Shown: piece by piece, positions 1-64,000 of the stretch
Layout: every line of letters starts with the position of its first letter
Position numbering within the stretch: the first letter of the stretch is position 1
NCBI RefSeq assembly: GCF_000702445.1
Contig: NZ_JNIF01000004.1
Coordinates: 992,001 to 1,056,000, forward strand
DNA: 64,000 nucleotides
Reading direction: 5' to 3'
DNA from: Bryobacter aggregatus MPL3
GTDB lineage: Bacteria; Acidobacteriota; Terriglobia; Bryobacterales; Bryobacteraceae
Translations under genes and position numbers: made by a program
The notes under the pieces: generated by a model
Seen by the model: only the letters and a program-made list of their open reading frames with translations
Databases searched by the model: none
What the model was told of the DNA's origin: nothing

Positions 1-464
1 CGCTCCGCCGTCATCCCTTCGGCCAGGGCATCGACAAAGTGTGGCTGTCTCCATAGGGTCCAATCGGGCGGCGCCATCTCAGTGCGAATCACATCATGGG
101 GCATCGCATCAAGACACTTTTCGGGAGATCCATAACAGGTCTTGATCTCGACGGTTGTGGTCCCGAAGGCAAGCATCATCGCGATCTGGCGCTCGATTGA
201 AGCACGGAGCTCTTCCGGCTGGGCTGCCGCCACAGCGCGGCAACGATCCTCGAAGCTGCCGTGCATCTGTCCCATGTTGGCGAGATGCGTGTGGCAATCG
301 ACAAAGCCTGGCATCACGACGCGGCGCTCGGCGTCGACATCAGCCCGGGGCGCCGAGGCCATCGAGCCAAAGCGGATGACGACACCCTGGTCCACTTCGA
401 GAAAAGCATTGTGGAGCGGCTCCGTTTCGAGCGTGAGTAGCGTTCCGATGTTCGCGATGATCAT
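1..464 (-). CDS. Amidohydrolase, imidazolonepropionase-like (N-terminal part, cut by window edge)
   Basis: About 154 residues are visible before the reading frame runs off the left edge without a stop. The opening is the small beta-sandwich typical of amidohydrolases, followed by the metal-binding strand MPGFVDCHTHL (HxH) and then GTTTVEIKTCYG, which resembles GTTTVEAKSGYG of imidazolonepropionase (HutI). From family knowledge it should hydrolyse a cyclic amide, with cytosolic location (no signal peptide). The exact substrate cannot be decided because the remaining metal ligands lie outside. The ATG at 464 overlaps the stop of the upstream BNR gene as ATGA, so the two are probably translationally coupled. 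No other histidine-degradation gene is visible here. Confidence 0.8.
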   Translation of the reverse strand, partial: MIIANIGTLLTLETEPLHNAFLEVDQGVVIRFGSMASAPRADVDAERRVVMPGFVDCHTHLANMGQMHGSFEDRCRAVAAAQPEELRASIERQIAMMLAFGTTTVEIKTCYGSPEKCLDAMPHDVIRTEMAPPDWTLWRQPHFVDALAEGMTAE

Positions 465-1564
465 CGCAAGGACAGAATGGTTGCTTGATCGAGAGCTGCG
501 AATACTTTGCCGGACGGCGTTGCCGAGAGATACACGCGCTGCGCCGCAGCACGGTAATCGACGGCAAGGTCTGTCCAATTCACATAATCCTTCGAATGCA
601 GGATCCGTACCTTCGTAGGGACAGGCAGATTGCCCAGCCGCTCCGTACAGGCAAGATAGACCCCATCGCCTGGCAGATAGAGGATGTCGTGAACGTCTGC
701 ATCCTTGACACGCAAGAGCTTCTCGCCCTTTCGTTTGCTGGTGGGATAGAAGGAGTACACTTCCCCACCGTAGGAGAAGGACTTCTCATACTTCACCAGC
801 ATAAAACCAGTGCCATCGCTTCCAACCACGCTGCGATGGATCTGGCCGAAGGTGGATGCGTCCTGAGCGCTCCAAGAGAGGCCGCCGTCCCCAGTTTCCA
901 GGCTCACCATGAGCTTTGGCGTTACACGCCTGCCCACCCGCTCTGGCTCCATCCATCCCGGTAAGCGCTCCGGAGTGGTCGTCTCGGAGCTTCCCATGAC
1001 AATGCCGACTTTGTTGTTCCAGAAGGCAATCAGACGGTAGGCCAGGTTCTCGCTATTGCCCTTGGCCTGCGCTCCTTCGGGCACATGGCGCCAAGTCTTG
1101 CCGCCATCCGAGCTGCGCATGAAGGTCTTTTTCTCACCGATGAGAAAACCGTTCTCAGCATCCAGGAAGTGAAGCTTGCGCGCTTCCTTCTTTTTCGAGA
1201 GCTTGCGCCAATCGCGGCCGGCTTCCGCGCTGAACCAGATCTCGCCCTTGTCGCTGACCGCCCATAGCAAAGAGTCGTCCAACACAAAGAGGGATTCAGG
1301 AATGAACTTTAACTCCGACTGTGTCCAGGTGTTTCCACCATCGTCAGTCGCCAGTTGAATGCCCTTGAAGCCGGAACCGCGATGGCTGAGTCCACCGAGA
1401 GCCCAACCGCGGCGATCCGATCCAAAAGCGAAGTCCACCAGCAACAGAACCGAATCCGGCGCCACATAGTGGAAAACTCTCGCAAACTTTGGACCGGCTG
1501 CAAAGACGGGCAAAGCCGCAAACAGGGCGCGGCGGCTAAGATGCAGCGGCTGCGACAAGGGCAC
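461..1564 (-). CDS. Exported BNR/Asp-box (YCF48-like) beta-propeller protein
   Basis: A 367-residue protein starting at GTG. The N-terminus (SRRALFAALPVFAAG) is a twin-arginine-like or Sec signal peptide. The body carries Asp-box style turns such as DDGGNTWT and SSDGGKTWR, recurring every 45-60 residues with tryptophans, as in YCF48/photosystem II stability-factor-like beta-propellers and sialidase-type BNR proteins. The sialidase catalytic set is not recognisable, so an enzyme role is not claimed. A structural or binding role outside the cytoplasm is likely. Its start overlaps the GAF gene by 29 bp and its stop overlaps the amidohydrolase start, within a long leftward directon. Confidence 0.7.
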   Translation of the reverse strand: MPLSQPLHLSRRALFAALPVFAAGPKFARVFHYVAPDSVLLLVDFAFGSDRRGWALGGLSHRGSGFKGIQLATDDGGNTWTQSELKFIPESLFVLDDSLLWAVSDKGEIWFSAEAGRDWRKLSKKKEARKLHFLDAENGFLIGEKKTFMRSSDGGKTWRHVPEGAQAKGNSENLAYRLIAFWNNKVGIVMGSSETTTPERLPGWMEPERVGRRVTPKLMVSLETGDGGLSWSAQDASTFGQIHRSVVGSDGTGFMLVKYEKSFSYGGEVYSFYPTSKRKGEKLLRVKDADVHDILYLPGDGVYLACTERLGNLPVPTKVRILHSKDYVNWTDLAVDYRAAAQRVYLSATPSGKVFAALDQATILSLR

Positions 1565-2114
1565 CCACTTCCTCGGAAGTCACACCACTCTCCAGCCGGG
1601 CCAGACTCAACAGCACGCCCACTTGTTCGCCAACCGTAGTCAGGGTTTCCATTTCCTCGCCTGTGAAGACATGCGGTTTGCGATGTTGCACGTTGATGAC
1701 ACCCACTACCTTATTGCGTGCAATGATCGGTGCGGATAGGAAGGCCTCATACTGATCTTCCGGCAATTCGGCAAAGCCCTTAAATCTAGGATCTGTAAAG
1801 GCCTCTTTGCTGATGGCAACCAGCCGACGCTCGCGGGCCACCCAGCCCGTAAGACCTTCGTCCAGACGCAAACGCAAATTGCCGAGAGTTCCCGGCGAGG
1901 GGTTGTTCGAAGAACACAAGAGCAGGTCGCCCTTGTCCAGCAAGTACAGCAGACAAGAGTCCCCACGCATGAATTCCAATACCAACGCGTTAATACCAGC
2001 CAGCACTTGCTTCAGGTTCAAGTCCTTGACCATGAAGCGGCTGATCTTCTGAAAAACACGCAGTTGTTGCTGCGCGAGATCCAGTTGTCGTTCCAGCTCT
2101 TTTACCTTGGACAC
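1536..2114 (-). CDS. GAF-domain protein
   Basis: A 192-residue cytosolic protein. A short N-terminal coiled coil (about residues 1-25, heptad-like KELERQLDLAQQQL) leads into a single GAF domain (about 25-170) with the usual core DEGLTGWVARERR and SAPIIARNKVVGVINVQ. No output domain (kinase, cyclase, HTH) is attached, so it is a free-standing small-molecule sensor or a partner in a complex, possibly dimerising through the coiled coil. The start is GTG; its C-terminus overlaps the next gene by 29 bp. Ligand unknown. Confidence 0.8.
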   Translation of the reverse strand: MSKVKELERQLDLAQQQLRVFQKISRFMVKDLNLKQVLAGINALVLEFMRGDSCLLYLLDKGDLLLCSSNNPSPGTLGNLRLRLDEGLTGWVARERRLVAISKEAFTDPRFKGFAELPEDQYEAFLSAPIIARNKVVGVINVQHRKPHVFTGEEMETLTTVGEQVGVLLSLARLESGVTSEEVGALVAAAAS

Positions 2115-2121
2115 TTCTCTA

Positions 2122-2982
2122 TTATCGCAGGCGCTTCTTCTTATAGTCTTCGTATTCTTTCTTCAGCGCCGGGTCCTTGGGAGTGGGGTAAAGGTCGGTC
2201 GATTTGTAGTGGCCTTTCGAGAACTTATCTTTCGTCCATTCGTCGTGAATGTGAGTTTCTTCGGCGGTTTGCAGAATCTTTTCGATCAGATGTGGCGGCA
2301 CGAAGTAAACACCGGTACGGTCGCCGAACACAATGTCGCCCGGCATCACGACCGCATTGCCGATCCGCACTGGCACGTTGTAGCCGGTGAGCATGATGTC
2401 GCGCACCGCGGACGGATGGACGCCGCGATAGTAGATATTCATCTGCATCGGGAAGATGCCTTCGAGATCGCGAATCGCTCCATCCACCACAAAGCCATTG
2501 CCGGTGGCGCTATGGATGGCGGCTGCCAGATTGTCGCCCACGAGTGTGCCGCCTTCGATCTTGGAGAAGAGGTCGGCCACCAGCACATCGCCGGGCTGCA
2601 ATTGATCGATCACGCGCTGGTGCTCGCTCTTTGCCCAACCACGATCGCTCGCGCCCTTGTCTTCCACTTCCATGATGTCTTCGCGGGCCGGCATGAACTG
2701 CGCCGTCACCGCGCGGCCAATCAGCTTCATGCCGGAGTGCAGTTGCTGGAAGTCTCCGGCATAAGTATTCTGATAGCCTGAGCTATTCAGGATCTTCCAG
2801 ATCTCTTCGACCGACAGGCCCTTCATCTTCTCGAGAACTGCGTCAGGCACCTTGGGGCGCCCATCTGCAAATCGTTCATACGGATTCTTCGCGGTGTACT
2901 GAATCATCTGGTCTTTGCTAAACAGATGCACTTGCGCACTCGCAGAAAACGCGAGCAAGAAGACGAGGGCCAGCCGGGACAT
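2122..2982 (-). CDS. RraA-like / demethylmenaquinone methyltransferase-like family protein, exported
   Basis: A 286-residue protein with a Sec signal (MSRLALVFLLAFSASAQ), then a domain of the RraA/HMG-aldolase family. The core GDNLAAAIHSATGNGFVVDG followed by AIRD matches the family pattern of a glycine-rich turn and a DG-x-x-RD motif, where aldolase members bind a divalent metal and pyruvate. RraA relatives are normally about 160-230 residues and cytosolic; the signal peptide and roughly 90-residue N-terminal extension are unusual and suggest a periplasmic lyase or binding role. The GGAG about 5 nt before the ATG supports the start. Substrate not predictable. Confidence 0.75.
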   Translation of the reverse strand: MSRLALVFLLAFSASAQVHLFSKDQMIQYTAKNPYERFADGRPKVPDAVLEKMKGLSVEEIWKILNSSGYQNTYAGDFQQLHSGMKLIGRAVTAQFMPAREDIMEVEDKGASDRGWAKSEHQRVIDQLQPGDVLVADLFSKIEGGTLVGDNLAAAIHSATGNGFVVDGAIRDLEGIFPMQMNIYYRGVHPSAVRDIMLTGYNVPVRIGNAVVMPGDIVFGDRTGVYFVPPHLIEKILQTAEETHIHDEWTKDKFSKGHYKSTDLYPTPKDPALKKEYEDYKKKRLR

Positions 2983-2990
2983 GAGTTCTC

Positions 2991-4157
2991 CTATTTGCCT
3001 GAGAGGGCAGCTACGCCAGGCAGTTCGAGACCACTGAGGAACTCGAGGCTGGCGCCACCGCCTGTGGACACGTGAGAAACTCTATCACTGATCCCCGCAG
3101 TCTTGACAGCCTTTTCGCTATCGCCACCGCCCACCACGCTGATCGCACCCTTGTCGGTTGCTTCTGCCACCGCATTGGCAACAGCCATCGTGCCCTTGTC
3201 AAAGGGAGGCATTTCAAACACGCCCATCGGTCCGTTCCAGATGATGGTACGCGCGGCAGAGATCGTTGCGACATAGGCTTCGATCGTCTTCGGGCCGATG
3301 TCGAGCGCCATCTGGCCATCAGGAATCTGGTCTACCGTGGCGTAGCCTGCATCAGCCTTGAATTCCGGGCTGACGGCGTGGTCCACTGGCAGCATCAACT
3401 TATCGCCGGAGGTGGCAAGCAACTCCTTTGCCAAGTCGAGCTTATCTTCCTCCACCAGACTCTTGCCGATCGGCAGGCCCTGGCTCTTGAGGAAGGTGTA
3501 GGCCATTGCGCCACCGATCAGAAGCTTGTCAGTCACCTTGAGCAGGTTCTGGATCACTTCGATCTTGTCGCTCACCTTGGCGCCGCCAATGATGGCAACC
3601 GAAGGATGTTCGGGGTTGGCCGTAACGCGCGTGAGGTAGTCGAGTTCCTTGTCCATCAGCAGGCCCGCCGCGGCCTGGGGGACAAACTGGATGATGCCCA
3701 CGGTTGAGGCATGGGCACGATGCGCGGCGCCAAAGGCGTCGTTGATGTATACGTCGATTCCTTCAGCGAGTTGCTTTGAGAAGGCCGCGTCGTTGGCTTC
3801 TTCTTCGGCGTGGAAACGCAGGTTCTCGAGCAGCAGCACAGAGCCGGGAGCGGGCTTCGTGACGCCGATGCAGTCCTTGGCCATTTCGACCGGCTTCTTC
3901 AGAATTTCGCTGAGGCGGACGGCAATCGGGGCCAAGCTCATCTCTGCGTTCGGCTTGCCCTTGGGCCGGCCCAGATGGCTGGCGAGAACGACGGCAGCGC
4001 CTTGCTCGAGAGCGTATTCGATGGTGGGGACGGAGGCGCGGATGCGCTTGTCCGATGTGATCTCTTTACCGCCGTTGGTGAGCGGAACGTTGAAGTCAAC
4101 GCGAATGAAAACTGTCTTGCCCTTGAGGTCAAGATCGCGAATGGATAGCTTTGCCAT
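2991..4157 (-). CDS. pgk: Phosphoglycerate kinase
   Basis: A 388-residue cytosolic enzyme converting 1,3-bisphosphoglycerate and ADP to 3-phosphoglycerate and ATP in glycolysis. Diagnostic features are the N-terminal substrate site KTVFIRVDFNVPL, the SHLGRPKGK loop, the basic patch with HAST, and the C-terminal nucleotide-binding GGGDSEKAV and STGGGASLEFL. Length is normal for a bacterial monomeric enzyme. It lies 8 bp upstream of the RraA-like gene and 15 bp downstream of the BadF-type kinase, not next to gapA or tpiA as is common, so its glycolytic partners must be elsewhere. Confidence 0.97.
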   Translation of the reverse strand: MAKLSIRDLDLKGKTVFIRVDFNVPLTNGGKEITSDKRIRASVPTIEYALEQGAAVVLASHLGRPKGKPNAEMSLAPIAVRLSEILKKPVEMAKDCIGVTKPAPGSVLLLENLRFHAEEEANDAAFSKQLAEGIDVYINDAFGAAHRAHASTVGIIQFVPQAAAGLLMDKELDYLTRVTANPEHPSVAIIGGAKVSDKIEVIQNLLKVTDKLLIGGAMAYTFLKSQGLPIGKSLVEEDKLDLAKELLATSGDKLMLPVDHAVSPEFKADAGYATVDQIPDGQMALDIGPKTIEAYVATISAARTIIWNGPMGVFEMPPFDKGTMAVANAVAEATDKGAISVVGGGDSEKAVKTAGISDRVSHVSTGGGASLEFLSGLELPGVAALSGK

Positions 4158-4172
4158 GTATCGTATTCAATT

Positions 4173-5087
4173 TTACTTCTCTGCCTTTGGCAGATGAGCC
4201 GTGAGGACCGGATTGCCTGCCATTCGCCATGCTTCGATGAGTGCGCCCGAGGCTGGACCATACAGCGGGTCCTGTGTATTCTCGACCAGCATCTCGAAGC
4301 GGGCCCGCAGAATTTCGCTGTTGTAGACATTGCCCACCGGGCAGACCACTGGCTTTTCATCCGGCGCAAACAGCGTGCTGCGGACGCTCGAAGCAAAGCC
4401 CGCCAGCGCTTGCGCGGCCCGGTTGAGGATGCCAATGGCGATCGGGTCGCCTTCGCGCGCCGCTTGATCGACAAGCTTTGAATAGGAGGCGATCAAGGGA
4501 CGCGGAAAATCGCTCGTATAGAGGCGATGCACGAGATCGTTTGCGTCTTCGGAGTGCGTCATCGCCAGCAGCTTCTCGCGCAGCGAAGTGGCCGGTCCCC
4601 AGCCCTCTTCCATGCGCAGACTGGCGCGCACCGCCTCTCTTGTGATGTCGAAGCCACCGCCTTCATCGCCGAAGATGTAGCCCCAGCCTCCGGCCCGCCT
4701 CAATTCCCCGCGGGCATTCCGGCCATAGGCGATGGAGCCCGTTCCGCCGACAACGATGATGCCGGGTTCTCCTCCCGTCGCGCCAGTCAGCGCAATCAGG
4801 CCATCGTTGGTGACGGAATACTGCTCGGCGGCGATCATCTGGCGCACTAGCGCTTCCTTGTCCTTGGGCCCACCGCTGAAACCCAGGCAAGCGGCGCGAA
4901 AACGAAGCCGGGCGTGGCTCCCCAGACAACCGAGAATCGCATTCTCGAACTTGGCCCGGCCATCGCCGGTTTTGACATGGTTGCAGGGGCCGCCTTTGCC
5001 AATGTGCAGGATGTGGCCGTTCTCGTCTGCGATGATGGCCGTCGTGCTCGATTGGCCGCCGTCAACGCCCAGGAAGTATTGAGTCAT
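4173..5087 (-). CDS. BadF/BadG/BcrA/BcrD ATPase-family kinase (N-acetylglucosamine-kinase-like)
   Basis: A 304-residue protein of the ASKHA (actin/hexokinase) fold. The phosphate-1 loop YFLGVDGGQSSTTAIIAD and the phosphate-2/adenosine segments GIIVVGGTGSIAYG and GDEGGGFDI are clear. These match the eukaryote-like GlcNAc kinase group better than the Fe-S activators of dehydratases, because no CxxC cluster is seen. Likely reaction: phosphorylation of an amino sugar, perhaps from peptidoglycan recycling. Its start lies inside the end of the membrane-protein gene (26 bp overlap), implying coupling. Confidence 0.85.
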   Translation of the reverse strand: MTQYFLGVDGGQSSTTAIIADENGHILHIGKGGPCNHVKTGDGRAKFENAILGCLGSHARLRFRAACLGFSGGPKDKEALVRQMIAAEQYSVTNDGLIALTGATGGEPGIIVVGGTGSIAYGRNARGELRRAGGWGYIFGDEGGGFDITREAVRASLRMEEGWGPATSLREKLLAMTHSEDANDLVHRLYTSDFPRPLIASYSKLVDQAAREGDPIAIGILNRAAQALAGFASSVRSTLFAPDEKPVVCPVGNVYNSEILRARFEMLVENTQDPLYGPASGALIEAWRMAGNPVLTAHLPKAEK

Positions 5088-7089
5088 TCCAACGATAGAG
5101 TCTCACGCTTCCCCGTTCGGCGACGAGCGTGATCTGCCAGAGCGCCGCATTGTCGATCATGTCCTGCGCGTTGAAGTCGCGCTGATCGATCGCAACGTAG
5201 TGAATCCCCTGGCTCTGCATATAACGGCGGGCTTCCGCGCGAAAATCGGCTGCATGTGGAGTCATCTCCCGCGTGCAACCTTTCAACTCGACCTCCCACT
5301 GGTCACCGCTGCCCCAAACGTTGTAAGGCCCGGCGCCGCTGAGCTGGCAGAAGTCAGCAGCCTTCACTGGTCCCCAGGAGCGCCAGCGGCTGAGCCAATT
5401 GCCATCACGCAGCAAACCTGCATCCCAGGGCATGCGATTGCAGTACGCGCTTTCCGGCCGCGGCTCGATCTCGATGATGCTCCAGGTGTTTGTCGTGTCC
5501 TTTGCGATCTCAATTTTGGATGTCGGGCAGTGGTACAGGAATCGCGGCTGGTAGGCTTCGTAGCTGGGAGCAACCATCGCGTGCTGCATCTTCAGGCCGA
5601 TCGTACTTTGGTAGCCCACGATCAGGTTGCGTGAGCAGTAGCTGTCGGAGACCGGAGAGTGCAGGTAGACACTCTGGCCCACGGGAACAAAGGTTTCAAT
5701 CATCCGTGCCGCCACATAGCCTGGGCTCTTTCGCACCAGGAACCCCTCTTCGGTCTCGATGCGAAGCGCCGCACGCCATGGCGCCTTCTCCAGCCGCCAG
5801 CAATAAGGCGAAGTGAAGAGAGACATCACACTGGGCCAGGCGAGAATCGCCGCAGCCAGGACAGAAACAGGCGCAAGGCGTGGAAAGGTCTCATATAGCG
5901 CGAGCGCCAGCAGCGGCATGGCAGGAATCAGAAAGCGCGTGCCGAGATTGAGCGGATAAAGCAGCAGCACACAGGCGGCGGCAAAGAGATAGCGGCGCAC
6001 TTTGGCTTGGCGGACACCAAGCAGCGCCGCGACAAACAGAATGGCGACCGGCCCCAGGGTTCCACTCAGCTGTGGGCCACCCAGAAACACTTCCTTCGCC
6101 CAAGCGAGCGGCCCACTCAGGTCGTAATGGCGAAAGTAGCTGCGATAGTCGTTCTCGAAATCGACATTGAACCAGGGGTTGGCAAACCAGGCATTGAAGA
6201 AGGGGGCGAGCGGATTGCCCGACCAAAGCCAATTCTTCACCAGCCAGGGCAGCGCACAAATTGATGCGAGCAACCAGCGCGGCCAGGCACGCCAACTGGG
6301 CAATAAGAAAAGCAGCGCTACCACACCGGTGTACTTGATCGAGAAGGCAAAGCCTGCGAGCAGCGCCGCCGTGCTCACCCAGGCCAATTGATTCGTCTGC
6401 CGCCAGCGCTCCATCGCGAGCGCACAGCCCAGTACCACCACCGCCAGCGCAACATCGTTATAGGCGCTGATGCCATCGATGCCCACCACCGGCATCAGAA
6501 ACACAACCAGGCCTGCCAGCCAGCCACGCAGTCCGGCATGGGCCGCTAAGAGGAGCGGCAGGAGCAGCAGGAAACTGAAGTGCACCAGAGCCGCTGCCGA
6601 ATGCCGTCCGATCGAATAGGCAAACAGAAACAGCATCTCCAGACCTTGCGAGAGGTAGGCGTACATGTTGGTCGCAAACCAAACGAAGCCATGTTCGCGA
6701 TAGTAACGGGCCACCAGGCCGAGGTGATAGCTCATGCCGTCTGGCGAGATCTCAGGGGCCATGGCGTGGCTGAGATAGAACAGGACATAGGCAAGAAACG
6801 GAATCGCCGACCAGTGCCAGAGCGGCTTCGGCAGTTGCGGCAGATGCCGATACAGACTGAGGCAGGCGAGCACCGCCACGCCGTAGATCACACCCTTGCG
6901 GATCAGCCCCAGGGAGGCGAGCGTAAACATCGTCAGGCTGAGTCCGGCGGCGCCAAGCAGGAAGCGATAGCACAGGTCTTCCCATCCTTCTACTTCAAGC
7001 TGCAGTGCCCGCTTCACCCAGGTTCCCATCGCGACACAGCTCGCGACCGTGAGTATCCAACCAAGAAGCAGATAGAAAACAGCGCTCAT
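5062..7089 (-). CDS. Multi-pass GT-C type glycosyltransferase-like membrane protein
   Basis: A 675-residue protein with about 11-12 hydrophobic segments in the first 430 residues and a soluble C-terminal domain of about 240 residues. The first periplasmic loop contains SPDGMSYHLGLVARY, resembling the acidic loop of GT39/ArnT-type (GT-C) enzymes that use polyprenyl-phosphate sugars. The family assignment rests on topology and this loop, so donor and acceptor are unknown. Start ATG overlaps the lipoprotein stop as ATGA (7086-7089), indicating one transcript. The C-terminal domain may recognise the acceptor. Confidence 0.65.
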   Translation of the reverse strand: MSAVFYLLLGWILTVASCVAMGTWVKRALQLEVEGWEDLCYRFLLGAAGLSLTMFTLASLGLIRKGVIYGVAVLACLSLYRHLPQLPKPLWHWSAIPFLAYVLFYLSHAMAPEISPDGMSYHLGLVARYYREHGFVWFATNMYAYLSQGLEMLFLFAYSIGRHSAAALVHFSFLLLLPLLLAAHAGLRGWLAGLVVFLMPVVGIDGISAYNDVALAVVVLGCALAMERWRQTNQLAWVSTAALLAGFAFSIKYTGVVALLFLLPSWRAWPRWLLASICALPWLVKNWLWSGNPLAPFFNAWFANPWFNVDFENDYRSYFRHYDLSGPLAWAKEVFLGGPQLSGTLGPVAILFVAALLGVRQAKVRRYLFAAACVLLLYPLNLGTRFLIPAMPLLALALYETFPRLAPVSVLAAAILAWPSVMSLFTSPYCWRLEKAPWRAALRIETEEGFLVRKSPGYVAARMIETFVPVGQSVYLHSPVSDSYCSRNLIVGYQSTIGLKMQHAMVAPSYEAYQPRFLYHCPTSKIEIAKDTTNTWSIIEIEPRPESAYCNRMPWDAGLLRDGNWLSRWRSWGPVKAADFCQLSGAGPYNVWGSGDQWEVELKGCTREMTPHAADFRAEARRYMQSQGIHYVAIDQRDFNAQDMIDNAALWQITLVAERGSVRLYRWNDSILPGR

Positions 7090-7556
7090 CGGCGAATGAA
7101 GCCGGCACGGATCAGGCCGACCCCAGCCTCACTCTCGATCTCGACCAGTGTGGCGGTGCCAGGAACAAAATTCGCCGGATCGGCTGGCGCTTCAAAATGA
7201 TGGACAACGCCAGGCGCCGCACTCTCGCGGCCCACTTCGAGCGCATTCCATTTGATCCGCACGACCTGAGCGACGGGCGAAACGTAATCGATGCTCAGAG
7301 TCTGATTCGACGGGTCCAGCACTTGGAAGCGAAGCGCGGCAAAAGGAGCTGTCTTGCGCTTCTCTCCATCGAAGGCGGCGGGATTGATGCCCCAGGCGAA
7401 GTGGGCAGGAACGGCACCGTCCTTCATTTCGATAAACGCTTTCAGTCCGCGTGGATCCGGGCCCGTGTCGGCCTGGCGTGCGCGCTCGGGAGCAAATTGA
7501 TTCGGAAAATTCACACATCCGGTCAGGCAGAGACTGAACAACAAAAGGCTACGCAT
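7086..7556 (-). CDS. Small putative lipoprotein
   Basis: A 156-residue protein. The start at 7556 is chosen because MRSLLLFSLCLTGCVNFPNQ is a textbook lipoprotein signal with lipobox LTGC; longer in-frame extensions run antisense-free but out of frame through nth and are not plausible. The mature part is beta-rich and hydrophilic, with no family I recognise. Being sandwiched between nth (8-bp overlap) and the GT-C gene (ATGA overlap) suggests it may be an accessory of the latter at the membrane surface. Confidence 0.7.
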   Translation of the reverse strand: MRSLLLFSLCLTGCVNFPNQFAPERARQADTGPDPRGLKAFIEMKDGAVPAHFAWGINPAAFDGEKRKTAPFAALRFQVLDPSNQTLSIDYVSPVAQVVRIKWNALEVGRESAAPGVVHHFEAPADPANFVPGTATLVEIESEAGVGLIRAGFIRR

Positions 7557-8229
7557 TCTTGTCCTCGGCATAGCAGAGTGGGTTGAGCGGACAATCAAAA
7601 CACTGGGGCTTGCGGGCCTTGCAATGGCCACGGCCATGGTGGATGAGTTGATGGCTGAAGCTGATCCAACGTTCCTGCGGAAGAATCGCCACCAGATCGC
7701 GCTCAATTTTGACGGGGTCGGTGTTGCGCGTGAGATCGAGACGCTGGGAGATCCGCGAAACATGGGTGTCCACCACCACGCCTGTGGCCATTCCAAATGC
7801 AGTTCCAAGAACCACATTGGCTGTCTTGCGCGCTGCCCCGGGGACGGTGAGCAGTGCGTCGATATCCTGCGGAATCTCGCCCCCATACACGCTGAGGATG
7901 CGACGGGCCGCGCCAATGATGTTCTTCGCTTTGTTGTTGTAAAAGCCGGTCGAATAGATGTCTCTGCCCAGTTCTTCTGCCGAGGCAGCCGCAAAATCTT
8001 CCATCGTCGGATACTTCGCAAACAGATCGGGCGTGACCTTGTTCACTCGCTCATCGGTACATTGGGCGGAGAGAATTGTTGCCACCAGGAGTTCCCACGG
8101 ATTGGTGTGGTGCAGGGCGCAAGTCACATTCGGGTACATCTCATCCAAGGTGGCGAGAATCGCGTCCAGCCGAATTTGTCTTTCCGCTTTGCTGCGGGGG
8201 CGTTTCGGCCGGACCAACGAAGTGCTCAT
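7549..8229 (-). CDS. nth: Endonuclease III (DNA glycosylase/AP lyase)
   Basis: A 226-residue base-excision-repair enzyme removing oxidised pyrimidines. Visible features: helix-hairpin-helix TVPGAARKTANVV with catalytic Lys135, the catalytic Asp154 in VVDTHVSR, and a [4Fe-4S] loop with Cys203, 210, 213 and 219 in the C-x6-C-x2-C-x5-C spacing. The hairpin reads PGAAR rather than the usual PGVGR/PGVAR, a conservative change. It is the first gene of the nine-gene leftward cluster; its ATG faces the divergent TPR membrane gene only a few tens of bp away. Confidence 0.95.
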   Translation of the reverse strand: MSTSLVRPKRPRSKAERQIRLDAILATLDEMYPNVTCALHHTNPWELLVATILSAQCTDERVNKVTPDLFAKYPTMEDFAAASAEELGRDIYSTGFYNNKAKNIIGAARRILSVYGGEIPQDIDALLTVPGAARKTANVVLGTAFGMATGVVVDTHVSRISQRLDLTRNTDPVKIERDLVAILPQERWISFSHQLIHHGRGHCKARKPQCFDCPLNPLCYAEDKNA

Positions 8230-8267
8230 GCGAAACTAGCAGAATAACATCGGCCTTCTATCCGCGA

Positions 8268-9638
8268 TTGCTTTTGGGACTCTGTTGCGTCTGGTTGCTC
8301 GGTTTGCCGGGCGACTGGCTACTTGACGACTTCTCTCTGCTTGACGCTACATTCCCCGCACTCTCCCGTCCTCGCCCTCTCACTTATCTCAGTTTTTGGC
8401 TGAATCTGAAAGCTTTTGGCGCGACACCCTGGGCTTTCCGGCTCACGAATATCCTGCTGCATGCCGTCGGCGTACAACTCTGCTACCGGGCCTTGCGGCG
8501 GCTGATCGGGGACCAGCGCGCCTTCCTTGCTGCCGCTGCCTTTGCCATCAGCCCGATCCAGGCCGACGCGGTTCTCTACATCTTTGGGCGGCCGATTGTC
8601 CTGATGGGCGTTTTCCTCTGGCTTGCACTGGAACGTTGGGTGGACGGCCGGCATTGGATCAGTTTTGGAGCCTTCTTGCTTGCCCTGACTGCCAAGGAGG
8701 AGGCCGTGGCCTTCCCGGTTTTTCTTCTTGCTCTGCGCTACTGCGGACCCAAGCTGCCGGGCGACCTGCGGGCCGTCAGCGCGATGCTGGTCTGCGGTGT
8801 GGGGACGGCCCTCACCACCGCTCTGCTGGCCGCAAAGCTGCAAGGCTCGGGTGCGGGAGCGCAATCCGGTGTGAATGCGCTTTCCTACTTCGCGACACAG
8901 CCGAAAGTGATCGCCATCTATCTCCAACAGTTGTTGCTGCCCAGCTTCCTGGGCTTCACCTGGCAACCGTCGTTGTGGCCCCCTGCGGGAGCCTTACTCT
9001 GGTTGCTTCCCCTCATGGGGATTTGGATGGCGCGAGCAAAATCCTGGATCCTCTGGCCCATCGGAGCCTTGCTCTTCTTACTCCCCACCTCGAGCATTCT
9101 CCCGATTGCCGATGTCGCGGCATTCCGGCGTATGTACCTGCCCACAGCCTTTCTGTTTGCGGCCCTGCCGGTGCTCCAGCATCAACTTGTCGCTGCCTGG
9201 ATCCTGATTCTCACCGGCGTGACGGGATACCGCGCTCATACGCTATTCGCACATCCGGAACAACTCTGGTTGGCAACTTTTGAACAGCAACCCGGTGACT
9301 CGCGTGCTCTGCTGCAAGCCTGCCGCTATCTGCCACCCGATCAGGCGCTCTTGACCCTTGAACAGCACCGCGAATTCTCAAGCCAAAGCGACTACCAGAC
9401 TGAACTCGGCCGCGTCTATCTTGATCTCAAACGGCCGGTGGACGCACTCCGAGCCTTTGGCAAGGCGCTTGGCGCAGAGCCTGGAAAAGCTTCTAATCTT
9501 TACAACCGCGGAGTCGCACTTCTCGCGATCGGACAACGCGATGCCGCGAAGGCCGACTTTGAACGGACCCTCCAGATTGACCCCGCGCACCGCCCGGCAC
9601 GCGAGGCCCTGGAACAGCTTGCTACTCGGAAGGATTGA
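8268..9638 (+). CDS. TMTC-like membrane protein with C-terminal TPR repeats
   Basis: About 456 residues. The frame has no ATG between nth and the first hydrophobic segment; TTG at 8268 gives an N-terminus beginning in a membrane helix and is my best guess, so the start is uncertain. Motifs DDFSLLDATFP, RPLTYLSFWLNLKAFG, FRLTNILLHAV and FGRPIVLMGVF are those of bacterial TMTC/O-mannosyltransferase-like GT-C proteins: an acidic DD near helix 1, then about ten helices, followed by two or three TPRs (about residues 365-450). Likely a polyprenyl-sugar-dependent glycosyltransferase at the inner membrane. It ends convergently with the next gene (17-bp overlap). Confidence 0.7.
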   Translation: MLLGLCCVWLLGLPGDWLLDDFSLLDATFPALSRPRPLTYLSFWLNLKAFGATPWAFRLTNILLHAVGVQLCYRALRRLIGDQRAFLAAAAFAISPIQADAVLYIFGRPIVLMGVFLWLALERWVDGRHWISFGAFLLALTAKEEAVAFPVFLLALRYCGPKLPGDLRAVSAMLVCGVGTALTTALLAAKLQGSGAGAQSGVNALSYFATQPKVIAIYLQQLLLPSFLGFTWQPSLWPPAGALLWLLPLMGIWMARAKSWILWPIGALLFLLPTSSILPIADVAAFRRMYLPTAFLFAALPVLQHQLVAAWILILTGVTGYRAHTLFAHPEQLWLATFEQQPGDSRALLQACRYLPPDQALLTLEQHREFSSQSDYQTELGRVYLDLKRPVDALRAFGKALGAEPGKASNLYNRGVALLAIGQRDAAKADFERTLQIDPAHRPAREALEQLATRKD

Positions 9639-10452
9639 GTTCGACAACAGGTACCAGAAACTGCCAGTCCGGCATGTCGATGAACTTCCGCTTCTGGCTA
9701 AAGTCCGTGACAATGATCTCTTTCACGCCGTAGGCGGGCAGATTCGAGATCTGAAACTTGAAGGTGCAGGCCGGTGTATCGGCCTCAGCGCCCTTGGCCA
9801 ACAGTTTCACCGTACCGCCCACATTCGCCATATCGGCAGCCCCGTGATTGACTGCGATGAACTCGACTTTCATCTTTTTGGCCGACTCGGAGATGCGGAA
9901 ACCACCGAGTTCAAGATAGCGCTTGTAGGGACTTTCTCCGTCTCCCTTCTTTGCTACAACTGCGGATTTCGCAGCAGGATTTCTGTTGTGCCGGACAATC
10001 GAAATGATCCCCCAGACGACAAGGCCAATCGCGGCAAACGCTAAGAGAAATGCCAGCCACTGGGGAATGCCAGCTTTGTTGTCATCCGCGCCGACATAGT
10101 AAACCTGCTTCGAAGGCGGCAGCGGCGGAGGAGCAATCGGGTCGGGCTTCGGCGCTTCAAAGGCTGGAGCAGCGGGCGGCACAGGTACATATTGCGGCGG
10201 TACGGGCTGCGGTTGGTAATGCGGCGGTGGAACCGATTGCTGGTGTGGCGGATACTGCTGGGGTGGATATTGCTGCTGCGGATATCCCTGCGGAGGATAG
10301 GGGGCCTGTGGATAAGGCGGAGGCGCGTATTGGGGCTGCTGGGGAGGAGGAGGGGCGGCCGCTGGCTTGGAAGCCGCTTCAGCACAGAAAGGGCACTCGG
10401 AATAAGAAGGGCCAACTTCTCTTCCGCATTTCGGGCAGATCCAGGTGAACAT
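9622..10452 (-). CDS. Zinc-ribbon, proline-rich single-pass membrane protein
   Basis: A 276-residue protein in four parts: an N-terminal zinc ribbon with Cys6, 9, 20 and 23 (CPKC...CPFC); a low-complexity Pro/Gln/Tyr stretch (about 30-115) rich in YPPQ-type repeats; one membrane helix (about residues 138-158); and a beta-rich C-terminal domain of about 115 residues. The orientation implied by the ribbon is N-in, with the C-terminal domain outside. Proline-rich linkers of this kind often bind partner proteins or span a distance. I do not recognise the C-terminal domain. No neighbour gives a functional clue. Confidence 0.75.
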   Translation of the reverse strand: MFTWICPKCGREVGPSYSECPFCAEAASKPAAAPPPPQQPQYAPPPYPQAPYPPQGYPQQQYPPQQYPPHQQSVPPPHYQPQPVPPQYVPVPPAAPAFEAPKPDPIAPPPLPPSKQVYYVGADDNKAGIPQWLAFLLAFAAIGLVVWGIISIVRHNRNPAAKSAVVAKKGDGESPYKRYLELGGFRISESAKKMKVEFIAVNHGAADMANVGGTVKLLAKGAEADTPACTFKFQISNLPAYGVKEIIVTDFSQKRKFIDMPDWQFLVPVVELNPSE

Positions 10453-10546
10453 TGGTTGTTATCTCAGAGTGTATCGTTGTCGCGTACATTGCTAGGGACG
10501 TTTTGCTCCCTTCCTGTGTTGCGAGGAGTTGTATGCTCAGGACAGC

Positions 10547-11170
10547 ATGCAGTTCTTGAGAGAGCCTCCTGCCGCTAGCCGCGAGATCGCAGTGTTCTGT
10601 GGGGCCTTCCACCCGCCGACCGTGGCGCATCTTGCCCTGAGCCAGGCTGCTCGCCAGCATGTCGACGCGATTGTCTGGGCCATGCCAGAAAGCTTCCCGC
10701 ACAAGAGTTACGACACTGTGGGCCGTGCGGAGCGCTTGCAACTTGTCCTCAAGGCGACAACCGATGCCGTTGCAGTAACTCGCGAAAACCTGTTCTTTGC
10801 CGTTGCCCAAGAGCTTCGCGAGACAATTCCAGCAGCGAGGATTCATCTTCTGATTGGCGAAGACGGAGTCCGTCGTCTCTTTGAATGGGACTATGGCGAG
10901 GGCGAAGACTGGAAGGGGGAGTACCTGAAAACGCACTTGCAACACACGCCGCTGTTGAGCCTGCGGCGTCAGGATCAATGGGTCGTGCCGCTCGAGTACC
11001 AGGACTCCATACGTTGGCTGGAGACTGCGACGGCCCACCGGGAGGTGTCCTCGACGCAGGTCCGGGATCGCATTGCCTCCGGGCTGGATTGGGAGCATCT
11101 GGTTCCCCCGGCGATCATTCCCGAGGTGAGCCGGCTTTATGGCTCGTCAGGAAGATCCAACGGCCAATAA
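10547..11170 (+). CDS. NadD-like nucleotidyltransferase (nicotinate/nicotinamide-nucleotide adenylyltransferase family)
   Basis: 207 residues from ATG 10547, preferred over the upstream TTG at 10529 because AGGA lies 4 nt before it. The nucleotide-binding entry is FCGAFHPPTVAHLALSQAA, a variant of GTFDPIHxGH, and the C-terminal signature is VSSTQVRDRIASG (family ISSTxIR). LLIGEDGVRRLFEW matches the family GxDxxxxLxxW segment. The first motif is closer to the NPxT-xxHL form of NMNAT enzymes than to classical NadD, so this could be a second, divergent adenylyltransferase. Its 3' end overlaps the convergent AsmA gene by 34 bp. Confidence 0.75.
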   Translation: MQFLREPPAASREIAVFCGAFHPPTVAHLALSQAARQHVDAIVWAMPESFPHKSYDTVGRAERLQLVLKATTDAVAVTRENLFFAVAQELRETIPAARIHLLIGEDGVRRLFEWDYGEGEDWKGEYLKTHLQHTPLLSLRRQDQWVVPLEYQDSIRWLETATAHREVSSTQVRDRIASGLDWEHLVPPAIIPEVSRLYGSSGRSNGQ

Positions 11171-13362
11171 GGCGGAGTGAGATGAGCCGACTTCCGCTTG
11201 CCCTCGCCAAAGTCGAGAGTCAGTTGGCCTTGCCGGGCCACCAGCTTTGCGGTTTCGTGCGTGGAGCCTGTCAGGAGGACAGTTCCCTCCCCGTCCAGAC
11301 TCTCCAGCCAGCCTTCACGCAAGCTAGTCGTCTGGAGTGTCCCATCAAAGCTTGCGCTTCCCTCGCCGGTAGGCCAGTTGCTAATCTGCCCATCGAATCG
11401 ATATCGGGGGGCGGGCTGCCAAAGCTCAGCTTCCAAGCTGCCCTTCCACTGCAAGCTGCCTGGCGCATCGAAAAGCACAAAGGCCGCATGGGTGATGGTG
11501 CTCTTCAGTTTCACGCCGCGCCAATCAATCTGGAGGACGAGCGGTTGGAATGCGCCGCCCGCAAAATTCAGAGTCTTGAAGCGAAGCCGGCCGCTTAGAT
11601 TGCGCGCCAGCAGCCAATCAGGTAACTTCGCCCGGCGGAAACGGATCTTCTCCAGCAACCCGGGAGGCGGACGATAGGCATCATGCAGCAGCGACTCCAG
11701 ACCGCTCGTACTGGCTTCCTGGATCACCAGATCAAGTTCGCCAGGTTTCTTGCTGCCTGGAAAGTACTGGTAATTTCCTTCAAACTCGGTGCCGTCCCAC
11801 TCTGCCCGCATCCGCTGGAGCGTCACATGGCTGGGATCGAACAGTACGGACGCCGATGAGATTTCGAGCGGGGCGGAAATTCCCTCCACATCGAGGGAAA
11901 TATTTCGGACGCTCAGCCGGCCGCTCCAAACTCCTTCATCGGAATCCTCCGTCCGTTCATACTTGACGTTGCCCTGCCAACTCCCGCCGCGAGCGCTGGG
12001 GAGAAAGGGAAGATTCGAGGCACGCAAGAGCATGCCCAGGCCCTTGGTCAGCCCTTTGACACTCAGGAGCTGTGTTGCCACATTCACCCGGAGTGCGCCT
12101 GTCCGGGCGTTCCAATCGGCATCCATCGCGGCTGATTGCGACTGCCCCACTACGATCTCAGCGGGAGCCAGCCGCCAACGGGAGCCTTCGACAATGGCGC
12201 GGGCATCCCGAATCTCCAGGCTCGGCTGATCCGGAAGATCCAGCCGGGCATCCTCAAACCAGATCATCCCCTTGGCGGGAACTTCTTCCGGGCTAGGCCA
12301 GGAGTAACCCACTACCGCGCTGAACTGTCCCTTGGCGCTGATGCCCGCAGGCAGCTTGGCATTCGCCGCATGGCCAAATTCCAATAACTTTGCCGCATCG
12401 ATCCGGCGTACGTCCAGCAGGAAGGCTCCCTTCGGCTTCTGGAAGAAATCACGAGCGCGGATTCGCGTCCGCAGTGAGGTGCCTCCCACCGTATCCAGGG
12501 CCAGATGCTGTCCCGGGAAGTCGATCGAGCCGGCGAGTGCGATCCGGTCGCTCTTGCCCGCAAAGGGCAGAAAGCTTTGAGGCTCGAGCCCTTCCAACTG
12601 CAGGGTTCCGTTGATGGACGCTCGAGTCCACGGCCCCTTGATGCGGCCCTTTGCGGCGAGTTTTCCCGCGAAATCGACCCCTCGCGCACCGAAGAAGAAA
12701 TTAAACGCATGAAGCGCGCTTGGTTGGAGTTCGATATCAAGATCGAGCTCTGGTTCGCGCGGACCGGGAGCATGAATCTCGCCGCGGACCGCAACATTGC
12801 CGAAGCCCTGCGCGCCACGATCGGTACGTGCGGGCTCTGCAGACATGAAAATCGTGACGTCGCCCTGCGCACTGGGCGCGCTGATATCCACCAACGCATT
12901 CGTCAGGTAAAACGCGCTCTTCGCATCGCCCTGCTTGAAATTCAGACGGCCATTGCGGACCTCGATCTCCGGCGGACGCAGTCCTGGCTTGCCAAGACTC
13001 TGTACATTCCAGCCCGTCGCGCCGCGCATCAGATTGACACTTGGCTCCTTCAGGCGCAGGCGTGCTGCCGTGAGCTTTCCGGAGAGCAGCGCGCTCAGGC
13101 GAGGTTGCACTTCGAGTTCGGTGACATAGGCGAAGGGTTCAAGCGAGTAGTTGGGATCTTCATCGATGATGACCTTCTGGGCAATGAGTGCCGGGCTCGG
13201 AATCAAACGAAAATGCGTCTTGCCCTGAATTCGCACCCGCCGCGACAGCGCCGACTCAAGTGAGGACTCGAGATGGATCCGAATCGGTTCCGCGCTGACA
13301 TAGGGCAGCGCCAGTGCAAAAGCCAAACCGAGCACCGCAACAATCCACCATTTCCTTCTCAT
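11137..13362 (-). CDS. AsmA-family protein
   Basis: 741 residues from ATG 13362, chosen because MRRKWWIVAVLGLAFALALP is a signal anchor and because this ATG overlaps the previous stop as ATGA; the longer frame would intrude into the MobA-like gene. The N-terminal AsmA domain (RVRIQGKTHFRLIPSPALIAQKVIIDE) is followed by long beta-repeat stretches as in AsmA/TamB-type bridge proteins, which are thought to move lipids between inner and outer membranes. Its coupling to cofactor-maturation genes is unexpected (see findings). Confidence 0.8.
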   Translation of the reverse strand: MRRKWWIVAVLGLAFALALPYVSAEPIRIHLESSLESALSRRVRIQGKTHFRLIPSPALIAQKVIIDEDPNYSLEPFAYVTELEVQPRLSALLSGKLTAARLRLKEPSVNLMRGATGWNVQSLGKPGLRPPEIEVRNGRLNFKQGDAKSAFYLTNALVDISAPSAQGDVTIFMSAEPARTDRGAQGFGNVAVRGEIHAPGPREPELDLDIELQPSALHAFNFFFGARGVDFAGKLAAKGRIKGPWTRASINGTLQLEGLEPQSFLPFAGKSDRIALAGSIDFPGQHLALDTVGGTSLRTRIRARDFFQKPKGAFLLDVRRIDAAKLLEFGHAANAKLPAGISAKGQFSAVVGYSWPSPEEVPAKGMIWFEDARLDLPDQPSLEIRDARAIVEGSRWRLAPAEIVVGQSQSAAMDADWNARTGALRVNVATQLLSVKGLTKGLGMLLRASNLPFLPSARGGSWQGNVKYERTEDSDEGVWSGRLSVRNISLDVEGISAPLEISSASVLFDPSHVTLQRMRAEWDGTEFEGNYQYFPGSKKPGELDLVIQEASTSGLESLLHDAYRPPPGLLEKIRFRRAKLPDWLLARNLSGRLRFKTLNFAGGAFQPLVLQIDWRGVKLKSTITHAAFVLFDAPGSLQWKGSLEAELWQPAPRYRFDGQISNWPTGEGSASFDGTLQTTSLREGWLESLDGEGTVLLTGSTHETAKLVARQGQLTLDFGEGKRKSAHLTPPYWPLDLPDEP

Positions 13363-13934
13363 GCCTGCGCGGCCCTCCACCAGGAGATCAGACGCTGATA
13401 GTCTTCCGGAGTGTCGCAATCCTCCGCGACAGCGCGATCATCCACATCAAAATACTGCGACGGAAACCCTGCGAGAATTTCTTTCGCATTCGATTCGAGA
13501 CCGGCTTCGAGCAGCGCACGGATTGCGTCTGATCCGATCAAAACCGGGTGTCCACTTTGTCCTTGCCAACGCGGCTTGGCCACCATGGCTTTCGATTCGA
13601 ACAACGGTTCGATGGTTTGCGGAAGTACTCCAGCAAAATCGACCGGGCTGAAGAGAATCCGGTCGCAATGGCTGGAATGCCGTAAACCGGTACGCAGACT
13701 GGAGAACATGCCCGCAGCGTAGTGAGCGTTGTGAAGCAGGAACGGCGCGAAATCCGGCAGGGCCTCTCTGAGTTCCCTGTCATGTGCACCTGTCACCACA
13801 CAAATGGTGGTGCAGTGCTTTTGGAAGAGCGTCACGATTCTTTCCAGCATGGTGATTCCCCCCAGAGGCAGCAACGCCTTGGGTTGCCCCATCCGGGAGG
13901 AGGCGCCTCCAGCGAGGACAATGCCGCCAATCAT
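13359..13934 (-). CDS. MobA-like NTP transferase (molybdenum cofactor nucleotidyltransferase family)
   Basis: A 191-residue enzyme with the nucleotide loop GIVLAGGASSRMGQPKALLPLGG and the metal-binding region SPVDFAGV. This is the MobA/MocA group that attaches GMP or CMP to molybdopterin. Length and sequence fit the cytidylyltransferase-like members that partner with XdhC. Overlaps XdhC upstream (ATGA at 13931-13934) and AsmA downstream (ATGA at 13359-13362), so all three are one translationally coupled unit. Cytosolic. Confidence 0.85.
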   Translation of the reverse strand: MIGGIVLAGGASSRMGQPKALLPLGGITMLERIVTLFQKHCTTICVVTGAHDRELREALPDFAPFLLHNAHYAAGMFSSLRTGLRHSSHCDRILFSPVDFAGVLPQTIEPLFESKAMVAKPRWQGQSGHPVLIGSDAIRALLEAGLESNAKEILAGFPSQYFDVDDRAVAEDCDTPEDYQRLISWWRAAQA

Positions 13935-14767
13935 TTGAGTACGGTCGCCGCGTCAGAGGTGGCGAAAATTCCTTTTGAAACCGTCCGCCACTTGGGGTCG
14001 GCGCCACGGCGCACCGCAATCATCTCCGCGGCGACACTCACTGCGATTTCTTCTGGTGTAATCGCACCGATTTCGAGGCCCATTGGGGCCTGGATGCGAT
14101 CGAAGTTCTCGCGGCTGATGCCTTCCTTTTCGAACTCCCGCAAGACGGCAATGACCTTCCGGCGGGAACCAATCATCGCGATATAGCGGGCACTTGTCGT
14201 CACTGCCCAGCGCAGAATGCGCATATCGTCCCGATGGCCACGCGTGACAATGATCAGATAACTGGAGGAATTGATCGTAAGCTGCGGAAAGACCTCTTCG
14301 TACTCCTCGGCGATCACTTCGTCGGCTTCTGGAAAACGCTCCCGATTGGCAAAGCTTTCGCGATTATCTATCACCGTAACGCCAAAGCCGGCCATTGCCG
14401 AGACTTTCGCCAAGCTCTTCGAGATGTGTCCGGCGCCAAAGATCAGGGCCTGCGGCTGCGGGACGATCGCCTCCACGAAGACGTTAAGTTGCCCCCCACA
14501 GATTAAGCCGTTATCATACGCCGCATCCTGTCCCAGATTGAAGGCCAGGTGCTTGGGCTTTTCGGTTGCAATCACTTCCCGCGCAGCATTCCAGACTTCT
14601 GCTTCGACGCAGCCGCCGCCAATCGTACCGATAAAACTGCCATCTTCGCGGACCAGGATCTTCGCGCTCTCATAGCTCGGGATCGATCCGTTGACTTCAA
14701 CGATCGTAGCGAGCGCACACTTTTGGCCTGCTTTGCGCAAGCGAACGATTTCGGCGAACAAATCCAT
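13931..14767 (-). CDS. XdhC/CoxI family molybdenum-enzyme maturation protein
   Basis: A 278-residue protein with an N-terminal XdhC/CoxI segment (GSIPSYESAKILVREDG, GTIGGGCVEAEVW) and a C-terminal Rossmann domain starting ALIFGAGHISKSLAKV. The family binds and sulfurates the molybdenum cofactor before insertion into xanthine-dehydrogenase-type hydroxylases. No catalytic XDH subunit is present in the window, so its client is elsewhere. It is the first gene of the coupled XdhC-MobA-AsmA chain; only 35 bp separate it from the divergent HAD gene. Confidence 0.88.
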   Translation of the reverse strand: MDLFAEIVRLRKAGQKCALATIVEVNGSIPSYESAKILVREDGSFIGTIGGGCVEAEVWNAAREVIATEKPKHLAFNLGQDAAYDNGLICGGQLNVFVEAIVPQPQALIFGAGHISKSLAKVSAMAGFGVTVIDNRESFANRERFPEADEVIAEEYEEVFPQLTINSSSYLIIVTRGHRDDMRILRWAVTTSARYIAMIGSRRKVIAVLREFEKEGISRENFDRIQAPMGLEIGAITPEEIAVSVAAEMIAVRRGADPKWRTVSKGIFATSDAATVLK

Positions 14768-14802
14768 GCCATTCTGATTTTAGCCCCTCCCATTAGAATC
14801 CA

Positions 14803-15450
14803 GTGAAACAACAAGCTTTGATCTTTGACATGGACGGCGTAATCGTTGACTCCATGCCCTTCCACACCCGTGCCTGGGACCTTTATCTGCGGAAACTTGG
14901 TCTCGATGCGACTCTGATGAATCAAAAGATGCACGGCAAGCATAATGATGAACTTTTAAGGGAGTTCCTGCCACCGGACACGACTCTGGCAGAAATCCAG
15001 CGGATGGGCGCCGAAAAAGAGGCGCTCTACCGGGAACTGATTGCTCCCCAGCTTGAGACTTCCCTTCTCCCCGGAATTCGCACCTTTCTTGATCGTTACC
15101 AGGCACTTCCGAAGGCGGTCGCCTCGAATGCAGAGGGCCCGAACGTCCAGTTTGTATTGCGCGAAGCAAAGCTGGCCCACCACTTTCGCTATGCGACCGA
15201 TGGCGGGCAGGTAAAGCACGGGAAACCGCATCCAGAGATCTATCTCAAAACCGCCAGTCTATTGCAAATTGACCCTATCGACTGTATAGTCTTTGAAGAT
15301 TCTCAGACAGGAATCGATGCGGCATTAGCCGCGGGCATGACCGTCATCGCCATTAATTCACACCGGGCGACTCTACATGGTCAGACCTTTGAAGCCGATC
15401 ATTTTCTTGAACCCCAGCTTGTTGCATGGTTAGAACAGCAACTTACCTGA
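14803..15450 (+). CDS. HAD-superfamily hydrolase (beta-phosphoglucomutase/phosphatase type)
   Basis: A 215-residue protein with HAD motif I FDMDGVIVDS (nucleophile Asp9, acid/base Asp11), a helical cap, motif II region AVASNAEG, the lysine in KHGKPHPEIY and motif IV VFEDSQTGIDAA. This is the subfamily with an alpha-helical C1 cap, including beta-phosphoglucomutases and sugar-phosphate phosphatases; specificity cannot be read here. Starts at GTG. Its last 25 bp overlap the start of the degenerate hybrid kinase gene. Confidence 0.88.
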   Translation: MKQQALIFDMDGVIVDSMPFHTRAWDLYLRKLGLDATLMNQKMHGKHNDELLREFLPPDTTLAEIQRMGAEKEALYRELIAPQLETSLLPGIRTFLDRYQALPKAVASNAEGPNVQFVLREAKLAHHFRYATDGGQVKHGKPHPEIYLKTASLLQIDPIDCIVFEDSQTGIDAALAAGMTVIAINSHRATLHGQTFEADHFLEPQLVAWLEQQLT

Positions 15451-17792
15451 CGATACTCGTATTGACTCTCACCACCCTTGCGGCACAAACGGGTGGTGAT
15501 GATATTCATATCTACCGTCCGGTCCGTCTGGCGGAGGCCGCAGAACGCAGTGGACCTGACTTCGTTCCCCGGCTTCTCGGTGAAGAAGTGCTGGTGACCG
15601 GGGTGATTGCCGCACCTGTCTTAGAAGCGCAGGACGCAGGTTATCTTGCCATAATCGATCCGGTTAGCGGCGATCGCGGCCTGATGCTGATCTTCTCTGG
15701 TGAGAACAAGGCCATGCAGCCCCGGCCGGAGAGTCTGAAGGTTGGTACTCTCATCGAAGCTCGTGGCATCGTGAGTCTCCACGCGGGACAGGCTGTTGTG
15801 AAGCCGATCTCAATCCAGAAGCTTGGCCACAAAGGTGCTCCAGAGCCAATCCACGTCACACCGCGCGAGGCAGCTAACTTTGCTCACGAAGGTTTACTCG
15901 TCAAGGTGCAAGGGGAAATCTCAGAGTATCGCGAAGCTTCTAATGGCGACTTACTTGAGTTTGTCGGTACGGGACAATCCTTTCGCGTCTTTCTCCCCAT
16001 TTTGAAGCGATCTTCCGAACGGCCCTTAGCGCGTTACCAGCGGGGCGATAAGGTGCAAGTGCAAGGACTGGTGAGCCAGTATTGCATGACCAAACCGTAT
16101 AATCGTTTTTTTCAGTTACTGATTGCGAGTCCGAAAGATATCGAATTGCTGGAATCGCGGCCTGTCATCCCGCCGCAACTGGTTCCTGCCGCGGTGCTCG
16201 TGATCCTCTTATGCATCCTGTTGGCCTGGTATCTGCAACAACGTTCCAGCCGTCAGAATCGTGTGATCCAGCGCATTCTCGAGACGAGTGAGGAGCTTTA
16301 CGGAGCGAATTCCCCTCGGGAACTGGCCGAGATCCTGCGCCGCCGCCTGCTTGAACTGGTATCCGGCGAGACGGTGAGTGTGTATCATTACAATTCTTCT
16401 CGTAAGGTGCTGGAGCGGCTTCCAGATTCTGTCAGTTCTCTGCCCCACAGCTTTCACATTGATGAGTGTGCCACTGCTACTGAGAGCGGAATCGCCTTGG
16501 CGGTCCGGAATAAGACGATGTTGCAGTTTACGGACACGCGCGCGGTCGATCTCTTGCGAAAGGCGAATGAACCCTCTCAGTCCTTGCTGGTGATTCCGAT
16601 GCGCAGCCGGGAAGAGTCCCGGGGAGCGATCGTGATTACCGGAAAGCCCAGAGTGCATCTATTGAAAGCCTCGCTGCACCCGGCGGCACAACACTTGGCG
16701 AACGATGCCTGCCAATATCTCGAAGGTTTGGATCAGACTGCGTTGAGAGAGCAGATTCATCGGAGTGAGAAATTGGCGGTTGCCGGCCAGTTGATCCATG
16801 GCGTGATTACGGAGCTGAACGTTCCATTGGGCAACATTCGAGCACTCACCGAACGTCTGCCAGAGCGGGACGCGCTTGCGATTCATGAGCAAGTGCAGAA
16901 GGCGAGTGAAATGGTGCGCCGGATTGTCTCGGTGGCAAAGGCGGAACAGATCGATGCCCGCCCCGTCGAGTTGCGCTTTCTGTTTGAACGGCTGGTTGAA
17001 GAGATGGACGAGACCGCGGGTGAGCTCGAGACCGAGGTGAACCTCTCGCCCGATTCACTCTACATCCTGGGCTCCCAGGATCAACTCAGCAAGGTCTTCG
17101 AGAATCTGCTGCAGCATGCACGGAGCGCGGCACTCTTTTCTCTCGAGAAGTTGCTGATTGTGAATGTGAATCGCATCGGACGGAGCGCGATGATCGAGCT
17201 TGAATTCTCTGGTCCCTTTGGTGAGGCGCAGGGTCCAGACTTCAATGAGGCGGCGCTCGGGCTTGCCATCAGCCGAGGGCTTTTGCAGTCCCATGGCGGA
17301 GAGATTCGCTTTCGGATCCTGCGGGCGGGCCGCTATCGTTACGAGGTCGAGTTACCGCTCTTGAACTCCAGTCCCAACGAAGAATTCAACGAGGGCATGC
17401 GGCCAACTGCACAGAGGAATCAAGTGACGGCGCTTCTTGTGGAACCTGAGATGCAGTCCCAGCGACGCTTGTTGTCGATCTTCGGAGAACTGAATCATCG
17501 TTTGATCCCGGTTGGAAATATCGAAGAAGCGGCAGATCTGGCGGAGAAGCTGCGCTTTGACATCGTCTTCTCGAGTGCGAGACCAGAAGGTGGCACCTGG
17601 GCGGAACTCTTCCACAAGGTGCACCATCGCACTCCACATTTTGTCCTGATGAGCGAAAGTGCAGATCTCCAGACCGAAGACCTGCTGGATGGCTCTTCTT
17701 CTTCCATGCTCCGGAAGCCAGTTGAAGAAAACGACATTCTGAATCTGCTGGAGCGCCTGCAGCAAAACAGCATGGGCCGCTCGGTCAGCTAG
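15426..17792 (+). CDS. Degenerate membrane hybrid histidine kinase lacking both phosphoacceptors
   Basis: 788 residues: Sec signal (1-21), two OB-fold-like periplasmic segments (about 25-240), membrane helix (251-270), GAF-like domain (about 280-430), dimerisation/phosphotransfer helix (445-505), a remnant ATPase domain (510-645) and a receiver domain (667-780). In the H-box GVITELNVPLG the canonical His is Thr462, although His458 lies one helical turn earlier. The Mg-binding Asn of the N-box is His564 (NLLQHA), and the DxGxG box is absent. The receiver has Glu-Pro for the acidic pair and Ser717 for the phospho-Asp; only Lys764 remains. It therefore probably senses and relays conformation without phosphotransfer. 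Confidence 0.75.
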   Translation: MVRTATYLTILVLTLTTLAAQTGGDDIHIYRPVRLAEAAERSGPDFVPRLLGEEVLVTGVIAAPVLEAQDAGYLAIIDPVSGDRGLMLIFSGENKAMQPRPESLKVGTLIEARGIVSLHAGQAVVKPISIQKLGHKGAPEPIHVTPREAANFAHEGLLVKVQGEISEYREASNGDLLEFVGTGQSFRVFLPILKRSSERPLARYQRGDKVQVQGLVSQYCMTKPYNRFFQLLIASPKDIELLESRPVIPPQLVPAAVLVILLCILLAWYLQQRSSRQNRVIQRILETSEELYGANSPRELAEILRRRLLELVSGETVSVYHYNSSRKVLERLPDSVSSLPHSFHIDECATATESGIALAVRNKTMLQFTDTRAVDLLRKANEPSQSLLVIPMRSREESRGAIVITGKPRVHLLKASLHPAAQHLANDACQYLEGLDQTALREQIHRSEKLAVAGQLIHGVITELNVPLGNIRALTERLPERDALAIHEQVQKASEMVRRIVSVAKAEQIDARPVELRFLFERLVEEMDETAGELETEVNLSPDSLYILGSQDQLSKVFENLLQHARSAALFSLEKLLIVNVNRIGRSAMIELEFSGPFGEAQGPDFNEAALGLAISRGLLQSHGGEIRFRILRAGRYRYEVELPLLNSSPNEEFNEGMRPTAQRNQVTALLVEPEMQSQRRLLSIFGELNHRLIPVGNIEEAADLAEKLRFDIVFSSARPEGGTWAELFHKVHHRTPHFVLMSESADLQTEDLLDGSSSSMLRKPVEENDILNLLERLQQNSMGRSVS

Positions 17793-19075
17793 ATGGACGT
17801 TGCGGCAGCGCTGGTTCCAGAGGTCTCGCTGCTCTGGGGCCGGGCCAGCACCGTCTGGTAGACCCAGCGCACCAGGTAGAAGGCACACCCGATTGCCACA
17901 GCCACCACTGCATTGATCAGCAAGGTGGCGAGCGCCGTGGACAGGAAGGCTCCAGAATCGACAACACGCATCTTCAAGAGCCGTCCCCAGGTGCCCCACT
18001 CGAGCAGGCAGATTCCGACATAGGCCGTGACACCCGCGAGCGCGGGCAATGGAATATGAGACACCATCTCAGAGCCCATGCCCAAAAAGAGTAATAACAG
18101 TGCCGCATGGACCAGATTCGACACCCGGCTGGAACCGCCACAACGCACATTCGCGAGCGAACGGGCAGGAATGCCGACGCTCATCGGAGCGGCGAAGATG
18201 CCGCACACCACATTCGCGATCCCATAAGCTCCCAGTTCGCCATCGGCATCTTCTGCGTGCATCGGATTATGCCGGCCACGGAAGTGCTCGACAACGCGCG
18301 AAGTGATCAGCAGATTGATGCTCGAGACGATCGCAAGTCCGAAGCCCTCGTTGATCAAATCGAGAACTTCGATCGGGTGCCAGGTGAAGCCCATGAACTC
18401 CGGCACATTCAGATTCAGCCGCCCCACTTCTTTCTCGTGCATTCCGAAGAGGACCGAGATCCCAATCGCGAGGACAACTCCCAGCAAGGGAGCGGGTAGT
18501 TTCTTGCTGAGATTCGAGAAGAAAAAAGCGCTACCAATGACCACAATGCCGAGCGTCAACGGAGCCCATTGCGCTGTGCCGAGAGAAACCAGTACGGCCT
18601 TGAGTTGGCCGGGCACGCTGTGTGGCCAAGCGACGCCAGGTGGCATCTGGACTCCGAGAATGGTGCGGAGCTGATTCACCACCATCATCGCGCCGATGCC
18701 ACAGGAGAAGCCGGAGACAACCGTGTGCGGAATCTTCGCGATATGCCGCCCCAGCCGCAGGACGCTAAAGACCATCATGAAGACAGCAGCCACGAGCGTC
18801 ACCTTGGCGCAGCCTGCCAAGCCTTGCTGATGCACGGCTGAGGCGAGGAAAGGAAGAGTGACTGTGGAGGTGCCGCCGATGAGAACCGGATTCCGGCCCA
18901 GGAATGCCGTAATCGGAGCAGAGATGAGAGAGGTGAAGAGTCCGTAAATGGGAGGGATGCCCATCAGGCTAGCCATTGCTAGGCCGTAGGGCAGAGCGAT
19001 CAACGCTGCAATGGCGCCACCGAATACGTCGCCGCCAAAGAATTTCCAGGAATAATCGATCTTAGGGAGTTTCAA
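17789..19075 (-). CDS. SulP-family anion transporter without STAS domain
   Basis: A 428-residue multi-pass membrane protein. The start is TTG with AGGA 6 nt upstream. Typical SulP features are the N-terminal GGAIAALIALPYGLAMASLMG (helix 1), GRNPVLIGGTSTVTLPF, and helix-10 region AAPMSVGIPARSLANVRCGG. The family carries sulfate, bicarbonate, dicarboxylates or similar anions across the inner membrane. Most members end with a roughly 100-residue cytosolic STAS domain; here the chain stops shortly after the last helix, so that regulatory part is missing. It ends convergently with the kinase gene (4-bp overlap). Confidence 0.85.
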   Translation of the reverse strand: MKLPKIDYSWKFFGGDVFGGAIAALIALPYGLAMASLMGIPPIYGLFTSLISAPITAFLGRNPVLIGGTSTVTLPFLASAVHQQGLAGCAKVTLVAAVFMMVFSVLRLGRHIAKIPHTVVSGFSCGIGAMMVVNQLRTILGVQMPPGVAWPHSVPGQLKAVLVSLGTAQWAPLTLGIVVIGSAFFFSNLSKKLPAPLLGVVLAIGISVLFGMHEKEVGRLNLNVPEFMGFTWHPIEVLDLINEGFGLAIVSSINLLITSRVVEHFRGRHNPMHAEDADGELGAYGIANVVCGIFAAPMSVGIPARSLANVRCGGSSRVSNLVHAALLLLFLGMGSEMVSHIPLPALAGVTAYVGICLLEWGTWGRLLKMRVVDSGAFLSTALATLLINAVVAVAIGCAFYLVRWVYQTVLARPQSSETSGTSAAATSI

Positions 19076-19162
19076 GTTCGTCCTAGAGAGAAAAAAACTG
19101 GGAATGTTGAAGGAGGCAGCAGCGGACGTGGAAACTGCCTCCCGGAAATTGCGAACTACAGG

Positions 19163-20323
19163 CTAGGCATTGGCACTCGCCATGACCTTCTCGTGAGCCA
19201 CCTTCCACTTCGCCATCTCTTCTGGCAAACCGATCGAGACGCGAACATAGGTCGGCATGGAGGGCCAGGCCCGGCCAACCAGCACCTTCTCCTTCACCAT
19301 GTTCTCGATGTAAGTGCGGGCCGGCATCTTCACATCCACCATGAACTTATTCGAAACCGAGGGGATGAAGGCATAGCCCTTCTTGGTGCACCAGCTCAGC
19401 GTATCTTCGCGTGTGCCGGCGATGATTGCCCGGCGCTTCGGCACCAGATCCTTCACTCGCAACGAAGCCGTTGCCCCCACCATTCCGGTAACCGGAAGTG
19501 CACCGGCCGAGTACGGCATGATCTTCTTCAATAAGTCCGGACGGCCGATGGCGGCGCCGGCACGCAGTCCGGCCATGCCAAAGAGCTTTGAGAAGGTGCG
19601 CAGGATCACAACGTCCTTATCCTGCTGCACAAAGTCACTCCCGAAATCGGAGTTTGTGAGATGAATGTAGGCCTCGTCGAGGATGACGACACTGCCTGCC
19701 GGTTTGTTGGCGATCAGCCAGGCGATGTCGGACTTCGGCGTGAGGGTGCCCGTTGGATTGTTCGGGTTGCAGATGTAGAAGGCTCCGGCGTTCGGGTCGG
19801 CAGCAAGCATAGCCTTCACGTCGTGCTTATAGCCGTTTGCTGCGTCCAGTTTCACCTTGGTGACTTTGGCGCCGACAAACTGTGCCGCACGACCGGCAGC
19901 TTCGTAATCCGGATCGGCCGTCACCAATCCGCGATCTTTGGAAGTGAAGGCAATGACCGAGTAGTGCAATGGAGCGGAGGATCCGGCGAAGGGCTGCACA
20001 TAGTCGGGCTTGACGCCATCGAGGTCCGCCTGAGTCTTGGCAAACTCAAATGTCTTCTCGTACATGTAACGTCCGCCGCCCTTGATCACGGCATACATTG
20101 CCTCTGCTGCTTCCGGACAGGGGCCGAGCGGATTCTCATTGGCATTAATGCGAACGGCATCCTTGGGGGCATCCATCCGCATAGAAAGTTGCGCCATCGC
20201 GGCTTCGTTGTAGAACGGCAGGGCCGCACCGCCCGCGATGAGCGAAGCAATGCGACCGAAGTTGCGCCGGCTATAACCGCGCTGAATAAGATCCTGTTCA
20301 ACCTCTGTGCTGAAGAACGACAT
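19163..20323 (-). CDS. Tat-exported PLP-dependent aminotransferase (HisC-like)
   Basis: 386 residues from ATG 20323; an upstream in-frame GTG (20347) is possible, but the ATG has AAGGA about 11 nt before it. The N-terminal part SRRNFGRIASLIAGGAALPF is a twin-arginine signal, followed by AMAQ. The rest is a fold-type I aminotransferase of the histidinol-phosphate group: NANENPLGP, CNPNNPTGT, and the PLP lysine in RTFSKLFGMAGLRAG. Export of a HisC-like enzyme is odd; it may act on an amino acid or amine in the periplasm rather than in histidine synthesis. SulP lies 87 bp downstream on the same strand. Confidence 0.8.
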   Translation of the reverse strand: MSFFSTEVEQDLIQRGYSRRNFGRIASLIAGGAALPFYNEAAMAQLSMRMDAPKDAVRINANENPLGPCPEAAEAMYAVIKGGGRYMYEKTFEFAKTQADLDGVKPDYVQPFAGSSAPLHYSVIAFTSKDRGLVTADPDYEAAGRAAQFVGAKVTKVKLDAANGYKHDVKAMLAADPNAGAFYICNPNNPTGTLTPKSDIAWLIANKPAGSVVILDEAYIHLTNSDFGSDFVQQDKDVVILRTFSKLFGMAGLRAGAAIGRPDLLKKIMPYSAGALPVTGMVGATASLRVKDLVPKRRAIIAGTREDTLSWCTKKGYAFIPSVSNKFMVDVKMPARTYIENMVKEKVLVGRAWPSMPTYVRVSIGLPEEMAKWKVAHEKVMASANA

Positions 20324-20497
20324 GTCCTGATCAATCCTTTCTCTCACTCCCTCTCCAACCCGGGTCTATCGCCCGCTGCGGAGAGCCGAATACTTAGGTC
20401 CATTATATGTGCCGTGTGCCGCCGGATGATCCACTTTTGTGGTACCCGGACGGCCCCACGTCCCAAAGAAATAGCATCCCGTTACGAAGGCGGTATC

Positions 20498-20519
20498 TTT
20501 GGTTACAACTCCAACCAAA
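20498..20519 (-). terminator. Weak hairpin downstream of TonB receptor 1
   Basis: TTTGGTT and AACCAAA form a 7-bp perfect stem with an 8-nt loop, just past the receptor stop codon. In the leftward transcript no U-run follows it, so an intrinsic terminator is doubtful; it may protect the 3' end. The rest of the roughly 200-bp gap (20324-20522) shows no gene that I can support. Confidence 0.3.
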
Positions 20520-20522
20520 ATC

Positions 20523-23500
20523 TTAGAAGAACAAACGTAACCCCAGTTGGAACATCCGCGGGAAGTTTGCCTGCTGTGTAATCTTGCCAAACGAACCATT
20601 CCCAACCGCGGAGTTGGGAGCACGGAACAATGGCGTGTTGGTCGCGTTCAATGCCTCGGCACGGAACTGAGCCTTGAAGCCTTCCGTGATCGCGAAGTTC
20701 TTGAAGATGGACATGTCCCAGTTCACTTGACCCGGTCCGCGCAAGCCCACCGTGCGGGTGACGTTCCCAAACTCCAGGGCCGCTGGAGCGGTGAAGGCTG
20801 CAGGGTTATACCAACCGTCAATCCGCTGCGCAAAGCTGCCGGAAGCGCCTGGATTGACGCCTGTGGCATTCGGACGCTGGCGGGCATTCCCATAGGGACT
20901 GTTCAGATTGTTGTTCATATAGAACTGTGTTGGAAATCCCGAGGAGAAGGTGCTGACGGCATTCATACTCCAACCGCCCAGTAGAAGATTGGTGGCATAG
21001 TTGGCGCTCGAGAGATAGCTGCGGCCCTTGCCGATCGGAAGTTCGTAGGTCACCGAATTGGTCAATCGCTGCGGAGCGTTGGCATAAGATAATCCCCATT
21101 CCGCATCGAGATTATAGACATTTTGCGGGCCAGCGTTTCCGGCATTTTGATTGTTGCCAGCGCCGCCCCCTGCATTGTCCATATTCTTCGAGTAAGTATA
21201 AGCAGTGAGGAAGTTTAACCCGTAGCTATATCGTTTCTGTAACTTTACAGTGAAGGCGTCGTATTGAGCCTGGACATAGCTGTTGTTCAGATAGTTGACG
21301 GCGGTGAACTGCGGATAGGGGCGAAGGAGTTGTTGGCGCTCTACGGTGGCTCCCGCGACGCCATTTGCTCCTCCCTTCAGGTAGTACGGATTGGCCACTG
21401 CAGTCCGGAGTGCCGTCGCGCCAAGACCATAATTGGACGGATGCAACTGGTTCATGTTGAGTGTCGCGGCGTTGAAGGTGAGGTCCGAGGAGCGGCTGCC
21501 GGAATAACCAGCCGTCAGGACAGCTCCAAACCCGATCTCGCGTTGTACGTCAAAGGAGAACTGTTGCACCATGCCGCTGGTGGCATTGGGCGCATAAACA
21601 TTGACGCTCTTGCCGATGCCTGTCAGCCCGCCGAGCGAATTCCCTACTGGCTTGTCGAGACCATTCGGAAAAGGATTGCTCAGTACAACCTGAGGAATGC
21701 CCGCGACATTCGCATTGGGTTGCGTCTGTGCGGTGATGCCTTCACTGTTGAACGGAGAACCCAACCCAAAAGCGGGCGCCCAGAAGATGCCGTATCCGGC
21801 TCGAATGGTCGTCTTCGGGTTCCACTGGTAGGCGATCCCGATGCGAGGGGAGAACTTGTTCTGTTTGTAGTTGCTGGTCTCGGTCGGAGCGCCATTCACA
21901 CCAGAGAAGAGGAAGACGCCGGGCGAGGTGTAGCCGCTTGTGGTCTGGATCGGATTGGTCGCCTTGGGATCGAAACTGGTGATGAGGTTATTGTTCGTTT
22001 CCTTTAAGCCGCTTTCCCGTTCCCAGCGCAAACCGAGATTGACGGTCAGTGTCTTGCTGATGCGATAGTCGTCCTGGAGAAACAGGCCGTAGTAATCGAC
22101 ATACTGATACAGCTTTGTCGGAATAAAACCGACCGCGGAATTCGGTGTTCCGAGCAGCAGATCCGCCATGTCGACGCCGCCGACATTGCCGCTGGTGTTC
22201 GACTTGCTGAAGGTATTGTCGAAGGTGAAGGCGCCGGCGCTGTTGCCAAAGTCGAGACCATCGGCATGGAGACGGCGATAGTCAAAGCCGCCTTTGATCG
22301 TATGCTTTCCGATGAACTTGGAGAGTTGCGCGCCAAGATTCTTTGAGTGATGGACGTAGTTGAAGTTATTGTTGGTGCCGAGAGAGTAAGCACTGTTCAT
22401 CGAGATATTGGGGAATGTCGGAGACGGCACATCCTTCACAAAAGAGTTCGCGAATCCGATGGCCGCCAGGTTAAAGCCTTGGCTGACTTGGGTGCCCAGG
22501 TTGGGGAAGCGATTGAATCCGTAGCGCACGCTAATGACCGTTGTCGCGTTTGGCGTGATCGTGTTATTCCATGCCGTCGCATTGACAATGCGGCCCAGAA
22601 ACCACTGGCTTGGAGAGCTGATGTTCTTGAAGTTGTTTTCGCCGGGTTCCGACGAGTTGTACTTCATATAGCTCAAGCTGGCACGCCACCAGGAGAAAAC
22701 CGTGTGGTCGAGCTTGATGAACTTCTGATCGGCCTTGGAGGGCAAGGTGCTGGCCGAGGTGACATTGGCGGAGCCATAGGTGCTCACCACTCGCGTCGGC
22801 AGGACATAGGTGGCAGCAATTGCGCGTCCCACCGGATCGATCCGGCTGGAAGGAATGATATTGCCCGCGAAAGGCGTCCGGGTGCCGGCTGCCGTGGTGG
22901 TGAGTGGGTCGTAGATGATATTCGAGCGGCCGGAGAAATCGCCGATGCGCTCGGCTGCAGTGGGAGTGTACGCGTCGAGACTCGCGCCTTGTGTATCCCG
23001 ATAGCCTTCAAAGCCGAGCCAGAAGAACGTACGATTCTTGCCATCGTAAATCTTGGGGATCCAGACCTTACCGCCAAAGCTTCCGGCATAGGTCCGGTTG
23101 GGCTGCTCGGGACGCGCGATTCCTGAACGATTATTAAAGTAATTGTTCCCCATCCAATCAGAGTTCCGGATGTAGCCCGTCAAGGAGCCGTGATAAGAGT
23201 TACCACCGCTCTTCAACAGGGTGTTGAACATGCCTCCTCCCGTGCGACCCATTTCCGCGTCATAGGTCGAATACTGTACTTTGACTTCTTCGACTGCTTC
23301 CAGGGAAGGAATGATCACCGCGCGATTCGCAAAGTCGGTGATTGGAATCCCATCGACCAGATAGTTATTCCCACGGACCGGACCACCGTTGATCGTAATC
23401 TGTGAAGATCCGCTTTGGTCCTGCATGCGGTTATAGGCCGGATTGCCCACCTGCGCGACAGTCGGCGAGAGACGGCTCATCATGAAGGGATTGCGGCCCA

Positions 23501-23951
23501 GATTGGGCAGATCGATTAGCTTTTGCCGGTCGACCACTTGGCCTTGAGAAGCGGAAGCCGTCTCCAGCAATGGGCTTTCTTCCGTCACCATCACACTCTG
23601 CGTCACGTCGCCCACTTCCAGCTTGATATCCACCGTAATGGACTGCTGTGTTCCAACGATCAGTCCCTTGCGTTCTATTTTCTTAAAGCCAGGCTGCTCC
23701 ACCATGACGGTATAGGTGTCCGGATTGATATTGGCAAACACATACTCGCCGGCGGAGCTTGTGAGGGTGGAGCGGCTCACTCCAGTTGACTCTTCGAGTA
23801 ACGTCACCTTGGCGCCGACAATCGAGGCGCCAGCGGAGTCTTTTACCTCTCCGCGAATATTTCCATAAGTCGTCTGCGCCCAACTCACGCTATCCAGCAG
23901 TAGGAGGGTCGCTAGCGAGAGAGAGACGAAACTCAGTCGCGATTGTGTCAT
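20523..23951 (-). CDS. TonB-dependent receptor 1 with carboxypeptidase-regulatory-like domain
   Basis: 1142 residues from ATG 23951, chosen over an upstream frame extension because AGGGGA lies about 6 nt before it and a Sec signal (TLLLLDSVSWAQ) begins at once. Residues about 27-110 form the Ig-like carboxypeptidase-regulatory domain (GNIRGEVKDSAGASIVGAKV); a plug domain follows (LPNLGRNPFMMSRLSPTV, ITINGGPVRGNNYLVDG), then a long outer-membrane beta-barrel ending in the aromatic terminus LGLRLFF. This is the Oar/acidobacterial TonB type. Substrate unknown; no SusD, TonB or ExbBD nearby. Confidence 0.88.
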   Translation of the reverse strand: MTQSRLSFVSLSLATLLLLDSVSWAQTTYGNIRGEVKDSAGASIVGAKVTLLEESTGVSRSTLTSSAGEYVFANINPDTYTVMVEQPGFKKIERKGLIVGTQQSITVDIKLEVGDVTQSVMVTEESPLLETASASQGQVVDRQKLIDLPNLGRNPFMMSRLSPTVAQVGNPAYNRMQDQSGSSQITINGGPVRGNNYLVDGIPITDFANRAVIIPSLEAVEEVKVQYSTYDAEMGRTGGGMFNTLLKSGGNSYHGSLTGYIRNSDWMGNNYFNNRSGIARPEQPNRTYAGSFGGKVWIPKIYDGKNRTFFWLGFEGYRDTQGASLDAYTPTAAERIGDFSGRSNIIYDPLTTTAAGTRTPFAGNIIPSSRIDPVGRAIAATYVLPTRVVSTYGSANVTSASTLPSKADQKFIKLDHTVFSWWRASLSYMKYNSSEPGENNFKNISSPSQWFLGRIVNATAWNNTITPNATTVISVRYGFNRFPNLGTQVSQGFNLAAIGFANSFVKDVPSPTFPNISMNSAYSLGTNNNFNYVHHSKNLGAQLSKFIGKHTIKGGFDYRRLHADGLDFGNSAGAFTFDNTFSKSNTSGNVGGVDMADLLLGTPNSAVGFIPTKLYQYVDYYGLFLQDDYRISKTLTVNLGLRWERESGLKETNNNLITSFDPKATNPIQTTSGYTSPGVFLFSGVNGAPTETSNYKQNKFSPRIGIAYQWNPKTTIRAGYGIFWAPAFGLGSPFNSEGITAQTQPNANVAGIPQVVLSNPFPNGLDKPVGNSLGGLTGIGKSVNVYAPNATSGMVQQFSFDVQREIGFGAVLTAGYSGSRSSDLTFNAATLNMNQLHPSNYGLGATALRTAVANPYYLKGGANGVAGATVERQQLLRPYPQFTAVNYLNNSYVQAQYDAFTVKLQKRYSYGLNFLTAYTYSKNMDNAGGGAGNNQNAGNAGPQNVYNLDAEWGLSYANAPQRLTNSVTYELPIGKGRSYLSSANYATNLLLGGWSMNAVSTFSSGFPTQFYMNNNLNSPYGNARQRPNATGVNPGASGSFAQRIDGWYNPAAFTAPAALEFGNVTRTVGLRGPGQVNWDMSIFKNFAITEGFKAQFRAEALNATNTPLFRAPNSAVGNGSFGKITQQANFPRMFQLGLRLFF

Positions 23952-23971
23952 TGAGATCCCCTGAACAGAAA

Positions 23972-23990
23972 TTTGTTGGCTCGCAACAAA
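23972..23990 (-). promoter_or_regulatory. 5'-leader hairpin of TonB receptor 1
   Basis: TTTGTTG and CAACAAA (7-bp perfect arms, 5-nt loop) lie about 20 nt before the receptor ATG in its predicted leader. It could influence translation or mRNA stability; no known riboswitch is recognised. Confidence 0.35.
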
Positions 23991-24107
23991 AGAGAGCCGG
24001 GATCGCAACTAGGCGAAGAACTGCAGGCCTTACTACAGGCCTCAGGTCAACTGAGGTGGGACGGGGAGGGATAACAACTTGACTACGGAGCGGACCCTCG
24101 TGGATGC

Positions 24108-24136
24108 AGTATAAACAGAACCGTCATACAAACCAA
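24108..24136 (-). promoter_or_regulatory. Predicted sigma-70-type promoter for TonB receptor 1
   Basis: On the minus strand TTGGTT (24131-24136) and TATACT (24108-24113) are separated by 17 bp. This places the transcript start near 24101 and gives the receptor a leader of about 150 nt. The surrounding 270-bp gap (23952-24221) holds this, the leader hairpin, and duplicated CAGGCCT motifs near 24030-24045, but no supportable gene. Confidence 0.4.
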
Positions 24137-24221
24137 GAAAAATAGAAGCCTGTTCAATAGAAAATTTTGATGGCTGGATCTGAATCCTCTGCCGTTTTCG
24201 CCTTTTCTACTTTCCGCCGAC

Positions 24222-25991
24222 GTGCAGACTATCCTGGAGATGAAGACCTTCGTGCTCCCTTCTGCTCATCACTTTGCTCGCCGGCCTTGGTTCTCCTGGC
24301 TCATTCTGGGTACACTTGTCGCGCTCTGTTTGATCCTGGCTCTCCTGCAATATCGCTGGATTGGCGAGATCAGTAATGCGGAAGAGGCAAAGTTGAAGGC
24401 CTCGCTCCGGGCATCGCTCGATCGTCTGCGGCAGGACTTCCAGCAGGAACTGGCGGCCGCGGTCTCGGTTCTCCGTCCCAACTTCGACGACTCGACGGAC
24501 AACGCGCCTCACCTCTACGCAGAGAAGTTCAGCAAATGGCGCAGCGCCAATCCAGGTTCGAAATTGATCCGGCGGATCGCCTTGGCCACTCCCGCGGGAC
24601 ATCAAGTGAACTTGCAGATCCTGAACCCTGAGACGCTGGACTTTGAAAGCAGCGAATGGCCTGCGGATTGGAAGGCCGCGCGGATGAGGATCCTGGCTCA
24701 CAGCAAAGGCGAGCGTTGGCGCCCGGGGCCGCCAGGAGATCCCACGCTGGTTGAGCTCGCACAGATGGGGCCTGGGAGCCCAGAGGCTCACTCGCACCCG
24801 ACACTCCTAATCGATTTCGATCCTCACTATCTCTTCGAAACTCTCCTCCCGAGGCTACTCCACCGTCATCTCAGCTACGAAGGGCACATCGACTATCAAC
24901 TCGAGTTGCGCAGCCGCAATGACCCGCGGAAGATTCTTTTTGAGTACAACCCGGGGAAGGCCGGCCCCATCGCGAGCCGGGCTGACGTGAGCGTCCCCCT
25001 GTTTGAGAACTTCTTTGACATGAACTTTCGCCGGATGCCCCCTCCGCGATCCCGGGAGTTTCCGGGAATGCCTCCGCAGGGTTTTGAAGCCACACCAGGT
25101 TCGCCCGCTGGAGGGGGTGGACGCTGGACGCTGGCAGCCCGCCACCTTTCCGGTTCTCTGGCTGGCTATGTGTCTGAAGTGAGAAAGAGGAATCTTGCCG
25201 TGTCGGGGGTGCTCATTCTTCTGCTCATTTGCACCGTTGCCGCGGTGCTCCACCTCACACAACAAGCCAACCGTTATAGCGATTTGCAGATGCAGTTTGT
25301 TGCCAACGTTTCGCATGAACTGCGTACTCCACTCACCGTCATTCGCACCGCTGCCTACAACCTGCGCGGCAAGATGTCCACCAAGCCGGTTCATGTCGAG
25401 AAGTACGGGGCGCTCATCGAGAGCGAGAGTGAAAAGCTCACCGCGATTGTCGAGCGCGTCTTGCAGTTTTCAAGCGCAGAGGCCGGCAATCTCACCCAGA
25501 AACTGGAGCCGATTTCGGCAGAACAATTGATCGTCGAAGCACTGCAATCCCGGCAGAGCGTCATCGATCGCGTGCAGTGTGAAGTGGAGCGCGACTGGAA
25601 ACCCGGCTTGCCGCCGGTTCTGGCGGACAAACTAGCCATGCGCCAGGCGCTTCAGAATCTGATCGAGAATGCACTGATCTATGGAATGGAAGGCGGGGAT
25701 TGGCTCGGCATCTCCACCCGCAATGCGGTGCTGGCCGGCCAACCCGCCGTCGAGATCCGAATTTGCGACCGCGGCCCGGGTATTCCCGCCGATGAACAAC
25801 GCTGCATCTTCGACCCGTTTTATCGAGGCCGCCGCGCCATTGCCGCGCAGATCCACGGAACCGGATTAGGATTGAATTTGGTGCAGAAAATTGTGGCGGC
25901 TCACGGCGCGACAATTCAGCTCCGGAGTTTTCCTGGACAAGGGACGGAGTTTATTTTGAAGATTCCGGCAGCACCGGAAGAGAGGATCTGA
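24222..25991 (+). CDS. Membrane sensor histidine kinase
   Basis: 589 residues from GTG 24222; ATG 24240 is an alternative, and neither has a well-spaced ribosome site. Topology: cytosolic N-tail, helix (about 25-43), a periplasmic sensor of about 280 residues with a Pro/Gly/Met-rich tail (RRMPPPRSREFPGMPPQGF), second helix (326-345), then HisKA with phospho-His365 in NVSHELRTPL and HATPase_c with NLIENALIYG, CDRGPGIP and GTGLGLNLV. All catalytic boxes are intact. No HAMP domain is evident. The response regulator starts 2 bp after its stop, making a classic pair. Confidence 0.92.
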   Translation: MQTILEMKTFVLPSAHHFARRPWFSWLILGTLVALCLILALLQYRWIGEISNAEEAKLKASLRASLDRLRQDFQQELAAAVSVLRPNFDDSTDNAPHLYAEKFSKWRSANPGSKLIRRIALATPAGHQVNLQILNPETLDFESSEWPADWKAARMRILAHSKGERWRPGPPGDPTLVELAQMGPGSPEAHSHPTLLIDFDPHYLFETLLPRLLHRHLSYEGHIDYQLELRSRNDPRKILFEYNPGKAGPIASRADVSVPLFENFFDMNFRRMPPPRSREFPGMPPQGFEATPGSPAGGGGRWTLAARHLSGSLAGYVSEVRKRNLAVSGVLILLLICTVAAVLHLTQQANRYSDLQMQFVANVSHELRTPLTVIRTAAYNLRGKMSTKPVHVEKYGALIESESEKLTAIVERVLQFSSAEAGNLTQKLEPISAEQLIVEALQSRQSVIDRVQCEVERDWKPGLPPVLADKLAMRQALQNLIENALIYGMEGGDWLGISTRNAVLAGQPAVEIRICDRGPGIPADEQRCIFDPFYRGRRAIAAQIHGTGLGLNLVQKIVAAHGATIQLRSFPGQGTEFILKIPAAPEERI

Positions 25992-25993
25992 AA

Positions 25994-26686
25994 ATGCGGA
26001 TCTTACTCGTTGAGGACGAACCTGGTGTCGTATTGACCCTGACCGACCTCCTGGTGGATGAAGGACATGAAGTCGAATCGGCCACTTGCGGTCTGAGCGG
26101 TCTGAGTCTGGCGAAGCAAAAGGCATTTGATTTGATCATTCTCGACGTCATGCTTCCAGGAAAATCTGGCCTGGATGTTTGCAGTGAATTGCGCCAGATT
26201 GGCAACGATACCGCGATTTTGATGCTCACGGCCAAGACTCAGGTGGTCGACCGGGTGGTGGGGCTCAAACTGGGGGCCGACGATTATTTGAGCAAGCCCT
26301 TTGATCCAGCTGAACTCCTGGCCCGCGTCGAGGCCTTGTTGCGGCGAGTGGCTAAACGCAAGCCAGGAAGCCGGAGTAGTTCCCTGCTCCGCTACCGTTT
26401 TGGCGAAGTTGAGATTGATTTTCAAAGCATGCTCGTACTCAAGGATGGCGCCCCTGTGAGTTTGGCCAGCAAGGAACTCTCATTGCTGCAATATCTGATT
26501 GAGTATCGCGGGCAGACCGTTCCGAGAGAGATCCTCTTAAAAACGGTCTGGGATTATCAGGCCGATGTGAATTCCCGCACGATCGATGTCCACATTGCCT
26601 GGTTGCGGCAGAAGCTGGAAGATTACCCGCAAAACCCTCGTTATATTCAGACCGTTCGTGGGGTTGGCTACCGTTTCATGCCCTAA
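25994..26686 (+). CDS. OmpR/PhoB-family response regulator
   Basis: 230 residues: receiver domain with acidic pair VEDE, phospho-Asp51 in [10 protein letters not shown], Thr in MLTAKT and Lys in LSKPFD; then a winged-helix DNA-binding domain ([26 protein letters not shown]). Partner of the preceding histidine kinase by position. Targets unknown; TonB receptor 1 on the other side of the kinase is a natural candidate by proximity only. Confidence 0.95.
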
Positions 26687-26705
26687 GCGCCATAAGCTAG
26701 TGGGG

Positions 26706-27446
26706 ATGAATTCTTCGAAAAAGATTGCCCTGGTGACTGGGGCGGGCACTGGAATCGGCCGGGCGGCGGCACAAGCTCTGCACGGCGCGGGTTATGAAGT
26801 GGTTGTCACTGGAAGACGGCGCGAGCCACTCGAGGAAACAGCAAACGGGCAAATGCTTGTTGTTCCAGCCGACGTGTCGCAACCCACAGCCGTCGAGGCA
26901 CTCTTCGAGGCAATTGAGAACCACTATGGCAGGCTCGACCTGCTCTTCAACAATGCCGGCATGGGCGCGCCCGCCATTCCAATGGACGAACTCAGCTTTG
27001 AGCAATGGAACGCGGTTGTCGGCGTCAACCTCACCGGATCTTTCCTTTGCGCACAAGCGGCCATGCGGCTGATGAAAAAGCAGAAGCCCCAGGGTGGCCG
27101 CATCATCAACAATGGTTCGATTTCGGCGCAAACGCCCCGCCCGAATTCCGCTCCTTATACAGCGACCAAACATGCGATCACTGGCTTAACCAAGTCCATC
27201 GCGCTTGACGGCCGTCCTTTCGACATTGCCTGCGGCCAAATTGACATCGGCAATGCAGCCAGCGAGATGACCCAACGCATGACTGTCGGGGTGATGCAGG
27301 CCAACGGCACGATGAGTCCGGAGCCGCGAATGGATCTTGCGCACGTGGCGAATGCGATTCTCTATATGGCGAGTCTGCCGCTGGAGGCAAACGTCCTTAC
27401 GATGACGGTCATGGCGACGAAGATGCCGCTGGCTGGCCGCGGTTGA
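26706..27446 (+). CDS. Short-chain dehydrogenase/reductase
   Basis: 246 residues from ATG 26706; the longer frame would start inside the response regulator and lacks SDR sequence. Cofactor loop TGAGTGIG (11-18), NNAG (82-85), catalytic Ser138, Tyr151 and Lys155 (YTATK). A classical cytosolic NAD(P)H-dependent SDR; GRR after beta-2 suggests NADPH. Substrate not predictable. Its TGA stop abuts the TGA of the convergent creatininase gene in the hexamer TGATCA. Confidence 0.9.
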
Positions 27447-28253
27447 TCACTTCACATACAGCCCGGCCAGATCCCACTTCTGAATGACCTCCGCGCCCAG
27501 AGCGGCGATCTTGTCCGAGCAGGAGTTGAAGTATTCCTTGGCCTTTACTTCATCAAACTTCACGTAGCCTTGTTTGGGTTGATAGAGAATGATCGAACTC
27601 GGAAACGGATAGGCCGTCCAGGTTCCAGCGGCACCGCGAGCAGTAGCAAGCTCATCCCGATAGAGTTCCTTCCTGATGTTCTGCGGTGTCGTTGCCTGCA
27701 CCATGGCCGTCTCGTTCCACCCGGCATGGCCACCGTCTTCGCCGAAAATTTTGAAGGTCAGATCGGAGCAGTAGGTCCACCAGTTCACGATCAGAATCCG
27801 CACCTTCTCGTTTCTCCCCACTTCTTCCGCCACCGCGTTGAGCGCCGCTGTATTGCCGCCGTGGCCGTTCACGATGAGGATGTTCTTGATCCCATGCCGC
27901 GCAAATCCACGCAGGATGTCGCGGGTAAAGGCCCGGTACGCCTCGTCTGAAATCGCGATGCCACCGGCAAAGGCTTCGAGCGAACCGGTAATCCCGTAGT
28001 TGAGCGTCGGAGCCACCAAGGCGTTCAAACCCGGAGCGATCCGCCGGGCAATCGCGGTCGGCACCGTACTGTCCGCTCCATTGTGAGCTACCCCATGTGC
28101 CTCCACGGTTCCGGTTGGAAAGAGAATCGTGTTGATCTTCGCCGGAACCAGGTCCTTGTATTCCATCCAGTTCAGTTCATCGGCTTCCCGCGTCCGTGGA
28201 GCTTGAGCCAACAGAAAACTAGCGCAGCTAATGAGCAGAATCGTCGATCTCAT
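27447..28253 (-). CDS. Exported creatininase-family amidohydrolase
   Basis: 268 residues from ATG 28253 (MRSTILLISCASFLLAQ is a Sec signal; the upstream extension crosses the divergent sulfatase start). Metal and active-site segments of the creatininase/MftE family are present: LFPTGTVEAHGVAHNG with the HNGAD ligands, VNGHGGNTAALNAV, and GEDGGHAGWNETAMV. The family hydrolyses cyclic or linear amides; many acidobacterial members carry a signal peptide like this one. Actual substrate unknown. Confidence 0.85.
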   Translation of the reverse strand: MRSTILLISCASFLLAQAPRTREADELNWMEYKDLVPAKINTILFPTGTVEAHGVAHNGADSTVPTAIARRIAPGLNALVAPTLNYGITGSLEAFAGGIAISDEAYRAFTRDILRGFARHGIKNILIVNGHGGNTAALNAVAEEVGRNEKVRILIVNWWTYCSDLTFKIFGEDGGHAGWNETAMVQATTPQNIRKELYRDELATARGAAGTWTAYPFPSSIILYQPKQGYVKFDEVKAKEYFNSCSDKIAALGAEVIQKWDLAGLYVK

Positions 28254-28272
28254 GTACGATCTACGATAGCGA

Positions 28273-29649
28273 ATGGTGAAACAAAAACCGAATCTTCTCT
28301 TCCTCATCGCGGATGATCATGCTGCCTACGTGATGGGCGCTGACGGCAATCGGCTGGCCCACACGCCCAACCTCGACCGGCTGGCTAGCGAAGGGACTCG
28401 CTTTGCCGCGAACTACTGTAACTCCCCTGTCTGCACTCCATCCCGGCAATCCATTTTGACTGGCCTTTATCCTCATGCCGCAGGGGTCACCACCCTCCGC
28501 ACCCCACTGGCAGACGACCGCACCACCCTCGCCGAGCTTCTCGCCGCCGACGGCTATCAGACCTCCGTCTTTGGCAAAATGCACTTCAATCGTCCCGGCG
28601 CTGACGGAATGCACGGCTTCGGTACCGCAATGGTCGAAGACCGGATCAACCAAGGTTGGCAGGCGGCGGTGGGGCGACCCCGTCCCCCCTGGCGTCCGTT
28701 CCAGGACCCGGCCCGCCAATGGCTGAACGCATCGAAGTCGCCGCTCCCCTTCAAAGATGAGGAGATGCGCAGCACCTGGCAATTGGAACAGGCCAAGCGC
28801 TGGCTGACCGAGCACAAAGACGATGGGCCCTTTGCGATGTGGTTCAGCATCCAGGAGCCGCACTCGCCTTTTGACTTCCCCACAGAAGACGGCCCTCGCT
28901 TCCAGCCGGAGAAGTTCAAAGTGCCTCAAGTCGGACCTGAGGATGCCTCGCAGATCCCTCTGATCTTTCGAGACTTATCTGACAGTGAAAAGCAAGGCAT
29001 CGCTGCCGCCTACTACAGCAGCGCCACCTTTCTCGATCGCAATATGGGCCGCATCCTCGACCACCTGCGGCAGCTGAAACTCGACGACAATACGCTGGTC
29101 GTCTACATGGCGGACCATGGCTATTGCCTCGGGCAGCACGGACGTTTTGAGAAGCACTGTTTCTACGAACCAGCGATGCGCGTGCCGCTCTTGTTCCGGT
29201 TCCCGGGCAAGATCGCATCAGGGAAAGTGGTCCGGCGGCCGACGGAATCTGTCGATGTCGGTCCGACGATCCTGCGCTTACTCGGCGCGGAACATCGTTT
29301 TGATCGCACCCACGGGCGCGATCTGTGGACCAGCCCAGCCCGGGACGAGATCTTCAGTGAGTACCTTGAAAATGAGGAAGCCTGCCTGCTCTGGCGCGAG
29401 TGGAAGCTGATCTACACCACCGGAAAGCGCAAGCGCAACGACGGTTACCTCACTGACAATCCGACTCCCGGAAGAACCATCCGCCTCTACGACCGCCGCC
29501 ACGATCCCGGCGAGTTTGTGAATGTTGCGGCCAAGTATCCGGCACTAGTCCAGACGCTGACCAAACGTCTGGAAGATCGATTCCGCACGACGCATCCCGA
29601 GCAGAATCAGGATCTTGACGGCTGGCTCCGTCCACGCGACGGCGCTTGA
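28273..29649 (+). CDS. Sulfatase (formylglycine-dependent)
   Basis: 458 residues, apparently cytosolic because no signal peptide is seen. The N-terminal metal site NLLFLIADDH and the formylglycine motif CTPSRQSILTG with Cys54 (CxPxR type) are intact; DHGYCLGQHGRFEKH supplies further ligands. It requires an activating formylglycine-generating enzyme, not present in the window. Likely acts on sulfated glycans or their fragments. Divergent from the creatininase gene, with only 19 bp between the start codons. Confidence 0.9.
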   Translation: MVKQKPNLLFLIADDHAAYVMGADGNRLAHTPNLDRLASEGTRFAANYCNSPVCTPSRQSILTGLYPHAAGVTTLRTPLADDRTTLAELLAADGYQTSVFGKMHFNRPGADGMHGFGTAMVEDRINQGWQAAVGRPRPPWRPFQDPARQWLNASKSPLPFKDEEMRSTWQLEQAKRWLTEHKDDGPFAMWFSIQEPHSPFDFPTEDGPRFQPEKFKVPQVGPEDASQIPLIFRDLSDSEKQGIAAAYYSSATFLDRNMGRILDHLRQLKLDDNTLVVYMADHGYCLGQHGRFEKHCFYEPAMRVPLLFRFPGKIASGKVVRRPTESVDVGPTILRLLGAEHRFDRTHGRDLWTSPARDEIFSEYLENEEACLLWREWKLIYTTGKRKRNDGYLTDNPTPGRTIRLYDRRHDPGEFVNVAAKYPALVQTLTKRLEDRFRTTHPEQNQDLDGWLRPRDGA

Positions 29650-29697
29650 TGATTTTGCAGGAATTCAGCGAAACCTTCAGAAAGGATACGGGTTCAT

Positions 29698-30309
29698 GTG
29701 AGTGTGACATCGGCGGCAACACTAGAACGGGATGCCGAACTGATGCTTCGCGTACGAGAGGGGGATGAATCCTCGTTTGCTCTCCTCCTCGAAAAGCATC
29801 GTAATTCTGTCATCCATTTTTTATTCCGCATGGTGCAGAATCGAGCGATCGCAGAAGAATTGGCGCAAGAAGTTTTCCTGCGTGTCTATCGAAGCCGGGA
29901 AAGCTATGAACCGACAGCGAAGTTTACGACCTGGCTATTTCGCATCACAACTCATTTGGCTCTCAATCATGTGCGGGATCGCCGCAATGATCGGTTGAAC
30001 GACTCGATCGACAACAATGCGGAGGATGCCGTTCCCAGACAACTGGCGGACCGCGTCACCAATGTGGAACAGCGCCTTCTAAAGGATGCGCGCTTGAGCG
30101 AAGTCCGGAATGCAATCGAGCAGTTGCCCGAAAAACAACGTCTCGCAGTCTTGCTACACAAGTATCAGGAAATGGAGTATTCGCAGATTGCGGGTGTTCT
30201 CGGATGTTCCGATTCAGCAGTGAAAAGCCTGCTGTTTCGTGCTTACGAAACCCTGCGTGACCGCCTGAAGCATTTTAGCCCAGGCTCAGACGGAGTGAAG
30301 GGGACATAG
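29698..30309 (+). CDS. ECF-type RNA polymerase sigma factor
   Basis: 203 residues from GTG 29698 (AAAGGA about 11 nt upstream; the overlapping ATG at 29696 is followed by a stop). Sigma region 2 (FLFRMVQNRAIAEELAQEVF, YRSRESYEPTAKFTTWLFRI) and region 4 (LPEKQRLAVLLHKYQEMEYS, then QIAGVLGCSDSAVKSLLFRA) are clear. First of three genes with its anti-sigma factor (12-bp gap) and a DUF3106 protein; the trio is typical of Acidobacteriota and probably answers an envelope signal. Confidence 0.93.
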   Translation: MSVTSAATLERDAELMLRVREGDESSFALLLEKHRNSVIHFLFRMVQNRAIAEELAQEVFLRVYRSRESYEPTAKFTTWLFRITTHLALNHVRDRRNDRLNDSIDNNAEDAVPRQLADRVTNVEQRLLKDARLSEVRNAIEQLPEKQRLAVLLHKYQEMEYSQIAGVLGCSDSAVKSLLFRAYETLRDRLKHFSPGSDGVKGT

Positions 30310-30321
30310 AGGAGCATAACG

Positions 30322-30810
30322 ATGAACTGCAATTTGAAAACTCACGAACAGGAAGAACTCCTCCTTGGGTATTGCTCTGGAACCCTCGATCTTGAGAAGG
30401 CTCGTGTGTTCCAGGCTCACATTGCCCGGTGCCCGGATTGCCGGACAATGGTGGAAATGCAACAATTCGTCGATGAGTCGCTCGACCTCTGGCATCCACC
30501 GGAAGTCAGCCCGGATTTCGATCGTCAGCTCTTTGCACTCATCCATGCCGGAGACGCGAAGCCGCTCCCGTGGTGGGATCGAATCCTCTCTGTACAAGTC
30601 GGCTGGAAGCCGGCGCTTCCACTTGCTCTGGGTCTGATTGCACTTGCTGTTCTGATCCTGCGCACTCCAGAACCCTTCCCCTCTCTGCACCAGAGTGAAG
30701 GTCTGAAGGCCGACGAGATCGAGCAAGTGGAACGGACGCTCGATGATATGGAAGCGCTCCATGCTCTCCGGCATGCGGATCGGTCCTCGGCCCGGAAGGA
30801 GGCTTTATGA
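30322..30810 (+). CDS. Zinc-finger (zf-HC2) anti-sigma factor
   Basis: 162 residues. The N-terminal anti-sigma zinc motif HIARCPDC (His33, Cys37, Cys40) is followed by one membrane helix (about 94-112, ALPLALGLIALAVLIL) and a short acidic periplasmic tail. It should hold the upstream sigma factor at the inner membrane. Its stop overlaps the start of the DUF3106 gene as ATGA. Confidence 0.88.
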   Translation: MNCNLKTHEQEELLLGYCSGTLDLEKARVFQAHIARCPDCRTMVEMQQFVDESLDLWHPPEVSPDFDRQLFALIHAGDAKPLPWWDRILSVQVGWKPALPLALGLIALAVLILRTPEPFPSLHQSEGLKADEIEQVERTLDDMEALHALRHADRSSARKEAL

Positions 30811-31292
30811 GGTGGTTTTGGATCCTCACCTTATGCAGCCTGCCCATGTTGGCTCAGGGACCGAAGGGTACTGGCATCAAACTGATTGAACGTCTGAATC
30901 AGATGTCTCCCGGTGAGCGCCAGAAGATGTTGAACCGTATGCCCGCCGATCGCCGCCGCGTGCTCGAGGAGCGAATCGACCACCTCAACCGGATTGCACC
31001 GGAAGCTCGTGAAACTTTGAAGAAAGACTACGAGTCCTTTCAGCAGCTGCCGCCCGAAAAGCAGGATGCCGTACGCAAGACCTTAAAGCAGATTGCGGAG
31101 TTGCCCGACGAACGGCGCCCGGCGGTGCGCAGCGCTATCAACACGCTACGCCAGCAACCGGTCGATCTTCGGGGCCGTAAGATGGCGTCCCGGGCTTTCC
31201 AGCAAAGCTTCAATGAAGATGAGCGCAAGCTGATTAAAGAAGCCTTGAATACGCTTCCTCCGGCCGACGCCTCATCGTCCCCTGAGGATTAG
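30807..31292 (+). CDS. DUF3106 periplasmic protein
   Basis: 161 residues with a Sec signal (MRWFWILTLCSLPMLAQ) and a helical, highly charged body with repeating phrases of the type MSPGERQKMLNRMP, LPPEKQDAVRKTL and LPDERRPAVRSAI, characteristic of DUF3106. Encoded in one coupled operon with a sigma/anti-sigma pair, so it may be a periplasmic partner of the anti-sigma factor, by analogy with CpxP/Spy-like helical sensors (inference). Confidence 0.8.
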   Translation: MRWFWILTLCSLPMLAQGPKGTGIKLIERLNQMSPGERQKMLNRMPADRRRVLEERIDHLNRIAPEARETLKKDYESFQQLPPEKQDAVRKTLKQIAELPDERRPAVRSAINTLRQQPVDLRGRKMASRAFQQSFNEDERKLIKEALNTLPPADASSSPED

Positions 31293-31306
31293 CAGCGCCT
31301 TCGAAG

Positions 31307-31335
31307 AAGTTGTGTCATGATGCTTGACACAACTT
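31307..31335. promoter_or_regulatory. Perfect 11-bp inverted repeat ending at a start codon
   Basis: AAGTTGTGTCA (31307-31317) and TGACACAACTT (31325-31335) are exact complements around a 7-nt loop, and the next base is the A of the SMP-30 ATG. There is no U-run, so it is not an intrinsic terminator. It could be a protein operator or an RNA hairpin controlling initiation. Confidence 0.6.
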
Positions 31336-32367
31336 ATGCAAACTCGTCGTTCCGCTCTGTTGGCGACTCTTACGAGTGGCCTCGCCTTCGCCCAGGACAA
31401 GAAGGCCGATCTCATGATCGATACCAAGAATTACCCCTCGATCGGCAAAATTCATCGTTACGATTCTGCTTTCGATTCGCTTGTCGGAACGGACGCCCGG
31501 CTGGAAGTCATTGCCTCTGGCTTTGACTGGAGTGAGGGCCCGGTTTGGGTCAAGAACGGCGGGTATCTTCTCTTCAGCGACGTCCCGCGCAATACGGTCT
31601 ACAAGTGGGAAGAAGGCAAAGGCACCAGCGCATTCGTAAAGCCATCCGGCTATACGGGAAATACCGATTACGGCAAGGAGCCCGGCTCCAATGGCTTGAC
31701 CCTCGACCCGAAGGGACAACTGGTCAGCTGCGAACATGGCGATCGGCGTGTCAGTGTCCTCACCAAGGGCGGCGGCAAGCAGACTCTCGCCGACAACTAC
31801 ATGGGCAAGCGCCTCAACAGTCCCAACGATTGCTGCTTCAAATCGAATGGGGACCTCTACTTTACAGATCCGCCCTACGGTCTCCCCGGTAACTATGAGG
31901 ACCCGCGCCGCGAGCTGGACTTTTGCGGTGTCTACCGCCGGGCGCAAGATGGGAGCGTCACTCTGCTGACCAAAGAAATGACCCGTCCTAACGGCATCGC
32001 GTTCTCTCCGGATGAGAAGATACTCTATGTCGCCAACTCCGATCCGGCCAAGGCAAACTGGATGGCCTATCCGGTAAAGGACGACGGCACCCTCGGCACG
32101 GGCAAAGTGTTCTACGATGTCACGGCTAATGCGGGCAAGATGCCCGGTTTACCGGACGGTTTGAAGGTGGATGAGAAAGGTAATCTCTTTGCCTCAGGCC
32201 CCGGAGGCATTTATGTTTTCAGCGCGGCAGGCAGCCTGCTCGGCCGGATCGAAACCGGCGAAGCCACTGCCAATTGCGCTTGGGGTAATAACGGCAGTGT
32301 CCTATACATCTGTGCTGACATGTATATGTGTCGTATTCCAACCCTCACGCGCGGGCGCTTGCCTTAA
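31336..32367 (+). CDS. Exported SMP-30/gluconolactonase-family protein
   Basis: 343 residues from ATG 31336 (MQTRRSALLATLTSGLAFAQ, a Tat-like or Sec signal); a TTG four codons earlier lies inside the hairpin. Beta-propeller signatures: GFDWSEGPVW, LFSDVPRNTVYKW, GSNGLTLDPKGQL, RLNSPNDCCFKSNGDLYFTD, RPNGIAFSPDE and GLPDGLKVDEKGNLF. These supply the Glu, Asn and Asp metal ligands of calcium-dependent lactonases, so lactone hydrolysis in the periplasm is likely. No Shine-Dalgarno is visible outside the hairpin. Its 3' end overlaps the deaminase gene by 40 bp. Confidence 0.85.
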   Translation: MQTRRSALLATLTSGLAFAQDKKADLMIDTKNYPSIGKIHRYDSAFDSLVGTDARLEVIASGFDWSEGPVWVKNGGYLLFSDVPRNTVYKWEEGKGTSAFVKPSGYTGNTDYGKEPGSNGLTLDPKGQLVSCEHGDRRVSVLTKGGGKQTLADNYMGKRLNSPNDCCFKSNGDLYFTDPPYGLPGNYEDPRRELDFCGVYRRAQDGSVTLLTKEMTRPNGIAFSPDEKILYVANSDPAKANWMAYPVKDDGTLGTGKVFYDVTANAGKMPGLPDGLKVDEKGNLFASGPGGIYVFSAAGSLLGRIETGEATANCAWGNNGSVLYICADMYMCRIPTLTRGRLP

Positions 32368-33737
32368 TTCTTTTCTTTGCGAGTCTCGGACGAAGCCAGG
32401 ATTTTGAATCCCGCTTCGCCGAGATTCGCGACCGCGCGACTCCGCAGCAACTCTATTCCTTCCTCTATGCGCTTCCCAAAGGGGGCGACTTGCATCATCA
32501 TGCCGGCCTCAGCATCTATGCCCGTACGGCGCTTGAAGTCGGTCTGAAGCAGAGGCAGAACGGCTACCGTGTCTATACGCGCACCAGCTTCCACGATTGC
32601 GGCGACAACGAGAATGGCGCTGTCATCCTTTACCAGAACATCAACAGTGCAAACTACGCGAAGCTGAGCCCTTGCCGGCAGTCCGATTTCACACCCTTCG
32701 ACGACCTGTCGGCCACGCAGCGTTCTGCCTGGATTTCCGCGCTGATTCTGGACCAGCCGGGCGAAACGCGCAATGAGTTCTTTGAGGAGATCGTTCCCCG
32801 CCTCTCCCCCTTCCTGCGCAACCCGTATTACTTTGCCGACAGCTTTGCCGAAAATCTGAAGCTCTTCGGCCGCGAAGGCGTACGCTACATCGAGGCCCAA
32901 TGGAGTCCGATTGCCATGGAGCGGCCCGATGGCACGATTTTTCCTCCTGACGAAGCGATTGCCATCTTCAAGAAACGCATGGCGCAACCGGATGTCATCG
33001 CCAGCGGCGTCCAGTATCGTTTCCACACCACGGTTATTCGCTTTCGCGACGACGTCGAGCGCCAGATCGCCTTCCAGTACGAATTCATCGACCGGCACCG
33101 TGATCTCTGGGTGGGCATCAATGCCGCTGGGCGGGAAGATAACGACAAAGGCTATGCGCTCCGGATGCTGAATGCCTTCCGCGAAGCCCGCCGCAAACAC
33201 TCCGCGATTCCGATGAGCATCCACGCAGGCGAGAAGGACTCGCCTGGCCGTGAAGTGCACGATACGCTCTTGCTCGGCGCCTCGCGCATCGGCCACGGTC
33301 TGAACCTGATCAGTGACCCGGACACGATGCTGCTCCTTCGCCATAATCGCTACCTTGTCGAGATCAATCTGATCTCAAACCGGGTCCTCGATTATGTGCC
33401 GGACCTCTCGAAGCATCCCTTCCCGGAATACCTCCGCTTTGGCATTCCCGTCTGTCTGAATACCGACGATCGAGGCAGTTGGGATTCCAACATGACCGAT
33501 GAATACATGCACGCCGTCCAGCTCTTTCGCCTCACCTGGACAGAGATCAAACAACTGGGGCACAACAGTTTGACCTACAGCTTTGCGCCCGAAGCCTTAA
33601 AGCAGAAGATGCTGGCGGACTATGACCGCGATCTTCGCCAGTTTGAGGAACGATTCGCCAGCGGAGACTGGGCGGCGGAGCTTTCCCGGATTCGCCCGGA
33701 GATCAGTGGCTATGCCCGGAAAAATTTGCTTCCGTAG
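32328..33737 (+). CDS. Exported adenosine deaminase-like (ADGF-type) metallohydrolase
   Basis: 469 residues from GTG 32328, with a hydrophobic signal (ARALALILFFASLGRSQ). Zinc-site motifs of adenosine/AMP deaminases are all present: LPKGGDLHHHAGL (HxH), MSIHAGEKD (His, Glu), RIGHGLN and CLNTDDRGSW (Asp-Asp). PKGxxLHxH and secretion resemble the ADGF/CECR1 branch. It probably deaminates extracellular adenosine or a related nucleoside for scavenging. The gene begins inside the SMP-30 gene, implying a shared transcript. Confidence 0.85.
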   Translation: MSYSNPHARALALILFFASLGRSQDFESRFAEIRDRATPQQLYSFLYALPKGGDLHHHAGLSIYARTALEVGLKQRQNGYRVYTRTSFHDCGDNENGAVILYQNINSANYAKLSPCRQSDFTPFDDLSATQRSAWISALILDQPGETRNEFFEEIVPRLSPFLRNPYYFADSFAENLKLFGREGVRYIEAQWSPIAMERPDGTIFPPDEAIAIFKKRMAQPDVIASGVQYRFHTTVIRFRDDVERQIAFQYEFIDRHRDLWVGINAAGREDNDKGYALRMLNAFREARRKHSAIPMSIHAGEKDSPGREVHDTLLLGASRIGHGLNLISDPDTMLLLRHNRYLVEINLISNRVLDYVPDLSKHPFPEYLRFGIPVCLNTDDRGSWDSNMTDEYMHAVQLFRLTWTEIKQLGHNSLTYSFAPEALKQKMLADYDRDLRQFEERFASGDWAAELSRIRPEISGYARKNLLP

Positions 33738-33753
33738 CTATACTGTACTGATC

Positions 33754-34323
33754 ATGAGTCCCGCTGTATTCCTGCTTTCTGCCGTTTTGGTGTCGCCCCT
33801 TCTCTGGGCTCAGGCCCCTGCAAAGACCTTTGTGGCCGCGGATTTCCAGGTACCGGAAATCTATGTCTCCCGGCAAGGCACCTTCAAACTCAAGCCCTTG
33901 GTTCCGAAATACGCAAAGCTCGACTATGACGCCTATATGGGATCGATCGAACACTTGCAAAAGACGTTCAGCTTCTCAACACGCTGGCCAAACGCAGGTA
34001 TCTCTTTGGCTGATGCCATTCGGGATACAGAAGGAGAAGAGGCGGGCTTTCACGCCCGCCGGAAGTTCACCTATGCCGTATTGAATCCTGTCGAGTCCCG
34101 CGAACTCGGTTGTGTCTATATCAGCCCGAGCACCAAAGAAGGCTATGATGCCACGGTCCGGATGTGGGTCACCGAGAACCAGGCCATCATCGGTTTTGAC
34201 AAGCGCCTCTATGAAGAAGTGAAGCTTTGGTTGCGCGCGAGATGGCCCTTTGAGAGAGTGGCTTTCATCGGATCCGAAATCACGCGCGAAGAGTTTATGA
34301 AGTTGCCGGACAAGGCGCGTTAG
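33754..34323 (+). CDS. Secreted protein with GNAT-like sequence pattern
   Basis: 189 residues from ATG 33754 (MSPAVFLLSAVLVSPLLWAQ is a Sec signal). The mature part, FTYAVLNPVESRELGCVYIS, then DATVRMWVTENQ and WLRARWPFERVAF, resembles a family of N-acetyltransferase-like proteins in which an acetyl-CoA loop is not obvious. An acetyltransferase outside the cytoplasm would lack acetyl-CoA, so binding without catalysis is as likely. It follows the deaminase gene by 16 bp. Confidence 0.55.
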   Translation: MSPAVFLLSAVLVSPLLWAQAPAKTFVAADFQVPEIYVSRQGTFKLKPLVPKYAKLDYDAYMGSIEHLQKTFSFSTRWPNAGISLADAIRDTEGEEAGFHARRKFTYAVLNPVESRELGCVYISPSTKEGYDATVRMWVTENQAIIGFDKRLYEEVKLWLRARWPFERVAFIGSEITREEFMKLPDKAR

Positions 34324-34326
34324 CGC

Positions 34327-35136
34327 CTAGTTGCGCCAGCGCAGATCGATGCGATCGCGATCGCGTCCGCCATTGGAAATTGTAATGCTGCGGACGCGGT
34401 TGCGGTTATCCACTTCGATCTCCATCTCGCCCCGGTAGTTGCTCCCGTTCACATCCGCAATAATCCGATCCCGGTCCATGCGCAGAACGCGGCCGTTGAA
34501 GTTGACACGGGAATTCCGATTGGTCTCGAAGCTGACATCGACATCGCCACGGCGGCCAATCGATACGGTGCAGTTATAGAGCTTCTGCTCGTTCCGGTTC
34601 GTGCGCAGATAGCCATCTCCCCGCCCGTTATAGTTGACCTCGTTGTTCCATCCATTGCCATTTCCGTTGCCCGGATATCGATTCCCATTGCCGTTCCCCG
34701 GAAAGCGCCCGCGATCCCCGTCATAGCCCCCCTGGTTGTAGTCACTACCGCCACGCCAGAAGATGTCGAAGGTATAGCCTTCCTTCCCCGATTTGGGGTC
34801 CTCAATACGGATCACCGCTCCATTCCTGCCGCCGGCATTGCGCACCAGAGTTTGGCGTCCTCGTCCATCCACCCCCTGAAACCGGAAATCGTTCGGATTG
34901 TTCGGCATCACTTGGTTGCATTCAAAGCGCCGGAACGTGGCGGGATTCCCGCTGAGGGTACGAATCTGTGCGCGATCGCCGTTGATCTCGACTTCAGCAA
35001 CATCATCGACTTCCACTTCGATGGTGCATTTCCCATCGCCTCCTCCGCCTCGAATGGAAGCAGTCCTCGAGTCAGTGACGCGCTGAGCGCTCAGAGTAGC
35101 GGCCATCGCCGCAAAGAGGAAAAATTTAGATTTCAT
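34327..35136 (-). CDS. Exported Asn/Gly/Arg-rich protein, function unknown
   Basis: 269 residues with a Sec signal (MKSKFFLFAAMAATLSAQ) and AGGA about 6 nt before the ATG. A central low-complexity stretch (about residues 130-180) is built of NGNGN and YNGRGDG units and separates two beta-rich parts. Such flexible Asn/Gly linkers are common in secreted or surface proteins. No family is recognised. It lies 12 bp downstream of the acetyltransferase gene. Confidence 0.6.
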   Translation of the reverse strand: MKSKFFLFAAMAATLSAQRVTDSRTASIRGGGGDGKCTIEVEVDDVAEVEINGDRAQIRTLSGNPATFRRFECNQVMPNNPNDFRFQGVDGRGRQTLVRNAGGRNGAVIRIEDPKSGKEGYTFDIFWRGGSDYNQGGYDGDRGRFPGNGNGNRYPGNGNGNGWNNEVNYNGRGDGYLRTNRNEQKLYNCTVSIGRRGDVDVSFETNRNSRVNFNGRVLRMDRDRIIADVNGSNYRGEMEIEVDNRNRVRSITISNGGRDRDRIDLRWRN

Positions 35137-35148
35137 GGCAGATCCTGT

Positions 35149-35745
35149 CTATATAGATAAAGCGTACAACCGGGCCGCAATGGTTCTTTTTACCACGGGC
35201 CAATCGTCATCAATCACGGAATAGAAAACACTCGATCGCTGATAGCCGTCTGGAAAGATGTAGTCCTTGCGAAATACTCCCTCCCGAACTGCTCCCAACT
35301 TCTCAATCGCTTGCTGAGATCGCAGATTGCGAGAGTCCGTTCGAAACTGGACGCGCACACAACCCAAGCTTTCAAAGGCGAAGCAAAGCATCAGATACTT
35401 TGCATTCAGGTTGATTGCCGTCCCTCGAAACTCCCTCCCCAGCCAAGTGCCTCCGATTTCTAAGGAACGATTCGGTGGGTCGATCGTCAGAAACCGGGTG
35501 GAACCGGCAATTTGTCTGCTGGAGGAATCCAGAGTAACAAAGGGATACTCGATTCCCTGATCCCGTTTGGCCAAAGCGGTTTGCACCCAATGCTGCAACC
35601 GTTCCGGTGAATCCTGCAGCCCGCCGCGCATGTACTTCCAGATCTCGGCTTCACTTGCCTGGGGCCAGAGAGCCTCGACGTCATTGAGGGCCAAGGGCCG
35701 GAGTTGAACTACGCCGTTTTCAAGCACAGTGGGATGAGGAATCAC
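35149..35745 (-). CDS. GNAT acetyltransferase, RimJ/RimL type
   Basis: 198 residues from GTG 35745; the open frame continues upstream into receptor 2 but that part has no GNAT sequence, and GAGGG lies about 10 nt before the GTG. Motifs: LRPLALNDVEALWPQ at the N-terminus, GTWLGREFRGTAINLNAKY (acetyl-CoA loop region) and NLRSQQAIEKLGAVREG. Cytosolic; the RimJ/RimL group modifies protein N-termini, antibiotics or small amines. Substrate unknown. Confidence 0.85.
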   Translation of the reverse strand: MIPHPTVLENGVVQLRPLALNDVEALWPQASEAEIWKYMRGGLQDSPERLQHWVQTALAKRDQGIEYPFVTLDSSSRQIAGSTRFLTIDPPNRSLEIGGTWLGREFRGTAINLNAKYLMLCFAFESLGCVRVQFRTDSRNLRSQQAIEKLGAVREGVFRKDYIFPDGYQRSSVFYSVIDDDWPVVKRTIAARLYALSI

Positions 35746-35761
35746 AATTCTGAGCTTACCC

Positions 35762-38590
35762 TCAGAACAGGAAGCGGAACCCAAGTTGGACCCGGCGCAT
35801 CTCGTGCCAGGACAGAATCGTGAAATTTGTCCGGTTGAGAAAGGCATTCGTGGAATCAGGAATCGGGGAGTTGAAGAGGTTGGCCGATTCCGCAAAGACT
35901 TCCGCCTTGGCTCGCGGCCACACTCTTTCCATCGAGAGAAATCGAGACAGGCGGGCATCCATCTGCATCGAGGCCGGGCCTTTGCCGACATTGCGCCCGT
36001 AGAAGAGCGGCCGGTCATTTGCGACGGAATCACGATTGAGATCAGCGCCGGCGCGCACATCGTAGGTGGTGCCAGACCGGGCAAACAGGAAGGTGGCCAG
36101 TTGGAATCCGCGCCAACGCGCCACCGAACTGGCGTTCAGTACATGCCGAACGTCCGTGATTGAGTTGCCATACTCGGCCCGCCGGTTGTAGGTGTCCTGT
36201 GGTTGCTCGCTGCCGCCGGAGACACCGTTCTCTGGAGCGTTATCGAGAGAATGGGACCAGGTGTAGGACACATTGAACTGGAGCGCATTGCGAAAGCGCT
36301 TCAATACCTGGATGCCGAGCGCATGATAGTTCGAGTTGCCCGCACTCGTCAGTTCCATGATGTTGTTGAAATTCGGATCGAGACGCCGGGCCCCATAAAC
36401 GGTACGGCCGTCAGCTAAGGGCGGAAGTGAAGAGACCGGATCCAGGTTGATGTTCTGCAGCACAGGAATCTTTGAGCCATGCAAGCCAGCCGCTGTAATC
36501 GTGACACTGAGATCATGAGCGATTTCCCGCACCACACCCACCTGAAACTGATGCACGGTCATCCACTGAAAATCGGGAGAGATGACGCTGAGGCTCGGCT
36601 TCACGCGCACCGATCCGCTATTGACACGGGGATAGAACGGATAGTTTGGGGACCCTGGAGAATCGCCCGCAATCTCGACAGAGACCTCATTGACTGAATT
36701 CTCAATCAGGCTGTCGCGAAAAGCGTTGCCCGAGGGTGCATCAAAATGGACCCCGTAGGAAAGCCGGAACGCCATCCGGGGATTCCCACGCGGAGACCAG
36801 GCCAAGCCGAGCCGGGGTGCAAAATTGTAGCGATCCGAAGGAATCTGCCGGGAAAGCGGGTGGGGCGCATTTGCGGGTGCCGATGGCACGTACATAGTCT
36901 CGTAGCGCAATCCGTAGTTGAGGGTCAGGTTCGGGCGTAGGCGCCAGGAGTCCTGTACATAACCCCCAAGATAGGTCTGTTGGTACTCCAGCCGGGGTTT
37001 CCCGAAACTGAGTGTCAATTGGGTGTAGCTGTAGCGTCGTCCTGTCGAGGGATCGATTTCTCTCTTGATCGTCCGCAGGTACTGCTCGAGCGGCGTGAGA
37101 TCACTGGTTCCGGCAAAGAGAAAAACCGGATTCAGGGAGTCATCGTACATCACTGGTGAGCGAACCAGATTGACTCCCGCTTTCAACAGATGGGTCGAGC
37201 GATGAAAGCTGATATTGTCTGAAAACTCTTCGATTCGCTCCCGGTTTGCAGAGAGATGATCGGGATAGCCAAAGCTCACAACGCCACTGAGAATCGTCGT
37301 TGGCAGTGTGTCCGCATTGGGTGTGAGATAGGGCGTCCGGCGCGAATAGCGGTCGGCGAGCTGTGTGCGAAACTCGTGGGTCAGCGACGGGGTGATCAAC
37401 CAGTTCCACATCGCGGCCAACGCGTAAGTGTTCGTCAGCGCACCAGCAGACGAACTGAGTACTGTCGTACCCCCAGGGGACTGCGCCTCATTGAATTCCC
37501 GATATGTATTCGCCCGGAATGTAATCGTATGACGATCTAAGGGTTGATAATCCAGCCGAACAAGCCAAAGTGTTGGGTTGAATTGACTGGGCAACAGATC
37601 GATATCTTTCTCGGTAAAACCAAGACTCACCACCTGGGCCCGGGCCGCCGGGTCGGTAAATCCAAGCGGAAGTGGAAACGCCCGCCGGCTCGTCTCGTTC
37701 GAAACGAAGTAAAACAGCTTGTCCCTGCGGAGCGCGCCCCCCACCCCAAATGCGCCGATATCCGCATAGGGCTTGACGGCGCCAGCCGATCGGAAGGGCA
37801 CCGCGTTGAAGCCAGTTCGTGAAACTAAGTACTCAAATTGACCATGCAGCGTATTTGTGCCAGACCGCGTAATGTTATTAATCACACCGCCGCCAGTCCG
37901 GCCGTACTCGGCATTGGCCCCGAAGGTCATGATCTGTGTCTCGTCCACCGAGGTGGGACCGAGCCTGGTGACTCGATACGACTTCTGTTGCGAGGTCGTA
38001 TTCTCAAAGCCGTCGATCTGGAAATTCACCCGGCGGGCAAGCCCACCGATATCAAAACGGGGGGCCTCATACTCTCGCGGCCGATTGGCGTTGATAAAGG
38101 GTTGCAACAAGGAGAACTGCAGCTCATTCCGCGCCAGATTGGGCAAATTTCGAATATCCACCGCCGTGAGCGCCCGGGAACTGGACGATTGCGCGACCTC
38201 CACCATCGGCGATTCGCCGGGGAGAGTAATGGTCTGATGTGCCGAAACCAGATTCAATCTGTGTTCGAGCGTCACCAGTTGTCCCGTCGAAAGCGTAACG
38301 CCAGTCATCCGGTAGCGGGCGAAGCCCTCGGCCGCAATCGTGACTTCGTATTCCCCAATCGGCAGAAAGGGGACGAGGTAGCGCCCTTCCTCGTCGGTCT
38401 GGAGCTCACGCTGAAAGTTCGTGTCGAGATTCCGAAGCGAAATCTGCGCCGCCACGAGGAGGGCTCCCTGGGCGTCGCGGACTCGACCGTCAATCTGGCC
38501 CGTATTGGATTGAGTTTGCGCAAAAGCCCAAAGCCCTGCCCAAACAAACCCCACCGCAAAACAAAATTTAGATCGCAACAAGAACTCCAT
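35762..38590 (-). CDS. TonB-dependent receptor 2 with carboxypeptidase-regulatory-like domain
   Basis: 942 residues from ATG 38590 (a TTG at 38602 is also in frame; neither has a strong ribosome site). A Sec signal ends near WAFAQ; then a regulatory Ig-like domain (GQIDGRVRDAQGALLVAAQI, about 35-115), plug (IRNLPNLARNELQFSLLQPF, NFQIDGFENTT) and barrel ending VQLGFRFLF. Same architecture as receptor 1 but shorter. Faces the small repeat-peptide gene across a roughly 180-bp AT-rich gap. Substrate unknown. Confidence 0.87.
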   Translation of the reverse strand: MEFLLRSKFCFAVGFVWAGLWAFAQTQSNTGQIDGRVRDAQGALLVAAQISLRNLDTNFQRELQTDEEGRYLVPFLPIGEYEVTIAAEGFARYRMTGVTLSTGQLVTLEHRLNLVSAHQTITLPGESPMVEVAQSSSSRALTAVDIRNLPNLARNELQFSLLQPFINANRPREYEAPRFDIGGLARRVNFQIDGFENTTSQQKSYRVTRLGPTSVDETQIMTFGANAEYGRTGGGVINNITRSGTNTLHGQFEYLVSRTGFNAVPFRSAGAVKPYADIGAFGVGGALRRDKLFYFVSNETSRRAFPLPLGFTDPAARAQVVSLGFTEKDIDLLPSQFNPTLWLVRLDYQPLDRHTITFRANTYREFNEAQSPGGTTVLSSSAGALTNTYALAAMWNWLITPSLTHEFRTQLADRYSRRTPYLTPNADTLPTTILSGVVSFGYPDHLSANRERIEEFSDNISFHRSTHLLKAGVNLVRSPVMYDDSLNPVFLFAGTSDLTPLEQYLRTIKREIDPSTGRRYSYTQLTLSFGKPRLEYQQTYLGGYVQDSWRLRPNLTLNYGLRYETMYVPSAPANAPHPLSRQIPSDRYNFAPRLGLAWSPRGNPRMAFRLSYGVHFDAPSGNAFRDSLIENSVNEVSVEIAGDSPGSPNYPFYPRVNSGSVRVKPSLSVISPDFQWMTVHQFQVGVVREIAHDLSVTITAAGLHGSKIPVLQNINLDPVSSLPPLADGRTVYGARRLDPNFNNIMELTSAGNSNYHALGIQVLKRFRNALQFNVSYTWSHSLDNAPENGVSGGSEQPQDTYNRRAEYGNSITDVRHVLNASSVARWRGFQLATFLFARSGTTYDVRAGADLNRDSVANDRPLFYGRNVGKGPASMQMDARLSRFLSMERVWPRAKAEVFAESANLFNSPIPDSTNAFLNRTNFTILSWHEMRRVQLGFRFLF

Positions 38591-38666
38591 TGAGAGATGC
38601 AATTGGAACCCAATTCGGTTTCAGGGAATTCTAAGGTAAAAACCCTAAAAAAGAATGAGGATTCAC

Positions 38667-38695
38667 TTGACCTTGTACTATTCCCTACGCATACT
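38667..38695 (+). promoter_or_regulatory. Predicted promoter of the tandem-repeat peptide gene
   Basis: TTGACC (38667-38672) and CATACT (38690-38695) are 17 bp apart, fitting a sigma-70-type promoter pointing at the peptide gene. The -10 element is directly followed by an inverted repeat, so start of transcription would fall within an operator-like site. Confidence 0.4.
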
Positions 38696-38711
38696 TAAGG
38701 TATTCACCTTA
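38696..38711. promoter_or_regulatory. Operator-like inverted repeat TAAGGT-n4-ACCTTA
   Basis: Six-base perfect arms around ATTC, placed immediately after the predicted -10 box. A further copy of TAAGGT lies at 38632-38637 near the receptor 2 start, so both divergent genes might share a regulator (inference). Confidence 0.4.
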
Positions 38712-38772
38712 GCGTTAGGGCTACTCGCTAGTACTCATGTTCTAAGGAATTCATTGGAGGAATTGTAAAGAA

Positions 38773-38859
38773 ATGTTTATCATCCCCGTAACCCCGCCGC
38801 TTCCTGACGATGTGAAGATCATTCCGGTTACCCCCCCGCTGCCGGACGACGTCAAGTAG
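38773..38859 (+). CDS. 28-residue tandem-repeat peptide (Met-Phe plus 2 x IIPVTPPLPDDVK)
   Basis: A short ORF, ATG 38773 to TAG 38857, with GGAGG at 38756-38760 (12 nt before the ATG). After Met-Phe it consists of two exact copies of the 13-mer IIPVTPPLPDDVK. Eight of the thirteen codon pairs differ (for example CCC/CCG, GTA/GTT, CTT/CTG, GAT/GAC), every change at third positions and synonymous, which is hard to explain unless the peptide is translated and selected. There is no signal peptide, leader or Cys. It is proline-rich with an acidic-lysine end, suggesting a binding epitope, a pheromone-like peptide, or a precursor cut after Lys. Function unknown; the next gene on this strand is a membrane protein. 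Confidence 0.75.
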   Translation: MFIIPVTPPLPDDVKIIPVTPPLPDDVK

Positions 38860-38940
38860 TTCGCGCTAGCCATTAACTGAACAAAATTTTCCGAGCCATC
38901 GTAACTCTTTCTGGCGAATACGCTTAAGATGGAGGGAACG

Positions 38941-39627
38941 GTGGCTCGAAACCTTTATGATGTTGTAATTGTCTATGGCCCACTCATCGCATTGCTCTTG
39001 CAAGCAGCGGTACTTTCTCGTTTTTTAGAAGCCCGTAACCGCGACTTCCCGCTCGCCATCCTCTTCTCCCTCTTTCTTTTCCCCCTCACTGTATTCACCT
39101 ACATCCTGAATCTCCGTCCGAACCTGATTCCGATGACCGTCGGCTTCACCCGGGGTTATGAGCTTGCCGATCTCTGTATGCACATCCTGCTGTTGGCGCT
39201 TATGCTCCAACTCATCCGGCAAACTCTTCTCAGTTTAGGGGAACCGGCCTCGGTCACCATCGGCATGGGGGCGGTCTCCGGCCTGATTGCGGGATTGGCC
39301 TATCTTTACTTTGGTGACGATTTTACGAGAATCCGCCAAGTGGTGAGCTTCTGGATGGTACTCCTGAACCTCTATTGGTGGACTCTCCTCCTGCGCAAGC
39401 GCAAAGTCCAGCGCCGTCTGATGCTGCTCAGTACTGGCATCGGACTCATGATGACTGGACAGGTGATTGGCGACGGGATGATCATCCTGGCGGAGAAGCG
39501 TGTCCTCATGTACACCGGGGCTTACTTCGCGATCTACCTCTCCAATTACGCCTGTTCCTACTGTTGGTACAACGCCTTTTCAAGGGTGAATGCCGCGGAC
39601 TCCCCGAACTTGCAGAGTGTTTCCTAG
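38941..39627 (+). CDS. Multi-pass membrane protein of unknown function
   Basis: 228 residues from GTG 38941, chosen because GGAGG (38931-38935) lies 5 nt upstream; the ATG at 38929 would put that site inside the coding region. About seven hydrophobic segments (VVIVYGPLIALLLQAAVL; FPLAILFSLFLFPLTVFTYI; LCMHILLLALMLQLI; then four more), with basic RKRKVQRR between helices 5 and 6. No family is recognised; the layout recalls seven-helix sensor or 7TM-like input modules. It follows the repeat-peptide gene by 81 bp, so the peptide may be its ligand, substrate or partner (inference). Confidence 0.75.
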   Translation: MARNLYDVVIVYGPLIALLLQAAVLSRFLEARNRDFPLAILFSLFLFPLTVFTYILNLRPNLIPMTVGFTRGYELADLCMHILLLALMLQLIRQTLLSLGEPASVTIGMGAVSGLIAGLAYLYFGDDFTRIRQVVSFWMVLLNLYWWTLLLRKRKVQRRLMLLSTGIGLMMTGQVIGDGMIILAEKRVLMYTGAYFAIYLSNYACSYCWYNAFSRVNAADSPNLQSVS

Positions 39628-39694
39628 CGCGTCAGCTTTCCTTTGACCTGAAGAGGGACTCCCGATAGACTGGATGCGAGGATCCTCTCCACGT

Positions 39695-41059
39695 ATGTCC
39701 CTAGATTCTGTTAACCGTCGCTACTTTCTAATGAGCGCAGGCGCCTTGAGTGCCGCCAAAGCGCTTTCTGCTGCTAAACCCGCCGCTGGCCGTGTCATTG
39801 GTGCCAACGATCGGATCAATGTAGGTGTCATTGGCTCAGGTGGCCGTGGCTTCTATGTGGCCCGTGAATTCGACAAAGCCGGCAAGAATGGGGCCAATGC
39901 CCAGATCGTTGCCGTTTGTGACGTCTATCAGAAGCGCGTCAACCGCGCCAAAGAACAGTACAAGTGCGATGGCACGCTCGATTATCGCGAACTCCTGAAC
40001 CGCAGCGATATCGACGCCGTCATCGTCGCCACCCCGGATCATTGGCACGCCACGATTGCTCTTGAAGCGATGGATAAGGGCAAGGACGTTTATCTCGAAA
40101 AGCCGATGTGCCACACCATTGATGAGGCACGGCGTCTGACGGAGACCGTGAAAGAGACCAAGCGCATTCTGCAGGTGGGTTCACAAACCACCTCCGGTGA
40201 CCAGTGGGCCCAGGCGCGCAAGGTGATTAGCGACGGCATGCTCGGCAAGTTGATCATGTCGCAGGGCAGCTACCATCGCAATTCGATCGAAGGCGAATGG
40301 AACTACCCGATCGACCACGAAGCCGGTCCGGACGGCAAGGGCGAGAACTACATCGATTGGAAGATGTGGAATGGTCCGGCTCCCAAGCGCGACTGGGCGA
40401 AGGACATGGGCCAGGACCGCTTCTTCCGTTTCCGCAAGTATTGGGACTACTCCGGCGGCATTGCCACCGACCTCTATTACCACGTGGTTGCGCCGATGAA
40501 CATCTGCTGGGGCGAACCGCAGTTCCCGAGCAAGGTCGTTTCCGGTGGCGGCATCTATGCCTTTGACAAGCTGCCTGAAGATCCCTCGAAGCCCGATCGC
40601 GAAGTGCCGGATACCTTCAGTGTCATCGGTGAATACCCGAAGGGCCATTCGCTCGTGTTGAGCGCCTCGATGGCGAACTCGCAGCACATCCCCGGACTCA
40701 TCCGCGGTCACGGCGCTACCCTGACCATGGTTGAGCACGGCCGCTTCGAAGGCTTCTCTCCCTACCTGACGCTGAAGGCGGAGAAGAGAAACGGCAAGTT
40801 TATCGTTCCCGAACTCGAAGCGAAATTCGAGGGCAAGGACGAGATCAAGATTGCAGTTGAAGAGAACAATACGATGCAGACCCACGTGGGCAACTTCCTG
40901 AGCTGCATGCGCACTCGCCAGAAGCCGCGTCTGGATGTGGAGACGGGCGCTCGCGCCCAGGTGCTCATCACCATGGCTGTTCAGAGCTTCCGTCAGGGTA
41001 AGGTACTCTACTTCGACGAGAAGAACTGGAAGGTTTCCGACAAGCCCGTCAAGGCTTAA
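39695..41059 (+). CDS. Tat-exported Gfo/Idh/MocA-family oxidoreductase
   Basis: 454 residues from ATG 39695 (ATG 39674 is in frame seven codons earlier). Twin-arginine signal [19 protein letters not shown]; Rossmann motif [14 protein letters not shown]; the conserved YLEKPMCHT (EKP) and a C-terminal beta-sheet domain with the [11 protein letters not shown] region. Such exported glycosidase-like or dehydrogenase enzymes bind NAD(P) tightly and act on sugars, often in plant-polymer breakdown. A strong terminator follows at 41086. Confidence 0.9.
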
Positions 41060-41085
41060 GATCCTCTCAACCCTTTGTTTGTCCT

Positions 41086-41117
41086 GTCCCCGCCCCCGTG
41101 GCGGGGACTTTTTATTT
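41086..41117 (+). terminator. Intrinsic terminator of the Gfo/Idh gene
   Basis: GTCCCCGCC and GGCGGGGAC form a perfect 9-bp GC-rich stem with loop CCCGT, followed by TTTTTATTT. It is the clearest rho-independent terminator in the window and separates the oxidoreductase from the small membrane protein downstream. Confidence 0.92.
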
Positions 41118-41133
41118 GTGCTCCAATGATGCC

Positions 41134-41487
41134 GTGGCCAAGTCCGTCACTTCTTATTTGTTGCGGCTGAGTTATGCCGCGCGTTCACTGCTACTTGGTT
41201 TGGTCGCCGGACAAGCCGGCGTCTTTCTTGTTTACCCCACCTGGAATAGTCTTGCTTCCCTTCCCTATGTCATTGCTGTTGCATTCCCGGCAGCTTTGCC
41301 AGTGGCCTTATGCATCGCCTTGCTGCAGAAGGCCCACCTCTGGATCGTTCCGCTGTCCGCTCTCATCGGAACCCTTGAAGTCTATTGGATGGGGTTTGAA
41401 TCTCCAACAGCCTTCTGGCTCGCATTTGCGATCTCCACAGTCAGCGGCTGGCAATATTGGCGTCTCCTTCGTACGGTTCCCACTTAG
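41134..41487 (+). CDS. Small membrane protein, function unknown
   Basis: About 117 residues from GTG 41134. The same frame is open from 41098, but that GTG is in the loop of the terminator, so it is rejected; the true start is uncertain and no ribosome site is clear. Four hydrophobic segments are visible (SLLLGLVAGQAGVFLVY; LPYVIAVAFPAALPVALCIA; LWIVPLSALIGTLEVYW; FWLAFAISTVSGW). No family recognised. It ends convergently with receptor 3 (4-bp overlap). Confidence 0.5.
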   Translation: MAKSVTSYLLRLSYAARSLLLGLVAGQAGVFLVYPTWNSLASLPYVIAVAFPAALPVALCIALLQKAHLWIVPLSALIGTLEVYWMGFESPTAFWLAFAISTVSGWQYWRLLRTVPT

Positions 41488-43853
41488 AACCAGATGCGAT
41501 AACGGATTGAAATCGTGCGCGGCTGTACGAGCCGGGTGCCGACGAATGCGCTTTGAAAGTTATAGAGCGCCGTCTGATCCGTCAGGTTATTCACCTGGGC
41601 GCCAAGCTCCCAACGGGCTCGATCCTTCACGGTCTTCCGATAGCCGATTAGCAGATCGTATATGGTTCTGGGGCGTACGCGAGGAGTCCTTTGGTCAAGT
41701 GCAACGTAAGGGAGCAGGTCGGCATAATCAGGGTCTGCTGCAACCTCTCGCGGGTCGGATGGATTGGCCACCAGTCCGGAATCATACCGCCCGCTGAAGG
41801 TGCCAAACCATCCCCGCTGGCTGCGATACGCAATCATCCCGCTCGCGCCGAGCTTCTGATCGTGATCGATCACGAAAGGTCCTTGCGACAAAGCAGCAAC
41901 CGCATCATTCCCAATAAACAAGCCGCCCGTAAACGGCGGGGTCGAGATCGCCCGCGCATGCGTCAGACTGAGATTCCCGGTAAAGCCGCGTCTGGACTTC
42001 ATCTCGATCCTTGCCTCTGCTCCATTCACCCGGATACTGGCCAATGCAATCGGGAAGATGATTCCTGTGTTGAAGAAGTTGTTGTTATCTTGCTGGTTCG
42101 TTGCATCCTTGTGATAGACCGCGCCTGCAAAGTTGATCCAAGTACCCAGGCTCTGCTGCACGCCCGCTTCATAGAAGTTCTGCTTCTCGGGGCGAATGCG
42201 AATCGTTGTTCCGCCAAAAGTCTGCCGGACCACTGGTGGCGCGAGTGCTCCCGCTTCGTCAGAACTGGAGAGCAGCAGATTCTCATTCGGTGGGGTCTGG
42301 TACAGCCGATTGTAAGCAATCCGGAACACCGTCCCCGTCTCCCGCAGATGATACGCAAGCCCAAGCCGGGGTTGCCATTGGGCGCCATGCGTCAGAAAGC
42401 GATAGGAGTCATAACGCAGTCCGAGCGTTGCGGTAAAGCGTCCCATCCGCACTTGATCCTGAAAGAATCCGCTCTGCAAGGCGCCACGATCCTTCGCGTT
42501 AAAGTGGAAGGTCTTGCCACCAAGTGGAAGCGTGTAGTCGGCCAGTTCCGGATCGAAGTTCGGGTCGGTCACGGCAAAGCGAAACTGCTCATGCAAGGGA
42601 TAGTGCTGGGAGTCGACGCCGATACGCAGGTTGTGCCGGCCCCAGATCTTCGAGTAGCGCGCATTCAGATTGATTGTCTTCGCCGTCCGGTTTTGCCATG
42701 CCGTCACTGGTGTATCCCCCGCACTCGGCAGCAACTGCGCACGCGTTGAACGTAGACTGAGATTCGACTCGAAGGTGCTGCTGGCATCGATCACATGCAG
42801 CCAGGTTCCGGAGACACTCAAGTCGCTCAGATCCTGCCGCTGGTCCATCCGGTTGGCTTGTTGTGAGCGAAGATTTGCACTCTCGAAGCCAGCTCTTCCG
42901 CCCATAAACAAAAGCCGGATCGTATCGCGGTTCGACGCCTGATAATCCAATCGCTGGAAGAAGCGTTCCGAGTTTCCGCCGTTATGAAGATTGTCGAGAG
43001 AGACGCTATCGAGATAGCGATGCGTCTTGACCGTCATGCCCATTCCAGACCAGGCAAAGCGCCCCGCTTCTCCCGCCACCGAAAGCCCTTGGCTCAACGA
43101 ATCGAACTGACCCGCCTGTGCATTCCACACTCCAGTAAACTTGCGGCCCAGGCCATGCCCCGAGCGCGTTGTCACTTGTGCGACCGCGCTGACTTTGTTG
43201 CCATACTCGGCCGGAATATTGCCGGTGTAGAGTTCCACTGTCTCGACAATCGACGGGTCAATTGCGTTGGCGAAGGCGCCGCCAAGCTGATCGCTGATCG
43301 GCATCCCATCGACAACGAAGGTCATCTGGTTGTGCGCCCCACGCGGATGGATGCTGCCATTCGCGTTCTGGGCAAAGCCCGGAAAGGTGGCCAATACTTG
43401 TTCCAGCCCTCGTGATCCCCCACTCCGCGCCAATTGGTCAATCGTCTCACGCGACATCTGCGCACGGCTGCCTGTCTGTTCTGGATCAATGTTGGTAGAC
43501 TCAGACCGCTCAACTACAGTTAAGCTCTCACCGCTATGAGCGACTCCCAAAACCAGCACCACTTCTTCCGGAATGTTCGAACGAATCGCGATCGTTCGCG
43601 TGGCACTGGCAAGCTGTGCCCCGCTCGCCGTTAATCGAAACCGTTGCCAGGGCAGGTTCAGGAAACGTACGCCCCCTCCTGCATCGGTCTTGAGCTCTTG
43701 CTGCCAGCCTCCGGCCTCCAGACTCAGTTCGACCTGCACGCCGGGAACGGCAGAACCGGAACTGTCCTGAACCTGGACAACAAGACTGCCGCCTGTCTGG
43801 GCAAAGATCAAGAAAGATTGAAATAGAAATACTAGAGCTAACCTGATAGTCAT
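41484..43853 (-). CDS. TonB-dependent receptor 3 with N-terminal carboxypeptidase-regulatory-like domain
   Basis: 789 residues. Sec signal (MTIRLALVFLFQSFLIFAQ), a compact regulatory Ig-like domain (about 20-105), an easily recognised TonB plug (SRETIDQLARSGGSRGLEQV, QMTFVVDGMPISDQLGGAF, ELYTGNIPAEYGNKVSAV) and a barrel ending SIRYRIWF. It is closer to classical siderophore/vitamin receptors than receptors 1 and 2. Follows the M20 peptidase gene by 47 bp but has its own promoter and an inverted repeat around the start codon. Ligand unknown. Confidence 0.88.
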   Translation of the reverse strand: MTIRLALVFLFQSFLIFAQTGGSLVVQVQDSSGSAVPGVQVELSLEAGGWQQELKTDAGGGVRFLNLPWQRFRLTASGAQLASATRTIAIRSNIPEEVVLVLGVAHSGESLTVVERSESTNIDPEQTGSRAQMSRETIDQLARSGGSRGLEQVLATFPGFAQNANGSIHPRGAHNQMTFVVDGMPISDQLGGAFANAIDPSIVETVELYTGNIPAEYGNKVSAVAQVTTRSGHGLGRKFTGVWNAQAGQFDSLSQGLSVAGEAGRFAWSGMGMTVKTHRYLDSVSLDNLHNGGNSERFFQRLDYQASNRDTIRLLFMGGRAGFESANLRSQQANRMDQRQDLSDLSVSGTWLHVIDASSTFESNLSLRSTRAQLLPSAGDTPVTAWQNRTAKTINLNARYSKIWGRHNLRIGVDSQHYPLHEQFRFAVTDPNFDPELADYTLPLGGKTFHFNAKDRGALQSGFFQDQVRMGRFTATLGLRYDSYRFLTHGAQWQPRLGLAYHLRETGTVFRIAYNRLYQTPPNENLLLSSSDEAGALAPPVVRQTFGGTTIRIRPEKQNFYEAGVQQSLGTWINFAGAVYHKDATNQQDNNNFFNTGIIFPIALASIRVNGAEARIEMKSRRGFTGNLSLTHARAISTPPFTGGLFIGNDAVAALSQGPFVIDHDQKLGASGMIAYRSQRGWFGTFSGRYDSGLVANPSDPREVAADPDYADLLPYVALDQRTPRVRPRTIYDLLIGYRKTVKDRARWELGAQVNNLTDQTALYNFQSAFVGTRLVQPRTISIRYRIWF

Positions 43854-43867
43854 ACTTGAACTATCAG
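43843..43867 (-). promoter_or_regulatory. 8-bp inverted repeat flanking the receptor 3 start codon
   Basis: CTGATAGT (43843-43850) and ACTATCAG (43860-43867) are exact complements with a 9-nt centre that contains the receptor's ATG. It could be an operator overlapping the -10 box, or an RNA hairpin presenting the start codon in its loop. Confidence 0.5.
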
Positions 43868-43894
43868 AATACAGTTAACTATGGTTAAACACAA
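43866..43894 (-). promoter_or_regulatory. Predicted promoter of TonB receptor 3
   Basis: On the minus strand TTGTGT (43889-43894), a 17-bp spacer and TATTCT (43866-43871). The spacer contains the inverted repeat TTAAC-n4-GTTAA. The predicted transcript would start only 5-8 nt before the ATG, so the mRNA is nearly leaderless. Confidence 0.45.
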
Positions 43895-43900
43895 GAACCA

Positions 43901-45142
43901 CTATTTGCCGGCGAGCATCGCCACCAGCAATGCCGCCATCTGGGGCGCGCGATAGGCGTCGTCTCCTTCCTCAAACCATTCGTCGATCGAGTGCGCGTTC
44001 GGGCTCCGTCCGCCACCTCCAATCGTTACCGCTGGAATGCCGAGACTCATGGGAAGATTCGAGTCCGTACTCCCGCTTCCAGTCGCGAATGCGGGAATCT
44101 TCAGCGCCTTTGCCGCACCGAAGGCTGCTTGGATGATGGGCAGATCATCACCAGGGCTTGCCGCCGGACGCGAGCCGATGTTCTTGATCTCGAGCTCCAA
44201 TGCCGCCTGACTGTTGGGCCAACGCTTCTTCTCCGCCTCCAGGCCAAACTGCAGGGCCGCGCGCAGGCGCTCATCGAGCGCGGCGAGTTCCTTTGGAGAT
44301 TCACTTCGGATATCCACCTCCATGCTCACCTCAATGGGAATGGAGTTCACGCTCGTTCCACCCTTCACCGTCCCGATATTGAAGGTGGTGCGAGGATTCT
44401 GTGGCACTTCGATATCGGCGATCCTGGCGATCGCGCGGCCCATCGCATGAGCTGGGTTCGGCATTCCGAACGCGCCATAGCTATGTCCGCCACGCCCCTT
44501 GTAGCTGACCAGATAGCGATTGCTTCCAACGCCGCGAGAGGTGATGCGAAAGCCGGTGCCATCGACGGAGATGAAGGCATCCACCTGGCCCTTCAGCTCC
44601 TTAGTAAACAGATGCCGGACACCGCGCAAATCGCCCTGCCCTTCTTCGCCAACGGTGGCGACGAAGAGGACTGTGCCTTTGAACTGCGGCTTGTTCTCGC
44701 GTAGAGCCTTCCCAACGGCAAGCACTACGGCGAGTCCCCGGCAGTCATCTCCGATTCCAAGGCCCGTCAGCCGTTTCCCTTCCCGCTTGACGTGGACATC
44801 CATGCCCTCTGGAAAGACCGTGTCGAGGTGCGCGCTGAATACAATCAGCGGCTTCGACGCAGTCGATCCTGGCAGACGGCTGATGACGTTGCCTTCTGAA
44901 TCGATGCGAACCTCCTCCATGCCAAGAGCTGCGAGTCGACGTGCATACTCTTTGCCGCGCGCGGCCTCACCAAAAGGAGGAGCAGGAATTTCACAGATCG
45001 ACGTTTGCTGTTCGATCGTCCAGGCGTTATTCGTTTGAATGGAGGCAAGCGTAGCGGCGAGACGTGAGTCCGCCATCCACTCAGAAGCAGTTTGGGCTCC
45101 CAAGACAAGGGAGCCCAAAAGAAGGATCAGGATTGGTTGCAT
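43901..45142 (-). CDS. Exported M20-family metallopeptidase (tripeptidase/carboxypeptidase type)
   Basis: 413 residues with Sec signal (MQPILILLLGSLVLGAQ). M20 dizinc site: SAHLDTVFPEG (first His and Asp), GIGDDCRG (bridging Asp), TVGEEGQGDLRG (catalytic Glu and ligand Glu) and the final NAHSIDEWF. The GRGGHSYG lid-domain motif marks PepT-like exopeptidases. Acts in the periplasm on short peptides or acyl-amino acids. It lies between the Ig-repeat gene (21 bp upstream) and receptor 3, suggesting a peptide-scavenging link. Confidence 0.88.
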   Translation of the reverse strand: MQPILILLLGSLVLGAQTASEWMADSRLAATLASIQTNNAWTIEQQTSICEIPAPPFGEAARGKEYARRLAALGMEEVRIDSEGNVISRLPGSTASKPLIVFSAHLDTVFPEGMDVHVKREGKRLTGLGIGDDCRGLAVVLAVGKALRENKPQFKGTVLFVATVGEEGQGDLRGVRHLFTKELKGQVDAFISVDGTGFRITSRGVGSNRYLVSYKGRGGHSYGAFGMPNPAHAMGRAIARIADIEVPQNPRTTFNIGTVKGGTSVNSIPIEVSMEVDIRSESPKELAALDERLRAALQFGLEAEKKRWPNSQAALELEIKNIGSRPAASPGDDLPIIQAAFGAAKALKIPAFATGSGSTDSNLPMSLGIPAVTIGGGGRSPNAHSIDEWFEEGDDAYRAPQMAALLVAMLAGK

Positions 45143-45163
45143 CTATCCGTTCAGGATACGATG

Positions 45164-48100
45164 CTAATTCGCCGCAACTGCTGCTGAGGCGCCCTCCCCG
45201 TTGGTGATCACCACACTCACGCCCGTGATATCGGCGGGGTTGCCCGAAACCGTAAAGGGCAGAGTCAACGCAAACTGACCACCAAAGCTCTGGCTTGCCG
45301 CACTGGCAAACCAAGCCTGGATCGCAGCCTGCACATTCACCACTACTTGCGTTGCCGTCGTCAGATCCACGCTACCCGCAGCACTAAACGCAATCCGGGC
45401 TTCGCTCAGTTGCCTCGTATTCGAGTAGCCTTCGACGCGAATCTCAAGACTGCCACTCGAGCGAGTGACACGAACCGCAGTAATCACTGGAGCGGCGCGG
45501 GCAATCACGATCGTCCGGCTTGGGCCCGGAGAACTGACTCCCGCAAAGTTCAGCACGCTATCCACACGGATGGTTCCGGCAAGCGTACCCGTTGCAATGC
45601 TTGCGTTTGCATCGGCAAGAGTGACTTGCGTCGACCCGGCTGCAATCGTGAAGCTCATCTTGCGAGTCCCGTTCGCAAAACGAACCGCCGGATCGTCAAC
45701 ACCATGGATGGCGTCCGGAACAAAGCTCAACGTCAATTCCCCTGTCACTGGCACGCCGAAGGGGCTCGCGATTTGAATCGTGAACGGCAAATTCTGATTC
45801 ACACCGCCAGTGCCCGGCAAGCCATTAACAGAAACGCCCGGAGTGCTATCCGTCGTCACCTTGAGGCTGAGGACCTTCGTTGCACGGAGGCCAAGGCTAT
45901 CCGTCACCGTCACCACAAAGCTCTTTGTCCCGATTACGGAAGGCGTGCCGCTGATCCCGCCATTCGCAGAGAAGCTGAGCCCAGTGGGCAAATCGCCGTC
46001 GATGCTCCAACGATAAGGCTCACGGCCGCCCGTTGCGCCAATGGAACTGCTGTAGCTCACTCCAGCACTCCCGTTCGGCAACGATTCCGTTGTGATCTGC
46101 AACTTCTTCACACCGTCCGGACGAACCTCTAAGTTGTAGCTCTTCCGCGCTGTAGCGCCGGTCACATCCATCACCTGCACCGTAACTCCAAACTGCCCGG
46201 TAACGCTGGGCGTGCCGGAGAAGGAACCCGTCGCCGGATCGAAACTCACTCCGCTTGGAATCGAACCACGGACAATGGTCCAGAACAACGGTTGAGAACC
46301 ACCCTCGGCAGCCAGGCCGGCTGCATAGGCTTCATCCACCTTGCCATCTGGAATCGCATCGGTCGTAATATCGAGCGAGCCAGCCGGCTTCACATGCAGC
46401 AGGAATGACTTCTGCGCCTTTGCGCCTTTCGCATCGGAAACGGATACCGAAAGGCTCACATCGCCTGCTTGCGTTGGAGTGCCACTCACGGAGTCTCCGT
46501 TCGCATTCAGCCCGGCGGGAGTGCCTTCGATGCTCCAGCTATACGGAGCCTTCCCTCCTTCTACTCCAAATCCAGCACTGTAGGCTTTGCCAACGATCGC
46601 GTCCGAGAGCGGCGAACCTGTCGTAATCGTCAGCGGCAGATTGCCGTCTTTGATTTCGATGCTCAGCGCTTTGGGCGCCTTGCGTTTCAGATCATCCGTC
46701 GCCGTGACCGTAAAGCCAAAGCTACCCTTCTTGGTGGGCGTACCCTCGATGCTGCCGGAAAGTACATCGATCGACAGCCCCTCTGGCAGGGAGCCGCTCG
46801 TGATGCCGAAGCGAACAAAACCAACGGCGCCGCTGGTGGCCACTGTACTTGCATAGGCCCCGCCCACTGCGCCGTCTGCCAACGAGGTTGTTGAGATGAG
46901 GAAGGGTTGTCCGGTCACCTCAAAGATACAGGAGGTCTTGACCGAGGTCCCCGTGCGATCCGTCGCTTCGAATTCGCCGGTGAATTTACCCGCCTCTTCT
47001 GGCTTCGCGCTGAAGTTCGCCGCACCGGTGGAGGTGGCATCGAAGGCAAACGCGGTCGGCAACGTTCCCGAGGCAAGAGCCAGAGTATAAGGAGCCAGGC
47101 CACCGCTGATTGGGAAGCTGCCGCGTGTCGTCACGCCCAAGGGCAGCGTCAATGTCGCGGGACAGGAGAGCGATAGGGTGGAATTTCCCGCAGCCAGCAG
47201 AATGGTCCGGCTGGCGGTTGCCCCCGTCGCATCCTTCACCTGGAGAGAGAGGGCGAAGTTCCCCTTTGTGAGGGCGACACCGGAATAGCTGCCATCGCTC
47301 GCGAGCTTGAAGCCAGAGTCATTCGGAGCCACGAGCAGTGTCCAGGAGTAGGGACTCTTTCCACCGCCCGCTTCTACCTTTCCGGTGTAGCTTTCGCCAG
47401 CCGTCACCGCGATCGGCCCGGCAGTGAGGATTCGAAGATCGCCATTGGCCACACCGATCGAACACTGGGTCTGCGTCTTCGCGCTGCCCGCATCACTGAC
47501 GGCGAAAACGAATACCGAAGCGCCGAGTGCTGTCGGCGTCCCGCTGATCGAGCCGCTCGCCGGATCGAGTGCCAGTCCAGCCGGCAGGCTTCCGGAAGAG
47601 AGCGAGAACAGATAAGGACTTCTGCCGCCCAACACATTCGCGGCGGAAAGATAGGGAACTCCGAACTCCGCGGCGGCATTCGGGCAACCTAGACGGAAGC
47701 TCCCCTGGAATACTGGCATGGAAAAGCGAGCATCCACGCTCCCACCAGCAGCATCGCTCAGCACCACTGTAAACGTGTAGGTTCCGGCTGTCGTTGGCGT
47801 ACCGCTCAGACGGCCATCTGCAGAAAAGCTCACACCTGGCGTAACACTGCCGGAGCTCACTGCAAACCGGTAGGGAGGCGTTCCCCCAGCAGCTTGGATC
47901 GACTGCGAGTAGCTCAAGCCGACGGTCCCACCGTCCACAAAGCTCGTGGCAAAGTGCAACGGGTCTGTCGTTCCAATTGTGATCGAAAAGCTGCGAGTGG
48001 CAGACTGCTCCATGTAGTCATAAGCAGTCACCGAGAAGGTTGTTGTACCCGGAGATTGTGGCGTTCCTGAAATCACGCCGGTGCTCGAGCTCAGGCTCAA

Positions 48101-51100
48101 CCCGGCAGGCAGACTGCCGCTCAAGTAGTAATGATAGGGAGCGATGCCTCCACTCAGCACAAGCGGCGCGGAATAACTGCTATTCGGGCTGCCAGTGGGA
48201 AGAGAAGTGGTCACCCAGTTCAGCGGAGTGGCATTTGAGATATTGGCAACGCAAGATGCCGTTGTCGGCGGGGGCGAGACTTCATAGTAAATGTTACTGG
48301 AGTCTTGGACGGCGATCTGGTACGGATAAGTTCCACTCGCAAAAGGAGTGCCAGAGAGCATGCCGGTCTCCGGGTTCAGGCTCAGGCCTGGAGGCGGAGA
48401 ACTCTGATAGAGCGAGTAGGAATAAGGCCGTCGTCCCGCACTGGCGATGGCTGGAGAAGTATAGGCCTCTCCGGCAACCAGATCGTTCTGATCGGGGCAA
48501 GCGACGTTCAGAAGGAAGGTCGCGGATGCTCCGCCGAAAATCGTGCAGGAAGTGGAGATTGGCCCATTCAGACCACCACTCACGGTAGCCGTGAAGGTGC
48601 GTTCTGAGCTGCTCGAAGTGTCGGTCCCCATATTCGTTGTACCGCTAATCAAACCCGTCTGTGCGTTCAGCGAGAAGCCCGGGGGTAAGGTCCCGCTAGT
48701 AATAGCGTAAGTCAAGGTCCCACTCAGATTCACGCTCAGTGCAGATCGATATGGAGTGTTGCTGATTGTGTAAGGCAACGGGCAACGAAGCGACGGTGTG
48801 GTTGTGCGCGTTAGCGACACAATCAGGAAGTCGCGTTCCGCCGTCCGGCTGGCGCTATCGACAGCCCGGACGCGGAAATTACTGGTTCCCGCCGTCGTTG
48901 GCGTACCCTGAATGCCCCCAGTGGACGAATTCAATGCCAGCCCATTCGGCAAGTTGCCGCTCACGATCGAGAACGAGTAACCGCTGGTGCCGCCAACTGC
49001 CGACACACCCGAATAATAGGGAACGCCGACCCGTGCCGTCGTCCGTGGACTGGTGAGTTGGATCGGGCTCTGGGTGGTAATGGAGCAAGACCGGTTCACC
49101 GTGCGGGAAGAGACATCACCAGCACGAAGAGTAAAGGTGTAGAGTCCTTCCACAGTCGGCGTACCAGTCACATAGCCGTTCGACGAATTCAAGGTCAGCC
49201 CGGTTGGCAGGCTGCCACCGACAACGGAATAAACAATCGCGCCAAACTGCCCCAGCGTCGCCGCGGAGCTATAAGTCTGCCCCACAATCGCAGAATTGTC
49301 CGGGCAGGTGAAGCTTGTAATCAAGCCAGTGTAGGAGCGCACCGCGGAATTATTTCCACTGTCGACGGCCCGAATGGCAACATTGAAACTGCCAGTCACG
49401 TGAGGCGTTCCACTCAGAACACCGGAAGATGACAGTGAAAGCCCTGCAGGCAGCGAACCATCGCTGACGTCGAAATGATATCCGGTGCCAGTGCCGCCAC
49501 TTGCTGCGAACGAAAATGCCGGATAGGCGATATCAACTACGCCGCTCGGAATCTCTGTCGTCGTAATGGTGACTGGACCCGACGATCCTGACGAGAGAAT
49601 GACAATCTGCACCGTAGCCACTGCCGTGGCGCCGCTGAGATCAGTCACCCGAATCCCGGCAGTATAGGAGCCGCTCGCAGAAGGAGTGCCACCGATACTT
49701 CCGTCACTATTTAAGTTGAGGCCGGGCGGCAGTCCACCCGTCGCGATGGACCAGCTAAAGGTTGGGGTGCCGCCGCTCCGCGCAGAGGGCACTGCACTAC
49801 TGGAGTAGGCCGTACCCTGCACACCTTGCGGCATCACGATGCTTCCAAAAGCAGGCGCAGCATTGATCGTCACCTGGTAGGTCTGACTTGCCGTTTCTTC
49901 GTAGTCATCGTCCACCGTGGCCGTAAAGTTGAAGGTCCCCGTTGTTGTCGGGGTGCCGAAAATAGCACCGGCATTCACCGGGGAGGGCGCATTGAAAACA
50001 CGAATCGTGCAGGTCTTATCCACAACCTCCGAACCCGATGTTCCTCGCATCGTGAAGGTACTCAGACCAGCCGTGGTCGGCGTCCCGGAGAGCAGACCTT
50101 CGCTGTTCAGGCTGAGTCCTGCAGGGAAACTGCCGCTCAGCAATTGAATCCCGAAGGGGTACTGCGCATCAAGCAGAGTCAGTCCGGAGGCATAGTGAGA
50201 ACCCAGTTGCGCGTAACTCTGTGGGCACGCAGCACTCATGCTGAAGCCCGAATATGGGGGCACAATGGTCAGCGCACAATCCCGGTAGACCTGCAGTCCT
50301 GTCGCATCTTCTGCGTAAAGCGTATAAGGATAGCTACCTGCACTCGGCGCGGCGCCGGATAAGGTCCCAGCCGAGTTCATTGTCAGTTGTAGGGGAGGGT
50401 CTGCATTCGTGATCCAAAATCTATAGGGTCCTGTTCCTCCCGAAAGACTCGCTTGAGCCTGAAAGTAACGTCCCGCAACTGGATTGGTGGGGAGTAACGG
50501 ACAATTCGCCTTTGGGATATTCACAACTCCTGGCGGCAAGCTCCCCGTGGCGGAATACCGGTAGGCTCCAATCCCGTTTGCCGACTGGATGACGCCGAAG
50601 TATGGCTGATTCACAGTCCAGTTGGGAAGAGTGGAGGTTGAAATCTGGAGCGGCAGCGAGGTTACCGTGAGATTGATATTCGCCACATTCGATATGGCAT
50701 GATTCGCATCTCTGACATAGAGACTGAAAACATAGGTATTGGGCGCGACGTGAGCGGCTCCGGAGAGAATCGTTCCAGCACTATTTAAATTAAGCCCGGA
50801 CACCGGGGAATACTCATACTGGAATTTGTATGGCGCTACGCCACCATTCACTGTGAAATAACTCGCCAGAGTTACCGAATATGGCGTGTTGGCCACTGCA
50901 TTCGGAAGGCTGCTTTGCGTGGCGGTGAGGGTTGGAGGGGCAACGACGCGGATCGAAAAATTTCGTTCACCGTAGGCAATGGAACTGGAATCAACGGCCC
51001 GCACCGTGAAGGGATAAACTCCGGGCATCGCACCGGAGTCCAGAAAACCACTCACAACGCCCGTAGAAGGATCGATGCCAAGGCCGCTCGGAAGCGCTCC

Positions 51101-51271
51101 TTCACTGATGAACCAGGCATAATTCATAGCTCCGGTGGCTACAAGCGTAACCGGGCCATAGGAAGTGCTCTGCGTCCCATCCGGGAATGTATAGGGCTGG
51201 ATCGTAATCTGCCCAAATGCAGCCGCCACAACAAACAGGCTCGCCAAAACTACCTTTTGAATGATTCTCAT
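45164..51271 (-). CDS. Giant putative-Ig (He_PIG) repeat surface protein
   Basis: 2035 residues with a Sec signal (MRIIQKVVLASLFVVAAAFG). About twenty modules of 85-95 residues, each with LPxGLSL near its middle and ending ISGTPTTAGTYTFTV or a variant, are typical of He_PIG (putative Ig) domains of secreted adhesins and matrix proteins. Cys pairs (CP...CxI) recur in the N-terminal two thirds and may form disulfides. The C-terminal 230 residues are a different beta-sandwich. No LPxTG, PEP-CTERM or T9SS signature is evident. One module near residue 430 is truncated (see findings). Ten bp downstream of the Big-1-like gene, so probably co-transcribed. Confidence 0.88.
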   Translation of the reverse strand: MRIIQKVVLASLFVVAAAFGQITIQPYTFPDGTQSTSYGPVTLVATGAMNYAWFISEGALPSGLGIDPSTGVVSGFLDSGAMPGVYPFTVRAVDSSSIAYGERNFSIRVVAPPTLTATQSSLPNAVANTPYSVTLASYFTVNGGVAPYKFQYEYSPVSGLNLNSAGTILSGAAHVAPNTYVFSLYVRDANHAISNVANINLTVTSLPLQISTSTLPNWTVNQPYFGVIQSANGIGAYRYSATGSLPPGVVNIPKANCPLLPTNPVAGRYFQAQASLSGGTGPYRFWITNADPPLQLTMNSAGTLSGAAPSAGSYPYTLYAEDATGLQVYRDCALTIVPPYSGFSMSAACPQSYAQLGSHYASGLTLLDAQYPFGIQLLSGSFPAGLSLNSEGLLSGTPTTAGLSTFTMRGTSGSEVVDKTCTIRVFNAPSPVNAGAIFGTPTTTGTFNFTATVDDDYEETASQTYQVTINAAPAFGSIVMPQGVQGTAYSSSAVPSARSGGTPTFSWSIATGGLPPGLNLNSDGSIGGTPSASGSYTAGIRVTDLSGATAVATVQIVILSSGSSGPVTITTTEIPSGVVDIAYPAFSFAASGGTGTGYHFDVSDGSLPAGLSLSSSGVLSGTPHVTGSFNVAIRAVDSGNNSAVRSYTGLITSFTCPDNSAIVGQTYSSAATLGQFGAIVYSVVGGSLPTGLTLNSSNGYVTGTPTVEGLYTFTLRAGDVSSRTVNRSCSITTQSPIQLTSPRTTARVGVPYYSGVSAVGGTSGYSFSIVSGNLPNGLALNSSTGGIQGTPTTAGTSNFRVRAVDSASRTAERDFLIVSLTRTTTPSLRCPLPYTISNTPYRSALSVNLSGTLTYAITSGTLPPGFSLNAQTGLISGTTNMGTDTSSSSERTFTATVSGGLNGPISTSCTIFGGASATFLLNVACPDQNDLVAGEAYTSPAIASAGRRPYSYSLYQSSPPPGLSLNPETGMLSGTPFASGTYPYQIAVQDSSNIYYEVSPPPTTASCVANISNATPLNWVTTSLPTGSPNSSYSAPLVLSGGIAPYHYYLSGSLPAGLSLSSSTGVISGTPQSPGTTTFSVTAYDYMEQSATRSFSITIGTTDPLHFATSFVDGGTVGLSYSQSIQAAGGTPPYRFAVSSGSVTPGVSFSADGRLSGTPTTAGTYTFTVVLSDAAGGSVDARFSMPVFQGSFRLGCPNAAAEFGVPYLSAANVLGGRSPYLFSLSSGSLPAGLALDPASGSISGTPTALGASVFVFAVSDAGSAKTQTQCSIGVANGDLRILTAGPIAVTAGESYTGKVEAGGGKSPYSWTLLVAPNDSGFKLASDGSYSGVALTKGNFALSLQVKDATGATASRTILLAAGNSTLSLSCPATLTLPLGVTTRGSFPISGGLAPYTLALASGTLPTAFAFDATSTGAANFSAKPEEAGKFTGEFEATDRTGTSVKTSCIFEVTGQPFLISTTSLADGAVGGAYASTVATSGAVGFVRFGITSGSLPEGLSIDVLSGSIEGTPTKKGSFGFTVTATDDLKRKAPKALSIEIKDGNLPLTITTGSPLSDAIVGKAYSAGFGVEGGKAPYSWSIEGTPAGLNANGDSVSGTPTQAGDVSLSVSVSDAKGAKAQKSFLLHVKPAGSLDITTDAIPDGKVDEAYAAGLAAEGGSQPLFWTIVRGSIPSGVSFDPATGSFSGTPSVTGQFGVTVQVMDVTGATARKSYNLEVRPDGVKKLQITTESLPNGSAGVSYSSSIGATGGREPYRWSIDGDLPTGLSFSANGGISGTPSVIGTKSFVVTVTDSLGLRATKVLSLKVTTDSTPGVSVNGLPGTGGVNQNLPFTIQIASPFGVPVTGELTLSFVPDAIHGVDDPAVRFANGTRKMSFTIAAGSTQVTLADANASIATGTLAGTIRVDSVLNFAGVSSPGPSRTIVIARAAPVITAVRVTRSSGSLEIRVEGYSNTRQLSEARIAFSAAGSVDLTTATQVVVNVQAAIQAWFASAASQSFGGQFALTLPFTVSGNPADITGVSVVITNGEGASAAVAAN

Positions 51272-51281
51272 TGCGATTCCT

Positions 51282-51869
51282 TTAGCGAGGCGCCCCAGCC
51301 GATGGCGAACCTGGATTTACGCCCACAGAGCCCCTGCCAGGTCCGCTATCGCGTGTCACCGCATAAGCCGTACCCGCAGCCGCTGCGGCTCCCACAGCAA
51401 TGAGTGCGACCGTAAGACCCGAAATGGCGGCTCCCGCCGCTACTATATTTGACTGTGCAATGGCGATCTGCCCAAAAGACTGTTGGTAGTTCGCACGTAC
51501 CTGGAGGTTGTAGCGTCCGGATTGTCCGTTCGTCTTCAATCCCCGGGCGGCGGCTCGTCCATTTGCGTCGGTCATGGTGGTAATCATGCGAGTCCCATTG
51601 GAACTGACAAGTCCGGGCCCGGAATCGGGCAACAGAAAGACGACGCTAGCCCCAGCGACGGGCTTGTTGTTTTCATCGCGGACTTCCACAATGGTTTCCC
51701 GTGCCGTACGGCTCTTAATGTTGTTAATCGCGCCATCGCCATTGATCACGAGAATATTGAGTTTTGGCGTGCCTTCCGGTGCCTTCACTTCTTGTGAAAA
51801 CGCCGAAGTATGGAGCAAGAAAAGAACCAGGAGTTGGGCCAGGAACCTGCGAAAGAGATGGGAATGCAT
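51282..51869 (-). CDS. Secreted Ig-like (Big-1 type) domain protein with C-terminal hydrophobic segment
   Basis: 195 residues: Sec signal (about 1-25), a Big-1/carboxypeptidase-regulatory-like sandwich (about 55-130: VEVRDENNKPVAGASVVFLL, TDANGRAAARGLKT), then a hydrophobic Ala/Gly stretch (AAGAAISGLTVALIAVGAAA) that could anchor it in a membrane, and a Gly/Pro/Ser tail. Directly upstream of the giant Ig-repeat gene, so it may help export or anchor that protein. Function inferred from context only. Confidence 0.65.
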   Translation of the reverse strand: MHSHLFRRFLAQLLVLFLLHTSAFSQEVKAPEGTPKLNILVINGDGAINNIKSRTARETIVEVRDENNKPVAGASVVFLLPDSGPGLVSSNGTRMITTMTDANGRAAARGLKTNGQSGRYNLQVRANYQQSFGQIAIAQSNIVAAGAAISGLTVALIAVGAAAAAGTAYAVTRDSGPGRGSVGVNPGSPSAGAPR

Positions 51870-51922
51870 GGTGTCCTATCAGAATATACTGAAGACAAAT
51901 CAAACACACTAGGATGAGCTCT

Positions 51923-52801
51923 ATGTTCGGTACCGCGATTCTACTGAGCGCTAGCATTTTGCTGGCGCAAGACACTCCCGCTGAAGGCGGCCCGCGACTC
52001 ACGGCCCGCGAGATCTTCTATGGCGCCGCACCGGCCGCGCCCGCGGCCACCCCAAAAGCAACTCCAGCCAAGAAGCCGAAGGAGCCGGTCAAAGAAATCG
52101 CATCCTCTGCACCCAAGATCAGCAACCCCACGCATGTCCAGCCCGATGTACCGGTTCGCCTTGCTACCGACACTTCGACCAATGGTTCCGGGCTCGCCAT
52201 GCGTTGGAGCATTGCGCAATTGTCGCCCGATGGCACCAAGAAAGAAGTTCCCACGACGAAGCAGTTCAAGAGTGGAGACCGCATTAATGTCCGCGTCGAA
52301 GTAAACGACTTCGGATACCTCTACATCTTTGCCCGTGGCAGTTCCGGCAAGTGGAGTCCGCTCTTCCCCTCCCCGCAGATCTCTGGTGGCGACAACCGTG
52401 TCGGTCCGAATCAGGCCTATACCATTCCCGCTGGTTTTGTCTTCAAGTTCGATGACAATCCCGGTGAAGAGCGCGTCTTTGTCGTCTTCAGCCGCAAGCC
52501 GGAGACGGACTTCGATGGCCTCATCTACAAAGTCTCACCTGACCGCAATGCCGCCCCCGCGCCGGCCGGCGCCCCACGCCAGCAAGCTCCCGGCATCATC
52601 CTGGCTTCCAATATCAGCATCGGAGATCCCTTCGTCGATCGCATGAAGACGCTCTATGCGCGCGATCTTGTGGTTGAAAAAGTGGAAGGCGAGGTCAAGA
52701 CCTCCAGCCTCGGCCCTCGCTTTGAACACGCCTCCTATGTCGCTAGCAAACGCCAGGATGATCCCCGTGTGGTTGCCGAAATGACTCTGACACACAAATG
52801 A
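51923..52801 (+). CDS. DUF4384-domain exported protein
   Basis: 292 residues from ATG 51923 (AGGA 8 nt upstream; an earlier ATG at 51914 would overlap that site). Sec signal, then an Ala/Pro/Lys-rich linker (about 25-65) and a DUF4384 domain (about 95-195): FKSGDRINVRVEVNDFGYLY followed by IFARGSSGKWSPLFP. DUF4384 domains often accompany caspase-like peptidases, as here: its stop overlaps the caspase gene start as ATGA. Divergent from the Ig-like gene. Confidence 0.85.
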   Translation: MFGTAILLSASILLAQDTPAEGGPRLTAREIFYGAAPAAPAATPKATPAKKPKEPVKEIASSAPKISNPTHVQPDVPVRLATDTSTNGSGLAMRWSIAQLSPDGTKKEVPTTKQFKSGDRINVRVEVNDFGYLYIFARGSSGKWSPLFPSPQISGGDNRVGPNQAYTIPAGFVFKFDDNPGEERVFVVFSRKPETDFDGLIYKVSPDRNAAPAPAGAPRQQAPGIILASNISIGDPFVDRMKTLYARDLVVEKVEGEVKTSSLGPRFEHASYVASKRQDDPRVVAEMTLTHK

Positions 52802-54873
52802 GAATTCTCTACGCTCTCTTCCTCGCTGCAGCACTCCTCGCGGCGCAGTCCTCCGCCTCTAAGAAAGCGCGCGACCTCAAAGTGGAGGCCGATCCCTTTC
52901 CGGAAGGGGAGTCGCAACTACTCACCCGCAAGGTAGACATCCCGCGCAGCTACGCCATCATCATGGGCGTTGGCGCCTATCAGAATCTCCCCAAAGATCT
53001 GCACCTCGCCTACTCGGAACGCGACGCCGACTCTCTCTATTCCATCCTCATCAGTCTCGAAGGTGGCAACTATCGCGCGGAGAACGTGAAGAAGCTCCTC
53101 GGCCCCCGCGCAACGCTTGCCAATCTCAAGCAGGAGATTGAGGAGTGGCTGCCACGCGTGGCCAAAGAGAACGACCGCGTCTTCATCTACTTTGCTGGTC
53201 ACGGTTTCATCCACCAGGGCAAGGGCTATCTTGCCCCCTATGACTTCAATCTCAACGATGTAGCCGGCACCGGCTACCCGATGGAAAGCTTAGCCAAAAC
53301 AGTCGGCCAGAAGGTCAAAGCAAAGTGGAAGGTCATGATGACCGATAGTTGCCACTCCGGCTTTGTCAACACTGAGACCCGTGCGGACTCGCTCAATTCG
53401 ATGATCCAGAATCTCGACAAGAGCATGTTCAGCCTCACGGCCTCACGCGACCAGGAGCGCAGCTTTGAATCGGCGGATTTCGGTGGCGGTCATGGCGTCT
53501 TCACCTATTACGTGGTCAAAGGCATGGAGGGCGAAGCCGATGACGATCGCGATGGCATTGTCACTGCCTCGGAGATGACGGAGTATGTGCGTAAAAATGT
53601 TCGCGAGGCCACCAAGGGCAAGCAGACGCCTCGTTCTGATCGAGGCAGCTTCGATCCCGAAATGCTCATCGCCTATGTCCCTTCTTATGCGACAGCAGCC
53701 CCACCACCGGCTCCAAAATTCGGCACTCTCGTGTTTGAGACGAATCGCGAAGAGGTAGAAGTCTTTGTCGATGGGAAAAGTGCCGGAATCGCCACCAAGA
53801 CAGCGCCCTTGCGTCTTCCCGGTCTCCGCCCTGGCGCACACCAGATCCAAGGTATCAAGATGGGCTACGAACCTGATGGGCCGCGCGAAGAGATGGTCTA
53901 TCCAGGACAAGAGACGACGGTCAAGATCCAGATCCTGATCCCACGCAAACGTCCGAAGGCAGCGGTCGAGCAGTTCGACAAAGGACTCGAGTTTTACAAC
54001 AAGGGCTTTGAGCAGAACTACCGTAAGGCGGCGGAACATCTGGCCCAAGCCCTTACCCTGGACCCCACCTATAGCCAAGCGGCTCTCTATCTTGGCCGGG
54101 CAAACAATGCGCTCTTTGATCAGACAAAGGCCCGCCAATACTTTGAACTCGCCATCCGCATCGATCCGGACTATTCAGAAGCGCGCTCCAGTTTTGGCGG
54201 CATGCTCCTCGACGTCGGCGACATTGATGGGAGCATCCGCCAGTTCGACACTGTTCTCAAGCGCAATCCGAAAGATGTGCAGACTCTCTACCTGCGCGCG
54301 CAGGCCTTCCGTATCAAGGAGCGCTACGACGATGCCATCGAGAGCGCAAAATCCGCGATCGCGATTTCACCCACCGTCGCCGAGCCGCACTTCTGGCTCG
54401 CCGAAAGTTTGCGCATGAATGGATCCTACAAGGAATCGCGCAAAGAGTATGTCGATTACTTGAAGTACAGTAACTTTGATTCCGGCTTATCCGGCAATCT
54501 CAACTACTACGTCGTGGGCTTTCTCGTAGGTCACGGAAAGCGGCGCCGTGCGGCACAGAAAGATATTTGGCAGGACCTGCGGAGTCTGGCCTATTTCGGT
54601 CTCTGCGATTGCGCCTATCGCGATAAGAAACTCGACGACGCAGCGTTGTTCTGTCAGAAGAGCCTCCAATACGATTCGGAATACCCTTATGCGCACTATC
54701 TGACAGGCTTGGTCTTCGCCACCCAGGCGCAGGCATCCGGAAGTCTCGAGACCTTGTCTGCCGCTCGCAAGCACTTTGAACGGATGCTGATTCTGAATCC
54801 GGATATGGATGAAGCGAAGAACGTCAAGGCGATGCTGCGCAGCTTCAACCAGGCTTTAGCGGCTACCCGTTAG
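52798..54873 (+). CDS. Exported caspase-like (peptidase C14) protein with PEGA and TPR domains
   Basis: 691 residues: Sec signal (1-17), caspase domain (about 50-290) with catalytic His135 in YFAGHGF and Cys185 in TDSCHSGF, a PEGA domain (about 308-375; VEVFVDGKSAGIATKTAPLR) and about eight TPR-like helical repeats to the C-terminus. The catalytic dyad is intact, so proteolysis after Arg or Lys, as in metacaspase-type relatives, is plausible. Forms an operon with DUF4384 and ends convergently (18-bp overlap) with the Ser/Thr kinase gene, whose PASTA-less extracellular part could be related in function. Confidence 0.87.
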   Translation: MRILYALFLAAALLAAQSSASKKARDLKVEADPFPEGESQLLTRKVDIPRSYAIIMGVGAYQNLPKDLHLAYSERDADSLYSILISLEGGNYRAENVKKLLGPRATLANLKQEIEEWLPRVAKENDRVFIYFAGHGFIHQGKGYLAPYDFNLNDVAGTGYPMESLAKTVGQKVKAKWKVMMTDSCHSGFVNTETRADSLNSMIQNLDKSMFSLTASRDQERSFESADFGGGHGVFTYYVVKGMEGEADDDRDGIVTASEMTEYVRKNVREATKGKQTPRSDRGSFDPEMLIAYVPSYATAAPPPAPKFGTLVFETNREEVEVFVDGKSAGIATKTAPLRLPGLRPGAHQIQGIKMGYEPDGPREEMVYPGQETTVKIQILIPRKRPKAAVEQFDKGLEFYNKGFEQNYRKAAEHLAQALTLDPTYSQAALYLGRANNALFDQTKARQYFELAIRIDPDYSEARSSFGGMLLDVGDIDGSIRQFDTVLKRNPKDVQTLYLRAQAFRIKERYDDAIESAKSAIAISPTVAEPHFWLAESLRMNGSYKESRKEYVDYLKYSNFDSGLSGNLNYYVVGFLVGHGKRRRAAQKDIWQDLRSLAYFGLCDCAYRDKKLDDAALFCQKSLQYDSEYPYAHYLTGLVFATQAQASGSLETLSAARKHFERMLILNPDMDEAKNVKAMLRSFNQALAATR

Positions 54874-56622
54874 TCGCTGTTCGCCGTCGGTATATCCAAT
54901 AAACACCCCACCCTGAGTGGCCACCAACCGCTTATCCGAAACCGGACCGTCAAAGCTGCGCAGCGTCCGCCGCAGCTTCAAAGTCTCACCACCCACCGCC
55001 GTCACTTCCGTCAGCTGATACTGGGTCCGGGCGCCCATCACCAGCAGCTTCTTCTTTGTCTTATCCATGATGGAACCCGTCGCGCGGGCGCCCTTTTCCA
55101 CCACAACCGAGTTTTTGACCTCAACATCTGCCACCACCATAAACTCCAACTCCGTGCCCACGGGGGCATCTGCGGGGACATCCTCGGCCAGAGTGAGTGA
55201 GATTGGCGTGCCGTCTGGCACCACGGTTGCAGGAATCGCTTCGGATTTCTGAGACTTGATCAAATCTCCAATCGTTACGGACGGCTGCGGCGGAACCTTC
55301 TTCGGGTTGCGCATCGCGTCGATCACCTTCTCGGAGGCTCCAGCTTGCACCAGGTCAGTCACCGCGTCGCTCGACAGATCGAATTCCGCTTTGGAGCTGC
55401 GAATCTGGCTCAAAATGAGAGTGTCTGGCACCTTGGCCTTGACCATTTCGAGAATCTCTTCATTCCCGATCTTCTTGCCTTCTGGAGCATCTACCTTCAG
55501 ATTGCCAACCTTCACGCCCTTCTCGCTGATCTCGATCGGCACATTCTTCAATTGATCCGTTGCCTTTTGTGCAATCCAGAGTCCGCCGGCAATCAGGAAG
55601 AAGAGAAGAAGGAATCCCAGTCCCGCAATGATCTTGAAGGCCTTCCAGGCGCCGGAACTCTTCACCACAACTGGTGCGACCGGCACGGCGGGGACAACGG
55701 GCTGTACGTAAGGCGCCACAGGCCGCTGGCGATACAATACTCCCGAATCGCTTCCCTGCTTCAGTGCCAGCAGGACGCGATGCAACTCTTCCATCGTCTG
55801 CCAGCGTTCGTCAGGCTCCTTACGCAAGCATTTCCAGATTGCATGAGCGAAGTCCGGGGGAGCATCTGGCGCCAGTTCCGCCAAGCTCTTTGGCTCATCG
55901 CGCAACACACTTGTCAGGATCAGCGCGCTGCTCTTCCCAGGAAACGCACGCTGCCCCGTCGTCATTTCATACAGCACCGCGCCAAAGGAGAAGACGTCGG
56001 ACCGCGCATCCACCTTCTTTCCCTGCGCCTGTTCCGGTGACATGTAGGAGAGCGTGCCTAGGATCGAACCCTCCACCGTCAACGGCGCATCCGTGGTCGC
56101 ATCCGGATCGTCGGAAGGCGTGCTCTCTGCCAGCTTTGCCAAGCCAAAATCCAGAATCTTCACAAAGCCGCGATCGGAAACAATGATGTTCCCCGGCTTC
56201 AGATCCCGGTGCACAATACCCGCCGCATGCGCTGCGGCGAGACCATCCGCAATCTGCACTCCCAACTGGATCACTTGCGGAAACCGCATTCCGCCGCGGG
56301 GAATCAAGTCCAGGAGTGTTTTTCCAGGCAGATACTCCATCACCATGTAGTCCGCGCCGTTTTCTTCGATGATGTCGAAGATGGTGATGATGTTGGGGTG
56401 ATTCAGCGCAGACGCCGATTGAGCCTCCAGAAGAAAGCGACGGCGGCGCTCCTCGTTGCCTCCCGCCGCGGCATGGAGGGCCTTGATCGCGACGGTCCGT
56501 CCCAGCTTCAGGTCCTTCGCCTGGTACACCTTGCCCATGCCGCCGGAGCCGATTTCCTGCTGCACCTCGTACTGTCCGCGAATGGTTTGGCTCAATCGTA
56601 GCAGTATCTCAGATTCGCGCAC
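54856..56622 (-). CDS. Membrane Ser/Thr protein kinase
   Basis: 588 residues, starting at GTG. Kinase domain (about 17-285) is intact: IGSGGMGKVY, Lys47 in VAIKAL, HRDLKPGN (138-145), DFG (158-160) and LSYMSPEQ. A Pro/Val linker and one membrane helix (about 330-350) lead to an outer part of about 230 residues that includes a helical segment with two KVPDTLILSQI/AGASEKVIDAM-like turns and a beta-rich end. No PASTA repeats. Last gene of a leftward set: sigma-54 activator, small coiled-coil protein, kinase. Targets unknown; proximity suggests the caspase or sigma-54 systems. Confidence 0.9.
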   Translation of the reverse strand: MRESEILLRLSQTIRGQYEVQQEIGSGGMGKVYQAKDLKLGRTVAIKALHAAAGGNEERRRRFLLEAQSASALNHPNIITIFDIIEENGADYMVMEYLPGKTLLDLIPRGGMRFPQVIQLGVQIADGLAAAHAAGIVHRDLKPGNIIVSDRGFVKILDFGLAKLAESTPSDDPDATTDAPLTVEGSILGTLSYMSPEQAQGKKVDARSDVFSFGAVLYEMTTGQRAFPGKSSALILTSVLRDEPKSLAELAPDAPPDFAHAIWKCLRKEPDERWQTMEELHRVLLALKQGSDSGVLYRQRPVAPYVQPVVPAVPVAPVVVKSSGAWKAFKIIAGLGFLLLFFLIAGGLWIAQKATDQLKNVPIEISEKGVKVGNLKVDAPEGKKIGNEEILEMVKAKVPDTLILSQIRSSKAEFDLSSDAVTDLVQAGASEKVIDAMRNPKKVPPQPSVTIGDLIKSQKSEAIPATVVPDGTPISLTLAEDVPADAPVGTELEFMVVADVEVKNSVVVEKGARATGSIMDKTKKKLLVMGARTQYQLTEVTAVGGETLKLRRTLRSFDGPVSDKRLVATQGGVFIGYTDGEQRLTGSR

Positions 56623-56643
56623 GCGTACTCAACCGGCCCCAAT

Positions 56644-56838
56644 TCAAGGTTGCCCCTTGAGATAGGCTTCGATTTCAAGGCGCTTCCTCTCGGCCAGCCT
56701 CTCCAGTTCCCCGCGTGACTCGGTATCTTTCACCAACCGCGGATCCCGTGCTCGTTCCACAGCCATCTCGTAATCGCGTTGCAGTTCTTCGAGTGCTGCC
56801 TGAAACTCTGAACTCCGCGCTCGATCCTCTCTGTTCAT
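56644..56838 (-). CDS. Small charged coiled-coil protein
   Basis: 64 residues from ATG 56838; an in-frame TTG at 56889 would overlap the upstream gene by 20 bp. It is almost all helix (SEFQAALEELQRDYEMAVER, ELERLAERKRLEIEAYLKG) with balanced charges and no Cys or membrane part. It sits between the sigma-54 activator and the kinase genes with short gaps (31 and 21 bp), so it may be an adaptor for either. No family recognised. Confidence 0.5.
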   Translation of the reverse strand: MNREDRARSSEFQAALEELQRDYEMAVERARDPRLVKDTESRGELERLAERKRLEIEAYLKGQP

Positions 56839-56869
56839 ATGGATTGGAACTGCACAATTGCGATCTGTT

Positions 56870-58354
56870 TCAGCGTCCGCTTTTCTCAATGCCCAATGCT
56901 GCTATCCGGGATGCAAGCGTTGTGCCTTTCATCCCTAACAACTCGGCCGCTCCGCCGGGACCATAGATTTTCCCCTTCGCGCGTCGCAGGGCATCTTCAA
57001 TGCCCACCCGCTCCAACCGCTTTAATTCATCACGGGTCAACGCGCCGCTGGCCACTTTCCGCTCCTTTGCAGACAGGTCAAACACCAGCTTTCCGCGAGG
57101 CCCCTGGATCAAGGCCCGCTCCACCACATGCTGCAACTCCCGTACGTTCCCCGGCCAATCGTATTGCTGCAACTCCGCGAGGTTTGCTTCGCTCAACTTC
57201 GGTACGGCTACATTCAACTTCCGCGCCGCCTGTTCGACGAAGTGTTGCGCCAGGCCGGCAATGTCCTCAATATGCTCGCGCAGGGTTGGCGTCACAATCG
57301 GGAAGACGCTTAGCCGGTAGTAGAGATCCTGGCGGAAGTGCCCCTTGGCGATCTCCTCCTTCAGGTTGCGATTCGTCGCCGCAATCACCCGCACGTCCAC
57401 CTTGCGTGTCTTATCTTCACCGACCCGCTCGAACTCCCCCTCTTGCAGAACCCGGAGCAACTTTGCCTGCAATTGCACCGGAATCTCGCCGACTTCATCG
57501 AGAAACAGCGTGCCGCCATCCGCCAACTGGAAGCGCCCCACCCTATCCCGCAACGCACCTGTAAAGGCTCCCCGCACATGACCAAAGAATTCGCTCTCAA
57601 ACAGCTCATTCGGCACTGAGGCGCAATTGACCTTCACCAGCGGCGAATCCCGCCTGGCACTCTGCGCGTGTACCGCGCGCGCCACGAGTTCTTTCCCGGT
57701 TCCCGATTCGCCGACAATCAGCACATTGGCGCTCGTCGGCGCCACCACGTCGATCTGCCGCCGGAGTCGCTCAATCGCCGCGCCATTCCCCAGAATGCCG
57801 CCCATGCCTTCGCTCACTTCTTCGCGAAGATACTCATTCTCCATCTCCAGACGGCGCCGCAGTCCATCGATCTCTTCAAAGGCTCGTGCATTCGCAATCG
57901 CGATCGCCGCATGGCGGGCAAATACCTCAAGCCAGCGGGCCTCCACCGCTCCCAGCGGTCTACGGCTGAAAATCGCCAGGACCCCCAAGACTTCCCCCCG
58001 ATACTTCAAGGGTTGTCCGGCAAAGCTCCGCACGCCCCTCTCCTGCACCCATTCCCCGTCCGCGATCCAGGCCCCATCCTTGCGAACATCTTCGATCAAG
58101 ACGCCCTCACGGCTGGCTGCAATCTTGCCGATCTTTCCCGTCCCCACGGCGAACCGCGAAAAGCGGCCTCCCAGGCGATCCGATTCCCCGGCGCTTGCCA
58201 CCAGACGGAGTTCCTCTCCATCCACCAGCCAGATCCGCGCCAGCGCACACGATGCGTCGCGGCTCAGGCGATCGACGATCATTCGCAGAACGGTATCGAC
58301 ATTGCGATGCTCCGCCACCGCCAACGACACCGCCTCTAGTTGCTCGAGGTCCAC
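56870..58354 (-). CDS. Sigma-54-dependent transcriptional activator (GAF-AAA-Fis)
   Basis: 494 residues from GTG 58354. An N-terminal GAF sensor (about 10-160) is joined by a coiled coil (160-185) to the AAA+ domain with Walker A GESGTGKE (215-222), the sigma-54 contact loop GAFTGA (262-267) and Walker [11 protein letters not shown] (281-290). A Fis-type HTH ([20 protein letters not shown]) forms the C-terminus. It drives sigma-54 polymerase in response to a GAF ligand. A 17-bp inverted repeat lies just upstream, and beyond it a sigma-54 promoter points the other way to a 34-codon gene. Confidence 0.95.
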
Positions 58355-58377
58355 AACTCCAAATTATCACGAAGTCT

Positions 58378-58423
58378 CGTTGCAATCACGACATATCAAT
58401 ATCGACATGTCGTGATTGCAACG
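58378..58423. promoter_or_regulatory. 17-bp perfect inverted repeat, probable enhancer/autoregulatory site
   Basis: CGTTGCAATCACGACAT (58378-58394) and its exact complement (58407-58423) flank a 12-bp centre. Three CGACAT half-sites occur here, two of them forming the palindrome CGACATGTCG (58403-58412). The centre is about 80 bp before the predicted sigma-54 start, a normal distance for an enhancer site, and 24 bp from the activator GTG, so the activator may bind it for both purposes. Confidence 0.8.
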
Positions 58424-58452
58424 CCAACCGATACAAATTAAAGGCCGAATCG

Positions 58453-58470
58453 TTGGCCCGCCAATTGCAT
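58453..58470 (+). promoter_or_regulatory. Sigma-54 (-24/-12) promoter
   Basis: TTGGCCCG-n4-TTGCAT, with GG at 58455-58456 and GC at 58467-58468, matches the consensus TGGCACG-n4-TTGCW at all but one position and has the exact 12-bp GG-to-GC spacing. The start of transcription is predicted at about 58480, one base before the ATG of the 34-codon gene, so the mRNA would be leaderless. Confidence 0.85.
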
Positions 58471-58480
58471 CTGAATAGGC

Positions 58481-58585
58481 ATGATTGGCAATCTCATCGT
58501 CGGCTTCATCATGTTCGTGCTCTTCGCGATTCTCTGGTTCGCGATGAACCCTCCCACGGCCTGGCTGAAGAAATTAGGAAAGTAA
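58481..58585 (+). CDS. 34-residue single-pass membrane peptide under sigma-54 control
   Basis: ATG 58481 to TAA 58583. One hydrophobic helix (residues about 5-22, LIVGFIMFVLFAILWFAM) is followed by NPPTAWLKKLGK, a short amphipathic basic tail expected on the cytosolic side. No ribosome site is needed if the message is leaderless as predicted; otherwise no good Shine-Dalgarno is seen. It is the only rightward gene the promoter can serve, since the next gene is convergent 6 bp on. Size recalls KdpF-like or stress membrane microproteins, but no homology is claimed. Function unknown. Confidence 0.65.
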   Translation: MIGNLIVGFIMFVLFAILWFAMNPPTAWLKKLGK

Positions 58586-58591
58586 GAGCGC

Positions 58592-59554
58592 TTAAGCAAG
58601 CGCCTTCTTACAGAAGTCAAAACACTTCGCCACTTCCTCTGCCGGAGTGCCCTGCCCGCGATACTCGTACTCGATATTCGCCGGGAAGGGATACTTCTCC
58701 TTTTTCATCACCTGCAGTACAGCACCGATCGGAGTGTCGCCCTCGCCCCAAACCGTATTCGGGCCATGGTCTTTCTTCCGGTCTTTCAGATGCAGGTTTG
58801 TGATCCGTTGATGATGCTTCCGGATCAGCGCGATGGGGTCGGAATTTGCTGCTACAAAGTGTCCGATGTCGAGATTCAAGCCGTTGTACTTGGAATACGA
58901 CATCGCCGTTTCAAAGGTCTCCAGCGTGGAGAACTCATTGGGGTCCTTCACGTTGTCATGGCCGTGATAACCCACCAGAATCTTGTGCTTGTCCGCAAAA
59001 GGCGCTACGCGCTTTGCCACGGTCAACTGGGTGCTGGTGGTGATTGCCTTGACACCTAAGGTCTTGGCCACCTGGAACATGTACTCGAACTCATCATCGG
59101 TGAAGCTCTCGTTCATGTTGAAGCACAGCAGACGCAAATCAATACCTGCATCGGAAAACTTCTTCTTCACAGGCTGAAATGCACTCATTGAGGCGGACAA
59201 GCGCCACTTGCGGAGATCCTCGCGCGCCTTCTGCGCCTCAGGACCATTCATCCGGGCACGCATCGCGGCCAGTTGTTCCGGCGTGGGCGGGCCACTGGGC
59301 CTTGGTCCTTGCGGAGGACGCGGCGCAGGCATCGGTGCTCCGGCAACACTTTCCGCATGATTGGCCATCAACTCCACTTCACTCAAACCGATGTCGCTGA
59401 TGTTCTTGATGATCTCGTCGAGGTCATTGCTGCCTCGAAAACTGTACGTAATAACGCCGAGCTGGACTCCCTGGATCTTCGAGTTTGGTGCGGCAGACAA
59501 AGCCGTTGCACTCGCTGCCATCCATCCAAACTCGCGTCGCGATAAGTGGTTCAT
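58592..59554 (-). CDS. Tat-exported sugar phosphate isomerase/epimerase-like (xylose-isomerase TIM barrel)
   Basis: 320 residues from ATG 59554; Tat signal SRREFGWMAASATALSAAPN. A Pro-rich insert (APMPAPRPPQGPRPSGPPTP, about residues 80-100) interrupts an AP-endonuclease-2/xylose-isomerase-like barrel whose metal-site segments are seen: VELMANHAE, VGYHGHDN, LNLDIGHFVA, NLHLKDRKKDHG and NIEYEYRGQG. Many Acidobacteriota and Planctomycetota export such enzymes for uncommon sugar conversion. Downstream of NikR by 16 bp. Confidence 0.85.
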   Translation of the reverse strand: MNHLSRREFGWMAASATALSAAPNSKIQGVQLGVITYSFRGSNDLDEIIKNISDIGLSEVELMANHAESVAGAPMPAPRPPQGPRPSGPPTPEQLAAMRARMNGPEAQKAREDLRKWRLSASMSAFQPVKKKFSDAGIDLRLLCFNMNESFTDDEFEYMFQVAKTLGVKAITTSTQLTVAKRVAPFADKHKILVGYHGHDNVKDPNEFSTLETFETAMSYSKYNGLNLDIGHFVAANSDPIALIRKHHQRITNLHLKDRKKDHGPNTVWGEGDTPIGAVLQVMKKEKYPFPANIEYEYRGQGTPAEEVAKCFDFCKKALA

Positions 59555-59570
59555 ACTGAGTCGCACTCTA

Positions 59571-60029
59571 TCAGGAGTGCGAGTGAGGAGCAATCCCGGA
59601 AGCACCCGCATTTGCGGTCGTAATGGTCAGGCGTCCGTGTTTGACCCCCTTCATGCTGATCAGCCGGTCTGCAATAGAACGCACTTCCGCGCTCTTCCCT
59701 CGTAAGACCAACACCTCAAGGCAGTTGTCATGATCCAGATGCACATGCAAGGTGGAAATGATCGCATGGTGATGCTCATGCTGCATCCCGGTTAACTTTT
59801 CATGCAAAGTATGAACATGATGGTCGTAGATCAGCGTTAGCGTACCCACCACCGGCTTTGTCGGCGATTCGGCATGTTCTGCGATCAACTCTTCACGAAT
59901 CAAATCGCGAAACGCCTCCGACCGGTTGGCGTAACCTCGTTTTTCTATTCGCTTGTCGAACCTCTCCAGCAGATCTGCATCGATAGCCACTCCAATCCGG
60001 CACAATTCCGGTTTCCCTTTGTTCGACAT
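59571..60029 (-). CDS. nikR: Nickel-responsive regulator NikR
   Basis: 152 residues: N-terminal ribbon-helix-helix (RIGVAIDADLLERFDKRIEK, RGYANRSEAFRDLIREEL) and a C-terminal ACT-like nickel domain. All four nickel ligands are present at the family spacing: His84 (QHEHHH), His95 and His97 (TLHVHL) and Cys103 (HDNCLEV). A tetrameric repressor when nickel is bound. A His-containing tail (APHSHS) is extra. No nickel transporter, urease or hydrogenase gene is in the window. Confidence 0.95.
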   Translation of the reverse strand: MSNKGKPELCRIGVAIDADLLERFDKRIEKRGYANRSEAFRDLIREELIAEHAESPTKPVVGTLTLIYDHHVHTLHEKLTGMQHEHHHAIISTLHVHLDHDNCLEVLVLRGKSAEVRSIADRLISMKGVKHGRLTITTANAGASGIAPHSHS

Positions 60030-60074
60030 CCCTCTATCATCGCCTGAAGCAGCGATTCATTGATTTGTAACGAA

Positions 60075-60087
60075 ATTGCAATGCAAT
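60075..60087. promoter_or_regulatory. Short palindrome ATTGC-n3-GCAAT between nikR and the PhoB-like gene
   Basis: Five-base arms around AAT in the 100-bp divergent gap (60030-60129). It is shorter than the long bipartite NikR operators described in E. coli, so a NikR site is only a possibility. Confidence 0.25.
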
Positions 60088-60129
60088 CCCTATCTTCTTT
60101 AGCGAAAATCGTCACAGTAGGCATAACGC

Positions 60130-60837
60130 ATGAAAAAGATTGTTTTGATCGAAGATGACGCGGACCTCTTCTCGTTGTTGAAGTACAACCTCGAGAAGGA
60201 AGGCTTCGGTCTGGTTGGCTCCCAGACCGGAAAAGGCGCCATTGACCTCTGCCGTCGCGAGAAGCCCGATCTGATCTTGCTCGACATCATGCTGCCCGAT
60301 TCCGATGGCCTCGACATCTGCAAGGGCATCCGCTCCCATCCCGAACTGGCCCACATTCCTGTGATTTTCCTCACCGCACGGGCGAGTGAAACCGATCGAA
60401 TTCTGGGGCTTGAACTCGGCGCCAACGATTACATCGTCAAGCCTTTCTTCGTGCGCGAGCTCATCGCCCGGGTCAAGGTCCACTTCCGTGGCCAGCAGAC
60501 CGTGACCAAGGTCCTGAAATCTGCCGAATTGGAGCTCGACCGCACTTCCTGCCGTGTCAAGCTGGCCAACACCGACCTGCAACTGACGGCCACGGAGTTC
60601 CGGTTGCTCGAGTTCCTGATGTCCCGGCCCGGTGTTGTCTTCTCTCGCGAACAACTCCTCGATGCCGTTTGGGGCCATGACCGCGCCGTCACCGATCGCA
60701 CCGTTGATGTTTACATCCTGCGCCTGCGGCAAAAGATTGAGGCCGATGCCACCGCTCCCAACTATATCCGAAGCGTTCGCGGCTTCGGATACAGTTTCAA
60801 CGAGAGCGTCAACATCGCCTTGGCGGCTTCCGCCTAA
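60130..60837 (+). CDS. OmpR/PhoB-family response regulator (orphan)
   Basis: 235 residues: receiver with acidic residues IEDD, phospho-Asp52 in LILLDIMLPD, Thr in LTARAS and Lys in VKPFF; winged-helix effector with RTVDVYILRLRQKIE and IRSVRGFGYSF. Sequence is closest to PhoB-type regulators, but no histidine kinase, pstSCAB or phoU gene adjoins it, so its cognate kinase must lie elsewhere. Ends convergently with the beta-CASP gene (4-bp overlap). Confidence 0.93.
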   Translation: MKKIVLIEDDADLFSLLKYNLEKEGFGLVGSQTGKGAIDLCRREKPDLILLDIMLPDSDGLDICKGIRSHPELAHIPVIFLTARASETDRILGLELGANDYIVKPFFVRELIARVKVHFRGQQTVTKVLKSAELELDRTSCRVKLANTDLQLTATEFRLLEFLMSRPGVVFSREQLLDAVWGHDRAVTDRTVDVYILRLRQKIEADATAPNYIRSVRGFGYSFNESVNIALAASA

Positions 60838-62243
60838 TCGAGGCGGAAAATATTCCCGCGGTTCGCGATCACCACTTCCACGCCATAGGCCTCTTGGATT
60901 ACCTTCTGGAGCACCTCTTGCTGTTTCGATTCGCCATGCACGAGGAAGATCTTCTTCAATCCCTTGGCGATCGGCTGCAGCCATTCCAGGAGCTCCCGCT
61001 GATCGGCGTGCCCCGAAAGTTCATTGATCTTGGCGACTTCCGCCCGCAGCCGGATCATGTCTCCAAAGATCGGCACTTCCGGCCATTTGTCGAGAATCTT
61101 ACGTCCTAGGGTGTTCTCAGCCTGGAAGCCTGTAATCAGTACGGTGTTTCTAGGATCGGCAATCGTGTTGCGCAGATGATGAACCACACGCCCGGCCTCG
61201 CACATACCGCTGGCGGAAATCACAATGAAGGGTCCTCGAATGTCGTTCAGCGCCTTCGAGTCGGCGACATCCTTGATGTAGCGCAAACGGGAGAAGCCAA
61301 ACACGTCGCCTTTCGCATCGCCAGCCAGCATCTTGGCCGTCTCAGCATCAAAGAGGTTGCTGAACTTGCGGAAGGTCTGCGTCACGTTCACGGCCAGCGG
61401 CGAATCGACGAAGATCGGAATATTCGGAATCCGGTCCGCCTGCGCCAGCTGATTCAAGAGCAGCACCAACTGCTGCGTGCGGCCCACGGCAAACGAAGGC
61501 ACAACAATCTTTCCGCCACGGGCGGCCGTCCGGTTCACCACATCGGCGAGCTTATCGAGCACGGCGCCTTCATCCTGATGGAACCGGTCTCCGTAAGTGG
61601 ATTCCATGATCAGGTAGTCGCAGGCCAGCATCTCCTGCGGGTCGCGAATGATGGGCAGGTTCTTGCGGCCGATATCGCCTGAGAAGCCCAGCCGCACCTT
61701 ACCATCAGTGAGCCGCATACAAACACTGCCCAGCATATGGCCCGCCTCCACGGTCTCGACGGTCAAGCCGTCGCCGAGGTCCAGGCTCCCATTCATGGGA
61801 AGCGGAGCAAAGAGCGGAAAGGTATTCTCCGCGTCGACACTCGTGTAGAGCGGCTCCACCAACTGTTCTTGATAGTTCGGCATCAGCCGCTTGCGGCGGT
61901 CACGGCGACGGTTCAAAAAGTCAGCGTCGCGCTCCTGCAGATAGGCGCTATCGGCGAGCATCGCCCGGCAGAGATCCTGCGTCGCTGCCGTCGCATGGAT
62001 CGGCCCCCGAAATCCCTGCTTCACGAGATTCGGGAGATTTCCAGAATGGTCAATATGCGCGTGCGACAGCACAACCTGATCGACCGCGCTTGCAGAAAAG
62101 GGGAAGCAACAGTTGCGGTCTCGTGCCTCGCTACGCCTCCCCTGGAAGAGTCCGCAATCTAAAAGAAGCCGTTTTCCCGCATGCTGGATCTCATGCATTG
62201 AACCGGTTACCGTACGTGTGGCGCCCCAAAAATGTATTTCCAT
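60834..62243 (-). CDS. Metallo-beta-lactamase/beta-CASP RNase-like hydrolase
   Basis: 469 residues. Zinc motif SHAHIDHSGNLPNL (His61, His63, Asp65, His66), GHMLGSV, GFSGDIGRK and MESTYGDR belong to the beta-lactamase part; the inserted beta-CASP domain (SFAVGRTQQLVLLLNQL) and the final ELSGHADQRELLEW and VHGESKQQEVL identify the CPSF-73/YSH1-like group. Bacterial relatives are RNases or of unknown role; cytosolic, with no signal peptide. Divergent from the DPP-IV gene with only 25 bp between the chosen starts. Confidence 0.9.
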   Translation of the reverse strand: MEIHFWGATRTVTGSMHEIQHAGKRLLLDCGLFQGRRSEARDRNCCFPFSASAVDQVVLSHAHIDHSGNLPNLVKQGFRGPIHATAATQDLCRAMLADSAYLQERDADFLNRRRDRRKRLMPNYQEQLVEPLYTSVDAENTFPLFAPLPMNGSLDLGDGLTVETVEAGHMLGSVCMRLTDGKVRLGFSGDIGRKNLPIIRDPQEMLACDYLIMESTYGDRFHQDEGAVLDKLADVVNRTAARGGKIVVPSFAVGRTQQLVLLLNQLAQADRIPNIPIFVDSPLAVNVTQTFRKFSNLFDAETAKMLAGDAKGDVFGFSRLRYIKDVADSKALNDIRGPFIVISASGMCEAGRVVHHLRNTIADPRNTVLITGFQAENTLGRKILDKWPEVPIFGDMIRLRAEVAKINELSGHADQRELLEWLQPIAKGLKKIFLVHGESKQQEVLQKVIQEAYGVEVVIANRGNIFRLD

Positions 62244-62268
62244 GCTTAGTGCAAACTATATGTTATCG

Positions 62269-64000
62269 ATGACCCTTCGACGCACTCTCTTTCTCAGTCT
62301 GCTTGTCAGTCTTTCGCTCCTCGCACAGAAGAAGCCGATCACTTTAGACACGCTCAAACAACGTCCCACAGCTACCGCGCTCTTCGCTCCCATCTGGGCG
62401 CCCAACGGCTCTGAGTTTGCTTACCTGCGCAATGGGGGCTTGCATCTCTACGATTGCCGTACCAAACAGAGCCGGCCTCTCTTTGCGCGGCTCAGCGACC
62501 TCACGGCGATGGCCGTAAAGGACTCTCGCCCCGAAGGAGCCTTTGGTTGGCAGAACCGTCGCGTCACCGAACAGCACGTCCAGTGGGCCCCTGACAGCAG
62601 CGCGCTGCTCATCGCCGAAGGTGGGGATCTGTTCTGGATTACTGCGAAAGACGGAACCGTAAAGCAACTGACCAAGACGGAAGCTGTCGAGGCCGATGCG
62701 AAGCTCAGCCCCAATGGCAAGCGCGTCAGCTACCGCATCGAGAATGACTTGTACTTCCAGGACATTGCCTCTGGGAAAGTCACCCGGCTCACCCGGGACG
62801 GCAGTGAAACCCTGCTCAACGGCAAGCTGAATTGGGTATATCCGGAGGAGCTCGACCTCAATACGGCTTATTGGTGGAGTCCCGATAGCGCCCGCATTGC
62901 CTATCTCCAGTTCGATATCTCGAAAGAGATGATCTACCCGCAGGCCGACCTGCTGAAGATTCCAGCGGTGGCCGAACCCCAACGCTACCCGCAAGCAGGC
63001 ACGCCCAATGCAGACGTCCGCCTGGGTGTGGTGGATCTCGAAACGGTGAAATCCCGCTGGATGGATCTTGGAGAAACACGCGACCATCTCCTCGCTCGTG
63101 TCGACTGGCTCAATCCTTCTGAAGTCAGCGTGCAACGCATGTCGCGTGTCCAGGACAAGCTCGAGTTCCTCGCTGCAAATTGGGAAACACGCCAGGTGCG
63201 TAAAGCTTTCGGCGAGACCGACCCGTACTGGATCAACGTCAATTCGATGACCCGGCTGAACCCGGAGCGAAAAGAGATTCTCTGGGCAAGCGAGAAGTCC
63301 GGCACCCGCCACCTCTATCTGCTTGGCTATGAGGGCAAGGAGCTTGGACAACTGACCAAAGGCGATTGGGAAGTCACCAGCGTTGCCGGAGTCAACTGGG
63401 AGAAGAAACTTGTCTACTACACGTCCACCGAAGTCAGTCCTCTCGAACGCCATCTCTATGTCATTGGCTTCGACGGCAAGAACAAGCGCAAGCTGACCAC
63501 CGAGCCAGGCACGCACATCATCTCGATGAGTCCGGCTGCCGGCTTCTACACCGACACCTATTCCTCGATTACCGTCCCAACTCGCCAGACGCTGCACGCG
63601 AGCGACGGCTCCAATCTTGAAGAGTTAAAACCAAGCGATCGCACCTCCATCGACGAATACGACATCCTGCCCACTGAGTTCCTCCACTTCAAAACCAAGG
63701 ATGGAGCGACGCTCGACGCACGCCTGATCAAGCCGAAGAACTTTGATCCCCGGAAAAAGTATCCGGCCATCGTGATGGTTTACGGCGGCCCACACGCCCA
63801 GAGCGTTCGCAACGCCTGGACCACAGCAGCCAACCTTGACCAGGTCCTCGCACACAAAGGCTTCGTCATCTGGCAGGTGGACAATCGTGGCAGCGCCGGC
63901 CGCGGCCATCTCTGGGAAGCAAAGCTCTATCGCAAGTTTGGAGAGATTGAAGTACAGGACCAGAAGGCTGGAATCGAGTATCTGGTGGGCCTGGGCTTTG
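62269..64000 (+). CDS. Dipeptidyl-peptidase IV-like S9 peptidase (truncated by window end)
   Basis: 577 residues are visible from ATG 62269 (ATGs at 62242 and 62260 are also in frame; this one directly begins the Sec signal MTLRRTLFLSLLVSLSLLAQ). The beta-propeller carries LNWVYPEELDLNTAYWWSPD, which keeps the Glu pair that binds the substrate N-terminus in DPP-IV. The alpha/beta-hydrolase part begins with KYPAIVMVYGGPHAQSV and IWQVDNRGSAGRGH. The catalytic Ser, Asp and His would lie beyond the edge. Acts in the periplasm on peptides, likely releasing dipeptides. Confidence 0.9.
   Translation, partial: MTLRRTLFLSLLVSLSLLAQKKPITLDTLKQRPTATALFAPIWAPNGSEFAYLRNGGLHLYDCRTKQSRPLFARLSDLTAMAVKDSRPEGAFGWQNRRVTEQHVQWAPDSSALLIAEGGDLFWITAKDGTVKQLTKTEAVEADAKLSPNGKRVSYRIENDLYFQDIASGKVTRLTRDGSETLLNGKLNWVYPEELDLNTAYWWSPDSARIAYLQFDISKEMIYPQADLLKIPAVAEPQRYPQAGTPNADVRLGVVDLETVKSRWMDLGETRDHLLARVDWLNPSEVSVQRMSRVQDKLEFLAANWETRQVRKAFGETDPYWINVNSMTRLNPERKEILWASEKSGTRHLYLLGYEGKELGQLTKGDWEVTSVAGVNWEKKLVYYTSTEVSPLERHLYVIGFDGKNKRKLTTEPGTHIISMSPAAGFYTDTYSSITVPTRQTLHASDGSNLEELKPSDRTSIDEYDILPTEFLHFKTKDGATLDARLIKPKNFDPRKKYPAIVMVYGGPHAQSVRNAWTTAANLDQVLAHKGFVIWQVDNRGSAGRGHLWEAKLYRKFGEIEVQDQKAGIEYLVGLGF

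Follow-up and report, generated by a model that had tools for sequence, protein, structure and literature searches.

A Leaderless Two-Copy Repeat Peptide Gene of Bryobacter aggregatus as a Probable Reduced Member of a Gene Family Linked to a Seven-Helix Membrane Protein

Introduction

The window analysed here, a stretch of 64,000 nucleotides from Bryobacter aggregatus MPL3 (G000:C4:992001-1056000, G000 being the window's own genome), contains a minute peptide gene that can probably be read as the reduced Bryobacter form of a family of repeat-peptide genes standing upstream of a gene for a stand-alone seven-helix membrane protein (7TM; Table 1). That tandem peptide gene and 7TM gene form a real module is, in our judgement, very probable. 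Regarding its function, we propose with a probability of roughly 45% that the module consists of an exported multi-copy peptide and a 7TM partner, probably ligand and receptor, and that in Bryobacter a leaderless form with two copies is what is left of it. Most precursors of the family start with a segment resembling a signal peptide and would probably be exported and cleaved into single units; such a unit would most likely bind the 7TM, which as a receptor would relay the signal. Bryobacter would have lost the leader and retained two copies, and their amino acids would stay identical since each unit must fit the same partner, while a predicted hairpin over the 7TM start probably holds translation of the 7TM below that of the peptide. 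A more far-reaching version, which we regard as rather unlikely, sees here the Acidobacteriota counterpart of the pairs of prepropeptide hormone and seven-helix receptor, in which an exported precursor would yield identical Pro-rich peptides for a GPCR-shaped 7TM, one lineage would have been rewired to a two-component protein, and the remnant copies in Bryobacter would co-evolve with the receptor.

TABLE 1. Features of the window discussed in the text, with positions counted from its first nucleotide.
Feature	Position	Strand	Basis or remark
Probable sigma-70-type promoter: TTGACC (38667-38672), 17-nt spacer, CATACT (38690-38695)	38667-38695	+	predicted from sequence
Palindrome TAAGGTATTCACCTTA directly 3' of the -10 element, possible operator	38696-38711	.	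sequence; similar in aligned genus loci by eye
GGAGG, ribosome-binding site of the peptide ORF	38756-38760	+	sequence; GGAG or GGAGG in 6/6 genus loci
Leaderless tandem-repeat peptide gene, MF + (IIPVTPPLPDDVK)x2, stop TAG	38773-38859	+	read from sequence, genus comparison
Repeat copy 1	38779-38817	+	sequence and Tandem Repeats Finder
Repeat copy 2, with 8 silent mismatches to the first copy	38818-38856	+	sequence and Tandem Repeats Finder
Predicted RNA hairpin over Shine-Dalgarno (GGAGG, 38931-38935) and GTG start of the 7TM gene	38892-38948	+	folding
Seven-helix membrane protein (7TM) gene without a Pfam/NCBIfam family; predicted model with helices arranged as in GPCRs	38941-39627	+	start by homology
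Gfo/Idh/MocA oxidoreductase, syntenic neighbour	39674-41059	+	retained in G005, where the locus has neither peptide nor 7TM
Three TonB-dependent-receptor-like proteins with carboxypeptidase-regulatory domains	35762-38602, 20523-24008, 41484-43853	-	window
2035-residue repeat protein, 13 stretches of putative Ig domain (He_PIG, E 1e-157)	45164-51271	-	Pfam
Caspase-fold (Peptidase_C14) and TPR protein	52798-54873	+	convergent with protein kinase gene 54856-56622 (-)

The Peptide Gene in the Window

An earlier, sequence-only reading of this DNA had pointed to a GGAGG, an ATG, 28 codons, two repeat units and eight silent third-position differences between them, and every one of these details was confirmed. 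The open reading frame (ORF) runs from the ATG at 38773 through 28 codons to the TAG at 38857-38859, its full product is MFIIPVTPPLPDDVKIIPVTPPLPDDVK, and the 8 mismatches between the 39-nt halves all fall on third codon positions and are all silent. Given that the synonymous fraction is 0.26, the chance of eight random substitutions all being silent is p ~2.4e-5, and in 200,000 simulated draws of eight the peptide never stayed the same, which supports the earlier claim that the peptide is under coding selection. Tandem Repeats Finder, run on the window at a minimum score of 40, reported 4 arrays, among which the peptide repeat scored highest (100; next 78). A hydrophobic ORF at 38655-38768 was considered as a lost signal peptide and rejected, being out of frame and by eye not conserved.

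Conservation and Variation in the Genus Bryobacter

Absence of the peptide from close relatives had been named beforehand as what would refute the sequence-only reading. Among eight genomes of the genus, the window's included, the 7TM gene is present in six, and five of these six have kept the repeat ORF, with lengths of 22-28 codons, so that this refuting condition did not hold. The encoded peptides are MF(IIPVTPPLPDDVK)x2 in G000, MF(IIPVTPPLPDDIG)x2 in G002, MF(IIPIVLPDVD)x2 in G003, the same sequence plus Q in G007, and MFIIPIVLPDDAIIPIVLPDDTF in G004. The two copies differ by nine silent and no amino-acid changes in G002, by five and none in G007 and by three and none in G003, whereas four silent differences and one Ala/Thr codon separate those of G004. 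The units hence agree within each genome and differ from genome to genome, so that the constancy that had been ascribed to the 13-mer itself is in fact the identity of copies inside one genome. A release of the peptide after its Lys, as formerly suggested, finds no footing in the genus, where this residue is Gly in G002, Asp in G003 and G007 and absent in G004. Four of the five genomes read CTT or CTC at the leucine codon of the first copy and CTG at that of the second, and this recurring split suggests that the duplication of the unit is old. The match within genomes can be explained by selection acting in parallel on the two copies or by conversion with later silent drift, and both alike require selection for two matching units.

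In the sixth genome, G001, a single FIIPIVIGPDMND is left, and both the start codon and the second copy are absent. Since G001 groups with G003 and G004 in the 7TM tree (support 0.70; G007 was too short and left out), its single copy probably reflects a derived loss. At least one lineage thus seems able to do without the peptide gene. In G005 the flanking Gfo/Idh gene is present, and peptide and 7TM are both missing at the locus; in G006 the contig begins at the Gfo/Idh gene, and no 7TM was found in the genome. A GNAT-like gene, named by eye, adjoins the peptide region in G001, G003, G004 and G007; in the window, the TonB-dependent-receptor-like gene at 35762-38602 (minus strand) sits between a GNAT gene (about 35150-35790, minus strand) and the peptide gene.

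The 7TM gene succeeded as a search anchor where peptide queries failed. The first peptide search gave matches at E<=10 in 22 of 101 genomes, of which only G000 and G002 are real and the others have E>=0.058. A peptide-only alignment (A1) run on 237 genomes was insensitive and returned 2 genus members and one weak match; absence in this search means little because it missed three more members of the genus that carry the ORF. Of 11 stretches that a further peptide scan gave, four proved to be the loci of G002, G003, G004 and G007, and the other seven were dismissed as chance matches.

Linkage of Peptide Gene and 7TM Gene Across the Family

A search with the 7TM in 150 genomes of the taxonomic family found homologues in 50, the distant ones with 22-33% identity; their upstream regions, scanned for small ORFs and then for Pro-rich ORFs, contained tandem-repeat peptides. 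A profile search found the protein in 118/237 family genomes and 41/76 genera, and 123 7TM loci were analysed (G231, partial; G163, weak; and G272, without upstream DNA, were dropped). Where at least 450 nt upstream were available, a tandem-repeat ORF that scores 6 or more and whose end lies no more than 700 nt from the 7TM match was found at 77 of 102 loci, compared with 1 of 282 control windows drawn from 47 of the same loci, these locus counts not being independent because the loci are related by descent. At a score of 10 or more, the numbers are 74/102 and 0/282, and with a stricter limit of 420 nt the repeat ORF is found at 68/102 7TM loci. The tie to the adjacent seven-helix protein, which the sequence-only reading had considered, is strongly backed by these counts. 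The remaining 25 loci comprise 10 with an ORF of response-regulator type, 4 with a single unit of the same kind (L078, L093, L221 and L250), G001, and 10 where nothing was recognised.

The reverse direction agrees with this. A 64-residue query built on PPDPW matched in 40/237 genomes, G144 being a wrong-frame match that was dropped, and the 7TM is present in 35 of the 39 matching genomes vs. 83 of the 198 others (Fisher p 1.5e-8, uncorrected for relatedness). Twenty peptide loci were fetched with more flanking DNA: seven have an adjacent 7TM, four have none (L151, L153, L157 and L160), one is a false match, and eight end about 130 nt or less after the match, so that the 7TM comes next in 7 of the 11 loci whose sequence continues past the peptide. 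The L160 locus of G010 lacks the 7TM and has, further downstream, an ORF that by eye is Gfo/Idh-like; in G141 the two genes lie on different contigs. Because arrays often sit at contig ends, as in 8 of the 20 fetched loci, they are easily missed. In the tree, the five 7TMs from Bryobacter (support 1.0) lie next to that of G033 (0.91), a genome in which a precursor on another contig (L155) has a leader.

In 396 genomes of the phylum, with at most 7 candidates scored per genome, the profile found the 7TM in 7, of which 4 are outside the family. Only G088 of these 4 showed a tandem peptide, and its repeat had no match in the other genomes among 200 of that other family, so that the spread beyond the family comes down to one case. 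At locus L118 of G088, two 7TM-like ORFs are adjacent, one recognised by the profile and the other by eye.

Repeat Precursors

Arrays are present at 87 of the 123 loci, with periods of 10-26 residues (commonest 16, at 31 loci) and 1.6-10.9 copies per array (median 3.8). Including the single-unit forms, the number of units ranges from 1 to about 11 across the family, which bears out the earlier expectation of a varying copy number beside the same membrane gene. Neighbouring copies at the 87 loci differ by 1194 synonymous and 137 nonsynonymous changes, corresponding to a dN/dS of about 0.04, a value that is biased down since reading frames were picked by repeat score and that includes a wrong frame at L046; an earlier, smaller set of arrays had given 455 and 60. 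The units are mostly Pro-rich with the frequent core GPxxPPDPW, and among 87 units the motifs GP (56), PPP (39), PP[DNSPQ]PW (32) and PDD or PPDG (19) recur. Examples are the arrays of L072 (VADGPLFPPDPWDKRSVA) and L075 (HGPTFPPDPWDGKVA); those of L028 (ILPTPPPSPYGPG(S)) and L112 (AAGPWPFPDDSAGGNI) are by eye close to the Bryobacter unit IIPVTPPLPDDVK. Beside its two-copy precursor, L098 has a second leader-like ORF (MAKYLTNPKLFAAAAVLF...) that contains no repeats and lies some 480-640 nt before the 7TM; it may be a paralogue whose array was lost.

Of the 73 precursors that could be read, i.e., those with an open frame not beginning at the locus end, 63 carry a hydrophobic 13-mer ahead of the repeats, and the count remains 63/73 when the 13-mer must fall within 35 residues after a possible start, compared with 43% of shuffles of the same residues. 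As the leader was scored by simple hydropathy and shuffles reach 43%, a leader is likely and not proven by hydropathy. The ten precursors without such a stretch are five from Bryobacter, L046, three with an unread stretch ahead of the array and one whose start is short; in the genus, the hydrophobic N-terminal segment is absent from the window gene and from four other members. The earlier statement that the peptide has no leader therefore stands for Bryobacter and probably fails for most of its relatives.

A leader followed by tandem cores in variable copy number is also the layout of multi-core precursors, and the module may alternatively encode a RiPP or a bacteriocin-like precursor, with enzymes encoded elsewhere and the 7TM, which adjoins in most loci, as exporter or immunity protein. 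We consider this unlikely, though it fares best among the alternatives. No modification enzyme was recognised by eye among the neighbour clusters common to at least 4 genomes over 47 distant loci, Cys occurs in just 3 of 86 units, and neither the window peptide nor five precursors (three of them in shortened form) match a Pfam or NCBIfam family, precursor families included.

Slightly less probable still is an exported, uncleaved and multivalent structural or binding protein of Pro-rich repeats, for which the 7TM would serve as membrane anchor or export helper. The arrays are intact, Pro-rich and preceded by a signal-like N-terminus, and they share no common cleavage motif, as dibasic sites occur in 2/86 units and any Lys or Arg in 30/86. 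However, length should be conserved in a structural protein, so the single-unit precursors and the 28-residue, two-unit Bryobacter form count against such a role.

The Seven-Helix Protein and Its Genomic Neighborhood

The 7TM probably starts at the GTG at 38941 and not at the ATG at 38929, since in both G002 and G003 the in-frame ATG aligned with the latter runs into a stop one codon later. The window protein has no Pfam or NCBIfam match above the cut-off (best Pfam DUF2304, E 0.3). Against Pfam, 41 7TM members gave scattered weak matches to 17 families, none with more than 2 members, including MASE3 (1.5e-3) and 7TMR-DISM (0.025) with one member each, and against NCBIfam they matched 13 families, again with at most 2 members each (best 1.3e-3). 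The few invariant columns across the 41 proteins are W, L and G, and there is accordingly no conserved catalytic residue. An AlphaFold2 model from five sequences shows seven helices (pLDDT 76.5, pTM 0.69), the single-sequence model being poor (pLDDT 52.8). With the former model, a Foldseek search of the PDB placed GPCRs first (LYCHOS, a taste receptor, mGlu2), with a TM-score of about 0.5 and, for H2R, a TMq of 0.58 as the highest of the matches shown; however, their E-values are 0.09 or worse, rhodopsins, transporters and designed GPCR-like folds are also among the best 50 matches, and a sequence search of the PDB gave 0 matches at E<=1. The predicted model hence resembles GPCRs weakly, and the fold says "seven helices" more than "receptor". 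A Lys/Arg-rich loop lies between helices 5 and 6, consistent with an N-terminus outside the cell.

Clusters of neighbours, named by eye, include a Gfo/Idh-like gene in 13 of the 47 distant loci, downstream of the 7TM in the six positions shown, an ExeA/GspA-like ATPase in 14/47, upstream of the peptide genes (e.g., L084 and L093), and another protein family upstream of the peptide genes in 6 distant loci. A single radical-SAM gene was seen, at a locus without a peptide. The best hint of a 7TM role in signalling comes from a clade of 10 7TMs (support 0.998) that is nested among the peptide loci and in which an ORF of response-regulator type replaces the peptide upstream (L087, L088, L203-L206, L209, L211, L213 and L224). 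This ORF ends 27-123 nt before the 7TM match and resembles a response-regulator C-terminus; in six of the ten, Pfam domains were identified (Response_reg in 6, PAS in 4, HisKA in 2), and the other four were assigned by resemblance, L206 from a short piece. G187 and G224 contain both kinds of 7TM locus. In the window, an unsystematic look found no downstream signalling partner and no histidine kinase partner of the 7TM.

The most likely mechanism would, in our view, be that the peptide is the ligand of the 7TM. This would fit the adjacency of the genes, their joint absence in G005, the neighbours of signalling type, the exported look of the precursors and the identity of the units. Against a ligand role speak the leaderless Bryobacter form, the orphan peptide genes and the missing common cleavage site, and the lack of an export signal in the Bryobacter peptide is awkward for an extracellular ligand.

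Upstream Signals and the RNA Hairpin

In the genus, TTGAC is aligned in 6/6 loci and a -10-like CATACT or CATAAT is found in 5/6, G001 diverging at -10. The spacing from GGAGG to the ATG of the peptide ORF, 12 nt, is slightly long. The hairpin over the 7TM start is predicted in all six genus loci (z -3.1, -5.8, -8.7, -3.3, -4.1 and -3.6), and it persists in a fold of the window's entire 273-nt leader, with an overall z of just -1.1. RNAalifold reports 23 pairs, of which 3 have two-sided changes, with an unfavourable covariation term of +0.81, and the hairpin therefore shows conservation, not covariation. Among the 47 distant loci 38 could be folded, including L088, which is not a peptide locus; z is -2.0 or lower in 15 of them, and 23 have no marked hairpin. 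A look by eye found no pairing between repeat and hairpin. On the predicted folds, the hairpin is probably a brake on 7TM translation.

Translation attenuators of the erm/cat type are leader peptides, and the arrangement in Bryobacter, with a short ORF with its own Shine-Dalgarno sequence in front of a hairpin that hides the next start, is similar to them. Translation of the peptide, or stalling on its Pro-rich repeats, might thus open the hairpin and free the 7TM ribosome-binding site, and the hairpin in all six genus loci and in a part of the distant ones as well as the short and leaderless Bryobacter ORF would suit such a regulatory leader. This reading is nevertheless improbable, more so than the two alternatives described above. 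In the window, 32 nt separate the peptide stop from the hairpin stem, beyond the cover of a ribosome at the stop, which makes a stalled-ribosome switch less likely; the precursors of relatives are longer, repetitive and exported-looking, and their leaders and as many as about 11 copies exceed the needs of a leader peptide; some peptide genes have no adjacent 7TM; and a marked hairpin is missing in 23/38 distant loci. Ribosome arrest usually occurs at residues next to the stop, and the residues beside the stop differ between species. A chance or decaying ORF without function, for which the missing start codon and second copy in G001 and the missing locus in G005 could be cited, is highly improbable and already contradicted by copies that differ almost only silently in five genomes and by the 77/102 loci vs. 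1/282 control windows.

Likeness to Known Systems and Significance

To our knowledge, many-copy peptide precursors with a partnered 7TM are textbook knowledge for fungi and animals and not for bacteria. The yeast alpha-factor receptor Ste2 is a 7TM. By layout, the closest analogue of our ligand and receptor proposal is given by the fungal Kex2-processed repeat proteins and yeast alpha-factor precursors (PMC7329392), which share with the present family tandem near-identical units, variable copy number, units that are diverse between genera and, probably, a signal-like N-terminus. A seven-helix membrane protein is involved on both sides. In contrast, the present system is bacterial, its 7TM gene is adjacent, the Bryobacter form is leaderless and no sequence relation is apparent; since Kex2 dibasic sites are absent from 84 of the 86 units, membership in the fungal repeat prepropeptides is not claimed.

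In systems of the Agr and Com type, a peptide pheromone acts together with a polytopic receptor kinase. The present module is alike in that a peptide gene stands beside a polytopic membrane protein and that one 7TM clade adjoins a PAS/response-regulator-type protein (HisKA in 2 of the 6 scanned), and it differs in that the 7TM lacks a kinase domain and gives only weak and scattered Pfam matches across 41 members and that the precursor is a tandem array. No published account of such a tandem-peptide/7TM family was found in searches that included PPDPW and its variants and that covered subscription journals in small part, and the gene family is apparently undescribed.

If peptide and 7TM are indeed ligand and receptor, they would offer an entry to the signalling between cells of an abundant, poorly understood group of soil bacteria and a ready list of testable unit peptides from the arrays at 87 loci, and they would raise the question how far back stand-alone 7TM sensing goes. 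Even with another function, the pair merits annotation, given repeats that are kept identical by selection and a 7TM that is present in 118 of 237 family genomes and fits no Pfam or NCBIfam entry. Apart from the module, the window contains a two-copy 27-bp tandem repeat at 34650-34702, inside the span of a minus-strand ORF (34327-35136) without a Pfam match.
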